DNA from: Serripes groenlandicus
Lineage: Eukaryota; Mollusca; Bivalvia; Cardiida; Cardiidae
Assembly: GCA_031761405.1 (NCBI GenBank)
Contig: JASEVX010000003.1
Coordinates: 64,718,927 to 64,782,926 of the forward strand
Direction: 5' to 3'
DNA length: 64,000 bases
Shown: one piece after another, positions 1 to 64,000 of the stretch
Position numbering within the stretch: the stretch's first letter is position 1
Layout of the letters: each line of letters begins with the position of its first letter
Position numbers and translations under genes: made by a program
The notes under the pieces: model-generated
Seen by the model: the letters and a program-made list of their open reading frames with translations, nothing else
Told to the model about the DNA's origin: nothing
Databases searched by the model: none

Positions 1-65
1 GCAATTTCATCATTTGTCACAATGTTTTTATAAGTCATCTGCTGCAAAGGTGTCATATGGCATGT

Positions 66-420
66 GTATCAGGTAAAGGGTTAACTAAAAGAACTATATT
101 GTTACTCTTCGAAAATTAGAAAAAAATGTTTAAGGAAAAGGGATAACTAAAACAACAATATTGTAACACTTCGAAAATTAGAAAAAAATGTTTAAGGAAA
201 AGGAATAACTAAAACAACAATATTGTAACACTTCGAAAATTAGAAAAAAATGTTTAAGGAAAAGGGATAACTAAAACAACAATATTGTAACACTTCGAAA
301 ATAAGAAAAAGATGTTTAAAGGAAAAGGGATAACTGAAACAACAATATTGTAACACTTCGAAAATTAGAAAAAAATATTTCTAATTTAGAGTTGAAAAAG
401 TTTAAGGAAAAGAGTTAACC
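66..420. repeat. 62-bp tandem repeat, about 5 units
   Basis: TAACTAAAACAACAATATTG followed by TAACACTTCGAAAATTAG and AAAAAATGTTTAAGG recurs at 62-bp spacing (82, 144, 206, 268, 331), the last unit with an insert of about 20 bp. Each unit starts with AAAGGG(T/A)TAA, the MITE terminus, so the array probably grew from a MITE end. Confidence -1.
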
Positions 421-440
421 AATTTGAGCAATTGCTCCTT

Positions 441-1033
441 TTTAGCTCACCTATGCACAAAGTGCAAGGTGAGCTTTTGTGATCGCTCACAGTCCGTCAT
501 CATCGTCATCGTTGTCGTCGTCGTCTTCGTCGTCCGCCGGTTCACATTTACCTACAAACGACTTCTCCGCCTAAACCAATTAACCAAATTCAAAATAATT
601 TAAGATCCGTTGAAAAACATGGCCGCAAGGGGGCGGAGCTTGTTCATAGACTCATATAGGGAAAAACCTTTAAAAATCTTCTTGTCTAAGAGTAGAGGGC
701 CCAGGCCTTGACATTTGGTATGTAGCATCATCTAGTGGACCCCTACCAAGATTGTTCAAATTATAGCCCTGGGGTAAAAAATGGCCCCACCCGGGTCACT
801 TGTTTTACATATACTCGTTATTGTAAACACTTTAAAAATATTCTTGTCCATTTGCCATGAATGTTCTTTGGGTGCCCCTCTACTAAGACTTCAAATTATT
901 TTGATAGGATGATAAACATGGTCACCAGGGGGTGTTGCTTGTTTTCCGTATATATCTATAGACAAAGAACAATGAAAACTTTTTAAGTTTGATTAAATAA
1001 GGTGAGCGATATAGGACCATCATGGTCCTCTTG
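441..1033 (+). mobile_element. AGCTCACC-family HINE inside a MITE
   Basis: 5' TTTAGCTCACCTATGCAC with complement GCAAGGTGAGCTTTTGTGAT; GTCGTCGTCGTC stretch; degenerate cores (GGCCGC...GGGGGC, GACCCCTACCAAGATTGTTC); 3' AGGTGAGCGAT, stem AGGACCATCATGGTCCT, then CTTG. Flanks are MITE centre (GAGCAATTGCTCCTTTT) and right arm (AATGTTTTCAAAATGTGTC). Confidence -1.
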
Positions 1034-1105
1034 TTCCTTAATGTTTTCAAAATGTGTCTATGCTAGAGAAAAGCTTACAGCAGATGGTTTTCCTTATCAT
1101 TACAG

Positions 1106-1173
1106 ACAGGACTCACAGCCCTGGCAATGGCTGCCCAAATGGGATTTCAGAACTCCTGTAAAATACTTCTCAA
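1106..1173 (+). CDS. Ankyrin gene, first visible exon
   Basis: Acceptor ends TTACAG; donor is AA|GTAAGG. Reads TGLTALAMAAQMGF then CKILL, the first helix pair of an ankyrin repeat. It ends with two bases of a Lys codon that the first base of the next exon completes, giving KILLKYGARPDV across the intron. It starts in phase 0, so at least one more exon lies upstream of the window. Confidence -1.
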
Positions 1174-4100
1174 GTAAGGTTTATCTTAAACTGTCATCTT
1201 TGAGTTAAAATGTTGGATATTTCATCATATATTTATTTTAACAGTCAACTGCTTTGAATATATGGGTGGAGAGAAAAAAAATCTATCCAGAAATATGGAA
1301 GTAATGTATTGCTTTCATAAGAAATTGAACATATTATGGGAATGTGAGTATTTGCTCCTTTTATGCAATTTCTCTTTGTCTCATATCGTTTTAACCCTTT
1401 CCCACATACAGGAAATCTTCAGCAGACGACTTTGAAAACAGCAAAGCAAAAGTATGCAAAAACATCTCTACAAAATTTAATGATGATATAGTTAAAAACA
1501 TTATGGCAAACGGAGAAATTGCTCATTATGGGCAATTTCTCCATTTGCCACATTGTTTTCAAAAGTCGTCTGCTGCAGATGTGTTGTTGAAATGCGTCTG
1601 CAAGTGGGAAAGGGTTAAAAGTCGTCTGTTATAAAGCCATGAGGAATGTTCTTTGTTTGAGGTAACAGGTAAAAGACAACACCATCAGGTATGGGGTTCA
1701 TTATACCCCCAGATACATAGTATATGGGGGATATATAGGAATCAAGCTTGTCGGTTGGTCGGTCGGTTTGTCAGTCCGTTGGTCTGTGGACATTTCTTGT
1801 GAACACTATTTCTCAGCAACCTTGGTCAGAATTCAATATAACTTCACAAGAATGATTGATACCAGGCCAAGTTGTACATATTGTTGGCGTGTTGCACTGG
1901 AATTATTAGCTCGACTTTTGAAAAAAACGAGAGCTATTGTCATGACCCTGGTGTCATCATCGGCGTCGGTGGTGGCATGGTCGTCCGTTTAAGGTTTTTT
2001 GTTAAGCTCATTTTTTATTTTCTGTTTTCTATCAGTCGAGCGTCTGTGCCGTACGTGGTGCTCTTGTTTTTAAATAAGTTATGGCCCCTTGAATTTCTCA
2101 TACATATGTATATTGTCAGGCACCAGCTGGGGGTATTCATCCCCTTCAGTGATATTTCTAGTTTCCTAACCCTTTCCCCATATACAGACACTTTCTGAGG
2201 CCTCTGCACCTGATGACTTTTGGTAACAGTATGTCAAAAGGAGAAATTGTTTATGATGAGCATTTTCCCCATTTGTCACACTGTTTTCAACTCTGTTCCA
2301 TATTTATACTTATAGAAATATTCCCTATATTTGCCTATATGTTTTTCAAAGTCGTGTGCTGCGGATTTGTTGTATGTGGGAATAGGTGGATTAACCCTTT
2401 CCCTCATATAAACGCTTTCTGACGCCTCTGCAGCAGGCGGCTTTTTGAAAACATAGTGACAAAAGAAGAAATTGCTCAAAACGAGCAATTTCTCCTTTTG
2501 ACACAATGTTTTCCACTTTTAGTCATAGGTTATCCATTCAATTATAGAGATTTTCTATTTTTTGACAAAATATGTTTAAAGTCGTCTGCTGCAGAATTGT
2601 CGTATGAGGGAAAGGGTTAATAGTATGGAGATGAGTCTATGAACTCTGCCAGCCCTTTGAAAGCACTTTGACAAAAGGAAAAATTGCTGATTATTAACAA
2701 TTTCTTCTTTTGCCACAATGGTTTCAACTCAACTCAATAATTCTATTTTCAAATATAGAGATTTTATACACTTTCGCCCGGATGCTCTTAATCCTTTCCC
2801 ACATACAGACACTTGCTGAGGCCTCTGCAGCAGACAACTTTTGAAAACATTGTGACAAAAGTAGAACTTGCTTAAAATGAGTAATTTCTCATGTTGCCAC
2901 AGTGTTTTCAAGTTTATTTAATGAATCATTTATAGGGATATTTCACAATTTTGCAAAATCATTTTTAAAGTTGTCTGCTTCAGATTTGTCGTATATGGGG
3001 AAGTGGGAGACTCTTAACCCTTTCCCACATACAACAAATCTGCAGCAGACATTTTGAAAGTATTTAGACTAGTAAAAAATATGGAATATCGATATGAAAT
3101 GAAGAAGAATAAAGTTGAAAATACTGTGGCATAAGGTAAAATTACTCATTTTGAGCAATTTTTCCTCTTGATACAATGTTTTCAAATGTATTCTGCAGCA
3201 GAAGTATCAGAAAGCGTCTCTGTATGTGAGAAACAATTAATTTATCTATTTGGTTAGGTATGGAGCCAGACCAGATGTGTCTGATATGCAGGATTACCTC
3301 CCTTTGCACCATGCTGTCTTGGGAAATCATGAGAAAGTGGTGGATGTATTCTTTGAATATGAGCCAGTCACTTATGTGGTAAGTCAAACTTTTACTGATG
3401 ATGGATGCTACTCTATATCAACTTACCTATGATATTTTAGTGTAGTCTGCTTATGAAACATGTTAGGTTAACCCTTTCCCTCATACGACAATTCTGCAGC
3501 AGACGACTTTGAACATTTTTTGTCAAAAAATAGAAAATATCTATAATTGAATGGATAACCTATGACTAAAAGTGGAAAACATTGTGGCAAAAGGAGAAAT
3601 TGCTTGTTTTGAAAGCATTATTTTTTTAAAACCTTTTTAGCTTGTCCGTTTTTCAAGAACAAAAGTTGAGGTATTATGATATCCTTAGCATAGTCATCAT
3701 CTGCTTTGTCACATTTATTTTTACCAACTAAAAAACCATACAACATTTTCAATGAAATTTGGTACACATATTCCTAGGAACAAATACCCATGTCTATACC
3801 AAGTCACATAAAACTGGATTTTATAATTATTCAGTAATGCCACTTTTTCAACTTAGAAACAGACAGACAAGAGTTGGCACTGCTCTTGTTTAGTAACTGG
3901 CTTAACTAAGGTGGTCCAAGTGTTGACCCTTTCCCTCATATAAACGCTTGCTGACGTGTCTGCAGCAGACAGCCTTTTGAAAACATAGCAATTTCTCCTT
4001 TTGCCACAATGTTATCCACTTTTAGTCATAGGTTTTCCATTCAATTATAGAGATTTTCTATTTTTTGACGAAATATGTCCAAAGTCGTCTGCTGCAGAAT

Positions 4101-7100
4101 TGCTCTATAATTGAATGGATAACCTATGACTAAAAGTGGAAAACATTGTGGCAAAAGGAGAAATTGCTCGTCTCGAGCAATTTCTTCTTTTGTCACTATG
4201 TTTTCAAAAAGCCGTCTGCTGCAGGGGCGTCAGAAAGCGTCTATATGAGGTAAAGAGTTAACCCTTTCCCAATTTAACTAAATAGAGCAGACATTTTTTT
4301 TTATATATTTTGGACTAGGAGTTTGAGCAATCACTGTTATCTTTATCAGGGAAGCGTTCTTGGCAAATTGTACAAATGGACAAGATTGAAAAGCTCATAT
4401 TAACCCTTTTCCCACATACAACAAATCTGCAGCAGACGACTTTGAAAAAATAGTGACGAAAACCTGAAAAATCTCCATAAAAGATAGCTTAATTATTAAA
4501 TAAAGTGGAAAACATTGTGGCCAAAGGAGAAATTGCTCATCATGAGCAATTTCACCTTTGGCCACAACAATTTCAATTTCAAAAGTCGTGCTATTATGTC
4601 AAAATACGTCTGCAGGTGGGAAAGTAGCCTGGCACAAGGCTCTATGTTTATTATTATATGCTGCATTTCAACTGGTGTCTGAAACTTATGGTCAAGTCCT
4701 AAGGACGATAATCAGAGTAATGCATATTTTGTCTATTAGAGTTCTCCCCCATTGTAACATTGAAAAATAACCATAAGGACTGTTGCCAGTCTAGTGGGAA
4801 AGGGTTAAGTCATTCCTTGCCAGGCCAAAGAGGTGTTGTTTTCCATTTTGTCATCATAATTATCGTATTAGAGGTCTGTAACGAGACCTGCTACTCCCTA
4901 TGATTTTTCTGTGTACAGACGTTACATTTACTGCTGTATTGAATGTTGAAAGGCTGACTGTGTCAAGGCTCTGATAAGATTAACCTTTCCCGCATACAAA
5001 AATTCTGCAGCAGACGACTTTGAAAACATACCCGAATAAAATTGGAGAATCCCTTTCAATGAAAGTACAATAATTGAATAGAGTTGAAAACATGGTGACA
5101 AAAGGAGAAATTTGCTCTCTTTGAGCAATTTCTTTTTTTGTTGCCATATTTTCAAAAATCCGTCTGCTGCAGAGGCATCAGAATGCTTCTATATGAGGGA
5201 AGGGGTTAGAAGTATGCAAAGACTCACTTGAGTCTTCATGGTTTGCACACTGCACCAAGCCTTGACTCCTTTATCATTTTATGCAGTAAATATTCATGAC
5301 AATGTTCCATATATTTCAGGGCCTATATAAAGCTTTGAGATTCTGTCGGAAATCTTTAATACACGATATGCTAACAAAGGCATGGGAGATGTAAGTTATC
5401 TGTTCTGCATATTATTAAATTCTGCTATTGTGAATGACCAGAGATATACCCATATATGTTACTTCATTGGAAAACTGGTATTGACAATTCAATTATTATA
5501 CACCCCGCAAACAAAGTTTTGGGGGGGTATATTGGAATCACCCTGTGCGTCCGTCCGTCTGTCCGTCCGTCTGTTTGTCCATATGTCTTGTAAGCGCAAC
5601 TCCTCCTTAACGGCTGGACCAATTCTGATGAAACTTTACACAGTTGCAGTACACAACCTTGGGATGTGCATGAAGTAAGATTATCCCTGTCCATCCGTCC
5701 GTCTGTCCGTGTCCGTCTGTCTGTCCATATGTCTTGTAAGCGCAACTACTCCTTAACGGCTGGACCGATTCTAATGAAACTTTACACCGTTGCAGTACAC
5801 AACCTGAGGATGTGCATGAAGTAAGATTATCCCTGTTCGTCCGTCCGTCTGTCCGTGTCCGTCTGTCTGTCCATATGTCTTGTAAGTGCAACTCCTCCTT
5901 AATGGCTGGACCGATTCTGATGAAACTTTACACAGTTGCAGTACACAACCTGAGGATGTGCATGAAGTAAGATTATCCCGGTTGGAAATATATCTGTCCG
6001 TCCGTCTGTCTGTCCATATGTCTTGTAAGCGTGGGACGGGGGTATCCTTTTGTGAGTTTACTCACAGTTCTAGTTAACCCTTTCCCACATACATCAAATC
6101 TGCAGCAGATGACTTTGAAAACGTCTTGGCAAAAGTGTGATAAATCCCAATAAATGAGAGTTGAATGATCAAATAAAGTTGAAAACAGTGTGTCAAAAGG
6201 AGAAAATTGCTCATTATGAGCAATTTCTTCTTTTGCCACATTGTTTTCATTGTTTCTGTAAGTGGGGAATGGGTTAACATTAATTTATTATAAGTCACCC
6301 TCAGGGTTCTTTGGTGGGGGTAGGGTGGAGGGGGGGGAGGGGAAATTACAAGTTTGCAACTTGTCTGTTAAAAAGTGCAAACATAGAAAAAGAAAAAAAA
6401 TCTATGTAATAGATAGCTCTGATTTCAAATACTCCTCTGAGTGACCATTTACCCTGATTTTTAGCTCACCTGTCACATAGTGACAAGGTGAGCTTTTGTG
6501 ATCGCCCTTCGTCTGTCGTCTGTCCACAATTTCTTGTGAACACGATAAAGTCTTCATTTATTATCTGATGTTTACCAAACTAATACAGTAGCTAGATATC
6601 CATGAGAGCTCGATTGGATGACCTTCACCATGACTTTTTGACGTTCTTTCTATTTTTGTAGAGCAATTCAATTAGGACCCTAAAACACTTACTCAGGTGA
6701 GCGATATTGGGCCATCATGGCCCTCTTGTTTATGTTTTTATACCCCCCGGCAAACAAAGTTTGGGGGGGTATATAGGAATCACCCTGTCTGTCCGTCTGT
6801 CCGTCTGTCTGTCTGTCTGTCCGTATGTCCACATTTCTTGTAAGCACTACTCCTCCTAAACGGCTCAATGGATTTGGTTCAAACTTTACATGAAGGTTAC
6901 ACATCATATGTAGATATGCATGAAGGAAGATCACACGCCTCGGACTCTTCCAAGGGGAGATAATTTAACTTAGAGGTTATCTGCGAGGGACTCCTGTGCA
7001 CATACCTCCACATTTCTTGTAAGCACTACTCCTCCTAAACGGCTCAATGGATTTGGTTCAAATTTTACATGAAGGTTACACATCATATGTAGATATGCAT

Positions 7101-10100
7101 GAAGGAAGATCATACGCCTCGGACTCTTCCAAGGGGAGATAATTCAACTTAGAGGTTATCTGCGAGGGACTCCTGTGCACATACCTCCACATTTCTTGTA
7201 AGCACTACTCCTCCTAAACGGCTCAATGGATTTGGTTCAAACTTTACATGAAGGTTACACATCATATGTAGATATGCATGAAGGAAGATCACACGCCTCG
7301 GACTCTTCCAAGGGGAGATAATTTAACTTAGAGGTTATCTGCGAGGGACTCCTGTGCACATACCTCCACATTTCTTGTAAGCACTACTCCTCCTAAACGG
7401 CTCAATGGATTTGGTTCAAACTTTACATGAAGGTTACACATTATATGTAGATATGCATGAAGGAAGATCACACGCCTCGGACTCTTCCAAGGGGAGATAA
7501 TTTAACTTAGAGGTTATCTGCGAGGGACTCCTGTGCACATACCTCCACATTTCTTGTAAGCACTACTCCTCCTAAACGGCTCAATGGATTTGGTTCAAAT
7601 TTTACATGAAGGTTACACATCATATGTAGATATGCATGAAGGAAGATCATACGCCTCGGACTCTTCCAAGGGGAGATAATTCAACTTAGAGGTTATCTGC
7701 GAGGGACTCCTGTGCACATACCTCCACATTTCTTGTAAGCACTACTCCTCCTAAACGGCTCAATGGATTTGGTTCAAACTTTACATGAAGGTTACACATC
7801 ATATGTAGATATGCATGAAGGAAGATCACACGCCTCGGACTCTTCCAAGGGGAGATAATTTAACTTAGAGGTTATCTGCGAGGGACTCCTGTGCACATAC
7901 CTCCACATTTCTTGTAAGCACTACTCCTCCTAAACGGCTCAATGGATTTGGTTCAAACTTTACATGAAGGTTACACATCATATGTAGATATGCATGAAGG
8001 AAGATCACACGCCTCGGACTCTTCCAAGGGGAGATAATTTAACTTAGAAGTTATCTGCGAGGGACTCCTGTGCACATACCTCCACATTTCTTGTAAGCAC
8101 TACTGATTAAAACTGTATATGAAGGCTACACATTATATGTAGATATGCATGAAGGAAGATTTTTCTCCTCAGATTCTTCCAATGGAAGATAAGCAAAGTA
8201 GAAACTTTACCATTGTATCCGATGCTTTGGGAGGGGAGCGGGGGGTATTCTTCAGTGAGCTTTGCTCACAGTATTTCTAGTTATACCCCCCGGCAAACAA
8301 AGTTTGGGGGGGTATATAGGAATCACCCTGTCTGTCCGTCTGTCTGTCCGTCTGTCTGTCCGTCTGTCTGTCCGTCTGTCTGTCTGTCTGTCTGTCCGTA
8401 TGTCCACATTTCTTGTAAGCACTACTCCTCCTAAACGGCTCAATGGATTTGGTTCAAACTTTACATGAAGGTTACACATCATATGTAGATATGCATGAAG
8501 GAAGATCACACGCCTCGGACTCTTCCAAGGGGAGATAATTTAACTTAGAGGTTATCTGCGAGGGACTCCTGTGCACATACCTCCACATTTCTTGTAAGCA
8601 CTACTCCTCCTAAACGGCTCAATGGATTTGGTTCAAACTTTACATGAAGGTTACACATCATATGTAGATATGCATGAAGGAAGATCATATGCCTCGGATT
8701 CTTCCAAGGGCAGATAATTCAACTTAGAGGTTACCTGCGAGGGACTCCTGTGCACATACCTCCACATTTCTTGTAAGCACTACTCCTCCTAAACGGCTCT
8801 ATGGATTTGGGTCAAACTTTACATGAAGGTTACACATCATATGTAGATATGCATAAAGGAAGATCATATGCCTCGGATTCTTCCAAGGGCAGATAATTCA
8901 ACTTAGAGGTTACCTGCGAGGGACTCCTGTGCACATACCTCCACATTTCTTGTAAGCACTACTCCTCCTAAACCTCTCAATGGATTTGGTTCAAACTTTA
9001 CATGAAGGTTACACATCATATGTAGATATGCATGAAGGAAGATCATACGCCTCGGATTCTTCCAAGGGCAGATAATTTAACTTAGAGGTTACCTGCGAGG
9101 GACTCCTGTGCACATACCTCCACATTTCTTGTAAGCACTACTCCTCCTAAACGGCTCAATGGATTTGGTTCAAACTTTACATGAAGGTTACACATCATAT
9201 GTAGATATGCATGAAGGAAGATCATACGCCTCGGATTCTTCCAAGGGCAGATAATTCAACTTAGAGGTTACCTGCGAGGGACTCCTGTGCACATACCTCC
9301 ACATCTCTTGTAAGCACTACTCCTCCTAAATGGCTCAATGGATTTGGTTCAAACTTTACATGAAGGTTACACATCATATGTAGATATGCATAAAGGAAGA
9401 TCATATGCCTCGGATTCTTCCAAGGGCAGATAATTCAACTTAGAGGTTACCTGCGAGGGACTCCTGTGCACATACCTCCACATTTCTTGTAAGCACTACT
9501 CCTCCTAAACCTCTCAATGGATTTGGTTCAAACTTTACATGAAGGTTACACATCATATGTAGATATGCATGAAGGAAGATCATACGCCTCGGATTCTTCC
9601 AAGGGCAGATAATTTAACTTAGAGGTTACCTGCGAGGGACTCCTGTGCACATACCTCCACATTTCTTGTAAGCACTACTCCTCCTAAACGGCTCAATGGA
9701 TTTGGTTCAAACTTTACATGAAGGTTACACATCATATGTAGATATGCATGAAGGAAGATCATACGCCTCGGATTCTTCCAAGGGCAGATAATTCAACTTA
9801 GAGGTTACCTGCGAGGGACTCCTGTGCACATACCTCCACATCTCTTGTAAGCACTACTCCTCCTAAATGGCTCAATGGATTTGGGTCAAACTTTACATGA
9901 AGGTTACACATCATATGTAGATATGCATGAAGGAAGATCATATGTATCGGATTCTTCCAAGGGCAGATAATTCAACTTAGAGGTTACCTGCGAGGGACTC
10001 CTGTGCACATACCTCCACATTTCTTGTAAGCACTACTCCTCCTAAACGGCTCAATGGATTTGGTTCAAACTTTACATGAAGGTTACACATCATATGTAGA

Positions 10101-13100
10101 TATGCATGAAGGAAGATCATACGCCTCGGATTCTTCCAAGGGCAGATAATTCAACTTAGAGGTTGCCTGCGAGGGACTCCTGTGCACATACCTCTACATT
10201 TCTTGTAAGCACTACTGAGTCAAACTGTATATGAAGGCTACACATTATATGTAGATATGCATGAAGGAAGATTTTTCTCCTCAGATTCTTCCAAGGGAAG
10301 ATAAGCAAAGTAGAAACTTTACCAATGTATCCGATGCTTTGGGAGGGGAGCGGGGGGTATTCTTTAGTGAGCTTTGCTCACAGTATTTCTAGTTTTACAA
10401 TTGGTCAAAGCATTGTAGCCAGTTGATAATGCCAGTTCTTTAACCCTTTCCCACAAACGATAAATTTGCAGCAGACTCTGAAAATGAAAGTTCAATAATG
10501 GAATAGCGTTGAAAACATGGTGACAAAAGGAGAAATTGCTTGTTATACCCCCCGGCAAACAAAGTTTGGGGGGGTATATAGGAATCACCCTGTCTGTCCG
10601 TCTGTCCGTCTGTCTGTCCGTCTGTCTGTCCGTCTGTCTGTCCGTATGTCCACATTTCTTGTAAGCACTACTCCTCCTAAACGGCTCAATGGATTTGGTT
10701 CAAACTTTACATGAAGGTTACACATCATATGTAGATATGCATGAAGGAAGATCACACGCCTCGGACTCTTCCAAGGGGAGATAATTTAACTTAGAGGTTA
10801 TCTGCGAGGGACTCCTGTGCACATACCTCCACATTTCTTGTAAGCACTACTCCTCCTAAACGGCTCAATGGATTTGGTTCAAACTTTACATGAAGGTTAC
10901 ACATCATATGTAGATATGCATGAAGGAAGATCACACGCCTCGGACTCTTCTTATCTGCGAGGGACTCCTGTGCACATACCTCCACATTTCTTGTAAGCAC
11001 TACTCCTCCTAAACGGCTCAATGGATTTGGTTCAAACTTTACATGAAGGTTACACATCATATGTAGATATGCATGAAGGAAGATCACACGCCTCGGACTC
11101 TTCCAAGGGGAGATAATTTAACTTAGAGGTTATCTGCGAGGGACTCCTGTGCACATACCTCCACATTTCTTGTAAGCACTACTCCTCCTAAACGGCTCAA
11201 TGGATTTGGTTCAAATTTTACATGAAGGTTACACATCATATGTAGATATGCATGAAGGAAGATCATACGCCTCAGACTCTTCCAAGGGGAGATAATTCAA
11301 CTTAGAGGTTATCTGCGAGGGACTCCTGTGCACATACCTCCACATTTCTTGTAAGCACTACTCCTCCTAAACGGCTCAATGGATTTGGTTCAAACTTTAC
11401 ATGAAGGTTACACATCATATGTAGATATGCATGAAGGAAGATCACACGCCTCGGACTCTTCCAAGGGGAGATAATTTAACTTAGAGGTTATCTGCGAGGG
11501 ACTCCTGTGCACATACCTCCACATTTCTTGTAAGCACTACTCCTCCTAAACGGCTCAATGGATTTGGTTCAAACTTTACATGAAGGTTACACATCATATG
11601 TAGATATGCATGAAGGAAGATCATACGCCTCAGACTCTTCCAAGGGGAGATAATTCAACTTAGAGGTTATCTGCGAGGGACTCCTGTGCACATACCTCCA
11701 CATTTCTTGTAAGCACTACTCCTCCTAAACGGCTCAATGGATTTGGTTCAAACTTTACATGAAGGTTACACATCATATGTAGATATGCATGAAGGAAGAT
11801 CACACGCCTCGGACTCTTCCAAGGGGAGATAATTTAACTTAGAGGTTATCTGCGAGGGACTCCTGTGCACATACCTCCACATTTCTTGTAAGCACTACTC
11901 CTCCTAAACGGCTCAATGGATTTGGTTCAAACTTTACATGAAGGTTACACATCATATGTAGATATGCATGAAGGAAGATCACACGCCTCGGACTCTTCCA
12001 AGGGGAGCGGGGGGTATTCTTCAGTGAGCTTTGCTCACAGTATTTCTAGTTTTGAGCAATTTCTTCTTTCTGCTGCCATGTTTTCAGAAAGCCGTCTGCT
12101 GCAGGAGTGTCAGATGTGAGGGAAAGGGTTAAATTCCCAAGGATGCTCAGCTAAGGTGTATGAATCAGTCTGTCCAGCATGCTTTCATTTACTGAATTTT
12201 TGCAGATGACACAGTCATGTTCCTTTGATTATTCATGTCTTTATTGAGATTAATTGATTGATTAGGGCTTAACGCCGTTTTCAACAATTTTTCAGTCCTA
12301 TCATGGCGGCCAGTTTACCTACTCATGTGTTTCTAAGCTTTCTCACACCATGTAATCCACACAACATTCTTTCCAAGCAACTGACTGCTTTTCCACATAG
12401 ACTGTTAGCCCATTGGTGAAAGACGAACGATGCTTGGTCTTTATTGAGATCAGTTTCAATTAAACAAATTAGCCCTTTCCCACATATAGATGCCTTCAGA
12501 CATCTCTGCAGCAGACGACCTTTCTAAAGATTGTAACAAAAGAAGAAATTGCTCAAAACAAGCAATTTCTCCTTTTACCACAATGTTTTCAATTGTCTTT
12601 AGTAAGATACAATTTCCCTGTTTTTGCCTAATTGTTTTCAGTCTTCTGCAGATTTGTTGTTTGTGGAAAAGTGTTAATAAAGCCTATGAACATGTCAACA
12701 AAAAATGTTAACTGTTTTTCAGGAGACAAGAAAAGAAAGTAAGTCCTGAATTACGTATAGCCTCGATGGAAGGAGATGCGGACAAATTGTACTGTATACT
12801 GGAGGATGGGGATAACGTGGACTCAAAGGTATTGCAGGGATAACTGGCATCTTTAACCCTTTGCCCACAAACAACAAATATGCAGCAGACAACTTTGAAA
12901 ACATATTGGCCAAAATACGAAAACCTTCTGTAAATGAATGGATTATTCTCCAAAAGAGTTGAAAATATTGTGGAAAAGGGAGAATATGCTGAAATGCATT
13001 TGTATAAAGGAAAAGTTTGTAAAGAAAAAATTGCCTCGTCCATATTTTCTATGCTAAGGAATGGAGATGCATCTTTGGACGACAGTGTGTCACAAATATA

Positions 13101-16100
13101 AGTTGTGTCATTGTGATCGTGACCTTGTTCTGCCATATTTCTTATGCTATCACACCAAAAATTACCAAATTTGGTATATATAGAAGCATCTTGGAAAGAT
13201 GATGATTTACATACCTTTGAATATTCTTGTTTTATATCTTTAAAATTATAATTTCAAGATGAAATGTGTGTATGCACAATGCTATAAAGCATTTGCACAG
13301 GTTGCCGCCTCTTAATTTTTAACCAGGTTTTCCGACGGAAAAATCTGGTTATTAGTTTGGCGAAGTAGGCGGGCGGGCGGGCGTCAACTTTCCTTGTCCG
13401 GACCATAACTTTGCCATGCATAGAGGTATTTTTAGCTCGACTATTCGAAGAATATGAGAGCTTTACTACTCGCCCCGGCGTCGGCGTCCGGTTAAAGTTT
13501 TAGGGCAAGTTGGCATTTTCATTCATAAGTATTTGTGCTAGGGCTTTAATATTTGGAATATAGTTACATCTTATACCTTTCTTCACATTGAATGCTGAAG
13601 ATGCTGAATGAGACCTTATTTTTGGGGTAAAAAACCTGATTTACGGTGGTTAAAGTTTTAGGGCAAGTTGGATTTTTTTTTTTTTCTTTTCTCAATAATT
13701 ACTTATGCTAGGGCTTTTATATTTGGAATATAATTACATCTAATACCTGTCTTCATATTGTATGCTGAAGATTCTGAGTGAGACCTTCTTTTTGGGGTAA
13801 AAGACGTGATTTTGGGTGGTTAAAGTTTTAGGGCAAGTTGGCACTTTCATTTAATTTTTATTTTTTCTCAATAAGTATTTGTGCTACGGCTTTAATACTT
13901 GGAATGTAGTTACATCTTATACCTTTCTTCACATTGAATGCTGAAGATGCTGAATGAGACCTTCTTTTTGGGGTAAAAAACCTGATTTTCGGTGGTTAAA
14001 GTTTTAGGGCAAGTTGGCCTTTTCATTTAATTTTTTAATTTTTCTCAATAAGTATTTGTGCTACGGCTTTAATATTTGGAATGTAGTTACATCTTATACC
14101 TTTCTTCACATTGAATGCTGAAGATGCTGAATGAGACCTTTTTTGGGGGGTAAAAAACCTGATTTACGGTGGTTAAAGTTTAAGGGCAAGTTGGAATTTT
14201 TTTTTTTCTTTTTTTTTCTCAATAATTACTTATGCTAGGGCTTTTATATTTGGAATATAATTACATTTAATACCTGTCTTCATATTGTATGCTGAAGATT
14301 CTGAGTGTGACCTTCTTTTTGGGGTAAAAGACGTGATTTTGGGTGGTTAAAGTTTTAGGGCAAGTTGGCCTTTTCATTTAATTTTTTAATTTTTCTCAAT
14401 AAGTATTTGTGCTACGGCTTTAATATTTGGAATGTAGTTACATCTTATACCTTTCTTCACATTGAATGCTGAAGATGCTGAATGAGACCTTTTTTGGGGG
14501 GTAAAAAACCTGATTTACGGTGGTTAAAGTTTAAGGGCAAGTTGGAAATTTTTTTTTTCTTTTTTTTTCTCAATAATTACTTATGCTAGGGCTTTTATAT
14601 TTGGAATATAATTACATTTAATACCTGTCTTCATATTGTATGCTGAAGATTCTGAGTGTGACCTTCTTTTTGGGGTAAAAGACGTGATTTTGGGTGGTTA
14701 AAGTTTTAGGGCAAGTTGGCCTTTTCATTTAATTTTTTAATTTTTCTCAATAAGTATTTGTGCTACGGCTTTAATATTTGGAATGTAGTTACATCTTATA
14801 CCTTTCTTCACATTGAATGCTGAAGATGCTGAGTGTGACCTTTTTGGGGTAAAAAAGATGATTTTGGGTGGTTATAGTTTTAGGGCAAGTTAGCATTTTC
14901 ATTTAATTTTTTAATTTTTCTCAATAAGTACTTGTGTTAGGGCTTTCATATTTGGAATATAATTACATATAATACCTTTCTTCACATTGTATGTTGAAGA
15001 TGCGGAGTGTGACTTTTTGGGAATAAATAACATGATTTTTGTTTGATTTTAAGAATTTTAGATAAATTCATAATTTTTGGTTACATTCCTTTCTAATTGT
15101 GATCATTCATTTATCAAATATAATTCTTCAACATATCAAACGGGTTTTGCATGATGTCAAACATTTGGTAAACCTTTTTTTAAGGTTTTGCTATTTTTGG
15201 ACTCGGTCAGTTTTAACATTTGCGTTTAGCTCAACGTTAAAGTTTCATAATTCAAATCACTTCATACTTCACACATTTGTTAAGGACCATCGTACAATTA
15301 GGTTAGATAACTCCATTGTATCCTAAATATGGAGTAATGGCCCTTGAATTACTTAGAAAATTTTGCCACAATGTTTTCTAGTTTTTGTCATAGGTTATCC
15401 ATTCAATTATGGAGATTTTCTACGTTTTGACAAAATATGTTCAAAGTCGTCTGCTGCAGAATTGCCATATGAGGGAAAGGGTTAATAGTACTTAAGTGCA
15501 ATATAATGAAGTAGTGCTTTATGTGAATAAGCGGCATATAGTCGAGCGCGCTGTCCTCCGACAGCTCTTGTCAAATAACTTGGCACAAACATGCACCATA
15601 TCAAGACGATGTGCCAAATGCAAAAAAAAATCCGTAGATTCAAGGTCAAGGTCACAGTGATAAGAAATAGACTTTAATTGAACTTTTCTTGTCCGGACCA
15701 TAACTTTGTCATGCATAGAGATATTTTCAAATAACTTGGCACAAACATGCACCATATCAAGACGATGTGCCAAATGCAAAAAAAAATCTGTAGGGTCAAG
15801 GTCACAGTGATAAGAAAAAGACTTTAATTGAACTTTTCTTGTCCGGATCATAACTTTGTCATGCATAGAGATATTTTCAAATAACTTCGCACAAACATGC
15901 ACCATATCAAGACGATGTGCCAAATGCAAAAAAAAATTCTGTAGATTCAAGGTCAAGGTCACAGTGATAAGAAATAGACTTTAATTGATATTTTCTTGTC
16001 CAGACCATAACTTTGTCATGCATAGAGATATTTTCAAATAACTTGGCACAAACATGCACCATATCAAGACGATGTGCCGAATGCAAAAAGAAATTCTGTA

Positions 16101-19100
16101 GATTCAAGGTCAAGGTCACAGTGATAAGAAATAGACTTTAATTGAACTTTTCTTGTCCGGACCATAACTTTGTCATGCATAGAGATATTTTCAAATAACT
16201 TGGCACAAACATGCACCATATCAAGACGATGTGCCAAATGCAAAAATCTGTAGATTCAAGGTCAAGGTCACAGTGATAAGAAATAGACTTTAATTGAACT
16301 TTTCTTGTCCGGACCATAACTTTGTCATGCAGAGATATTTTCAAATAACTTGGCACAAACATGCACCATATCAAGACGATGTGCCAAATGCAAAAAAAAA
16401 TTCTGTAGATTCAAGGTCAAGGTCACAGTGATAAGAAATAGACTTTAATTGAACTTTTCTTGTCCGGACCATAACTGTGTCATGCATAGAGATATTTTTA
16501 AATAAGGCACAAATATGAACTATATCAATATGATGTGTCACATGCAAAACTTTTGTCTGTAGCTTCAAGGTCAAGGTCACAGTGACAACAAATAGAGATA
16601 TGCACAATTTTCATGTTTAGCTTCCAGGTCAAGGTCACAGTGACAGAAAATATACTTTACTTGAACATTACTTTACCATGCATATAGATATTTTTAAATA
16701 ACTTCGCGCAAATATGCTCCATATTAAATAACTTGGCAATTTAAAAGAATATAGCATAGATATGAGTAAGTTTCATAACCTCGGGCCCTGGATCTAGTTT
16801 GTTTGCAAAGGCATAAACACGTTACTATCAAGTAAAGGGTTAAGGCAGATCACTGATTATCAACCTGGCATTAGGGATCCTAAAATGTGGCTGCTTACAA
16901 CAAAAGGTTGCTTATATCTTTTATCTATTATATGTTCTTAATAAATGAGGCCATCAACACACGATTGACTGTATTGAACTGATATTTGTTAGATAAAATT
17001 GTGATATATTTAATTGACAAAGTAATTATGATTATTCATCAATAGAAATATTCCCTGTTACTTGAATTACTAGCTTTGATTAACTATTAACAGAAAGATT
17101 TGACAGATCTGTTAATTCTTAATCAAACACCTTCCATTATAGAAAACCTGGTTTCATGGAATTTCCATGTCTTGTTAAGATTTGTTTGATTGAGACCCCT
17201 GAGAACATATTTTTTTTTTTTTTTTTCCCACAGAGTGACCTAAGCAACCAATCAGGATTATATATTGCTGTAGAAAACAATCACTTAGATGTCATCCGGC
17301 TGCTCATTGAGGTAAAAATGCTAGCTTTTAATCTCAACTGAGCACAAAGAAATTTATTGTGATCACCTTGTGTCAGTCGTCATGTGTATCGCATTGTCAA
17401 TAATTTCTTCACTGGAATGATCCTCTTTAAAAACTGTTGAAAGAATAAACCCTTTCCCACATGCAACAAATCTGCAACAGACGACTCTGAAAATATCTCG
17501 ACAATAATTTGGAAAATCTCCTTAAATGAAGACATACTTATTGAATAGAGTTGAAAACATTGTATCAAAAGGAGAATTTTTTTGAGCAATTTCTTCTTTT
17601 GTCAAAAAGTTTTCATGCGTCGTCTGCTGCAGAGGCATTGGAAAGCATCTACATGAGGGAAAGGATTAAATTCTATTAATAACTTTAGTTGTTGCAGCAA
17701 AAGAAAGAGGAGGCTTGACAATCGAAATTCTTCTCTTTTACTGATGGCCTGATTTTGGGATAATTTCGCAGACCCACAACAAAAACTGTTATTGATTGGT
17801 TTGACAAACATAATCACCAGGGCGGTCAATTCACTGAACTTAAAAAAATTCCTGTTCTGAAAGTTCTTGTCTGCTTAAAAGATAAGAGGCTTATATTTTT
17901 ATCCTCAGAGAGGAGCAGATCTAAGAAAGCGCGATATGGAGAGTGGCAACACAATATTACATGTGGTGTGCAGGACAGGGCACATGGAGATAGCCCAGTA
18001 TCTTCTTCAATTCTGTAGAACTTACAGCGAGGAAAGGGCTCAGAGAACCAAAGTCGATATTAATGCAGTGAACAATGATAGAAAAACTGCTCTTCAGATT
18101 GCTGCAGAAAAAGGTAAAAAAATTTGTTTGTCAAGTTGGAAATTGAATATCCCCCTTTTCCACAAAAATGCTTTTCCTACTCTGTCAGATAAAGGCAAAT
18201 TTAGCCTGGTTAATTTCTGTATCACCTGCATTGCAAGGACAACATAGGGATCACTTCTCTGTCATCTGTCTCTGATGATTCCACTTACTGACATATTGGC
18301 AGGTAACACACGACTGTGTTCCTCAAACACTCCTGTTATTGAGATGTCTGCCTTGGCTGGGAGACACATAGGGATCTTTGTATGTCACACTTTCACTTAC
18401 TGACATATTGGCAGGTAACACATGTGTTTCTCAAACACTCCTGTTATTGAGATGTCTGCCTTGGCTAGGAGACACATAGGGATCTTTGTATGTCACACTT
18501 TCACTTACTGACATATTGGCAGGTAACACATGTGTTTCTCAAACACTCCTGTTATTGAGATGTCTGCCTTGGCTAGGAGACACATAGGGATCTTTGTATG
18601 TCACACTTTCACTTACTGACATATTGGCAGGTAACACATGTGTTTCTCAAACACTCCTGTTATTGAGATGTCTGCCTTGGCTAGGAGACACATAGGGATC
18701 TTTGTATGTCACACTTTCACTTACTGACATATTGGCAGGTAACACATGCGTTTCTCAAACACTCCTGTTATTGAGATGTCTGCCTTGGCTAGGAGACACA
18801 TAGGGATCTTTGTATGTCACACTTTCACTTACTGACATATTGGCAGGTAACACATGTGTTTCTCAAACACTCAGGTTATTGAGATGTCTGCCTTGGCTAG
18901 GAGACACATAGGGATCTTTGTATGTCACACTTTCACTTACTTAATATTGGCAGGTAACACATGTGTTTCTCAAACACTCAGGTTATTGAGATGTCTGCCT
19001 TGGCTAGGAGACACATAGGGATCTTTGTATGTCACACTTTCACTTACTGACATATTGGCAGGTAACACATGTGTTTCTCAAACACTCAGGTTATTGAGAT

Positions 19101-22100
19101 GTCTGCCTTGGCTAGGAGACACATAGGGATCTTTGTATGTCACACTTTCACTTACTGACATATTGGCAGGCAACAAAAGGGGAAATTATTCATAATGACC
19201 GTAAGATTTTTACCTGGGCACGTTGTGATCACTCATTGTCCGTCATTTGTTCAAATATTCTTCTCTGAAACTACTGGTCTGATTTCAAAGTAATTTCCCA
19301 GGAAGGTTGCCTAGTTGGACCTCATCAAAAAAAACTAAGAATTTAATTCCAACTTAAACTTTGGTTGCTGCGGCATCAGAAAAGGGGAAAAATGCCAAGT
19401 CTTTAAAAATCTTCTTGTCCAAAAATACAGGCCCGATTTAAATAAAAAAATTATTTTGCACAAATGTTCCTTGGATGACCCTTCATCAAGATTATTCAAA
19501 CTATTCTGATCCGTTGGAAAAACATGGCCGCCAGGGGCTGTAGCTTTTTTTTCCTTATTTGTGTATAGTGAAAACCTAAAAAATCTTTTTTCCAATAGTA
19601 CAGGCCTGATTTGAAAATAATTTCGCACAAATGTTCCTTTGGTGACCCTTTAACAAGTGTGTTCAAGTTCTATCTATCCTTTGAAAACATGGCTGCCAGG
19701 GGCTTGGCCCGATTTGAAAATTATTTTGCACAAATGTGCCTTGGGTGACCCTCTACCAAGATTATTCAAATTATTCCGTCCACTTAAAACCATAGCCGCC
19801 AAGAACATTGAAAACTGAGATTTCTGTTAAATCAGGTGAGTGATATAGGACCATTATGGTCCTCTTGTTTCCAAATGTTTTAAAAGCTTTTCATAAATGA
19901 TTCTTTCGTTCATAGAGGTTTTTCCATATTTATACCCCCAGATACATCGTATATGGGGGCTCTATAGGAGTCACGCTTGTCGGTCGGTCCGTTTGTCGGT
20001 CCGTTGGTCTGTGGACATTTGTTGTGAACACTATTTCTCAGCAACCCTTGGTCAGAATTCAATATAACTTCACAAGAATGATTGATACCAAGCCTAGTTG
20101 TGCATATTGTGGGCGTGTTGCACTGGAATTATTTTTAAATGATTTATGGCCCCTTGAATTTCTCATACATATTACATATATGTCCATATTTTGTGAACAC
20201 TATTTCTCAGCAACCCTTGATCAGAATTTAATATAACTTCACAAGAATGATTGATACCAAGCTTAGTTGTGCATATTGTCTGTGTGTTGCACTGGAATTA
20301 TTTCTAAATGAGTTATGGCCCCTTGAATTTCTCATACATATGTATATTGTCAGGCACCAGCTGGGGGTATTCATCACCTTCAGTGATATTTCTAGTTTTG
20401 TCCAGATATTATTCATCTGCTAGCAATTGGCTATAAGTAACGAAACCAGTTTGTTTCAGGGTTCGTCAAACTGATAACACTATTGATCACAAAGGGAGCA
20501 ACAACAGCCCTTTTAAACAGTCAGGGTTCCTTGTTTACCTGTCCCGAGTTTGAGGGAGCACGAGTGGCGATAGAGAAGCACAGACTTGAACATACAGCCC
20601 AGGTCATGGCACTCATACACGACAAGTCGAAACGCTCTATGGAGAAACTGAAGCAAATATGGGTGGTATGTTACCCTTTCTCTCATACAGACCCATTTTG
20701 ACGACTGTGCAGCAGCCAGAAAAGAGAAATTGCAGAATATTGTAGAATATGTTATAGAAAATATGAAAAGAATAAAGTTGAGGTTTTTTACTCTTTCCAT
20801 AATACAATAAATCTGCAGCAACAACTTAGAAATCATCGAGGCAAACATTTAATAATTTTTTTTAATGAAAGTATTATTATTGTTGAATGAGCAATATCTC
20901 TTTTTATCACAATTCAATTTTTTTTTATTGTTTTAGGTACTCTTTAGCATTAATATGCTCTTAAATATTTCCATCAACATTTCCCATTCTATAAAAGCTA
21001 AAACAATTTGCTCCGTTCTGCTAAAAAATAAAAAAGATATTGCTATAGTTTCACAAACTGTTTCCTTTTCAGCCACGATTTGATCACAACCTAAGGGATA
21101 AGAATGGTGACACTCCGTTAATGGTTGCCTGTAAATGTGGTAGAATAGATCTGGTGAAATACCTGTTGCCGTCTGCTGTTTATGCAAATCATATTATGAG
21201 TGATGATGAGTAAGTTAACATAAATCCTTTCCCACATACAACAAATCTACAGCAGACGACTTTAAACACATCTGGACAATAAGGTGAAAAATCTCCATAA
21301 TTGAGAGTTGAAAAAACATTGTGACTAAAGGTGAAATTGCTCATCATGAGCAATTTCGCCTTTTGTCGCAATGTTTTCAAAAGTTGTCTGCTGCAGATGC
21401 GTCAAAATGCGTCTGTTAGTGCAAAAACCCTTTCCCACATACAAATCCACTCAAATGAAAATAACTGACAAAGGTGCATTAGCATCCGTTCCCTTCAATA
21501 TCAGTGTACAGGTACGGGCATCAGTATAAATAGTCCTGGATTTTTGAAATTAGAATATTAACCCATATACTGGGACTAACTCTTTCCTACATGTAAACAC
21601 TTTCTGAGCCTCTACAACAGACAACTTTTGAAAACATTGTGGTAAAACATTGTGGTAAGAGGAGTAACTCCATGACAGGATATTTTCTGTTTGAAGGAAA
21701 TACATCTATCTTGAAAATTGAATCTACAAATTTGTAACATTGTTCTAATTCTCCCTAAATATTTTCAATAGTCATCTGCTGCAAACAAATATTAATGGTA
21801 CCTTCTATGTTTTTAAAACGGATATTTTTGTACCCTTTCCATCATACAACAAATTTGCAGGAGTCTTTTTGAAAATATTTGGTCAAAAATAAGGAAAGTT
21901 TCTACAACTTAAAGACCAATTATTTAATAGAAATATTGTGGCAAAAGGAGAAATTGCTCATTATGAGCAGTATCTCCTTTTTCCCTCATGTTTTTAAATG
22001 TTGTCTGCTGTAGAGGCCTCAGAAAACATCTGTATGTGGGAAAGGGTAAGTGATTACCATCATGCGTGTTCAGCTATCAGTAATGGTTTGATGTAGCAGA

Positions 22101-25100
22101 AGTGTAATGTCAAGTAGCACCCAAGCTGTAATACGGGAGATAACTACCTGACAGTTCGTTTTACCACCCAACTCAAGTAGATTAAATCTTATTTCATACC
22201 TCCTCTTAACCCTTTCCCACATAGAACAAATCTGCAGCAGTAACTTCTAGGCAAAAAGAAAATCCCTATGAATGAAAATATAATTGTTGAATGAGTTGAA
22301 AACATTGTGGTAAAAGAAGAAATTTATCATTGTCAGAAATCTTTCCTTTTTGTGTCACCCTGCGTAGCATGGTAAGGCACTTAGGGATTACTTTTTTTTT
22401 TGTCCGTCACACTTTTTCGTCACACTTTCAATGAGCAGGTGCAGGTGATACACGTGATCCGCAGAGCACTCCATTCTAGTTTCTACATAGCTTTTGCGTC
22501 AAGAGGTAGCTTACATGTGGGAAAGGGTTGATATATTGCATTTCCCATATGTCCACCCTCTGTGTTTGTTATTTCGAAATTTGATATGTTGAAAACAAGT
22601 TCACTTCAGTGTTGCGATATCCTTGCTAGTTACAAATCGGCCAATCAGCATTGAGTAGCTGTCAGTCACTCTGTGGTTAACTCTTTCCTTCATATAAACG
22701 CTTTATGATGCCTCTGCAGCAGACGGCTTTTTGAAAAAATAGTGACAAAATATTTCCCACTTTTAGTCATAGGTTATCCATTTAATTATAGAGATTTTCT
22801 ATTTTTTGACAAAATATGTTCAAAGTCGTCGGCTGCAGAATTGTCGTATGAGGGAAAGGGTTGCTTGGATTGCATGACAATGAAATCCCAATGGTGACAT
22901 GGCAGATCGATATGACTGTTGATCCACCAGTTAGTTAAATAAAGGCATCATGTCTGCTTTGTGCCTGGCATAAAGGATAGGATTAAGAAGTATAATATGA
23001 GCCGCCCGCGAGAAAACCAACATTATGGTCTCTGCGTAATGTATCGACCCAGATCAGCCTGCGCAGTCCACGCACACTGTTTTTAGGGCCGACACATTCC
23101 GTCTCAGTGGGATAAAGGTATGTATAGAGTAATGATTTTGAAAACAGAAAATCCACAGGAGGCGAAAAAAGTCTATCCGGGTAAGCCTGCACGGCATGCT
23201 TATTCTGATCCGGGTTGATACTTTACACAGAGTCCACAATGTTGGTTTTCATGCAGGAGGGCTCATATGTTCAGGACAAAGATATAAAATCAGCTATTTC
23301 TATAGGGTTATCACAACAAGAGACACTATATAAGTAACAGGTATCTGCCACTCATTATCTCTGTTATTACCCAATCAAATCCTATAATGTGAGTAGTACT
23401 GAGTACTTAAATTAGATGCCTTAGTCTCAAAATAAGGTTAACCCTTTCCCTCATATAGACGCTTTCTGACGCCTCTGCAGCAGACGGCTATTTGAAAACA
23501 TAGTGACAAAAGAAGAAATTGCACAAAACGTGCAATTTCTCCTTTTGTCACAATGTTTTCCACGTTTAGTCATAGGTTATCCATTCAATTATGGAGATTT
23601 TCTATGTTTTGACAAAATATGTTCAAAGTCGTCTGCTGCAGAATTGTCGTATAAGGGAAAGGGTTAAACAATCTAATAAGATGTTTAGAAAATGAATTAT
23701 GCCCCTAAGCTCTATAAACAAACATTTTACTTCTAGTATTTTAATCATGTGATAATGACATAGTTATTACGCAGATTTTTCTTTTCTTTTCATTTCCTAG
23801 TTGTGACAGTAAATCAGATGACTCAGGTGTACCAGACTTGCCTCCATGGAGATCTAGGGCAGATTCTGTTTTAGGTAACCTTAGTAAGTTTACCCTTTCC
23901 CACATGCAGACACATTAAGATGCATGTGCAGAAGCTGCATTTTGAAAACATTGTGACAAAAGAGAAATTGCCCATGATGCGTCTCATGATGTTTGCAACA
24001 ATCTTTACGAAAGTGGTTTGCTGCAGATTGTTCAAATAGTGTCTGCAAGTGTTTATATATATGGTTATATTCTATGTATAACTCTGATTGGCTGCAGATG
24101 TTTCAAATAGTGTCTACAAGTGTAAAATGGTTGATATTGTTATATTGAAAACTTTAAAAATCCTCAAAAAATATCTGGCCAATTTTCAAATAATTTTGCT
24201 GAAATGTTGCTTTGGTGACCCTCTTCAAGATTTCTTCTAGGCATATCGGGTGGTAAAAAAAAAGCTATTGTTGTGGTAGCCTGGTAGGTATCCCAATCAC
24301 ATTGCATAATTCAGATGAGCGATCCAGGTCCATCATGGCCCTCTTGTTTGTTTTATTAGCTCACCTGTCAAGTAGTGACATGGTGAGCTTTTGTGATCGC
24401 CCTTTGTCCGTCGTCTGTCGTCCGTCGTCTGTCGTCCGTCCACAATTTCTTGTGAACACGATACAGTTTTCATTTATTATCTGATGTTTACCAAATTTAT
24501 TCAGTAGCTAGATATCCATGAGAGCTCGGTTCCTTTCGAAAACCAGCCAGATCCGTTCATGCATGATGGGACTATGGCCCTTTAAAATTGGCAAAATTGC
24601 TATAATTGACCTTGTGAACAAGTTAAAGTCATCATTTATTATCCCATGTTTACCAAACTTATACAGTAGCTAGATATAAATGAGAGCTCGGTTGCTTTCG
24701 AAAACCAGATCCGTCCATGCATGACCCTTTAAAATTTGCAAAATTGTTATAATTATGTCTCCCCCTGTATACAGGGGAGATATATTGTTTTTGTCCTGGG
24801 CGTCTGTCTGTCTGTCTGTCCGTCTGTCCGAAATCGTGTCCGCTCCATATCTCCAAGACGGCTTGAAGGATTTTCATGAAACTTGGCTCACATGTTCACC
24901 TCATCAAGGCGACGTGCAGAACCCGCGTCTCGACAATATAGGGTCAAGGTCACGCTTGAAGGTCAAAGGTTTGAGGCTTTATTTCGTGTCCGCTCCATAT
25001 CTCCCAGACGGCTTGAAGGATTTTCATGAAACTTGGGTCACATGTTCACCTCATCAAGGCGACGTGCAGAACCCGCATCTCGACAATATAGGGTCAAGGT

Positions 25101-28100
25101 CAAGGTCACACTTGAAGGTCAAAGGTTTGAGGCTTTATTTCGTGTCCGCTCCATATCTCCGAGACGGCTTGAAGGATTTTCATGAAACTTGGGTCACATG
25201 TTCACCTCATCAAGGCGACGTGCAGAACCTGCGTCTCGACAATATAGGGTCAAGGTCAAGGTCACGCTTGAATGTCAAAGGTTTGAGGCTTTATTTCGTG
25301 TCCGCTCCATATCTCCCAGACGGCTTGAAGGATTTTCATGAAACTTGGGTCACATGTTTACCTCATCAAGGCGACGTGCAGAACCCGCGTCTCGACAATA
25401 TAGGGTCAATGTCAAGGTCACGCTTGAAGGTCAAAGGTTTGAGGCTTTATTTCGTGTCCGCTCCATATCTCCCAGACGGCTTGAAGGATTTTCATGAAAC
25501 TTGGGTCACATGTTCACCTCATCAAGGTGACGTGCAGAACTTGCGTCTCGACAATATAGGGTCAATGTCAAGGTCACGCTTGAAGGTCAAAGGTTTGAGG
25601 CTTTATTTTGTGTCCGCTCCATATCTTCCAGACGGCTTGAAGGATTTTAATGAAACTTTGGTCACATGTTCACCTCATCAAGGCGACGTGCAGAACCCAT
25701 GTCTCGACAATATAGGGTCAAGGTCAAGGTCACGCTTGAAGGTCAAAGGTTTGAGGCTTTATTTCGTGTCCGCTCCATATCTCCAAGACGGCTTGAAAGA
25801 TTTTCATGAAACTTGGGTCACATGTTCACCTCATCAAGGCGATGTGTAGAACCCATGTCTCGACTGTCTGTCTGTCTGTCCGTCCGTCTGTCCGTCCCAA
25901 ATCGTGTCCGCTCCATATCTCCAAGACGGCCTGAAGGATTTTCATGAAACTTGGGTCAAATGTTCACCTCATCAAGGCGATGTGCAGAACCCATGTCTCG
26001 ACTGTCTGTCTGTCTGTCCCAAATTTATAGGTTGGAATGTTTTGAGAGATTTTGACAGATATTTGAGGGGAGACATCTGTTTTTTGCAAAAACAATTCTA
26101 GTTGATTTTGTGAACACGATAAAAACTTAATTTATTTGTCACATGTCCCTTACATTGATTTGGTGTGGTGTCCGTGCGTCCGTAAACAATTGCTTGTGAA
26201 TGCGATACAGTCTTCAGTTTTGATTGAATCTCAATCCAACTTATACAGTAGTTAGATATCCATAAGAGCTCGGTTCCTTTCGCAAACCAGCCAGATCCGC
26301 CTATGCAAGACTGGATTATGGCCCTTGAAATTGTCAAAATTGCTATAATAGAGCTTGTGAACACAATAGAGGCTCCATTTACTATGTGATCTTCACTAAA
26401 CTTACACAACATTTAGGTATCCATAAGAGCTTGGTTCCTTTTGCAAACCAGCCAGATCCGGCCATGCAAGACTGGATTATGGCCCTTGAAATTGTCAGAA
26501 TTGCTATAATAGAGCTTGTGAACGCGATAAAGTCTTCAGTTTTGATTGTATCTCAATCAAACTTATATTGTAGTTAGATATCCATGAGAGTTCGGTTCCT
26601 TTCGCAAACCAGCCAGATCCTCCCATGCAAGATTGGATTATGGCCCTTGAAATTGTCAAAATTGCTATAATAGAGCTTGTGAACACAATAGAGGCTCCAT
26701 TTATCATCTGATCTTCACCAAACTTAGATATTACTTAAATATTGATGAGAGCTTGGTTCCTTTCGAAAATCAGCCAGATGTGCCCTTGCATGACTGGATT
26801 ATGGCCCTTGAAACTGTCAAAATTACTATAATACAGCTTGTGAACACAATAGAGCCTCCATTTACTATCCGATCTTCACCAAACTTAGATAGTAGTTAAA
26901 TATTGATGAGAGCTCGGTTCCTTTCGCAAACCAGCCAGATCCACCCATGCAAGACTGGATTATGGCCCTTGAAATTGTCAAAATTGCTCTAATACAGCTT
27001 GTAAACACAAAAGAGCCTCCATTTACTATCCGATCTTCACCATACATACATGCTCTGGATTGAAAATGACCAAAGAACCATACCAGTAGAGCATAGGCCC
27101 TCATGGGCCTCTTGTTTGTCATATGTCCTTTACATTGATTTATAAACATGTGACCATGACCTTAGTGTAATCTTTTACAATCAAATATCATCATTGTCTT
27201 TGGATGACCTTCACCATGATTTTTTTACCTTCTTTCTTATTTTTGTAGACCAATTAAATTAGGACCCTAAAACACTTACTCAGGTGAGCGATATAGGGCC
27301 ATCATGGCCCATTTGTTGTTACTAGGATTTGATCACTATCATAAAACTTGCAACAATGTTCATTTTTATTGTAAAATTTAACTCATTACATGGCAGGTTG
27401 GTTGAAATATCGACTAAAATACAAATTCAACTTTCCAGTATAATAATTATCTTTGAAACTAAACAAGAAACTTGCTAAAGATTTTTTTTTCATTCAGCAA
27501 AATATGCTTTATCAATTCATCCCAAATAAATTTGTAAACAGGTATGGTTAAAATAATATGGGTTGATTTGTCTCATAGTTGAGTTGAGTTGGCTGTAATC
27601 TCTCACATATGTCTCATAGTTGAGTTGAGTTGACTGTAATCTCTCACATATGTCTCATAGTTGAGTTGAGTTGGTTGTAATCTCTCACATATGTCTCATA
27701 GTTGAGTTGAGTTGGTTGTAATCTCTCACATATGTCTCGTAGTTGAGTTTACTTGGTTGTAATATCTCACATATGTCTCATAGTTGAGTTGGTTGTAATC
27801 TCTCACATATGTCTCATAGTTGAGTTGAGTTGGCTGTAATCTCTCACATATGTCTCATAGTTGACATGAGTTGGCTGTAATCTCTGACATATGTCTCATA
27901 GTTGAGTTGAGTTGGTTGTAATCTCTCACATATGTCTCATAGTTGAGTTGAGTTGGTTGTAATCTCTCACATATGTCTCGTAGTTGAGTTTACTTGGTTA
28001 TAATATCTCACATATGTCTCATAGTTGAGTTGAGTTGGCTGTAATCTCTCACATATGTCTCATAGTTGAGTTGAGTTGGTTGTAATCTCTCACATATGTC

Positions 28101-31100
28101 TCATAGTTGAGTTGAGTTGGCTGTAATCTCTCACATATGTCTCATAGTTGAGTTGAGTTGGTTGTAATCTCTCACATATGTCTCATAGTTGAGTTGAGTT
28201 GGTTGTAATCTCTCACATATGTCTTGTAGTTGAGTTTACTTGGTTGTAATATCTCACATATGTCTCATAGTTGAGTTGAGTTGGCTGTAATCTCTCACAT
28301 ATGTCTCGTAGTTGAGTTGAGTTGGTTGTTATCTCTCACATATGTCTCATAGTTGAGTTGAGTTGGCTGTAATCTCTCGCATATGTCTCATAGTTGAGTT
28401 GAGTTGGCTGTAATCTCTCACATATGTCTCATAGTTGAGTTGAGTTGGTTGTAATCTCTCACATTTGTCTCATAGTTGAGTTGAGTTGGTTGTAATCTCT
28501 CACATATGTCTCGTAGTTGAGTTTACTTGGTTGTAATATCTCACATATGTCTCATAGTTGAGTTGAGTTGGCTGTAATCTCTCACATATGTCTCATAGTT
28601 GAGTTGAGTTGGTTGTAATCTCTCACATATGTCTCATAGTTGAGTTGAGTTGGCTGTAATCTCTCACATATGTCTCAAAGTTGAGATGAGTTGGCTGTAA
28701 TCTCTGACATATGTCTCATAGTTGAGACGAGTTGGCTGTAATCTCTCACATGTTTCATAGTTGAGTTGAGTTGGCTGTAATCTCTCACATATGTCACATA
28801 TGTCTTGTAGTTGAGTTGAGTTGGTTGTAATCTCTCACATATGCATCAATGTATTCACATTTACAGATGATTCTGAGAAATCTGCCGAGTTTACTGAAAC
28901 GATGGCTCTTGGAGCTAGCTGTGAAGTAACTAGATCCTTAAACCCGAGGTAGGCTTTTTTAAAAATTCACTTTGTCACTTTTCTTTCCTGTGGAGACCTC
29001 AGCTGGAGAAGACTTGAAATGAGCAAAATTCTACTTTTGCCACAATGTTTTCAATTTTTATCAATAATTATATTTTCCATTTTTAGCTCGACTTTTGAAT
29101 AAACGAGAGCTATTGTCATGACCCTAGTGTCGTTGTCATCGGCGGCGGCGTGGTCGTCCGGTTAAGGTTTTTTGTTCAGCTCAGCTTTTTTTCTGTTTTC
29201 TATCAGTCGAGCGTCTGTGCCGTACGTGGTGCTCTTGTTTTAAGTAGATGTTTTCAAAGTCTTCTGCTGCAGATTTTGTGTGTGTGGTAAACAAGTAAGG
29301 AGCAATAATGCAAGAGTTTCTACAGGATTTCAACTGCTTTTCAAATTTTGTCAAAAGAATTGCATCCAAGTTTGGTGATAATTTCATTAGGATTAAACTA
29401 ATTATAGCACAGACAGTACACATTTGGTTCTATTCTGTTCTGTTGGTCAAGTTATTTTTCAGTGCAATGAAAAAGAGTAAATATTATATAAATTATAAAT
29501 TTGCCTTCTTAATATCAATGAATACTTCTATAACCTTTCCCACATACAACAATTCTGCAGCAGACGACTTGGAACATATTTTGTCAAAAAAAAGAAAATC
29601 TCTATAATTGAATGGATAACCCATAACTAAAAGTGGTAAACATTGTGGCAAAAGGAGAAATTGCACGTTTTGAGCAATTTCTTCTTTTGTCACTATGTTT
29701 TCAAAAAGCCGTCTGCTGCAGAGGCATCAGAAAACGGATTAATCCTTTTCCCACATGATGGGTTTGACACCTCAGCAGCACACTACCTTTGAAAACATTT
29801 TAACAAAAGGAGAATTTGCTCCTAATTAGCATTTTCTCCTTTTGCCACATTGTTTCCAACTATAATTTCAATGATAGAAATCATTTCCTAGATGTTTTCT
29901 TCAGTTTCATATTTGTTGTAATTTTGTATGTTTGAAAGGGTTAAAAAAGTATTAATAAGCCAAATTTGGTCTGTATACGATATGATAAATCTGTATTCCA
30001 CAGTGACTTGTTGAATACCATCCCAGCTTCCCAATCTAGCATGGGCAGTGCACATATGACCACTTTCCTCACTGATGTAGAAAGACCAAAGGGATTGTAC
30101 ATTTATCATGGTAAGGATTTCATTTCGAGCTCGAGTCAGTTTTAAGTGAAGCTCTAAAGAATTGCATTATCTGTTTTACATGGTTTTGTGTGTTTAATAT
30201 TTTTAAAATGACAGTTTAAAGGTGCTAAACTCCAGATTATAGATACATGTAGTACAGTCAATGTTTTAAAACTGTTCAAAAGTTGTCTTAAAATATTACA
30301 ATCTTTATTCTGGGATAAAATTAGAGTAATACAATGTAATATCACTTTCCAGTACAATAAACAACCAAATATTCATTGTGTATGCTTCATTTTTACTGGG
30401 TAGACATACCCAGTTAGCTAAATTTTGTATATTTTCATGACTTTCAATTGACTGTTTTTCAACATTTACTGCTAAAATAGTTTATTTTTTAATTTGCAGT
30501 CACTTTTAGCAATATTTGCAGAAGTGTCAACATTTCAATTTTTTTTATCTCCATCTAGAGTTAAGCACCTTTATGATGAGCAATTTCACCATTTGCCACA
30601 ATGTTTTCAATTCTATTTATTAATTAAGCTGTCGTTAATGGAGATTTTTCACATTTCTTTATAAGATGTTTTCAATGTTTTCAAAAGTGTTCCACTACCA
30701 GGGAATGAATGTGTCTGCTTAATAAAAGAATATGTAACAGACAGACAGATGAGATGGACTTAGCCCTTTCCCACATACAACAAATTAGCTGTAGAAATCT
30801 TCAAAAACTTCTTGGAATATCTCTGATGAATGAAAGCATGATTATTCAATGAAGTTAAAAAACCTGATACAGACTATTTTTTATGCCTATGAAACAGGAG
30901 ACTTATTGTGAACAGTTTGGGGCATAAAGAAAATTGCCCAGTCTGTCTGTCTTGTGACAAACACTTTCACATTGGCCATAACTTCTGATCAGTGAGCGAT
31001 AGGGCATTCAAATTGGGCATATTCTTTTTAAGCTCACATGTGCACGAAGGTGAGCTATTGTGATCACATTTTGTCCGGCGTCCGACCGTCATCAACAATT

Positions 31101-34100
31101 ACCTTGTTAACACTCTACAGGCTACATTTTGCATCCTATCTTCATGAAAGTTTATCCGAACATTCATCTCCATCAAATCTTTGACAAGTTTGAAACTGCG
31201 CCATTTGAGGTAAAAAACTAGGTCACTATTTCAAATTGAAGGAAATTCTTGTTATCACTCTGGAGGCTGCATTTTTAAAGCGACTGAACTCCAGATACCC
31301 AACTGTCGAAAAAAAATAAAATTTTAAGAAAATAAGTGTTATTTTTGTATTTGGGGCATTAAAATATGATAACTGACATATTACATACCGGTACCCCTAA
31401 AATCGGTGAGATTTTCTTGTTTTCGATACTTTTTCCATCGCAAATTCTACCCTGTCAGTAACGGGGTAAGTATTTTTAAATAGGAAACCCCTTCATCGGG
31501 ACAATTGAAAACGACTCAAGTTCACTTTATTGATAAAAAACGATACATTTTCTACCCTGGTTTTACTTGGATAACATAAAGAATAACATTAAGGGCGAAT
31601 TTTTTTTTTTTTTTTTTTTTTTCTCCGTGCCATTTGGATTTAACGTAAGCATGTTGAAACTTTATCAGAATGTTTTTCTTGATGATATGTAGGTTATGTT
31701 CGAATATGGGTCATGTCGGGTCAAAATGTAGGTCACTAGGTTAAATTGAAAGATAATTTTGTTAACACTCCAGAGGCCGCAATTTTCGCTTCAGCAGTTC
31801 GAAATTTTGTCTTCATGATATCTAGGTCATGTTCAAATATGGGTCACATTGGGTTAAAAACTAGGTCACTAGGCCAAATTAAAGGAAAATATTGTTAAAA
31901 CTCTGGAGGCCACATTTCTACTTTGAGCAAGTTGAAAATTTGACAGAATGTTTGTCTTGATGATATCTAGTCCATGTTTAAATATAGGCCATATATGGTA
32001 AAAAGAAAATAGGTCATTAGGCTAAATGAAGGAAAATCTTGTTAACACTGGAGGTTTTGCATTAGACATCACATTGCATAATTCAGGTGAGCGATCTAGG
32101 GCCATCATGGCCCTCTTCTTTAAACATTGTGGCAAATTGAGCAATTCTTTCCCTTTGCCACAATGTTTTCAACTCGATTCAATAAAAAAAAGCACTTAAT
32201 TTGTAGATATTTTCCGTATTTTTGTCGTCTGTTGCTGTTTTGATATACGAGGGAAAGCGTCTATTAACCTAGAATTAGCCAATTTGATGCATGCATGCAC
32301 CAAGGAAGATCACATACCAAAATCACACCTCTGTGACCGTGACCTTTGAACCCACTTAAAATGAAATCCTGTATTGGCTATATCTCCAGCACTGAAACAC
32401 CTATGAAAGAGAAGTCATCATATTTATATGAGCCTCTATATTAACACTTTCCCGCATACAACAAATCTGCAGCAGACGACTTTGAAAACATCTGAAACAC
32501 TGAAAATCTCTATTAAAGAAAGTATAATTATTGATTTGAGTTGAAAACATTGTGGCAAAAAGATTACATTAACTGCTCAATTTGAGCAATTTCTCCACTT
32601 GCCCTAATGTTTCAAAAACCGTCAGAAAGTGTCTGTATGTGGGAAAGGGTTAAGATATGGTTTTTAGCTCGACTATTCGAAGAATATGAGAGCTATACTA
32701 CTCACCCTGGCGTCGGCGTCCACGTCGCACTTTGGTTATGGTTTTGCATGCAAGTTCTTAAATACAACATGTATTGCATTGAAACTTTCTACAACCCTAC
32801 CAAACTATCACACTAATGTAGATTATCAAGTTAGATAACTCTATCCTGCATTTTATGCAAGTTATGGCCCTTTTTTACTTAGAAATTCTGGTTAAAGTTT
32901 TGCGTGCAACTAAAGTAAGAGTCCATATCTCAGTATTTAATTGATGCATTGCATTGAAACTTTCTACAGCACTACCCAACTATCACACCTATGTAGATTA
33001 TCAAAAAAAATAACTCTATCCTGCATTTTATGCAAGTTATGGCCCTTTCTTTACTTAGAAATTCTGGTTAAAGTTTTGCGTGCAACTAAATTAAGAGTAC
33101 ATATCTCAGTATTTACTCGATGCATTGCATTGAAACTTTCTACAACCCTACCCAACTATCACACCTGTGTAGATTATCATCTAAGATAACTCTATCCTGC
33201 ATTTTATGCAAGTTATGGCCCTTTTTATGCTTTAACCTTGGCCATTACTTTTGAACCATAACAGGTACGGCTACCATATTTCACATGTGTATTCCTTGTG
33301 ACATGACCTTTCTGTCAGTACCAACATTTTTGACCTTGCGACCTTGACCTTTGACCTAGATGTAGTTTTTGGCCTGTCTGCACGAAAAAAACTTTTAACC
33401 TTGACCACTACTTTTGAACCATAACAGGTACGGCTACCATATTTCACATGTGTATTCCTTGTGACATTACCTTTCTGTCAGTACCAAAATGTTTGACCTT
33501 GCGACCTTGACCTTTGACCTAGATGTTGCCATTCTCGAAAAAAACTTTAACCTTGGCCATTACTTTTGAACCATAACAGGTACGGCTACCATATTTCACA
33601 TGTGTATTCCTTGTGACATGACCTTTCTGTCAGTACCAACATTTTTGACCTTGCGACCTTGACCACCTTTGACCTAGATGTTGCCATTCTCGAAAAAAAC
33701 TTTAACCTTGGCCATTACTTTTGAACCATAACAGGTACAGCTACCATATTTCACATGTGTATTCCTTGTGACATGACCTTTCTGTCAGTACCAACATTTT
33801 TGACCTTGCGACCTTGACCTTTGACCTAGATGTTGCCATTCTCGAAAAAAACTTTAACCTTGGCCATTACTTTTGAACCATAACAGATACGGCTACCATA
33901 TTTCACATGTGTATTCCTTGTGACATGACCTTTCTGTCAGTACCAACATTTTTGACCTTGCGACCTTGACCTTTGACCTAGATGTTGCCATTCTCAATTT
34001 TTTTTTTAACCTTCCCCACTACTTTTGAACCATAACAGGTAAGGCTACCATATTTCACATGTGTATACCTTGTGACATGACCTTTCTGTCAGTACCAACA

Positions 34101-37100
34101 TTTTTCACCTTGCGACCTTGACCTTTGACCTAGATGTTGCCATTCTCGAAAAAAAACTTTAACCTTGACCACTACTTTTGAACCATAACAGGTACGGCTA
34201 CCATATTTCACATGTGTATTCCTTGTGACATGACCTTTCTGTCAGTACCAACATTTTTGACCTGGCGACCTTGACCTTTGACCTAGATGTTGCCATTGGG
34301 GGGCATCAGTGTTTCACAAACACATCTTGTTTTACTTAGAAATTCTGGTTAAAGTTTTGCATGCAACTAAATTAAGAGTCCATATCTCAGTATATACTTG
34401 ATGCATTGCATTGAACCTTTATACAACCCTACCCAACTATTACACCTATGTAGATTATCAAGTTAGATAACTCTATCCTGCATTTTATGCAAGTTATGGC
34501 CTTTTTGGACTTATAAATTCTGGTTAAAGTTCTGCATGCAACTACATAAAGAGACCATCTCTTAGTAACTACTTGATGCATTGCATTGAAACTTTATACA
34601 GCCCTTACCAACCATCACATCTATGTAAACAATCAAGTATGATCACTCTATCCAGCATTTTATGCAAGTTATGGACCTTTTTGGACTTAGAAATTCTGGT
34701 TAAAGTTTTGCAACTACATTTAGAGTGTAATCTCGAACAATTGTATTGAAACTTTATACAACCTTTCCCAATTGCACAACTATAAACACAACTAATTAAG
34801 ATAACTCGATCCTGTATATGGTGCAAATTTTTGCCCTTTTTATGCCCCCGGAATCTCCGATTCGGTGGGCATATAGTTTTTGGCCTGTCTGTTGGTTGGT
34901 TGGTCTGTTGGTCTGTCTGTCTGTCTGCACAAAAAAAACTTTAACCTTGACCACTACTTTTGAACCATAACAGGTACGGCTACCATATTTCACATGTGTA
35001 TTCCTTGTGACATGACCTTTCTGTCAGTACCAAAATGTTAGACCTTGCGACCTTGACCTTTGACCTAGAGGTTGCCATTCTCGAAAAAAACTTTAACCTT
35101 GGCCATTACTTTTGAACCATAACAGATACGGCTACCATATTTCACATGTGTATTCCTTGTGACATGACCTTTCTGTCAGTACCAACATTTTTGACCTTGC
35201 TACCTTGACCTTTGACCTAGATGTTGCCATGCTAAAAAAAAACTTTAACCTTGGCCATTTCTTTTGAACCATAACAGGTACGGCTACCATATTTCACATG
35301 TGTATTCCTTGTGACATGACATTTCTGTCAGTACCAACATTTTTGACCTTGCGACCTTGACCTTTGACCTAGATGTTGCCATTCTCGAAAAAAACTTTAA
35401 CCTTGGCCATTACTTTTGAACCATAACAGATACGGCTACCATATTTCACATGTGTATTCCTTGTGACATGACCTTTCTGTCAGTACCAACATTTTTCACC
35501 TTGCGACCTTGACCTTGACCTAGATGTTGCCATTCTCGAAATAAACTTTAACCTTGGCCATTTCTTTTGAACCATAACAGGTATGGCTACCATATTTCAC
35601 ATGTGTATTCCTTGTGACATGACCTTTCTGTCAGTACCTTGCGACCTTGACCTTGACCTAGATGTTGCCATTCTCGAAAAAAACTTTAACCTTGGCCATT
35701 ACTTTTGAACCATAACAGGTATGGCTACCATATTTCACATGTCAGTACCAACATTTTTGACCTTGCGACCTTGACCTTTGACCTAGATGTTGCCATTCTC
35801 GAAAAAAACTTTAACCTTGGCCATTACTTTTGAACCATAACAGATACGGCTACCATATTTCACATGTGTATTCCTTGTGACATGACCTTTCTGTCAGTAC
35901 CAACATTTTTGACCTTGCGACCTTTACCTTTGACCTAGATGTTGCCATTCTCAATTTTTTTTTTAACCTTCCCCACTTCTTTTGAACAATAACAGGTAAT
36001 GCTACCATATTTCACATGTGTATACCTTGCGACCTTGACCTTTGACCTAGATGTTGCCATTGGGGGGCATCAGTGTTTCACAAACACATCTTGTTTCACT
36101 TAGAAATTATGGTTAAAGGTTTGCGTGCAACTACATTAAGAGTCCATATCTTAGTAACTACTTGATGCATTCCATTGAAAGGTTATACAACCCTATCTAC
36201 CCATCACACCTATGAAAATAATCATGTTAAATAACACTATCCTGCAAATTATCACCCACTAAGAAATTGTGGTTAAAGTTTTGCATGCAACTACATTAGA
36301 GTCCATTATCTCAGTAACTTAAATAAGCGGTGGAATAGTCGAGCGCGCTGTCCTCCGACAGCTCTTGTTAATGAAATTTTGTCATGTCAAAGTCCATTGG
36401 CACCCGGTAGGGGACTGTATTATCTAAATTATTTTTCTCCTTACATTTATAGGGTACAGTTAACCCTTTCCCACATACAACAAATCTGCAGCAGATGACT
36501 TTGAAAACATCCAGGCAAAAGCACAACAAATCCCTTTATATGAAATAACAATAATTGAATAGAGTTGAAAACATGGTGACAAAAGGAGAAATTGCTCGTT
36601 TAAAGCAATTTCTTCATTTGTCGCCATGTTTTCAAAAAAGCTGTCTGCTGCCGAGGCGTCTGAAAGCGTCTATATTAGGGAAAGGGTTAAAGGATAACAT
36701 ATTGACTTTCTTCTGATCACAGATGGAATAGTCAGCCATGTTTGTGCAGTAAACCTGTATACTGGTAACACCCCTCTACATTGCGCAATCGAGGGCGGGG
36801 ACAATACGGTTGTTGTGGAGACACTCCTAGAAACAGACAATGCCGTCATTAATATGCAGAACACAGCTGGTCTGACAGCAGTTCACTTGGCGTGTAAATA
36901 TGGACGGAAAAAAACTCTTCAAGTTCTGCTGGTAAAGTTTTTGTCTTTTATTTAATACTTTCCTACATCACTCCAAATCTGCATCAGACGACTTTGAAAA
37001 CATCTAGGGGAAAATATGAAAATATTCAATAAAATAGAGTGTAAATATTAATTAGAGATGAAAACATAGTGGCAAAAGAAAAAATTATCATTATGAGCAA

Positions 37101-40100
37101 TTTCTCCTTTTGTCACAATGTTTCAAAAAACTGTATGCTGTGGATGCGTCAAATTCGCCTACAAGTAGGCTAGGATTATTCTGAAATGCATGCATTTTGA
37201 TCAAATTTAAAATAGTTGTCATTTACATGTAAAATGTATCGCATTTTCATATAAAAAGAAAACACAAATTTGAAGAAAATATGTGATATAACATTCTGCA
37301 CATGCATATCTGCAGGAAGGTCAGCCTATATATTGTCCAATAATAGTACTAGTGTCGATGTAAATACTGATGGAGAAGTGATTAACCCTTTCCCACATAC
37401 AGCAAACCTGCAGCAGACATAGTGACAAAAACCTAAAAAATCTCCATAAAGGATAGTTTAATTATTAAATAAAGTTGAAAACATTGTGGCCAAAGGAGAA
37501 ATTGTTCATCATGAGCAATTTCACCTTTGGCAAGAACGTTTTTGAAAACTCTGCTGTTATTGCATCAAAATGCGTCTGCAGGTGGAAAAGGGTTAAGGTA
37601 AAAAAAACTCAGATCTATTCCACATGTTTTAACCCTTTCCCTCATACGACAATTCTGCAGCAGACAGCTTTGAATATATTTTGTCAAAAAATAGAAAATC
37701 TCTATAATTGAATGGATAACCTATGACTAAAAGTGGAAAACATTGTGGCAAAAGAAGAAAATGCTCGTTTTGAGCAATTTCTTCTTTTGTCACTATGTTT
37801 TCAAAAAGTCGTCCGCTGCAGAGGTGTCAGAAAGCGTCTGTATGAGGGAAAGGGTTAAATTAAATAATGATTTACATCGATACTCTAACTTTGCCATTGC
37901 AGAGAGTGCCAGGTCTCGATCTGAACCTTCGATCTTTAAATGGAAGTTTGCCAGAAGATACAACTACCAACAACTCAGTCAAGAAAATGCTGAAAAAAGC
38001 CAGGAGTGGTCAACCACTTAAGTAGGTTTTATTATGTTAACCCTTTCCCACATACAGACACCTTCTGACGCCTATGCATTTGACTGCCGCAATGTTTTTA
38101 GCTCTATTTAATAAGATAACTCGCATTTATGGAGATTTTATCATGTTTTTGCTGTTAATTTCATTATGAGCAATTTCTCCTTTTGCCTCAATTTTTTCAA
38201 CTCTATTTAATTATACCCCCGGTTCCGAAGGAAAGGGGGGTATACTGTTTTACCCATGTTCGTCCTTCCGTCCTTCCGTCCGTCTGTCCGTAACACTTTC
38301 GTTTCCGGGCTATTTCTCTGCAACCGCTTTTTGGAATTTGATGAAACTTCATAGGAAGGATCACCACCAAGTGTAGATGCGCATATCGTGTTTGCGTTCC
38401 GGTTGGATTATTTTTCACGGAGTTATGGCCCTTTACCCCTATGTATGACTAAATTCATTTCCGGGCTATTTCTCTGCAACCGCTTTTTGGAATTTGATGA
38501 AACTTCATAGGAAGGATCACCACCAAGTGTAGATGCGCATATCGTGTTTGCGTTCCGGTTGGATTATTTTTCACGGAGTTATGGCCCTTTACCCCTATGT
38601 ATGACTAAATTCATTTCCGGGCTATTTCTCTGCAACCGCTTTTTGGAATTTGATGAAACTTCATAGGAAGGATCACCACCAAGTGTAGATGCGCATATCG
38701 TGTTTGCGTTCCGGTTGGATTATTTTTCACGGAGTTATGGCCCTTTACCCCACCATCAGGCTATGTATGACTAAATTCATTTCCGGGCTATTTCTCTGCA
38801 ACCGCTTTTTGGAATTTTATGAAACTTTATAGGAAGGATCACCACCAAGTGTAGATGCGCATATCATGTTTGCGTTCCGGTTGGATTATTTTTCACGGAG
38901 TTATGGCCCTTTACCCCACCATCAGGCTATGTATGACTAAATTCATTTCCGGGCTATTTCTCTGCAACCGCTTTTTGGAATTTTATGAAACTTCATAGGA
39001 AGGATCACCACCAAGTGTAGATGCGCATATCGTATTTGCGTTCCAGTTGGATGATTTTTTCACGGAGTTATGGCCCTTTACCCCACCATCAGGCTATGTA
39101 TGACTAAATTCATTTCCGGGCTATTTCTCAATATATTCACAAGCAATCATTGTCACAATATTAAGACTGTGGACTCCTTCAAATTATCATAACACACCAA
39201 CACTTCCTCACTCATTCTAACCTTTCATACTCTTCAATACTTTTACCCCAATGATGCAATTCAACTTTTGATCGCCCGGCCGGGTAGCTCAATTGGTAGC
39301 GTATCTGACTCGTGATCTGGAGGTCACGGGTTCGATACCCGGTTGCGGCGACATTCTTTCGGGCGATGTTTTCCATTGCCTCTCACCTCTGATCTATGTG
39401 GGAAAGTAGTCAGTGGCTTCGAAAGAATGTTGTGTAAGTACTGGTGTGGGAAAGCCAGGAAACATGGGTAGGTGCACTGACCGCCGTGATATGACCAAAG
39501 CTGTTGAAAGCGGCGTTAAACTCCAAACAAACAAAATCAACTTTTGATCTGTCTTTCAAAACATGAGCGGGGGGTATCACTAGTGAGCAGTAGCTCACAT
39601 ATTTCTTGTTATTTATATTTTAAAGATTTTTCAAGATTTGCAAATATGTTTTTAAAAGTCTTTTGCTGCAGATTTGTTGTAATGTAGGAAAGGGTTAAAA
39701 CAAGAGGTCCATGGTGTAATTGGAGTATCATTGTTCTGTGCATATCTGGTACTTAATGTAAAACAGTTGTAACTACAACTTTTTACAAGATGCAGTTAAA
39801 CCCCTTTCCATGAAGTAGTCCGTTTGGTAAGTAATTTGACCTTTGGATTTTTGAGAATGTCTTTCTTTATCATGACTTAGTTCATAACATGATGTGATTC
39901 AATGTCAAAATTTGACTATAATTTGACCAATCTTGGTAAAGGTCCACTAGATGAAGTTAGATTTCAAATATAAGCTTTTAGACAAGATTTTTTAAAGTTT
40001 TTCCCCATACAAGTATAATATTATGTAAAACAAGTGACCTGGGATGGAGCCATTTTTTACCGCAGGGCTATAATTTGAACAATCTTGATAGAGGTCCATT

Positions 40101-42089
40101 AGATGAAGCTTGTTTAAAATTGGTGCGGTGGTTAAGGAGGAGATGATGGTTAAAGTTAAAAGTTAACGACGGACAACGGACAGAAAGTGATCAGAATAGC
40201 TCACCTTGAGCCTTTGGCTCTAGGTGATATAAACATGACTAAGGTAGTCAACAAGATTCTTATTATACCCCCCGCAAACAAAGTTTTGGGGGGGGGTATA
40301 TAGGAATCACCCTGTCTGTCCGTATGTCCACATTTCTTGTAAGCACTACTCCTCCTAAACGGCTCAATGGATTTGGTTCAAACTTTACATGAAGGAAGAT
40401 CATACGCCTTGGATTCTTCCAAGGGGAGATGATTCATCTTAGAGGTTACCTGCGAGGGACTCCTGTGCACATACGTCCACATTTCTTGTAAGCACTACTC
40501 CTAAACTCCTCAATGGATTTGGTTCAAACTTTACATGAAGGTTACACATCATATGTAGATATGCATGAAGGAAGATCATACAGCTCGGATTCTTCCAAGA
40601 GGAGATAATTCAACTTAGAGGTTACCTGCGAGGGCACATTTCTTGTAAGCACTACTCCTCTTAAACGGCTCAGTTGATTTGATTCAAACTGTATATGAAG
40701 GCTACACATCATATTTAGATATGCATGAAGGAAGATTTTTCTCCTCAGATTCTTCTAAGGGAAGATAATTCAACTAAGAGGTTACCTGCGAGGGACTCCT
40801 GTGCACATACCTTGTAAGCGCCACTCCTTCTAAAGGGCTCAGTTGATTTGATTCAAACTGTATATGAAGGCTACACATTATATGTAGATATGCATGAAGG
40901 AAGATTTTTCTCCTCAGATTCTTCCAAGGCAAGATAATTCAACTAAGAGGTTATGAGGAACTCCTGTGATACCTTGTAAGCGCAACTCCTCCTTAACAGT
41001 AGAAACTTTACCATTGTATCCAATGCTTTGGGAAGGGAGCGGAGGGTATTCTTCAGTGAGCTTTGCTCACAGTATTTCTAGTTAAATTTGGACCAATGGC
41101 CTGGTTTTGACCCGACGTATTTTTTAACTCGGCAAATTTTTCCCTCCAGTGTGTCAATAAGGCCTGTTCTTATATTTGGACTAAGTAACCTAGTGTTTGA
41201 TCCGACATAAACTATATAAGCACTTGGCCTATATAGCATCAAATATAACTTCCATAGGCGTAGCTTTGCAATAATCAATGTGTAGGCCGTCTCGTGAGAA
41301 AATCAACATTGTGGACTCTGCGTAAAGTATCGACCTGGATCAGCCTAATCATGCCACACAGATAGACACTTTTCACCTCCTGTGGATTTTCTGTTTCAGG
41401 AATCACTACTCTATACATCTATCCCCCTAAGACGGAATGTGTTGGCCTGATCAGCCTGGGCGGACAGCGCAGGCTGATCTGGTTGATACATTACGCAGAT
41501 GTCTATCGCCGCAGCTGCATTTTGGGGCATTTTGAGAAAAAATGTGTAGGCACGTGCCTACAGTGCCTAAAGGGAGTTACGTCCCTGATTTCTGCCTACA
41601 TGCTCAAGTACACTGAAGAGTGGCCTCTAGTTTATACCATATTATTCACACATTTGACCAAATAACCTAGTATTTGACAGGAGATTAATCCATATTCATA
41701 CTTGGTCTACTTATCATCAAGACAAATATTCTGACACATGCTCACCCCAATAAGATTGTTTATTCTCTTAACCCTTTCCCACATGAAACAAATCTGAATC
41801 AAACAACTAATGAATGAAAACATCTAGGCAAAAATATGGAAAATCAGTAGGGATCCTTATAAGGGAAAGTTCTTATATGTGTATGATGATGATGATGTTA
41901 CTTTGTTTCAGATCACAGATGTCAGTGGTCAGTTCCAGTGATAGCAAATCTATAGCAGGGTTCACAGAATCTTTACCACAAAGTGTTGGTAAAGCCTCCA
42001 CTATTGACTTTGATAAAATAAATTTTGTGTACCAGTCCATGAAATATGACAGTCCAAACACAAGGTCAAGAAAAGACCCATCAAAATGA
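1106..42089 (+). CDS. Ankyrin-repeat protein, 14 exons, 5' end outside window
   Basis: Spliced gene whose last 14 exons sum to 1761 nt: 586 codons plus a TGA stop at 42087-42089. Exons: 1106-1173, 3258-3378, 5320-5390, 12723-12828, 17234-17311, 17909-18113, 20460-20665, 21073-21209, 23801-23874, 28867-28948, 30004-30110, 36723-36931, 37903-38021, 41912-42089. All have AG acceptors and GT donors, and all 13 junctions agree in phase. The product has about nine ankyrin repeats (consensus TPLHxA...LLxxGA) around residues 1-65, 120-235, 285-325 and 430-505. Repeats are interrupted by a basic helical stretch (about 235-285) and an acidic/Ser-rich linker (about 326-420), and followed by a Ser/Lys-rich tail. 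Ankyrin repeats bind protein partners; no enzyme domain, signal peptide or membrane segment is seen. I do not recognise a named family. Introns of 0.3-7.3 kb are almost wholly transposon DNA. A skipped phase-neutral exon cannot be excluded. Confidence -1.
1391..1618 (-). mobile_element. TTAA/CCCTTTCCC fold-back MITE, complete
   Basis: Begins TTAACCCTTTCCCACATAC and ends GTGGGAAAGGGTTAA. The TTAA at both ends with CCC...GGG termini is the piggyBac pattern. Internal mirror arms (CAGCAGACGACTTTGAAA and its complement) flank a central GAAATTGCTC...GGGCAATTTC hairpin. No coding capacity. This copy defines the structure referred to for the other copies. Confidence -1.
1702..2161 (+). mobile_element. 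TATACCCCCAGATACAT-family HINE with nested small element
   Basis: 5' TTATACCCCCAGATACATAG, complement CTATGGGGGATATA nearby; GTCGGTTGGTCGGTCGG stretch; core with CTATTTCTCAGCAACCTTGG; 3' GGGGGTATTCATCCCC stem, then CTAG. The same family, uninterrupted at this point, occurs at 19930-20395. Confidence -1.
1905..2066 (+). mobile_element. Small AGCTCGACTTTTG element nested in 1702-2161
   Basis: About 160 bp from TTAGCTCGACTTTTGAAAAA to CAGTCGAGCGTCTGTGCCG...CTCTTG. The host element core continues on both sides (GCACTGGAATTATT / TTTAAATAAGTTATGGCC). A second copy is at 29082-29236. Confidence -1.
2167..3017 (+). mobile_element. Three consecutive MITE copies
   Basis: Copies at about 2167-2394, 2391-2620 and 2788-3017, the first two sharing a boundary TTAA. 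All read CTTTCTGA(C/G)GCCTCTGCA at the left. Only 2391-2620 has both ends intact (ATGAGGGAAAGGGTTAA). Confidence -1.
3014..3240 (-). mobile_element. MITE copy abutting ankyrin exon 3258
   Basis: TTAACCCTTTCCCACATAC at the left, GTATGTGAGAAACAATTAA at the right (terminus decayed). Its right end is 17 bp from the acceptor, so it supplies the probable branch-point region of that intron. Confidence -1.
3258..3378 (+). CDS. Ankyrin gene, exon 2 of those visible
   Basis: Acceptor TTGGTTAG, donor GTG|GTAAGT. Encodes YGARPDVSDMQDYLPLHHAV and about 20 more residues: the end of one ankyrin repeat and most of the next (PLHHAV is the conserved TPLHxA position). Starts with one codon-completing base, ends in phase 0. 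A MITE ends 17 bp before the exon, so the acceptor region sits against transposon DNA. Confidence -1.
3468..4261. mobile_element. Broken and recombined MITE copies
   Basis: A left half at 3468-3620; then a composite at 3922-4261 in which one copy joins a second, inverted one at ATTGCTCTATAATTGAATGG, giving two right arms. Between them, 3630-3900 is a degraded HINE-like core ending CTGCTCTTG. Confidence -1.
4400..5208 (-). mobile_element. Two MITE copies, the first interrupted
   Basis: 4400-4808 starts TTAACCCTTTTCCCACATAC and resumes its right end (AGTGGGAAAGGGTTAA) only after about 165 bp of foreign sequence (4626-4790). 4980-5208 is nearly full length with a mutated right end (GGGAAGGGGTTAG). 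Confidence -1.
5320..5390 (+). CDS. Ankyrin gene, exon 3
   Basis: Acceptor TATTTCAG, donor GAT|GTAAGT. Encodes GLYKALRFCRKSLIHDML followed by TKAWE, a degenerate ankyrin-like helix pair. Enters in phase 0 and leaves two bases (AT), which the first base of the next exon completes to Met. Confidence -1.
5497..6073 (+). mobile_element. TATACACCCCGCAAAC-family HINE, three cores
   Basis: 5' TTATACACCCCGCAAACAAA with complement TTTTGGGGGGGTATA; three cores of about 140 bp, each beginning with a GTCCGTCCGTCT microsatellite and containing CTCCTTAACGGCTGGACC and GATGTGCATGAAGTAAG; 3' GTGAGTTTACTCAC stem then CTAG. Confidence -1.
6074..6277 (-). mobile_element. MITE copy joined to a HINE 3' end
   Basis: TTAACCCTTTCCCACATAC to GGGGAATGGGTTAA. 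Its left TTAA directly follows the CTAG of the element ending at 6073, so one inserted next to the other. Confidence -1.
6459..6728 (+). mobile_element. Short AGCTCACC-family HINE
   Basis: 270 bp, complete: TTTTAGCTCACCTGTCACAT...GACAAGGTGAGC, GTCTGTCGTCTGTCC, one core, then AGGTGAGCGATATTGGGCC and GGGCCATCATGGCCC stem, CTCTTG. The smallest intact member, useful to define the ends. Confidence -1.
6738..8280 (+). mobile_element. TATACCCCCCGGCAAAC-family HINE, 179-bp array (1 of 3)
   Basis: 5' TATACCCCCCGGCAAACAAA with complement TTTGGGGGGGTATATAGG; GTCTGTCCGTCT microsatellite; eight 179-bp cores (GTAAGCACTACTCC at 6840, 7019, 7198, 7377, 7556, 7735, 7914, 8093, last truncated); 3' GCGGGGGGTATTC, TGAGCTTTGCTCA stem, CTAG. 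Cores alternate between two near-identical types. Confidence -1.
8281..10392 (+). mobile_element. TATACCCCCCGGCAAAC-family HINE, 179-bp array (2 of 3)
   Basis: Starts at the base after the CTAG of the previous element: a head-to-tail pair. Eleven 179-bp cores from 8415. Marker variants AACCTCTCAATGG (8952, 9489) and CATCTCTTGTAAGC (9310, 9847) repeat at 537 bp = 3 x 179, so a trimer was duplicated. Confidence -1.
10440..12132 (-). mobile_element. MITE split by a 1.5-kb HINE insertion
   Basis: Left half 10440-10542 ends GGAGAAATTGCTTGT; right half 12050-12132 resumes TTTGAGCAATTTCTTCTTTC and ends GAGGGAAAGGGTTAA. The intervening 10543-12049 is a complete 179-bp-array element, inserted in the MITE's central hairpin. 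Confidence -1.
10543..12049 (+). mobile_element. TATACCCCCCGGCAAAC-family HINE, 179-bp array (3 of 3), inside a MITE
   Basis: Same ends as the two neighbours. Eight cores from 10661; the second core has lost 26 bp (spacing 153 at 10840-10993, junction CGGACTCTTCTTATCTGC). Inserted in the centre of MITE 10440-12132. Confidence -1.
12248..12440 (-). mobile_element. SINE-like 3' domain fragment
   Basis: TTGATTAGGGCTTAACGCCG then TTTTCAACAATTTTTCAG is the complement of a GTTGAAAACGGCGTTAAGCC tail, similar to the tail of the SINE at 39274-39536. No tRNA head seen. Confidence -1.
12468..12990. mobile_element. MITE copies flanking ankyrin exon 12723
   Basis: 12468-12680 is full length but decayed (TTAGCCCTTTCCCACATAT ... 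TGTGGAAAAGTGTTAAT). 12853-12990 is a left half starting TTTAACCCTTTGCCCACAAA, about 25 bp after the donor of the exon. Confidence -1.
12723..12828 (+). CDS. Ankyrin gene, exon 4
   Basis: Acceptor GTTTTTCAG, donor AAG|GTATTG. Encodes RQEKKVSPELRIASMEGDAD then KLYCILEDGDNVDSK: a basic start, then an ankyrin-type helix (LRIASMEGDADKLYCILEDG). One completing base at the 5' end, phase 0 at the 3' end. It follows a 7.3-kb intron containing three 179-bp-array elements. Confidence -1.
13431..15570 (+). mobile_element. AGCTCGACTATTCGAAG-family element nested in 13319-16797
   Basis: 5' TTTAGCTCGACTATTCGAAG; tandem cores of about 170-185 bp (GGTGGTTAAAGTTTTAGGGC) in two alternating types (GCTACGGCTTTAATATTTGG / GCTAGGGCTTTTATATTTGG), a dimer that recurs at about 352 bp; 3' GTCGAGCGCGCTGTCCTCCGA with GCTGTC...GACAGC stem, CTTG. 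The outer element resumes at once with TCAAATAACTTGG. Confidence -1.
15355..15484 (+). mobile_element. MITE right half inside a HINE
   Basis: TTTTGCCACAATGTTTTC to CATATGAGGGAAAGGGTTAA. It lies within the element 13431-15570, so it was there before or inserted into it. Confidence -1.
16798..17233. other. Intron stretch without recognised element
   Basis: AT-rich. A lone MITE-end motif (AGTAAAGGGTTAA near 16830) and a long poly-T tract serving the exon 17234 acceptor are the only features noted. Confidence -1.
17234..17311 (+). CDS. Ankyrin gene, exon 5
   Basis: Acceptor is a long poly-T tract then CCCACAG; donor GAG|GTAAAA. Exactly 26 codons, phase 0 at both ends: SDLSNQSGLYIAVENNHLDV then IRLLIE. 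With the next exon this gives LLIERGADLRKRD, a canonical ankyrin repeat end. Confidence -1.
17448..17670 (-). mobile_element. MITE copy
   Basis: AACCCTTTCCCACATGCAAC to CATGAGGGAAAGGATTAAA, with both internal arms. Lies in the ankyrin intron between exons 17234 and 17909. Confidence -1.
17909..18113 (+). CDS. Ankyrin gene, exon 6
   Basis: Acceptor ATCCTCAG, donor AAAAAG|GTAAAA. Encodes RGADLRKRDMESGNTILHVV, then a helix pair (CRTGHMEIAQYLLQF), a short insert and KTALQIAAEKG. About two ankyrin repeats with all conserved positions. Leaves one base, completed to Gly by the next exon. A tandem array of about 108 bp begins about 140 bp downstream. Confidence -1.
18258..19170. repeat. Tandem array of about 108 bp, about 8-9 units
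   Basis: Unit runs from CACTTACTGACATATTGGCA through GGTAACACATGTGTTTCTC, GTTATTGAGATGTCTGCC and GACACATAGGGATCTTTG. It lies in the intron after ankyrin exon 17909-18113. Each unit carries GGCAG|GTAACA, a good 5' splice-site match on the coding strand. The first unit is the most divergent (ACACGACTGTG insert). Confidence -1.
19207..19867 (+). mobile_element. Old AGCTCACC-family HINE
   Basis: 5' end decayed (TTTTACCTGGGCACGTTGTG). Cores like those at 441-1033 (ATGGCCGCCAGGGGCTG, CAAATGTTCCTT). 3' AGGACCATTATGGTCCT stem then CTTG. Confidence -1.
19930..20395 (+). mobile_element. TATACCCCCAGATACAT-family HINE
   Basis: 5' TATACCCCCAGATACATCGT, GTCGGTCGGTCCG stretch, two cores (TTTCTCAGCAACCCTTG at about 20032 and 20205), 3' CTGGGGGTATTCATC, CAGTGATATTT then CTAG. 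Ends 64 bp before ankyrin exon 20460. Confidence -1.
20460..20665 (+). CDS. Ankyrin gene, exon 7
   Basis: Acceptor TTTGTTTCAG, donor GTG|GTATGT. Two completing bases, then FVKLITLLITKGATTALLN closes a repeat, followed by a basic helical segment (EKHRLEHTAQVMALIHDKSK, then RSMEKLKQIW) that interrupts the ankyrin stack. Ends in phase 0. Degenerate MITE sequence starts within about 6 bp of the exon end. Confidence -1.
20671..20935. mobile_element. Degenerate MITE fragments
   Basis: TTACCCTTTCTCTCATACAG at 20671 and ACTCTTTCCATAATACAATA near 20788, each followed by a damaged CTGCAGCAG arm. They fill the short intron after ankyrin exon 7. Confidence -1.
21073..21209 (+). CDS. Ankyrin gene, exon 8
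   Basis: Acceptor CCTTTTCAG, donor GATGA|GTAAGT. Encodes LRDKNGDTPLMVACKCGRID then LVKYLLPSA, a clear ankyrin repeat, then an acidic start of linker. Phase 0 in, two bases out. Read through, the frame would hit TAA immediately after the donor, which supports the splice. Confidence -1.
21222..22050. mobile_element. Series of decayed MITE copies
   Basis: 21222-21427 (starts 12 bp after exon 21073-21209; central GAAATTGCTCATCATGAGC hairpin intact), about 21568-21790, and 21828-22050 (ends GTATGTGGGAAAGGGTAAG). All have lost perfect TTAA ends. Confidence -1.
22206..22863. mobile_element. Two MITE copies, first interrupted
   Basis: 22206-22530 starts TTAACCCTTTCCCACATAG and ends ACATGTGGGAAAGGGTTGA around an insert (GTCACCCTGCGTAGCATGG...) resembling the 108-bp array unit's family. 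22676-22863 lacks its central part and ends GTATGAGGGAAAGGGTTG. Confidence -1.
22996..23267. mobile_element. Fold-back MITE, GATCAGCCTGCGCAG family
   Basis: ATGAGCCGCCCGCGAGAAAA then CCAACAT at the left mirrors ATGTTGGTTTTCATGCAGGA then GGGCTCAT at the right. Sub-terminal GCGTAATGTATCGACCCAGA mirrors TGATACTTTACACAGAGTC. About 270 bp, no ORF. A truncated relative lies at 41279-41516. Confidence -1.
23438..23667 (+). mobile_element. MITE, complete
   Basis: TTAACCCTTTCCCTCATATA to ATAAGGGAAAGGGTTAA, 230 bp. Hairpin GAAATTGCACAAAACGTGCA. One of the best preserved copies. Confidence -1.
23801..23874 (+). CDS. Ankyrin gene, exon 9 (acidic linker)
   Basis: Acceptor TTTCCTAG, donor TTTTAG|GTAACC. 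Reads DCDSKSDDSGVPDLPPWRSR then ADSVL: acidic and Ser/Pro-rich, likely disordered, between ankyrin blocks. One base in, one base out, consistent with both neighbours. Confidence -1.
23887..24125. mobile_element. Degenerate MITE
   Basis: TTTACCCTTTCCCACATGCA starts about 12 bp after ankyrin exon 23801-23874. The right arm is present twice (GCTGCAGATTGTTCAAATAG and GCTGCAGATGTTTCAAATAG). Confidence -1.
24130..24346 (+). mobile_element. AGCTCACC-family 3' fragment
   Basis: Cores (TTTTGCTGAAATGTTGCTTTG) and the terminal AGATGAGCGATCCAGGTCC, CATCATGGCCCTCTTG. It abuts the 5' end of the next copy at 24355. Confidence -1.
24355..27315 (+). mobile_element. Large AGCTCACC-family composite
   Basis: 5' ATTAGCTCACCTGTCAAGTA, complement TGACATGGTGAGCTTTTGTG; GTCCGTCGTCTGTCGTCC; cores of about 155 bp (AGATATCCATGAGAGCTCGG, CAAACCAGCCAGATCC); 3' AGGTGAGCGATATAGGGCC, CATCATGGCCC. 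Interrupted by a TATGTCTCCCC element (24753-26101), and by a family 3' end at about 27114 (GGCCCTCATGGGCCTCTTG), implying a second nested copy from about 26150. Confidence -1.
24753..26101 (+). mobile_element. TATGTCTCCCCCTGTATAC-family HINE with 156-bp cores
   Basis: 5' TATGTCTCCCCCTGTATACA with complement GGGGAGATATATTG; GTCTGTCTGTCC; cores at 24836, 24986, 25142, 25298, 25454, 25610, 25766 and 25903 (156 bp, some shorter); 3' GGGGAGACATCTG, GTTTTTTGCAAAAAC stem, CTAG. Because 156 is a multiple of three a 364-codon frame stays open; it is not a gene. Confidence -1.
27570..28845. repeat. 41-bp minisatellite array, about 31 units
   Basis: Core GTCTCATAGTTGAGTTGAGT plus TTGGCTGTAATCTCTCACAT, repeated every 41 bp in the ankyrin-gene intron just before exon 28867. 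A marked variant (GTCTCGTAG...TTTACTTGG...AATATC) recurs at about 27734, 27975, 28221 and 28508, i.e. every 6-7 units, suggesting higher-order duplication. Confidence -1.
28867..28948 (+). CDS. Ankyrin gene, exon 10 (linker)
   Basis: Acceptor CATTTACAG, donor CCGAG|GTAGGC. Reads DSEKSAEFTETMALGASCEV then TRSLNP, still linker. Two bases in, two out. It directly follows the 41-bp tandem array. The call rests on splice sites and phase more than on domain content. Confidence -1.
28985..29290 (+). mobile_element. MITE carrying a small HINE
   Basis: TTGCCACAATGTTTTCAATT precedes, and ATGTTTTCAAAGTCTTCTGC follows, a 155-bp element (29082-29236). The MITE left end is lost near ankyrin exon 28867-28948. 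Confidence -1.
29082..29236 (+). mobile_element. Small AGCTCGACTTTTG element inside a MITE
   Basis: 155 bp, near-identical to 1905-2066: TTTAGCTCGACTTTTGAATA, GTCGTCCGGTTAAGG, CAGTCGAGCGTCTGTGCCGT, CTCTTG. Flanked by MITE sequence on both sides. Confidence -1.
29529..29944. mobile_element. Two MITE copies in opposite orientation
   Basis: 29529-29745 (CATACAACAATTCTGCAGC left arm) and 29739-29944 (ends TTTGAAAGGGTTAA), meeting at ATTAATCC. The second ends 60 bp before ankyrin exon 30004. Confidence -1.
30004..30110 (+). CDS. Ankyrin gene, exon 11 (linker)
   Basis: Acceptor TATTCCACAG, donor CATG|GTAAGG. Reads DLLNTIPASQSSMGSAHMTT then FLTDVERPKGLYIYH, Ser/Thr-rich linker leading to the last ankyrin block. 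One base in, one base out. Confidence -1.
30218..30573. mobile_element. Terminal-inverted-repeat element of about 355 bp
   Basis: AAAGGTGCTAAACTCCAGAT at the left matches the complement of ATCTAGAGTTAAGCACCTTT at the right in 18 of 20 bases. AT-rich interior, no ORF. It is followed directly by a MITE right half (30575-30730), so it may have inserted in one. A related left end (AAAGCGACTGAACTCCAGAT) occurs at 31277. Confidence -1.
30575..30890. mobile_element. MITE halves
   Basis: 30575-30730 is a right half (GAGCAATTTCACCATTTGCC...). 30760-30890 is a left half starting TTAGCCCTTTCCCACATAC. Followed by a HINE-like head fragment (ATGCC...GGGGCATAAAG, 30893-31020). Confidence -1.
31027..32117 (+). 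mobile_element. AGCTCACC-family HINE with inner insertion
   Basis: 5' TTTAAGCTCACATGTGCACG, complement GAAGGTGAGCTATTGTGATC; cores with TTCATGAAAGTTTATCCG and GATATCTAGG(T)CATGTTC; 3' AGGTGAGCGATCTAGGGCC, CATCATGGCCCTCTTC. About 31277-31640 (AAAGCGACTGAACTCCAGAT to a 20-T run) looks like a separate insertion. Confidence -1.
32105..32653. mobile_element. MITE fragment and complete MITE
   Basis: 32105-32260 is a right half ending GAGGGAAAGCGTCTATTAA. 32441-32653 runs TTAACACTTTCCCGCATACA to GTATGTGGGAAAGGGTTAA. HINE-core remnants (GATGCATGCATGCACCAAGG) lie between. Confidence -1.
33226..34329 (+). mobile_element. TATGCCCC-family HINE, 5'-truncated, about seven cores
   Basis: Cores of about 150 bp (GAACCATAACAGGTACGGCT; GACCTTGCGACCTTGACC). 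Only TTTTATGC of the 5' end remains. 3' GGGGGGCATCAGTGTTTCAC, AACACATCTTG, identical to the copy at 34840-36093. Confidence -1.
34840..36093 (+). mobile_element. TATGCCCCCGGAATC-family HINE, complete, about eight cores
   Basis: 5' TATGCCCCCGGAATCTCCGA with GGTGGGCATATAG; GTTGGTTGGTCTGTTGGTC; cores near-identical to 33226-34329, two of them internally deleted (about 35636 and 35742); 3' GGGGGGCATCAG, GTGTTTCACAAACAC stem, CTTG. Confidence -1.
36460..36690 (-). mobile_element. MITE, complete
   Basis: TTAACCCTTTCCCACATACA to ATTAGGGAAAGGGTTAA, 231 bp, ending 32 bp before ankyrin exon 36723. Central hairpin GAAATTGCTCGTTTAAAGC. Confidence -1.
36723..36931 (+). CDS. Ankyrin gene, exon 12
   Basis: Acceptor CTGATCACAG, donor CTG|GTAAAG. 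Two ankyrin repeats: GNTPLHCAIEGGDNTVVVET then AGLTAVHLACKYGRKKTLQV. The strongest single-exon evidence for the family. Two bases in, phase 0 out. A complete MITE ends 32 bp upstream. Confidence -1.
36950..37858 (-). mobile_element. Three MITE copies
   Basis: About 36950-37175 (decayed, TTAATACTTTCCTACATCA), 37382-37596 (TTAACCCTTTCCCACATACA to GTGGAAAAGGGTTAA) and 37629-37858 (TTAACCCTTTCCCTCATACG to TATGAGGGAAAGGGTTAA). The last ends 44 bp before ankyrin exon 37903. Confidence -1.
37903..38021 (+). CDS. Ankyrin gene, exon 13
   Basis: Acceptor GCCATTGCAG, donor CTTAA|GTAGGT. Reads RVPGLDLNLRSLNGSLPEDT, which closes the last ankyrin repeat, then a Lys-rich helix (KKMLKKARSG). Phase 0 in, two bases out. 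Without splicing the frame ends at TAG in the donor. Confidence -1.
38212..39608 (+). mobile_element. TATACCCCCGGTTCCGAAGG-family HINE in a MITE
   Basis: 5' TTATACCCCCGGTTCCGAAG with complement AAAGGGGGGTATACTG; CCTTCCGTCCTTCCGTCC; five cores of about 135-155 bp (TTTCCGGGCTATTTCTCTGC); 3' GCGGGGGGTATCAC, GTGAGCAGTAGCTCAC stem, CTTG. Confidence -1.
39274..39536 (+). mobile_element. tRNA-derived SINE with perfect 13-bp target duplication
   Basis: TCAACTTTTGATC occurs at 39261-39273 and again at 39537-39549, bracketing a 263-bp body. The head is tRNA-like: A box TAGCTCAATTGG, B box GGTTCGATACC, an anticodon-loop CTCGTGA (CGT, Thr-type). The acceptor stem and one anticodon pair mismatch, so it is not a working tRNA. 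The tail has GTTGAAAGCGGCGTTAAACT then CCAAACAAACAAAA, a 3' domain widespread in mollusc SINEs. Intact duplication and ends indicate a fairly recent LINE-assisted insertion. Confidence -1.
39701..40230 (-). mobile_element. AGCTCACC-family HINE, reverse
   Basis: Read on -: ATCACCTAGAGCCAAAGGC / CTCAAGGTGAGCTATTCTGA at the 5' end, GTCCGTTGTCCGTCG, cores, then CACCATGGACCTCTTG. Begins within 3 bp of the TTAA of MITE 38037-39698. Confidence -1.
40262..41081 (+). mobile_element. TATACCCCCCGCAAAC-family HINE, diverged cores
   Basis: 5' TTATACCCCCCGCAAACAAA, TTTTGGGGGGGGGTATATAG; a short GTCTGTCCGTATG; about five cores of 130-180 bp that are more diverged than in the 6.7-12 kb cluster; 3' TGAGCTTTGCTCA stem, CTAG. 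Confidence -1.
41279..41516. mobile_element. Truncated GATCAGCCTGCGCAG-family fold-back MITE
   Basis: GGCCGTCTCGTGAGAAAATC then AACATTGTGGACTCTGCG at the left; GCGCAGGCTGATCTGGTTGA then TACATTACGCAGA at the right. The right outer terminus is missing compared with 22996-23267. Confidence -1.
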
Positions 42090-42590
42090 TCTTAGACAAA
42101 AGGAAAAATAGTTTTTGGTTGTAACAAGGACAAACATGTTAAATGCTTTCCCTCATATAGACGCTTTCTGACGCCTCTGCAGCAGACGGCTTTTTGAAAA
42201 CATAGTGACAAAAGAAGAAATTGCTCAAAACAAGCAATTTCTCCTTTTGCCACAATGTTATCGACTTTAAGTCTTAGGTTATCCATTGAATTAAATAGAT
42301 TTTCTATTTTTTGACAAAATATGTTCTTCTGCTGCAGAATTGTCGTATGTGGGAAAGGGTTAAAATGCTTAGCCCTTTCCCACATACAGAAGCCTTCTGA
42401 CGCCTCTACAGTATACACGTTTTGAAAACATTGGAAAAAGGAGAAATCATTCATCATGAGTAATTTCTCCTTTTGGCACAATGTTTTCAACTCTATTAAC
42501 CCTTCCCACATACATAAAATCTGCAGCAGACATCTTTGAAAACATCTTTGCAAAATTATGGAGTAACTCTATGAAGTAAATAGAGGATAT
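41768..42590. mobile_element. MITE copies around the ankyrin stop codon
   Basis: Left half 41768-41880 just before the terminal exon; nearly complete copy 42137-42363 beginning 48 bp after the stop (end GTATGTGGGAAAGGGTTAA); then two joined partial copies 42368-42590. The 3' UTR of the ankyrin mRNA is therefore probably MITE-derived. Confidence -1.
41912..42089 (+). CDS. Ankyrin gene, terminal coding exon
   Basis: Acceptor CTTTGTTTCAG. One completing base makes Lys, then SQMSVVSSSDSKSIAGFTES and a Ser/Lys-rich tail ending SRKDPSK and TGA at 42087-42089. Low-complexity C-terminus without recognised motif. A poly(A) signal close downstream was not identified with confidence; AATAAA-like sequence near 43648 is far away. 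Confidence -1.
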
Positions 42591-42597
42591 TACATGA

Positions 42598-42657
42598 GTG
42601 GTCATTCAATACGGAATTTATTAAACGAGTTTAATAAATTTCGTATTGAATGACCAC
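42598..42657. repeat. Near-perfect 29-bp palindrome
   Basis: Arms 42598-42626 and 42629-42657 (GTGGTCATTCAATACG..., ending TTTATTAAAC) are complementary with one mismatch around a 2-nt loop. It lies in an AT-rich block (42598-42870) with further CG-containing repeats (GCGCGCG, ACGTTACGTTATG, ACGTTACGTAGC). Probably a transposon terminus or a fold-back element; no ORF. Confidence -1.
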
Positions 42658-42872
42658 GAATGTAATGTTCTTTTTATATCATAAATACTAATTTAATAAT
42701 TTACAGCGCTATATCCATATAAACATCGCTATAAAGCGCGCGTATTTACAACGCTAAACGTTACGTTATGATGTCACGTTACGTAGCATTGTTTTTACAC
42801 TAGTTGAATACGCAATTTATTCAATGGCTTTATTACACTCAGGCGACGTCATTTATGATATAGTTTAATATT

Positions 42873-43265
42873 TTAACCCTTTCCCTCATATAGACGCTTT
42901 CTGACGCCTCTGTGGCAGACAGCTTTTTGAAAACATAGTGACAAAAGAAGAAATTGCTCAAAACGAGCAATTTCTCCTTTTGCCACCATGTTTTCCACTT
43001 TTAGTCATAGGTTATCCATTCAATTATAGAGATTTTCCATCTTTTGACAAAATATGTTCAAAGTCGTATGCTGCAGAATTGTCGTATGAGGGAAAGGGTT
43101 AAAAGAGCTGAAAACATTTCTCCTTTCGCCACAATGTTTTCAATAGTCATGGGCTGTAGAGACATCAAAATGCATCTATAAGTTATGGAGAATGTTCTTG
43201 TTTTTACCAAAATGTTTTCAAAGATGTCTGCTGCATATTTGCTATATGCAGTTTGAAAGGGTTAA
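42873..43265 (+). mobile_element. Complete MITE plus a partial copy
   Basis: 42873-43102 runs TTAACCCTTTCCCTCATATA to GTATGAGGGAAAGGGTTAA. 43108-43265 is a right half ending GTTTGAAAGGGTTAA. In the space between the two convergent genes. Confidence -1.
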
Positions 43266-43806
43266 CAGTTTCATACATGCAGAAATTGAGCAGTCAAATA
43301 CATTCATGAACATATTTATTCAGTAACTTATTGGCTATGCAGAACACATTTCACATTAATTTCCCAGTTTCAATTTCGTGTCAAATTCTGCAATTGCTAT
43401 GGTTTCAAAATGGGAACGGAAAAGAATATACTTCAAAAACAACAGTTAGGTATAAATAGTTTTATTTTTTTTAACCAATATGACAATCATTGTTTCTTTT
43501 TCATTTGAAATATGTTTTTCCTTCAATTGTACAGATTATGATTTGTAAACATGTTTAAAACACAAATATTCCTAATATTTAGTCTTTTTTGTTATATTAA
43601 AGAAGAGGTGTTGCTATAGTAACAGATGTATATGCATTTTGCAACAAAATAAATAGATCATTTTTAAAAATTGAAATTGTTGACTTGCTTTTATATCAAG
43701 ATTGAGACATGGCTGATTTTGGCGATTCATGAACCTTCACCTTTCCTGTACCAGTGTATGTGCATATATTTAATCGGTGAACTAAGTTGAAACATTGTGG
43801 CAAAAG
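43266..43806. other. Intergenic AT-rich stretch without recognised feature
   Basis: No MITE, HINE or exon evidence. An AATAAA-like site on + near 43648 and its complement (TTTATT) near 43463 could serve the two convergent genes, but both are about 1.5 kb from the stop codons, so this is weak. Confidence -1.
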
Positions 43807-44322
43807 TTAACCCTTTCCCTCATACAACAATTCTGCAGCAGACGACTTTGAACGTATTTTATAAAAAAATAGAAAATCTCCACAATTGAATGGATAACCT
43901 ATGACAAAAAGTGGAAAACATTGTGTAAAAAGGAGAAATTGCACGTTTTGTGCAATTCTTTTGTCACTATGTTTTCAAAAAGCCGTCTGCTGCAGAGGCG
44001 TTAGAAAGCGTCTATATGAGGGAAAGGGTTAAGCTCCACTGGTTCATTTCCTCCATGCCAGATGCATCAAAATACATCTGAAAGTGTGATAAGGTTAACC
44101 CTTTCCCACATATAGACGCTTTCTGATGCTACTGCTGCAGACATCTTTTGGAAACATTGTGACCAAAGGAGAAATTGCTTCTTTTCTCCTTTTGCCACAA
44201 TGTTTCTATTTTTGTTTTCAGTAATTATACTTTCATTTATAGATTTTTCATTTTCCATGTTATATCCTAGATGTTTTAAAAGTCGTCTGCTGCAGATTTG
44301 CTGTATGTGGGAAAGGGTACTG
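43807..44322. mobile_element. Two MITE copies in opposite orientation
   Basis: 43807-44032 (TTAACCCTTTCCCTCATACA to TATGAGGGAAAGGGTTAA) and 44095-44322 (TTAACCCTTTCCCACATATA to GTATGTGGGAAAGGGTAC). Confidence -1.
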
Positions 44323-44344
44323 CATAACTGCATTGAAAACAGCA

Positions 44345-44985
44345 TAAGTTGAAAAATGACTTGTTGTTACAAGGCTGAAAATGTTGTTGGAAAAGGAGAA
44401 ATTGCTTGCTTTGAGCCATTTTCTTTTTTCCCTTGAAATGTTTGAACAACATGCTTGGTGAATTACATAAATTATATTAAATTTACCAATTTCTGTATTT
44501 TAGGATTCTTAGTCGTCTGCTGCCAAAGGTTATATCGAGGGCTTGGCGTGAAATACATGTTTTATCCTCTTCCAAGTTATATAAATAACTTGAGAAAAGA
44601 ATTGAAAAACTAGACAAATGAAAGTACAATTTTGACAGTTTTCAACATTCAGAAAAAATCAACTGCTTCAAAAATATTATGTCAGAATTGTAACATCTGG
44701 AAAATAGGAATTGATGAAATTATTGTTGAGAAAGAGGAAATGATTAATTTCTCCTTTGTTCACAATGTAACAATATTGTCATTTGTTGTCTGCTGGACAG
44801 AGCAGCAGTAAAGAGTCATCTGTATAGTGACCTTAGAAACAGACCACATTGATGCCTTTCCTCAAGACAACTTTTGAACATATTGTGGGCAATTTCTCCT
44901 TTTGCCACACTGTTTTCAAACGTATTCAATAGTTTTACTTTCGTCTATAGAGATGTGTATTGTTTTGCCAGATGTTTTCATCCTG
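44345..44985. other. Degraded MITE remnants
   Basis: Only scattered MITE-like motifs (GAGAAATTGCTTGCTTTGAG, TTCTCCTTTTGCCACACTG, GTCGTCTGCTGC) without termini. No coding evidence. Confidence -1.
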
Positions 44986-44989
44986 CAGT

Positions 44990-45190
44990 TCAGTTCTGCA
45001 GCAGACGACTTTGAACATATTTGGTCAAAAAATAGTAGATCTCTATAATTGAATGGATAACCTATGACTAAAAGTGGAAAACATTGTGGCAAAGGGAGAA
45101 ATTGCTCGTTTGAGCAATTTCTTCTTTTGTCACTATGTTTTCAAAAAGCTGTCTGTTGCAGAGGCATGTAAATGAGGGAAAGGGTTATAT
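44990..45190 (-). mobile_element. MITE forming the start of the mrpl44 3' UTR
   Basis: TTCTGCAGCAGACGACTTTG to AATGAGGGAAAGGGTTAT; the left TTAA end is lost. Its right end lies about 8 bp from the mrpl44 stop codon (45198-45200), so the transcript must run into it. Confidence -1.
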
Positions 45191-45197
45191 CAGGGAG

Positions 45198-45397
45198 CTA
45201 TTCAACAGCTTGGGTTCTCCTTGTTCTTAAATTCAACACTTCTTTCTCAGACTTATTCACTCTGTCAATATCAAACTGAATACTTCTGGCACAATCTCCC
45301 AATAACAATGGAGGTCTACTGTCTGCTAGGTTCATAAGGTTTTTTAGAGCATCTCTGGCTGCCAATTCTTCTGCAATAAGCTGTGTCTCCCCAGGTG
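45198..45397 (-). CDS. mrpl44: mrpl44 terminal coding exon
   Basis: Acceptor CCCCCAACAG after a pyrimidine run. Two bases complete Ser, then PGETQLIAEELAARDALKNL, the last helix of the dsRNA-binding domain, then a polar tail ending RTRRTQAVE and TAG at 45198-45200. MITE sequence starts within about 10 bp after the stop, so the 3' UTR is transposon-derived. Confidence -1.
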
Positions 45398-48300
45398 CTG
45401 TTGGGGGAAAAACATATTACAAATATTAACCCTTAAAAACAATTGAGTAATTGTTTGGCGTCTGAAGCAACGTTCAACAATTTTAGTTATATCACGGCGT
45501 CTCCTGGGTAAGTTACCAGTACTACTGGGCCATTTATCCTGACACCAGTCAGTAGGTTATATCACGGCGTCTCCTGGGTAAGTTACCAGTACTACTGGGC
45601 CATTTATCCTTACACCAGTCAGTCAGTTATATCACGGCGTCTCCTGAATAAGTTACCAGTACTACTGGGCTATTTATCCTTACACCAGTCAGTCAGTAAA
45701 TCACGGCGTCTCCTGGGTAAGTTACCAGTACTTCTGGGCCATTTATCCTTACACCAGTCAGTCAGTTATATCACGGCGTCTCCTGGGTAAGTTACCAGTA
45801 CTACTGGGCCATTTATCCTGACACTCGCCAGTCAGTCGTAATGCTAACGCTGCAATCCAGAGCGCCAAGAAGAGCAGCCATTACTACCATATTTAAAGTC
45901 TTTAGTATGACTCGGCCGGGAATCAAACCCGCAAATCCGGCACTCGAGGCTGATGCTCTACTCTACCACTACACCCCCGAGGTGGTCACCTTGACAACGA
46001 ATCTGCGGCAGACAACTTTGAAAACATCTACGCTTAAAATATATATAAAATCATAATCATAAATATATGAATGTGTAAATCATTGATTAGAGATGAAAAC
46101 ATTGTAGCTAATTATGAGCAATTTCCATTTGCTACAATGCTTTCACCTGCATCTGCTAGAGGGAAAGCGTTATTATCCCCTCGTCAAACAAAGTTTGAGA
46201 GGGGATAATGATATAGTAACGGGGCTGTCCGTTTGTGCGTCCTTCCGTAACAACCTTGTGACCACTCTACACTGAACATCCTTTGACCGATCTTAACCAA
46301 CCTTGGTATACAGTTAGTATATGGCAAGGTCTAGAAGCCTATTTATTTTCAAGGTCATACGGTCAAGGTCAATGTCAAAATCGGACTTTCCGTCCGTAAC
46401 AACCTTGTGACCTCTCTACACTGAACATCCTTTGACTGATCTTAACCAAACGTGGTATACAGTTAGTATATGGCATGGTCTAGAAGCCTATTTATTTTCA
46501 AGGTCATACGGTCAAGGTCAAAATTTGACTTTCACTATTTTCCCATATAACAACCTTGTGACCACTCTACATTGAACATCCTTTGACCGATCTTAACCAA
46601 ACTTGATTTACTGTTTGTATATGGCAAGGTCTAGAAGCCTATTTATTTTAAAGGTCATAGGGTCAAGGTCAATGTCAAAATGGGACTTTCCGTCCATAAC
46701 CTTGTGACCACTCTACACTGAACATCCTTTGACTGATCTTAACCAAACTTGGTATACAGTTAGTATATGGCAAGGTCTAGAAGCCTGATCTTGATCACAA
46801 GAGAACTCGATGTGATGATTAAATACCGAGGGGATGCATCCGCTTTGCGGTGCCCTTGTTATAAATAGACCCTGGATGAAATGCTCAACTCTGTTGGTCG
46901 ATGGGAAAGCTTGACAATTCTGAAGCAGACGACTTTGAACATATTTTGTCAAACAAAAGAAAATCTCTCTAATTGAATGGATAACCTATGACCAAAAGTG
47001 GAAAACATTGTGGCAAAAGGAGAAATTGCTTGTTTTGTACGCCCCTTTCAACAATAGCAACAAAGCAGGCAACTTGAAAATAACCATATCAGGAAACGAG
47101 CTACAGAGCAGTTAACTAGTCTTTACCCACCTATATATCTCCTATTACTCAAGCAAATTCTGTGTTGTAGGTACTCAAAAGAATCATCTCATAGAGTGTC
47201 AAATGAAGGTTTTGTAATTTGAGATACTCGCCCTATCTTGAGCTCTGATACAGCTATCGAAATTTAGTCCTTTGTCATACATAATTAACCTGCAGCCGAC
47301 AACTTTAAAAACACCTTGGGAGAAATCGCTCTAAATGAAAGTACAATTTTAGATTATGTACAGTGGAAAATCTTGTGGGAAAAGTAGAAATTGCTTATCA
47401 GAAAACAAAATTTCTCGTCGTCTGCTGCAAAAACCTTAAATTGTGTCATTATGTGGACAAGCCTGAAATCAAACTTACATTTTCCAATCAGTTTTTTATC
47501 ACTATATATTCCCACGTTGTACACGGCCATTATTGTATTTCTCGCCGAGGTCGATAACATTCGTGCTTCCGGTGGTCCACGACCTTGACTCTCAAGAATT
47601 CCCGCTAAAACACCTACAGGGTTATCTACCCTCCATATCTCACTGATGTTTTTACCATTCAATTGCGGGACAATGAAGTCAAGTACAAAGAACTTGGCTC
47701 GCTCCTCTCCCTGAAATTTAGATTCAGCCATTTGTTATTCAATTCAAAAAGTGCTTAGCGTATCTAATTCTTCCCTAATGCGGACAGTTTTTGAGGACTG
47801 CAAATGGAAAACAAATAAATTGCTTATACAAAGCAACAGGACAAGAGTGTTTAATTAACCCTTTTCCTCATATAGACGCTTTCTGACGCCTCTGCAGCAG
47901 ACGGCTTTTTGAAAACATAGTGACAAAAGAAGAAATTGCTCAAAATGAGCAATATTTCCCTTTGCCACAATGTTTTCCGCTTTTAGTCATAGGTTATCCA
48001 TTTAATTATAGAGATTTTCTATTTTTAGACAAAATATGTTCAAAGTCGTCTGCTGCAGAATTTTCGTATGAGGGAAAGGGTTAAAGCAGATGGCGTTTTG
48101 AAAACATAGTGACAAAAGAAGAAATTGCACAGAACGTGCAATTTCTCCTTTTGTCACAATGTTTTCCACTTTTAGTCATAGGTTATCCATCTGACAAAAT
48201 ATGTTCAAAGTCGTCTGCTGCAGAATTTTCGTATGAGGGAAAGGTTTAACTCTTTCATCAGCAACGGCAATATTGAGTTTTCATAAAATATTCCAAAACA

Positions 48301-51300
48301 TGAACAATGGTGTCGCTCTGATTTTGAGGGAAAAGGATAAAGGAAACTATGTCATCTGAAAACATTTAATACATAAAACCAATTTAATCTAAACATAGCA
48401 GACGATTAATTGTTTGGTGTTTTACGCTGCTTTCAACATTTTTTCAGTTATAACATAGCACTTCCTGGGCGAGCTACCAGTACTTCTGGTCCATTTATCC
48501 TTACACCAGACAGTAAGTCGTCATGCTAACCCAGCAACCTTGAGCGCCAAGGAGGGCAGCCATTGCTACCATTTTTAAAGTCATTGGTATGACCCGGCTG
48601 GGGAACAAACCCACATCCGAGATGGAGGCTCTACCACTACACCACCGAGGCAGTGCATAGAAAGTGATCTTGACGTGTCATCCTGCGAACAGAAATAAAA
48701 GACCAAGACGGCCCTAAATTAATTAACCCTTTCCCTCATAGGACAACTCTGCAGCAGACGACTTTGTACATACTTTGTCAAATAAAATAGAAAATCTCTA
48801 TAATTGAATGGATAACCTATGACTAAAAGTGGAAAACATTGTGGCAAAAGGAGAAATTGCTCGTTTTGAGCAATTTCTTCTTTTGTCACTATGTTTTCAA
48901 AAAGCTGTCTGCTGTAGAGGCTTCAGAAAGCGTCTATATGAGGGAAAGGGTTAACTGAGACTCTGAGTTATAGTATAGTACATGTATGTCTTAACTATGT
49001 CAGGCAAATGTCTCAGTGAGATGATTATATTGAGTTCCCACAACATAGGGTTAGGTTGAGTCATGAGAGAAACAATAGGTGAGAAAGAGAGACCGTCCTA
49101 TGGTGTCCTACTCCTTATCGAGTCCTATGGTAGATTGGTTACCTTCCCTGATATCACCCTATCCCTTTCCCTTATATAGACGCATTCCGACGCCTCGGCA
49201 GCAGACAGCTTTTTGAAAAGATGGCGACAAAAGAAGAAATTGCTCAAAACGAGCAATTTCTCCTTTTGTCTCCATGTTTTCAACTCTATTCAATTATTGT
49301 ACTTTCATTTACAGAGATTTTTTCATATTTTTTCTAGATCTTTTCAAAGTCGTCTGCTGCAGAATTGTTGTACGTGGGAAAGGTTTTCCGAGTCTTCAGA
49401 GGACTCTCTATTCCCAGTGTGTAGAACAACCGCTATTTAAAGCGCCCCTGATACATGAAAAAAACTTAGCAGGTAATTTCAGAGAAAGGGTTTATTTACC
49501 TTTGAACGCAGTATTGCGCCAATTACAGCTAAAAATGTTGTTACATACTCCAAGTCCGTTGGAGGATAAATCTGTAAAAAGAAATAAAAAAAAATTAGTA
49601 TACATATTTCTCTGTCTGGCTATGAAGATCTATAATTAACTTTTAAAAAGTGCATTTCATGCATCTACAGCACCTTATGAAAACAAGAGGGCCATGATGG
49701 CTCTGGATCACTTAACTGAGTTATGCAATATGATTTGTAATGCAGTCAGGTAAGCTAATACAAGAGACCCAATGTCAAGTATAGCTCCACTTGCCACAAG
49801 GGCGAAATAACCTAACCAATGTTGTCTGTCTTTTGACAAATTAATATGACATGAGGAAACTGTTAGGTCTGTTTCAGATAAGAAGATTTTCTAAGTTTTC
49901 CTATATCTGTCAAATGTAAAACAGGTGACTGCCATGGCGGGTCAAATTTTGAACCCAGGGGCATTATTTTAATAATCTTGGTAGATGACCACTAGACATT
50001 GCTGCAAACCAAATATCTAAAACAAGAGGGCCATGATGGCCCTTGAATCGCTCACCTGATTATTTTTTTTTTTTCACTTTAGCTATATAAGCCTCGCCCC
50101 ATGGCAGCCATAGTTTCCGACCAATCAACTTCGCTTGAAGGAATCTGATAGAGGGTCACCCTAGGAACATTTCTACAAAATTATTTGAAAATCGGCCAGA
50201 TACTTTTGGAGGAGAAGATTTTTTAGGTTTTCACTATAGCCATATAATGCAAAATAGCCCTGCCTACTGGCGGCCATGTTTTTTGACCAATCAACATGGC
50301 TACACTTTTGGAGAAGAAGATTTTTTAAGTTTGCACTATAGCCATATAAGGCAAAATAGCCCCCCCCCCCCTGGCGGCCATGTTTATCGACCAATCAACA
50401 TGGCTTCAAGGAATCTGATAGAGGGTCACCCAAGGAACATTTCTACAAAATCATTTGAAAATCAGCCTGACACTTTCGGAGGAGAAGATTTTTTAAGTTT
50501 TCACTATAGCCATATAAGGCAAAATAGCCCCGCCCCCCTGTCGGCCATGTTTTTTTACCAATCAACATGGCTTGAAGGAATCTGGTAGAGGGTCATCCAA
50601 GGAACATTTCTACAAAATTATTTGAAAATCTGCCAACCAGCTTGGGAGAAGAAGAATTTTGAAGTTTTTTTCGTTTTGTTGCCATGGAAACAAGAATTCT
50701 GCATGGATCCCAAAACATTTGAAGAAATTCTGGTGAGGTCATTAAGAGGATGCTTTCTGTGAAGTTTCATCCCAATTGACCCACTGGTTACTGAGGAGAA
50801 GATGTTGAAGATTTTTTAAGTTTATACTTTGGCCATTTAAGGCAAAATAGCCCCCGCCCCCTGGCGGCCATGTTTTTCGACCAATCAACATTGCTTGAAG
50901 GAATCTGATAGAGGGTCACCCAAGGAACATTTCTACAAAATTATTTGAAAATCGGCCTGACACTTATGGAGGAGAAGATTTTTTAAGTTTTCATTATAGC
51001 CATAAAAGGCAAAATAGCCCCGCCCCCTGGCGGCCATGTTTTTTTACCAATCAACATGGCTTGAAGGAATCTGATAGAGGATCACCCAAGGAACATTTCT
51101 ACAAAATTATTTGAAAATCGGCCTGACACTTTTGGAGGAGAAGATTTTTTAAGTTTGCACTATAGCCATATAAGGCAAAATAGCCCCGCCCCCCCTGGCG
51201 GCCATGTTTTTCGACCAATCAACATGGCTTGAAGGAATCTGATAGAGGGTCACCCAAGGAACATTTCTACAAAATTATTTGAAAATCAGCCTGACACTTT

Positions 51301-54300
51301 CGGAGGAGAAGATTTTTTAAGTTTTCACTATAGCCATATAAGGCAAAATAGCCCCGCCCCCCCTGGCGGCCATGTTTTTCGACCAATCAACACGGCTTGA
51401 AGGAATCTGATAGAGGGTCATCCAAGGAACATTTCTACAAAATTATTTGAAAATCTGCCAACCAATTCGGGAGAAGAAGAATTTTGAAGTTTTTTCGGTT
51501 TCGTTGCCATGGAAACCAGAATTTTGCATGGATCCCAAAAATTTGAAGGAATTCTGGTGAGATCATTGAGAGGATGCTTTCTGTGAAGTTTCATCCAAAT
51601 TGACCCACTGGTTACTGAGGAGAAGAAGTTGACGCACGACGCACGACGGACGACGGACAAAAGGCGATCACAATAACTCACCTTGAGCAAAGCTCAGGTG
51701 AGCTAAAAAGTGTATGTTTGTGGGAAAAGGGTCCATAATACAGATCTTTTAGAGTATGATATTTTAAATAACGGATTTGTATAGCTATTTCATCATGTGT
51801 GTGTGTTTGACATAAATATTTTCAAAAAGACACAGTGAGTGACTTACACTTGAATGAATAATGTCGGTGTATCCAAAGTTGGTGGTAAGAAACAACAGAG
51901 TAAATATTTAAATGAAGACATAGCGACTTACACTGGAATGAATAATGTCGGTGTATCCAAAGTTGGTGGTAAGAAACAACAGAGTAAATATTTAAATGAA
52001 GACATAGCGACTTACACTTGAATCAATAATGTCGGTGTATCCAAAGTTGGTGGTAAGAAACAACAGAGTAAATATTTAAATGAAGACATAGCGACTTACA
52101 CTTGAATCAATAATGTCGGTGTATCCAAAGTTGGTGGTAAGAAACAACAGAGTAAATATTTAAATGAAGACATAGCGACTTACACTTGAATCAATAATGT
52201 CGGTGTATCCAAAGTTGGTGGTAAGAAACAACAGAGTAAATATTTAAATGAAGACATAGCGACTTACACTTGAATCAATAATGTCGGTGTATCCAAAGTT
52301 GGTGGTAAGAAACAACAGAGTAAATATTTAAATGAAGACATAGCGACTTACACTTGAATCAATAATGTCGGTGTATCCAAAGTTGGTGGTAAGAAACAAC
52401 AGAGTAAATATTTAAATGAAGACATAGCGACTTACACTTGAATCAATAATGTCGGCGTATCCAAAGTTGGTGGTAAGAAACAACAGAGTAAATATTTAAA
52501 TGAAGACATAGCGACTTACACTTGAATCAATAATGTCGGCGTATCCAAAGTTGGTGGTAAGAAACAACAGAGTAAATATTTAAATGAAGACATAGCGACT
52601 TACACTTGAATCAATAATGTCGGCGTATCCAAAGTTGGTGGTAAGAAACAACAGAGTAAATATTTAAATGAAGACATAGCGACTTACACTTGAATCAATA
52701 ATGTCGGCGTATCCAAAGTTGGTGGTAAGAAACAACAGAGTAAATATTTAAATGAAGACATAGCGACTTACACTTGAATCAATAATGTCGGCGTATCCAA
52801 AGTTGGTGGTAAGAAACAACAGAGTAAATATTTAAATGAAGACATAGCGACTTACACTTGAATCAATAATGTCGGTGTATCCAAAGTTGGTGGTAAGAAA
52901 CAACAGAGTAAATATTTAAATGAAGACATAGCGACTTACACTTGAATCAATAATGTCGGCGTATCCAAAGTTGGTGGTAAGAAACAACAGAGTAAATATT
53001 TAAATGAAGACATAGCGACTTACACTTGAATCAATAATGTCGGCGTATCCAAAGTTGGTGGTAAGAAACAACAGAGTAAATATTTAAATGAAGACATAGC
53101 GACTTACACTTGAATCAATAATGTCGGTGTATCCAAAGTTGGTGGTAAGAAACAACAGAGTAAATATTTAAATGAAGACATAGCGACTTACACTTGAATC
53201 AATAATGTCGGTGTATCCAAAGTTGGTGGTAAGAAACAACAGAGTAAATATTTAAATGAAGACATAGCGACTTACACTTGAATCAATAATGTCGGTGTAT
53301 CCAAAGTTGGTGGTAAGAAACAACAGAGTAAATATTTAAATGAAGACATAGCGACTTACACTTGAATCAATAATGTCGGTGTATCCAAAGTTGGTGGTAA
53401 GAAACAACAGAGTAAATATTTAAATGAAGACATAGCGACTTACACTTGAATCAATAATGTCGGTGTATCCAAAGTTGGTGGTAAGAAACAACAGAGTAAA
53501 TATTTAAATGAAGACATAGCGACTTACACTTGAATCAATAATGTCGGCGTATCCAAAGTTGGTGGCAAGAAACAACAGAGTAAATATTTAAATGAAGACA
53601 TAGCGACTTACACTTGAATCAATAATGTCGGTTAATCCAAAGTTGGTGGCAAGAAACAACAGAGTAAATATTTAAATGAAGACATAGCGACTTACACTTG
53701 AATCAATAATGTCGGTGTATCCAAAGTTGGTGGTAAGAAACAACAGAGTAAATATTTAAATGAAGACATAGCGACTTACACTTGAATCAATAATGTCGGC
53801 GTATCCAAAGTTGGTGGCAAGAAACAACAGAGTAAATATTTAAATGAAGACATAGCGACTTACACTTGAATCAATAATGTCGGTTAATCCAAAGTTGGTG
53901 GTAAGAAACAACAGAGTAAATATTTACATGAAGACATAGCGACTTACACTTGAATCAATAATGTCGGCGTATCCAAAGTTGGTGGTAAGAAACAACAGAG
54001 TAAATATTTAAATGAAGACATAGCGACTTACACTTGAATCAATAATGTCGGTTAATCCAAAGTTGGTGGCAAGAAACAACAGAGTAAATATTTAAATGAA
54101 GACATAGCGACTTACACTTGAATCAATAATGTCGGTGTATCCAAAGTTGGTGGTAAGAAACAACAGAGTAAATATTTAAATGAAGACATAGCGACTTACA
54201 CTTGAATCAATAATGTCGGTTAATCCAAAGTTGGTGGCAAGAAACAACAGAGTAAATATTTACATGAAGACATAGCGACTTACACTTGAATCAATAATGT

Positions 54301-57300
54301 CGGTGTATCCAAAGTTGGTGGTAAGAAACAACAGAGTAAATATTTAAATGAAGACATAGCGACTTACACTTGAATCAATAATGTCGGTGTATCCAAAGTT
54401 GGTGGTAAGAAACAACAGAGTAAATATTTAAATGAAGACATAGCGACTTACACTTGAATCAATAATGTCGGTGTATCCAAAGTTGGTGGCAAGAAACAAC
54501 AGAGTAAATATTTAAATGAAGACATAGCGACTTACACTTGAATCAATAATGTCGGTGTATCCAAAGTTGGTGGTAAGAAACAACAGAGTAAATATTTAAA
54601 TGAAGACATAGCGACTTACACTTGAATCAATAATGTCGGTGTATCCAAAGTTGGTGGTAAGAAACAACAGAGTAAATATTTAAATGAAGACATAGCGACT
54701 TACACTTGAATCAATAATGTCGGTTAATCCAAAGTTGGTGGCAAGAAACAACAGAGTATCGTCTGACAGCAAGTGATCACACACTGATCTGAAAACAAGA
54801 TTCAATCTAAGGTTAACCCTTTCCCATACATACAGACATACAGACGCTTTCTGACGCCGCTGCAGCTGATGACTTTTGAAAACACTGTGACAAAAAGAGA
54901 GATTGCTCCTAATGAGCAATATCTCCTTTCACCACAATGTTTTCAACCCTATTCAATAATTACTCGTTCACATATAGAAATTTTATATTTTTGCCTAGAT
55001 GTGTTCAATTTATGCTGCAGATTTGTTGTATGTGGGAAAGGGGTAAAGATGTTATGTTTGGTGGGAGGGAGGTGTAATCGGGCATCTTGATTGCCATCTA
55101 TGTAGATATTAGATGTTTGACCTTGCAAACATTATCTTCACTTTTTGAAGACAACATCTATTTTATACTCAACTAAATTTTATTTGGCAAGTTGACACAT
55201 AAGTGCCATTGGTGATTGACAAGTATATACATGTAAAGAATATGGCTTGAGCCAAAGCAAAAATACAATCAATTACATGATATATATACACAAATACAAA
55301 TACAACTTTAGATCAATACTAATATTGAGAAGAGAAGTACAATTATGTTGAGGTAACCAAGACTAATTTGTTCATGTATACTTTGGCAAATGATTTTTTG
55401 TTTATTAACCCTTTCCCTGATACGACAATTCTGCAGCAGACCACTTTGAACATATTTAGTCAAAACATAGAAAATCTCTATAATTGAATGGATAACCTAT
55501 GACTAAAAGTGGAAAACATTGTGGCAAAAAGAGGAATTGCTCGTTTTGAGCAATTTTTTCTTTTGTCACTATGATTTCAAAAGACCGTCTGCTGCAGAGG
55601 CGTCAGAAAGCGTCTATATGAGGGAAAGGGTTAAAATACACTATATTTTGATTCATACAATATTTTCTCAACTCTGGACACTTTTGAAATATTATTTGCA
55701 ATATCAATTTGAGCTTTTTTACTATTTGAAGATAAAAAGTTAATAAATCGAGAAAAAGAAGGCCATAAGGATGATAGATATTGTGTATGTATATTTCTAT
55801 AATTTTAACAAAAAGAAAAATATTCAGATTCTAAAACCTTTTGCGAACAAAAAAATGCATGTTCTATTGCTTTGTTTGATTCCTAAGTATCTGCCCATTT
55901 CAATCCCTAATTTATATCCAGAAATACTGTGGAGTATCAACTGATTGTCCTCTGAGCCCATACCATGTTTAAACATTTCTCTCATGAATACGCGATTTTC
56001 CAGCAGATGACTGAACATATTTTGTCAAAAAATAGAAACTCTCTATAATTGAATGGATAACCTATGACTGAAAGTGGAAAACATTGTGGCAATTGGAGAT
56101 ATTGCTCGTTCTGAACATCTTCTTTTGTCATTATGTTTTCAAAAAGCCGTCTGCTGCAGAGGCGTAAGAAAGCGTCAATATGAGGGAAAGGGTTAATGAG
56201 TCTGTGAAAAGTCTCCAACAAAGTGTTAACTGTCCCCCCTATGCAGGTAGAACAGCACTTTATGTGAAATCAGACAAAAACTACCATTGTGGCCACTCTC
56301 ATATAACCCTTTCCTCAAAGAGAAAATCTTAACCCTTTCCCACCTATAAATTAAAAGTAGCAGACATCTTTTGAAAACATTGTGGTGTAAAGGTGTAATT
56401 GATCATAACAAGCACTTTCTCCCTTTGCCACAAAGTTTACAACTTTATTCAATACTGATATTGCCATTTCTTGATATTTTCCACCCTGTGGCATAAAGGT
56501 TTTATAGCTGCAAGATCATTATATGTGGGAAAGACTTAAAAACATACTGGAAATATCTCTATATGAACTGAGTAGAAAACCTCGTGAGAAAATTCTTCAT
56601 TGTGAGAAATTTATCCTTTTCTTGCAATGTTTTCAAAATTCGTCTGATGTAATTTGTAAATGTATCAAAATTCATCTGCATGTTGGAACAGGTCAACCCT
56701 TTCCCATAAATAGATGCATTTTGTCGTCTCTACAGCAGACGACATTTGATTACATTGTGGCAAAAGAAGAATTTGCTCATAATGAGAAATTTCTCCTTTT
56801 TCCACAATGCATTCAACCCTATTCAATAATTACACTTTCATTTACATAGAATTTCCATATATGTATTTGCCAAGATGTTTTCAAAGTTGTCTGCTGCAGA
56901 TTTGTTGTATGTGGGAAAGGATTCATGCCAAAGTATTTGTCCTATGATTCTCTGTTTCAGTGTGACACTAATCATACTTCATTTGCTATGTTGGCACCCC
57001 CTGTACACCTTACCTTATTCCTTCTTCTAAAAAGTCCGGAAAAGAATATCTTAAATATGCTGCAATATATTTCCTGGCAACCTCTCGACCTGTGAATATA
57101 AAATACCAATACATAAAATAAGAGGGCAAGACTGATTTCAAACATGAAAAGTACCAACAAATTCAGTCAAGAAATTGTCATAAATCGCTGATACCTAATA
57201 GGCTATGCTATAAAATTATGTCACTTATTAAAAGAAAACACAATCATATTAACCCTTTTCCTCATACAGACACTTTCTGACACCTCTGCAGCAGACGGAT

Positions 57301-60300
57301 TTTAAAAACATTGTGGCAAAAGGAGAAATTACTCTTGATGAGCAATCTATCTTTTTGATAAAATGTTTACAACCATATTCAATTATTGTTCTACTCTTCT
57401 TTCATTTATAGTTTACAGTTTCCATATTTTTGATTAAATGTTTTCAAGGTTGTCTGCAGAAGTATTTTTGCAGTTGGAAAGGGTTAACACTTTCTCTCAT
57501 ATTGACTTTTTCTGATGCCTCTGCAGCAGGCGGCTTTTAGAAAACATAGTGACAAAAGATGATATTGCTCAAAACAAGCAATTTCTCCTTTTGCCACAAT
57601 GTATTTCACTTTCAGTCATTGAGTTATCCATTCAATTATAGAGAGTTTAAGTATGTTTAAAGTCATCTGCTGCAAAATTGTCGTATGAGGGAAAGGGTTT
57701 AACTGTTGTTCAAATGTATGAAAGAGAGCCAGGCCAGGAGAAAAGGAGTCTTGTTGCCTCTGTGAATGGTGCAGACTCGTATGAGTCCGTGCAAAGGTCA
57801 CTTCACTTTACATTCAAACCTGTGTTTGAAGACCACCCATGGAAAGTGAACAATCTGGTCTTTGTCCACAGGTGGTCCTTAGTTGCAGGGTCATTAATAC
57901 AGAAAAAGAGTATTTGGAAATAAAAGTATGGTCGCTATAGACAAGTTTGACTAATTGTACTGAACCTAATAGATAGAAAACTAGATTTGCTGTCAAACTT
58001 GTTTCATTCTTGTTATTCTTTATTTCATGTCAAAACAAAAATGCCTTATCCCTTTCCCTCATACGACGGTTCTGCAGCAGACGACTTTGAACATAATTTG
58101 TCAAAAAATAGAAAATCTCTGTAATTGAATGGATAACCTATGACTAAAAGTGAAAAAACATTGTGTCAAAAGGAGAAATTGCTCGTTTTGAGCAATTTCT
58201 TCTTTTGTTAATATGTTTTCAAAAAGCCGTCTACAGCTTAGCCCTTTCTCACATACAGACCCTTCTGACGCCTCATGGCAGATTACTTTTTAAAACTCTG
58301 TCTCTCATAATGACTAATTTTTCCTTTTGTCACAATGTTTCAATGTCTATGAATATATATATATTTTTATCTAGAGATTTTCAAATAATTTCTGTTGGTT
58401 TGTTTTTCAAAATCATCTGCTTCAGATTCGGTGTATGAGGTAAAATGTTATACCGCTTGCAAACAAAAATTCTGCAGCAAAGTACTTTAAAAACATGTAC
58501 CTGTAGGCCAAAATATGCCACTTATAATTCTTGAAGAGTTGGAAGACATTTTAGGAAACAAGAGGGCCATAATGGCCCTAGATCGCTCCCCTGAGTTAAC
58601 CTCATAGTCAATCACTATAACATTTTTTTTCAGTCAAGAATGCTTTTACTAGAGTGTTAACAAAATTCCCCTTCAATTTGGTCTACTGATCTTGTTTTTG
58701 ACCGAACATGACCAATATTCGAAAGTGGCCAAGGTATAATCAATACAATCATTCTGACAATGTTTTCATGCCGCTTCCAGGGTGTTAAAAAGGTTTTATT
58801 CTCAATTTGGCCTAGTGACCTGGTTTTTGACCGAACATGACCCATATTCAAATAAGACCTAGATACCACCAAAACAGACATTCTGACAAAGTTTTATGCT
58901 GCTGAAGCAAAAAACACAGACTCCACAGTGTCTAGTGACCTAGTTTTTAACCTGGCATGACCCATATTCGGGCTTGACCTAGATATCATCAATGCAAACA
59001 TTTTTATAAAGTTTCAAGCTGTTTTTAACCTGACATGACCCATAATCTTACTTTGGCTAGCTATCGTCAAGTCAATTATTCTAACAAAGTTTCAACATGC
59101 TCAAGTTAAAACTTCAGCCTCACAAGTGTTAACAAAATTTTCCTTCAATTTGACCTTGTGACCTTGTTTTTGACCTCACACGACCAAGATTTGATGGAGA
59201 AGTTTGTTCTGATAAATTTTCATGAAAATAGATGCACAATGTAGCCTACAGAGTGTTCACAAGGCAATTATTGACAACGCATGACGGACCGACGACAAAA
59301 TGTGATCACAATAGTTCCCGTTGAATACTTCGTGCTCATGTAAGCAAAAAGAGAAATGTCTCATCAAAAGTTGTATGTTTAGTTGTGTCAAAAAATGTCT
59401 GCAAGTAAAAAAGTGTTCCCTGTCCCAATTACAACTAATCTGCAGCAGACGACTTTGAAAAAATAAAGGTAACAAGAAAATGTGTCCATGGAACACGGAT
59501 GCCCTGGTTGTTAACTATATTTTAAAACGGACGGACGAACAGTTGGTCCAACCTCAAATTGATACAATTTTTTAAACAATGATATGTTGATTGTCATTTG
59601 TGTGAAGTTTCATAATGATAGGACATCAGGTTCACTAAAATCTAACTTGACCAAAAACTTTAACCTGAGAATGGAATGGACGAACAGACAGACGAACGGA
59701 CGAACGGACGGACGAACAGTTGGTCCAACCTCAAATTGATACAATTTTTTAAACAATGATATGTTGATTGTCATTTGTGTGAAGTTTCATCATGATAGGA
59801 CATCAGGTTCACTAAAATCTAACTTGACCAAAAACTTTAACCTGAGAATGGAATGGACGAACAGACAGACGAACAGACGGACGAACAGTTGGTCCAACCT
59901 CAAATTGATACAATTTTTTAAAGAATGATATGTTAATAGTCATTTGTGTGAAGTTTCATCATGATCGGACATCAGCTTCACTAAAATCTAACTTGACCAA
60001 AAACTTTAACCTGAGAATGGAATGGACGAACAGAGAGACGAACAGACGGATGAACAGTTCCAACCTCAAATTGATACAATTTTTTAAACAATGATATGTT
60101 GATTGTCATTTGTGTGAAGTTTCATAATGATAGGACATCAGGTTCACTAAAATCTAACTTGACCAAAAACTTTAACCTGAGCGGGACGGACGAACGGACG
60201 AACGGACGGACGGACGGACGTACAGACCGGAAAACTATATGCCCCTCATACTTCGTATGCCGGGGCATAAAAATGTAGAAAATCTCTTTAAATGAATGTA

Positions 60301-62847
60301 TAATGAATGGACATATTGAGTAATTTCTCCTTTTGCCAAACTATTTTCAAAGTTGTCTGCTGCAGAGGCATCAGAAAGTGCCTGTATGTTGTACAGGGTT
60401 AACCCTTTCCCTCATATATATGCTTTCTGACGCCTCTGCAGCAGACGGCTTTTTGAAAACATAGTGACAAAAGAAGAAATTGCTCAAAACAAGCAATTTC
60501 TCCTTATGCCACAATATTTTCCACTTTTAGTCATAGGTTATCCATTCAGTTATAAAGATTTTCTATTTTTTGACGAAACATGCTCAAAGTCGTCTGCTGC
60601 AGAATTGTTGTATGTGGTAGAGGGTTAAATCTACCTTGTTGAGCTAGTTGCGTGTTGTCTGCCACTACGGTGTCAATAGTTATACCCAACTCTTCATGCT
60701 TCTCAGACTCTTCTGCCCTCAATGAGCTAAAATACACAGTCAACAATGAACATAGAACACATGTCTGCTTTAACCCTTTCCCTCATATAGACGCTTTCTG
60801 ACGCCTCTACAGCAGACGGCTTTTTGAAAACGTAGTGACAAAAGAAGAAATTGCACAAAACGTGCAATTTCTCCTTTTGCCACAATGTTTTCCACTTTTT
60901 GTCATAGGTTATCCCTTCAATTATAGAAATTTTCTATGTTTTGACAAAATACTTTCAAAGTCGTCTGATGCATGATTGTCGTATGAGGAAAAGGGTTAAC
61001 AATGAACATAGAACACATGTCTGCTTTAACCCTTTCCCACATACAACAAATCCGCAGCAGACAACTTTGAAAAACTCTAGGAATATACATGGAAACTATA
61101 AATGAAATTATATTTATTGAATACAGTTGAAAACATTGTGGCAAAAGGAGAAATTGCTCATCATGAGCAATTTCTTCTTTTGCCACAATGTTTTCAAAAG
61201 TCATCAGAATGCATCTACAAGTGGGAAAGTGTTAAAAATAACATCTGAAAAGTTAAAAAGGTTAGCTTGATAGTTGAAAATAAAGATTTTAAATGTCATC
61301 TGCTGTAAAAACAAGGCTTGCATGATGTTTTATGACGCTTTCATTTTTCCTCCAGTTATATCACATGACAATGCTTGTATCCGATGAAATATACCCATTA
61401 CGTATTTCTTTATATATGACACGTGTAATATAACATGACCAAATTACTATGTGTGTATTCATCAGCGAATGTTTACAAAATGGCTGAGTATGTGTGTATT
61501 CATCAGCGAATGTTTACAAAATGGCTGAGATTGTGAACCTGGTAAACACAAACGTCATGATAGATGGACGAGGCAACGGGACCATTATCAGTCATAAAAA
61601 TATATTTTGTGTGATTATTTAACTGTCTATTAAGTATTACACGTTGGGACTTTTTTCTGACAGCGAAAAAACGATTTTCTTTTTCTGTTTCGTCATGTGA
61701 TAAAAAGAATCAGACATTCATTGTCATTACATAAAGTTTTATCAAACTCGTCCAAGAAATTTGTTATTAAGCTCGCCAAAGTCTCGCTTAATAACAAATT
61801 TCTTGAACTCGTTTAATAAAACTTTTATAAAATGACAACTCATGTCAGATCCTATATATATATCAATGGGATTCCTTGGTAAGTTACCATTACTACTTGT
61901 CAATTTATTCTTATACCAATCCTTAGCGCCGAAGAGGGATGGTCATTTCAACCATTTTTAAAGTTACTGGTTTGACCCGTCTGGGAACAAATCCAATACC
62001 TCCCACACCCAAGGAAAAGAAGAAAATGCTTTTCTGATACAAATTACGGTTTAGCAGACACCTTTGAAATTGTGCGATGAGCAATTTTAATTTTTCAAGC
62101 AATGTTTTCTAGTCTGTCTGTTAGGTCAGTTTAATCCTTCTCTGAAGCAGACAATTTATAAAAACAGTGCGAGAAAAGGGAAATTGATTTGTTTTATTGG
62201 GGTTTTACGGCGTTTTCAACATTATTTCAGTTGTATCACGGCAACAGTTCACTTATTCATGATCCCTGGGTAACCAAACAGTACTAGGCTAGAAAATTGG
62301 TCTTGCACAAGAGCACTCCACCATGACCGTTAAGCCAAAAGGGAAATTGATCATTTTCTTGCAGGAGAACTGTTAACCTGGGGTATTCATGTTGCAGATT
62401 AATCAGTCAAAAATATACTGCATAACTATTCTAAGTTCTTGCAGGAGAACTGTTAACCTGGGGTATTCATGTTGCAGATTAATCAGTCAAAAATATACTG
62501 CATAACTATTCTAAGTTCTTGCAGGAGAACTGTTAACCTTGGGTATTCATGTTGCAGATTAATCAGTCAAAAATATACTGCATAACTATTCTAAGTTCTC
62601 GCAGGAGAACTGTTAACCTGCAGTATTCATGTTGCAGAGTAAAATATGTACATTTATGTTTTTTCAGTAATTATACCCATTTTGACCTATTTCCACTTGT
62701 CGACGCATTTTGCAGCCTCTGCAGCTAATATTGTTACAAAAAATTTGTTATCATACTAACCTGCATCTAAATGCTAGTCTCAGCCATTTATCATCGAACT
62801 CCTCACCAAGTCTTTGTCCAAATGCATACCTCTCCGCCTCTATGTTC
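45198..62847 (-). CDS. mrpl44: Mitochondrial large-subunit ribosomal protein mL44 (MRPL44), 5' end outside window
   Basis: Seven - strand exons: 62761-62847, 60635-60726, 57014-57089, 54704-54788, 49500-49571, 47479-47710, 45198-45397. All six junctions are phase-consistent and give about 280 residues plus TAG (45198-45200). mL44 is a mitochondrial-ribosome component with a catalytically dead RNase III-like domain and a C-terminal dsRNA-binding domain. Animal mL44 landmarks appear in order: ERYAFGQRLGEEF, FLAVIGAILRSKGEERAKFF, GKNISEIWRVDNPVG, VGIYSDKKLIGKSPGETQL and AEELAARDAL. The RNase III-like part spans about residues 1-150 and the dsRNA-binding part about 165-245. Animal homologues are near 330 residues, so roughly 50-80 N-terminal residues, with the mitochondrial presequence, lie beyond 64000. 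The gene is convergent with the ankyrin gene. The intron after exon 54704-54788 carries an 84-bp array copied from that exon's own end. Confidence -1.
45449..45986 (-). mobile_element. tRNA-headed SINE with an internal 70-bp tandem expansion
   Basis: On the - strand it starts with a tRNA-like head (GTGTAGTGGTAGAGTAGAGC as A-box region, GGTTTGATTCC as B box), then a body ending near GTTGAACGTTGC. Five copies of a 70-bp segment (ATCACGGCGTCTCCTGGGTA at 45491, 45561, 45631, 45700 and 45770) swell the body. A related copy at 48409-48656 has the segment once. Confidence -1.
46173..46858 (+). mobile_element. HINE/pearl-like element, TTATCCCCTCG family
   Basis: 5' TTATCCCCTCGTCAAACAAA and a nearby complement GAGGGGATAATG; microsatellite-like GTCCG/GTCC stretch; about four cores of 130-160 bp (GAACATCCTTTGACCGATCT); 3' ATCCGCTTTGCGGTGCC stem-loop then CTTG. 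In the mrpl44 intron between exons 45198 and 47479. Confidence -1.
46910..47445. mobile_element. MITE left half and a degenerate MITE next to mrpl44 exon 6
   Basis: 46910-47040 (CAGACGACTTTGAACATATT...). 47265-47445 has weak arms (TGCAGCCGACAACTTTAAAA, TCGTCTGCTGCAAAAACC) and ends about 35 bp from the exon 6 donor. Confidence -1.
47479..47710 (-). CDS. mrpl44: mrpl44 exon 6
   Basis: Acceptor AAATTTCAG, donor GGAAAAT|GTAAGT. 77 codons plus one base, beginning GEERAKFFVLDFIVPQLNGK and containing EIWRVDNPVGVL and VGIYSDKKLIGK, which are strongly mL44-like. An ATG in the open frame at 47731 lies in the intron before the acceptor and is not the start. Degenerate MITE sequence begins about 35 bp past the donor. 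Confidence -1.
47855..48249 (+). mobile_element. Complete MITE plus partial tandem copy
   Basis: 47855-48084: TTAACCCTTTTCCTCATATA to GTATGAGGGAAAGGGTTAA. A second copy missing its left terminus (48085-48249) follows at once and ends GAGGGAAAGGTTTAA. Confidence -1.
48409..48656 (-). mobile_element. tRNA-headed SINE
   Basis: Same family as 45449-45986, reverse orientation. Body GTTTGGTGTTTTACGCTGC ... head with CTCTACCACTACACCACCGA (complement of a tRNA D-arm region). Internal 70-bp segment present once. Confidence -1.
48723..48954 (-). mobile_element. MITE, complete
   Basis: TTAACCCTTTCCCTCATAGG to TATGAGGGAAAGGGTTAA, 232 bp, with GAAATTGCTCGTTTTGAGC hairpin. Confidence -1.
49156..49390 (+). 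mobile_element. MITE copy with decayed ends
   Basis: TATCCCTTTCCCTTATATAG to GTACGTGGGAAAGGTTTTCC. 110 bp downstream (on -) of mrpl44 exon 49500-49571. Confidence -1.
49500..49571 (-). CDS. mrpl44: mrpl44 exon 5
   Basis: Acceptor TTTTTACAG, donor TCAAAG|GTAAAT. Exactly 24 codons, phase 0 both ends: IYPPTDLEYVTTFLAVIGAI then LRSK. The FxAVIGAL-like motif is a hallmark of mL44. Confidence -1.
49685..49940 (-). mobile_element. AGCTCACC-family element, 3' fragment
   Basis: Starts ACAAGAGGGCCATGATGGC, i.e. the complement of the family's 3' hairpin and CTTG end, then about 250 bp of body without a 5' end. Confidence -1.
50023..51706 (-). mobile_element. AGCTCACC-family HINE with tandem cores
   Basis: Read on -: 5' TAGCTCACCTGAGCTTTGCT, GTCCGTCGTGCGTCGTGC stretch, about ten imperfect cores (CGGCCATG...ACCAATCAAC, GAGGGTCACCCAAGGAAC), 3' GGGCCATCATGGCCCTCTTG. 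Lies in the same mrpl44 intron as the 84-bp array. Confidence -1.
51841..54757 (-). repeat. 84-bp tandem array made from the mrpl44 exon 4 / intron junction, 35 units
   Basis: Units start every 84 bp from 51841 to 54697 with no length change (34 x 84 = 2856). Each holds, on the - strand, the last 54 bp (18 codons) of mrpl44 exon 4, the donor AGT|GTAAGT and 30 bp of intron. The unit at 54697 is the true exon. Units differ by substitution at few sites: TTA/TAC before ACC or GCC, GCC/ACC in LATN, and rare others. Native-type variants occur only in the 14 units nearest the exon. No unit has a 3' splice site before its exon piece, so the copies cannot be exons by themselves. In the intron segment the exon frame runs GTAAGTCGC... 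into TAA. Confidence -1.
54704..54788 (-). CDS. mrpl44: mrpl44 exon 4, source of the 84-bp array
   Basis: Acceptor TTGTTTTCAG (AG at 54789-54790), donor TCAAGT|GTAAGT (GT at 54702-54703). One completing base, then SVCDHLLSDDTLLFLATNFG and LTDIIDSS, phase 0 out. This fits between EEGIR of the previous exon and IYPPTDLEY of the next, as in animal mL44. Its last 54 bp plus 30 bp of intron are repeated 34 more times immediately downstream. Confidence -1.
54813..55046 (+). mobile_element. MITE just upstream of mrpl44 exon 4
   Basis: TTAACCCTTTCCCATACATA to GTATGTGGGAAAGGGGTAA. Only 24 bp separate it from the exon 4 acceptor, so the branch point of that intron may lie in the MITE. Confidence -1.
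55047..55404. other. AT-rich intron without recognised feature
   Basis: No MITE termini, HINE core or exon-like frame seen between the two MITE copies. Contains TATATATAC and dispersed CAAATAC repeats only. Confidence -1.
55405..55634 (-). mobile_element. MITE, complete
   Basis: TTAACCCTTTCCCTGATACG to TATGAGGGAAAGGGTTAA, 230 bp. Confidence -1.
55988..56923. mobile_element. Three MITE copies of mixed state
   Basis: 55988-56195 (left end lost, right GAGGGAAAGGGTTAA), 56332-56540 (TTAACCCTTTCCCACCTATA to TATGTGGGAAAGACTTAA), and 56693-56923 (TCAACCCTTTCCCATAAATA to GTATGTGGGAAAGGATTC), the last about 90 bp downstream (on -) of mrpl44 exon 57014-57089. Confidence -1.
57014..57089 (-). CDS. mrpl44: mrpl44 exon 3
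   Basis: Acceptor ATATTCACAG, donor ATAAG|GTAAGG. Encodes GREVARKYIAAYLRYSFPDF then LEEGI, equivalent to the mL44 segment G...........FL...P....EGI. Two bases in, two out. Confidence -1.
57249..57704 (+). mobile_element. Two MITE copies sharing one TTAA
   Basis: 57249-57487 and 57484-57704 overlap exactly in the TTAA at 57484-57487. This end-to-end arrangement suggests insertion of one copy at the target site of the other. Confidence -1.
58048..58455. mobile_element. Two fused MITE copies
   Basis: 58048-58240 (CCCTTTCCCTCATACGACGG, right terminus missing) runs into 58240-58455 (TTAGCCCTTTCTCACATACA). Confidence -1.
58559..59347 (-). mobile_element. AGCTCACC-family HINE
   Basis: 3' end on - is GGGCCATTATGGCCCTCTTG (complement at 58559-58580). 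Cores carry GACCTGGTTTTTGACC(G)AACATGACCCATATTC. 5' end near 59347 is decayed (CATGAGCACGAAGTATTCAA). Confidence -1.
59473..60270 (-). mobile_element. TATGCCCC-family HINE with four cores
   Basis: Read on -: 5' TATGCCCCGGCATACGAAG with complement ATGAGGGGCATATA; GTCCGTCCGTCCGTTC microsatellite; four cores of about 155-165 bp (TCCTATCATGATGAAACTTC); 3' end near GTGTTCCATGGACAC stem then CTTG. Between mrpl44 exons 57014 and 60635. Confidence -1.
60290..60402 (-). mobile_element. MITE right half
   Basis: GAGTAATTTCTCCTTTTGCC to TGTACAGGGTTAA; shares its TTAA with the next copy. Confidence -1.
60399..60628 (+). mobile_element. MITE lying 6 bp from the mrpl44 exon 2 donor
   Basis: TTAACCCTTTCCCTCATATA to GTATGTGGTAGAGGGTTAA. 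The adjacent intron start is GTAGAT followed directly by TTAACCC on the - strand. Confidence -1.
60635..60726 (-). CDS. mrpl44: mrpl44 exon 2 of those visible
   Basis: Acceptor TATTTTAG, donor CAACAAG|GTAGAT. Encodes SLRAEESEKHEELGITIDTV then VADNTQLAQQ, corresponding to the EE..K...LGI....N..L..QG stretch of animal mL44. One base in, one out. The intron has only about 6 bases before MITE sequence starts (TTAA at 60625-60628). Confidence -1.
60770..61235. mobile_element. Two MITE copies separated by a duplicated 28-bp flank
   Basis: 60770-60999 and 61026-61235. The sequence AACAATGAACATAGAACACA followed by TGTCTGC lies both before the first copy (60743-60769) and between the two (60998-61025). 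Confidence -1.
61236..61447. other. Intron stretch, no recognised feature
   Basis: Between the MITE and the small 41-bp repeat. Holds a lone MITE-arm motif (GTCATCTGCTGTAAAA near 61300) only. Confidence -1.
61448..61529. repeat. Two-copy 41-bp direct repeat
   Basis: TATGTGTGTATTCATCAGCG followed by AATGTTTACAAAATGGCTGAG occurs twice back to back, in an mrpl44 intron. No further structure seen. Confidence -1.
61735..61824. repeat. Long imperfect inverted repeat
   Basis: Inner arms 61753-61772 (CAAGAAATTTGTTATTAAGC) and 61786-61805 are a perfect 20-bp inverted repeat with a 13-nt loop. Outer arms AAAGTTTTATCAAAC / GTTTAATAAAACTTT extend it. It shares the CGTTTAATAAA motif with the palindrome at 42598-42657, suggesting one family. 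Confidence -1.
61868..62333. mobile_element. SINE fragments
   Basis: 61868-62010 matches the body and head of the 45449-45986 SINE (GGTAAGTTACCATTACTAC, GGTTTGACCCGTCTGGGAAC in plus). 62180-62333 has only the 3' domain complement (GGGGTTTTACGGCGTTTTCA). Both decayed. Confidence -1.
62357..62640. repeat. 80-bp tandem repeat, about 3.5 units
   Basis: GCAGGAGAAC recurs at 62361, 62441, 62521 and 62601. Unit includes CTGTTAACCTGGGGTATTC and GTTGCAGATTAATCAGTC. It lies in the mrpl44 intron 3' of exon 62761-62847. Units are nearly identical, so recent. Confidence -1.
62761..62847 (-). CDS. mrpl44: mrpl44 first visible exon
   Basis: On the - strand the acceptor is TTGTACCAG and the donor GCAG|GTTAGT. 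Encodes NIEAERYAFGQRLGEEFDDK then WLRLAFRC, matching the helix that opens the RNase III-like region of mL44. One base in, two out. A MITE lies 20 bp upstream of the acceptor. Confidence -1.
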
Positions 62848-62867
62848 CTGGTACAAAACAAAACACA

Positions 62868-63099
62868 TTAACCCTTTTCCTCATATAGATGCTTTCTGAT
62901 GCCTCTGCAGCAGACGGCTTTTTGAAAACCTAGTGACAAAAGAAGAAATTTCTCAAAACGAGCAATTTCTCCTTTTGCCACAATGTTTTCCATTTTAAGT
63001 CATAGGTTATCCATTCAATTATAAATAGAGATTTTCCATTTTTCGACAAAATATGTTCAAAGTCGTCTGCTGCAGAATTGTTGTATGTGCGAAAGTTAA
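62868..63099 (+). mobile_element. MITE upstream of mrpl44 first visible exon
   Basis: TTAACCCTTTTCCTCATATA to GTATGTGCGAAAGTTAAG. Starts 20 bp from the exon acceptor; the polypyrimidine tract is the only host sequence between them. Confidence -1.
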
Positions 63100-63261
63100 G
63101 CCGCAATCAGATAAGAAACAAAGTCGCAAGTTTGATGACGTTGTTTTATACATAAGAATAATAGTCACTGTGACCTTGACAAGTTAAACACAAACTTATT
63201 CAAGAGGTGGTGCTGGTGAACATATATATATATATTTAGTTTCATAACAATGGGTAAATAA

Positions 63262-64000
63262 AACAAGAGCGCCAACTGTCACAAAATACACCCTGACCAA
63301 GATATTTTGCCCATCAACATACTGTCTAAATTTGGTGATGATCAAATAAAATGTATTCGAGTTACAGCAGAGACAACATAAACTTTATGTAATTTAAAAA
63401 ATACAAGGGCCATAACTCTGAAAAGACAGGTTATATTGTGAAACTAGTGATACGCTTTTAACCTGACATGACCCATCTTTACAAAATTAACCAAGATATT
63501 ATGCCAATACACATTTTGACAAAATTGGACAAATTTGACAAAGGCTTCTAAAGTAATTGAGCAGGTAATTAAGCACTTTTAGGTAATTTCTATTATTAAA
63601 GGGCGATTTAACTCTCGAGTGACTACAGCGATATGGCTAGTTATCGAACTGGTCCAAGATATTATGCCAATTCACATTCTGACTAAATTTGGTGATGATT
63701 GGACAAAGGCTTCTTAAGTTATTGAGCAGACAAGACCAACTTTAGGTAATTTCTATAATTAAAGGGCGATAACTCTCGAGAGACTATAGCGATATGGCTA
63801 GTTATAGAACTTGTCCAAGATATTATGCCAATACACATTATGATGAGATTTGGTGATATTTGGACAAAGGCTTCAAAAGTTATTGAGCAGACAAGAACAA
63901 TTATAGGTTATTTCTATAATTAAAGGGCGATAACACTCGAGTGACTAGAGCGATATGGCTAGTTGTCGAACTTGTCTAAGATATTATGCCAATACACATT
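63262..64000 (-). mobile_element. HINE-like element running off the window
   Basis: Begins CAAGAGCGCCAACTGTCACA, whose complement ends GGCGCTCTTG like other 3' ends. Then repeated cores at about 155-bp spacing (CCAAGATATTATGCCAATAC at about 63487, 63655, 63815 and 63980). 5' end beyond 64000. Confidence -1.

Follow-up and report, generated by a model that had tools for sequence, protein, structure and literature searches.

A minisatellite in a bivalve mrpl44 gene, probably founded by a tandem duplication across the exon 4/intron 4 junction

The gene at the locus

The window, that is, the whole stretch of 64,000 bases analyzed here, carries on its minus strand seven coding exons of a gene that, by homology, is mrpl44 (mL44), together with a tandem array of 84-bp units that begins in one of these exons and continues into the following intron (Table 1). 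AG precedes all seven exons, GT follows each of the six that have a following intron, and the joined frame is open to the stop; the borders were picked to fit homology and frame, and strand and placing were taken from homologs (19 proteins in the first query). The joined protein was 50 to 54% identical to the named mL44 proteins of Mercenaria, Ruditapes, Mya, Potamilus, and Dreissena and 41% identical to a second Mya protein. The five proteins in the range of 50 to 54% were the best named matches and all come from bivalves; since none was near-identical, the DNA is probably from a bivalve outside these species. In the Pfam search, it contained the RM44 endonuclease domain (PF22935, RM44_endonuclease, 1e-33) followed by the MRPL44 double-stranded RNA-binding domain (PF22892, DSRM_MRPL44, 5.4e-09), as is typical of mrpl44/mL44. 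Both domains scored above the cut-off for the joined protein, and scores fell under it when single-exon frames were used.

A preliminary description of this DNA had assigned the array to mrpl44, within the gene and on its own strand. This assignment was borne out by the exon join, by the mL44 and Pfam matches, and by an exact 15-base anchor from the exon part of the unit, which occurred 35 times on the minus strand and 0 times on the opposite strand. The same description had called the exon at the array coding exon 4. It is the fourth in the window, yet an additional upstream coding exon lies 718 bp outside the window (L009:845-964), and the exon is thus at least the fifth coding exon of the gene. 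Exons are numbered below by their order in the window. Exon 4 comprises 31 bp of unique sequence and 54 bp shared with the array (54704-54757, in unit 1).

Table 1. Features of the mrpl44 locus (window positions)
Feature	Position	Strand	Basis or remark
mrpl44 exon 1 of window	62761..62847	-	tblastn, AG/GT borders and frame; further coding exon beyond window
mrpl44 exon 2 of window	60635..60726	-	tblastn, AG/GT borders and frame
mrpl44 exon 3 of window	57014..57089	-	tblastn, AG/GT borders and frame
mrpl44 exon 4 of window	54704..54788	-	85 bp, intact; tblastn, AG/GT borders and frame
Native exon 4 donor GTAAGT	54698..54703	-	phase 0
84-bp tandem array	51841..54757	-	TRF and unit table; 34 full units and terminal unit 35
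34 further identical donors AGT/GTAAGT, units 2-35	51842..54619	-	every 84 bp; one 9-mer in 35/35 units
Probable original intron continuation after last donor	51814..51840	-	alignment and two null tests
mrpl44 intron 4	49572..54703	-	5,132 bp; contains array minus exon part of unit 1
mrpl44 exon 5 of window	49500..49571	-	tblastn, AG/GT borders and frame
mrpl44 exon 6 of window	47479..47710	-	tblastn, AG/GT borders and frame
mrpl44 exon 7 of window	45198..45397	-	coding end with TAG; borders and frame

Anatomy of the array

When the window was scanned with TRF, the array was reported at 51841-54758, with a period of 84, 34.7 copies, 98% matches, and 0 indels. The 35 anchors were spaced by 84 bases throughout, which agrees with the native unit and 34 downstream units of constant length described before, the copy number being that of one assembly. 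Read in the direction of the gene, the unit consists of 54 bp of exon, then GTAAGTC, and then 23 more intron bases. The last 54 bp of the mrpl44 exon and the donor AGT/GTAAGT were present in all 35 units, while the 30 bp of intron were common to 34 of them. The unit content given in the preliminary description therefore holds for the exon part and the donor but not for the intron part of unit 35, in which nothing beyond the exon part and GTAAGTC is kept before other intron sequence follows (51814-51840). At the opposite end, unit 1 (54674-54757) includes the 3' end of the functional exon, and it is the only unit joined to the first 31 bases of exon 4.

The units were closely alike. Ten sequence types were found, with the differing tail of unit 35 counted as a type of its own, and the pairwise difference among units 1 to 34 averaged 1.51 of 84 bases (1.8%), with a maximum of 5. 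Copies identical to unit 1 were found only in the near half of the array, at units 7, 9, and 14, and one sequence variant was confined to the distal units 34 and 35. With 35 head-to-tail units of 84 bp at the one locus found, the array is a minisatellite, for which a unit range of 15 to 100 bp is given in the excerpted text of PMC3618361. As it extends 54 bp into exon 4, it also belongs with repeats at exon borders of the type treated in PMC2812944.

Origin of the array and exchange between units

For the origin of the array, the intron sequence behind the last donor is informative. The 27-base tail after the last GTAAGTC could be aligned with the 23 in-array intron bases; an alignment as good was obtained at 11 of 4741 random places in the window, and 1 of 5000 shuffled sequences scored as well. 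This homology supports duplication of this very junction with the far breakpoint in AAATATTT, as had been proposed. The tail had also been taken for the original continuation of the intron, and it does align with the in-array intron; it is not identical to it, since 1 substitution and 4 gaps, which together cover 8 positions, were needed to align the two, the positions being those of the gaps. In the 61 bases preceding the tail in unit 35, by comparison, 1 site was off the consensus. A tail so much more diverged than the bases before it is not predicted by simple duplication. Thus, the earlier account with two breakpoints stands as far as the duplication goes, but it needs either later homogenization or an error-prone start: exchange kept the exon part of unit 35 like the others, or the founding event itself was error-prone.

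Traces of exchange were sought among units 1 to 34. All four combinations of variants were present at the site pairs 16/32, 16/33, 16/34, and 34/75. When the likeness of units was compared with permuted orders over eight lags, p was 0.002 at lag 2 and 0.004 at lag 3, and the likeness was not significant for neighboring units (lag 1, p 0.105) or at lags 4 to 8 (p 0.14-0.58). The site-pair combinations and the lag pattern fit exchange with breakpoints within units, or recurrent mutation. Regarding the copies of the unit 1 type at positions 7, 9, and 14, either the functional exon end was exchanged with the array or it left older copies there.

The coding parts of unit 1 and of the array majority differ at two residues, for which the array has Thr and Tyr. 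Among 31 aligned mL44 homologs, some of them near-redundant, neither was found in the 30 with a residue there, and the Ala and Leu of unit 1 do occur. To judge from these residues, unit 1 looks constrained and the other units free. The share of variable sites did not differ significantly between the exon part (6/54) and the intron part (1/30) of the unit (p 0.41).

In our preferred reading, to which we give a probability of roughly three in four, the array is an intronic minisatellite in an intact single-copy mrpl44. It would have been founded by a tandem duplication spanning the exon 4/intron 4 junction and then expanded and partly homogenized by exchange between units, through unequal crossing-over or gene conversion; splicing would mostly use the first donor, and the array would be a near-neutral passenger. 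Because the array is made from a conserved exon from which it has never been detached, the functional exon end is exposed to exchange with drifting copies.

One locus in an array-rich genome

A 360-bp array probe was searched against the 1.76-Gb assembly (1739 contigs), and all 11 DNA matches lay inside the array; in this search, very common words are passed over and scores are computed for the best candidates only. With the mrpl44 protein as the query, all 29 matches in the same genome (E up to 10) fell at the locus, 7 at the exon places and 22 at array units, and neither a paralog nor a second haplotype was found in this protein search. In the rest of the window, matches to the array unit reached at most 15 bp. 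That neither the array DNA nor the gene was found at another place makes a dispersed satellite unlikely. The preliminary description had named a genome-wide satellite unrelated to mrpl44 as one of two findings that would overturn it, and the search, in which very common words are skipped, is strong though not absolute evidence against such a satellite.

Tandem arrays as such are abundant. They occupied 24,081 of the 64,000 bases of the window (37.6%) in 28 merged blocks, for example, at 6785-10216, 27569-28843, and 33230-36043. Across eight further stretches of this contig, 79,208 bases in all, their share was 22% (range 2-48%), and it was 13% in 30 loci around SNF2 matches. Only one of the 28 blocks, the 84-bp array, overlapped any of the seven mrpl44 exons, the exon borders used in this comparison being slightly rougher than those of Table 1. 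In the SNF2 control, 30 of the 64 genome matches were scanned. At none of them was the SNF2-domain match overlapped by an array with a period of at least 20, and no 24-mer occurred more than once in a match and its 40-bp flanks. At one locus (L031), the match was overlapped by a 15-bp repeat (2.3 copies), and another (L030) was the only one with an array within 40 bp of the match. This control is rough, because match ends only approximate exon ends, some of the loci sit close together, and some matches, being interrupted by stop codons or part of long open frames, may not represent ordinary exons. An array on an exon edge thus looks uncommon (1/28 window arrays; 0/30 SNF2 matches). Where arrays are this abundant, no special mechanism is required for one of them to catch an exon edge, and the mrpl44 array, which happened to begin on such an edge, is most likely harmless.

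Donors and the choice of splice site

GTAAGT occurred 35 times on the sense strand of intron 4, the native donor included, and 0 times on the antisense strand. As the same nine bases are found in all 35 donors, donor strength over these bases cannot discriminate among them. With donors 1, 2, and 3, the predicted length of exon 4 is 85, 169, and 253 nt, respectively. An in-frame stop was present in 34 of 34 inter-donor segments, so that each later donor would add a stop. Transcripts with a premature in-frame stop are probably cleared by nonsense-mediated decay, and those made with a later donor would probably be destroyed in this way.

Exon 4 is flanked by introns of 2,225 bp (intron 3) and 5,132 bp (intron 4). 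According to the excerpted text of PMC9225289, when near-equal donors have large introns on both sides, the upstream one is favored. This is a tendency only, with the upstream donor winning 60% over all near-equal events in that excerpt. A Table 1 footnote in the same source gives an upstream preference of 42% where both exon forms are 50-250 nt; this class covers donor 1 versus donor 2 (85 and 169 nt), and leakage to early decoys is therefore quite possible. A preference for smaller exons is also stated there, which favors donor 1, as later decoys give ever longer exons. Thus, the spliceosome would mostly take the first of the 35 identical donors, the one nearest to the acceptor of exon 4, and use of this donor would explain why the array is tolerated. 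The array would then leave with intron 4 and drift as a near-neutral passenger, with some leakage possible. Since the donors are identical over nine bases and stand behind one acceptor, they form a natural experiment on proximity rules in splice-site choice.

No support was obtained for selection on the donor copies, as all 7 variable sites would miss the 9 donor bases by chance with a probability of 0.44. Predicted RNA folding energies of -8.7 kcal/mol for one unit and -20.9 kcal/mol for two, obtained with no shuffle control, indicate a weak structure.

Alternative explanations

A functional role has to be weighed against the passenger reading. In a splicing rheostat, the 34 decoys would compete with the native donor, some transcripts would gain a premature stop and decay, and the length of the array would set the output of mrpl44. 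We regard this as unlikely. It would draw on the sense direction and nine-base identity of all 35 donors, on the stop that follows every read-through donor (34/34), on the start of the array directly behind the native donor, and on the merely moderate upstream preference in the excerpted PMC9225289, whereas the lack of variation in the donor copies is not significant, low divergence alone being enough to produce it. That a decoy-donor array still exchanging sequence with the functional exon might form a heritable, length-dependent dial on the expression of a mitochondrial ribosome gene is improbable.

The remaining explanations concern what the array is rather than what it does. An array of 2.9 kb made of near-identical 84-bp units is difficult to assemble, and misassembly could have inflated a short or single array; the ten unit types in irregular order, the distinct distal units joined to a differing tail, the position within a 150.8-Mb contig, and the failure to find a second locus make this unlikely, although such points do not fix the exact copy number. 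A dispersed satellite or a transposon-borne array, such as the Helentron central repeats of oysters, might instead have landed in mrpl44. Many such arrays are present in the Pacific oyster genome (PMC7492417, as excerpted), and tandem arrays make up 38% of the window, but unit 1 belongs to the coding exon of mrpl44 itself, the probe matched nothing outside the locus (11/11) in a search that passes over very common words, and no unit match beyond 15 bp was seen elsewhere in the window, so we consider this very unlikely. Finally, as 84 is divisible by 3 and unit 1 is coding, the units could be read as an expanded protein repeat. This is almost certainly wrong, given the in-frame stop in every inter-donor segment (34/34) and the absence of a repeat at this place in the aligned mL44 homologs.

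Relation to known systems

Repeats at exon-intron boundaries are already known. In the excerpted text of PMC2812944, 27 intron modifications in human duplicated genes are attributed to them; the variable repeats that alter genes there have, with exon and intron cases pooled, units of 30 bp on average, repeated four times. The mrpl44 array resembles these repeats of human segmental-duplication genes as a long-unit, minisatellite-type tandem repeat across an exon-intron border, and it is therefore a long, clean case of a known type, as far as that excerpt describes the type. It differs in scale and setting: units of about 30 bp repeated 4 times in recent paralogs are described there, whereas mrpl44 has 84 bp repeated 35 times, with a second gene copy not found. 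In addition, every mrpl44 unit includes a whole donor, and the case is known here from DNA.

In the RNA-dependent RNA polymerase gene (RdRp) of potato, a new intron was gained when genomic DNA that spans the border of an intron and an exon was duplicated in tandem (PMC4974935, as excerpted). There, as in mrpl44, duplication over a splice border copied splicing signals, but the acceptor side was duplicated in potato, whereas mrpl44 has many copies of the donor side. The mrpl44 unit has no visible acceptor, and a new intron is thus not expected. The Helentron central repeats of Crassostrea gigas (excerpt of PMC7492417) likewise form short arrays that are interspersed in the genome of a bivalve. 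Unlike them, the mrpl44 unit is derived from a gene and was found at one locus, and no carrying mobile element was seen in the sequence comparisons made. In titles and abstract openings of papers retrieved on minisatellites, splice donors, competing splice sites, intron gain, bivalve repeats, and mrpl44, the array is unmentioned.

Other features of the window

A 108-bp array at 18282-19175 was considered as a second junction-derived repeat. Its GTAAGT-like words are on the strand opposite the neighboring ankyrin-type exon, and by eye it lies about 170 bp past the end of that exon; it was not counted as junction-derived. This array and another at 45485-45836 have GTRAGT roughly once per unit (9 and 4 matches, respectively), on the strand opposite the host or adjacent gene. 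Two such arrays are too few to judge selection against sense donors. Ankyrin-repeat open frames (Pfam Ank families) were present on the plus strand at 17879-18244 and 36698-36952, and these are probably exons of a neighboring gene on the strand opposite mrpl44. By eye, dispersed copies of a sequence that contains words such as CTGCAGCAGACG and GGGAAAGGGTTAA were seen across the introns of mrpl44, at places that include 54800-54960, 56010-56190, and 57260-57340; they may represent a small transposon family.
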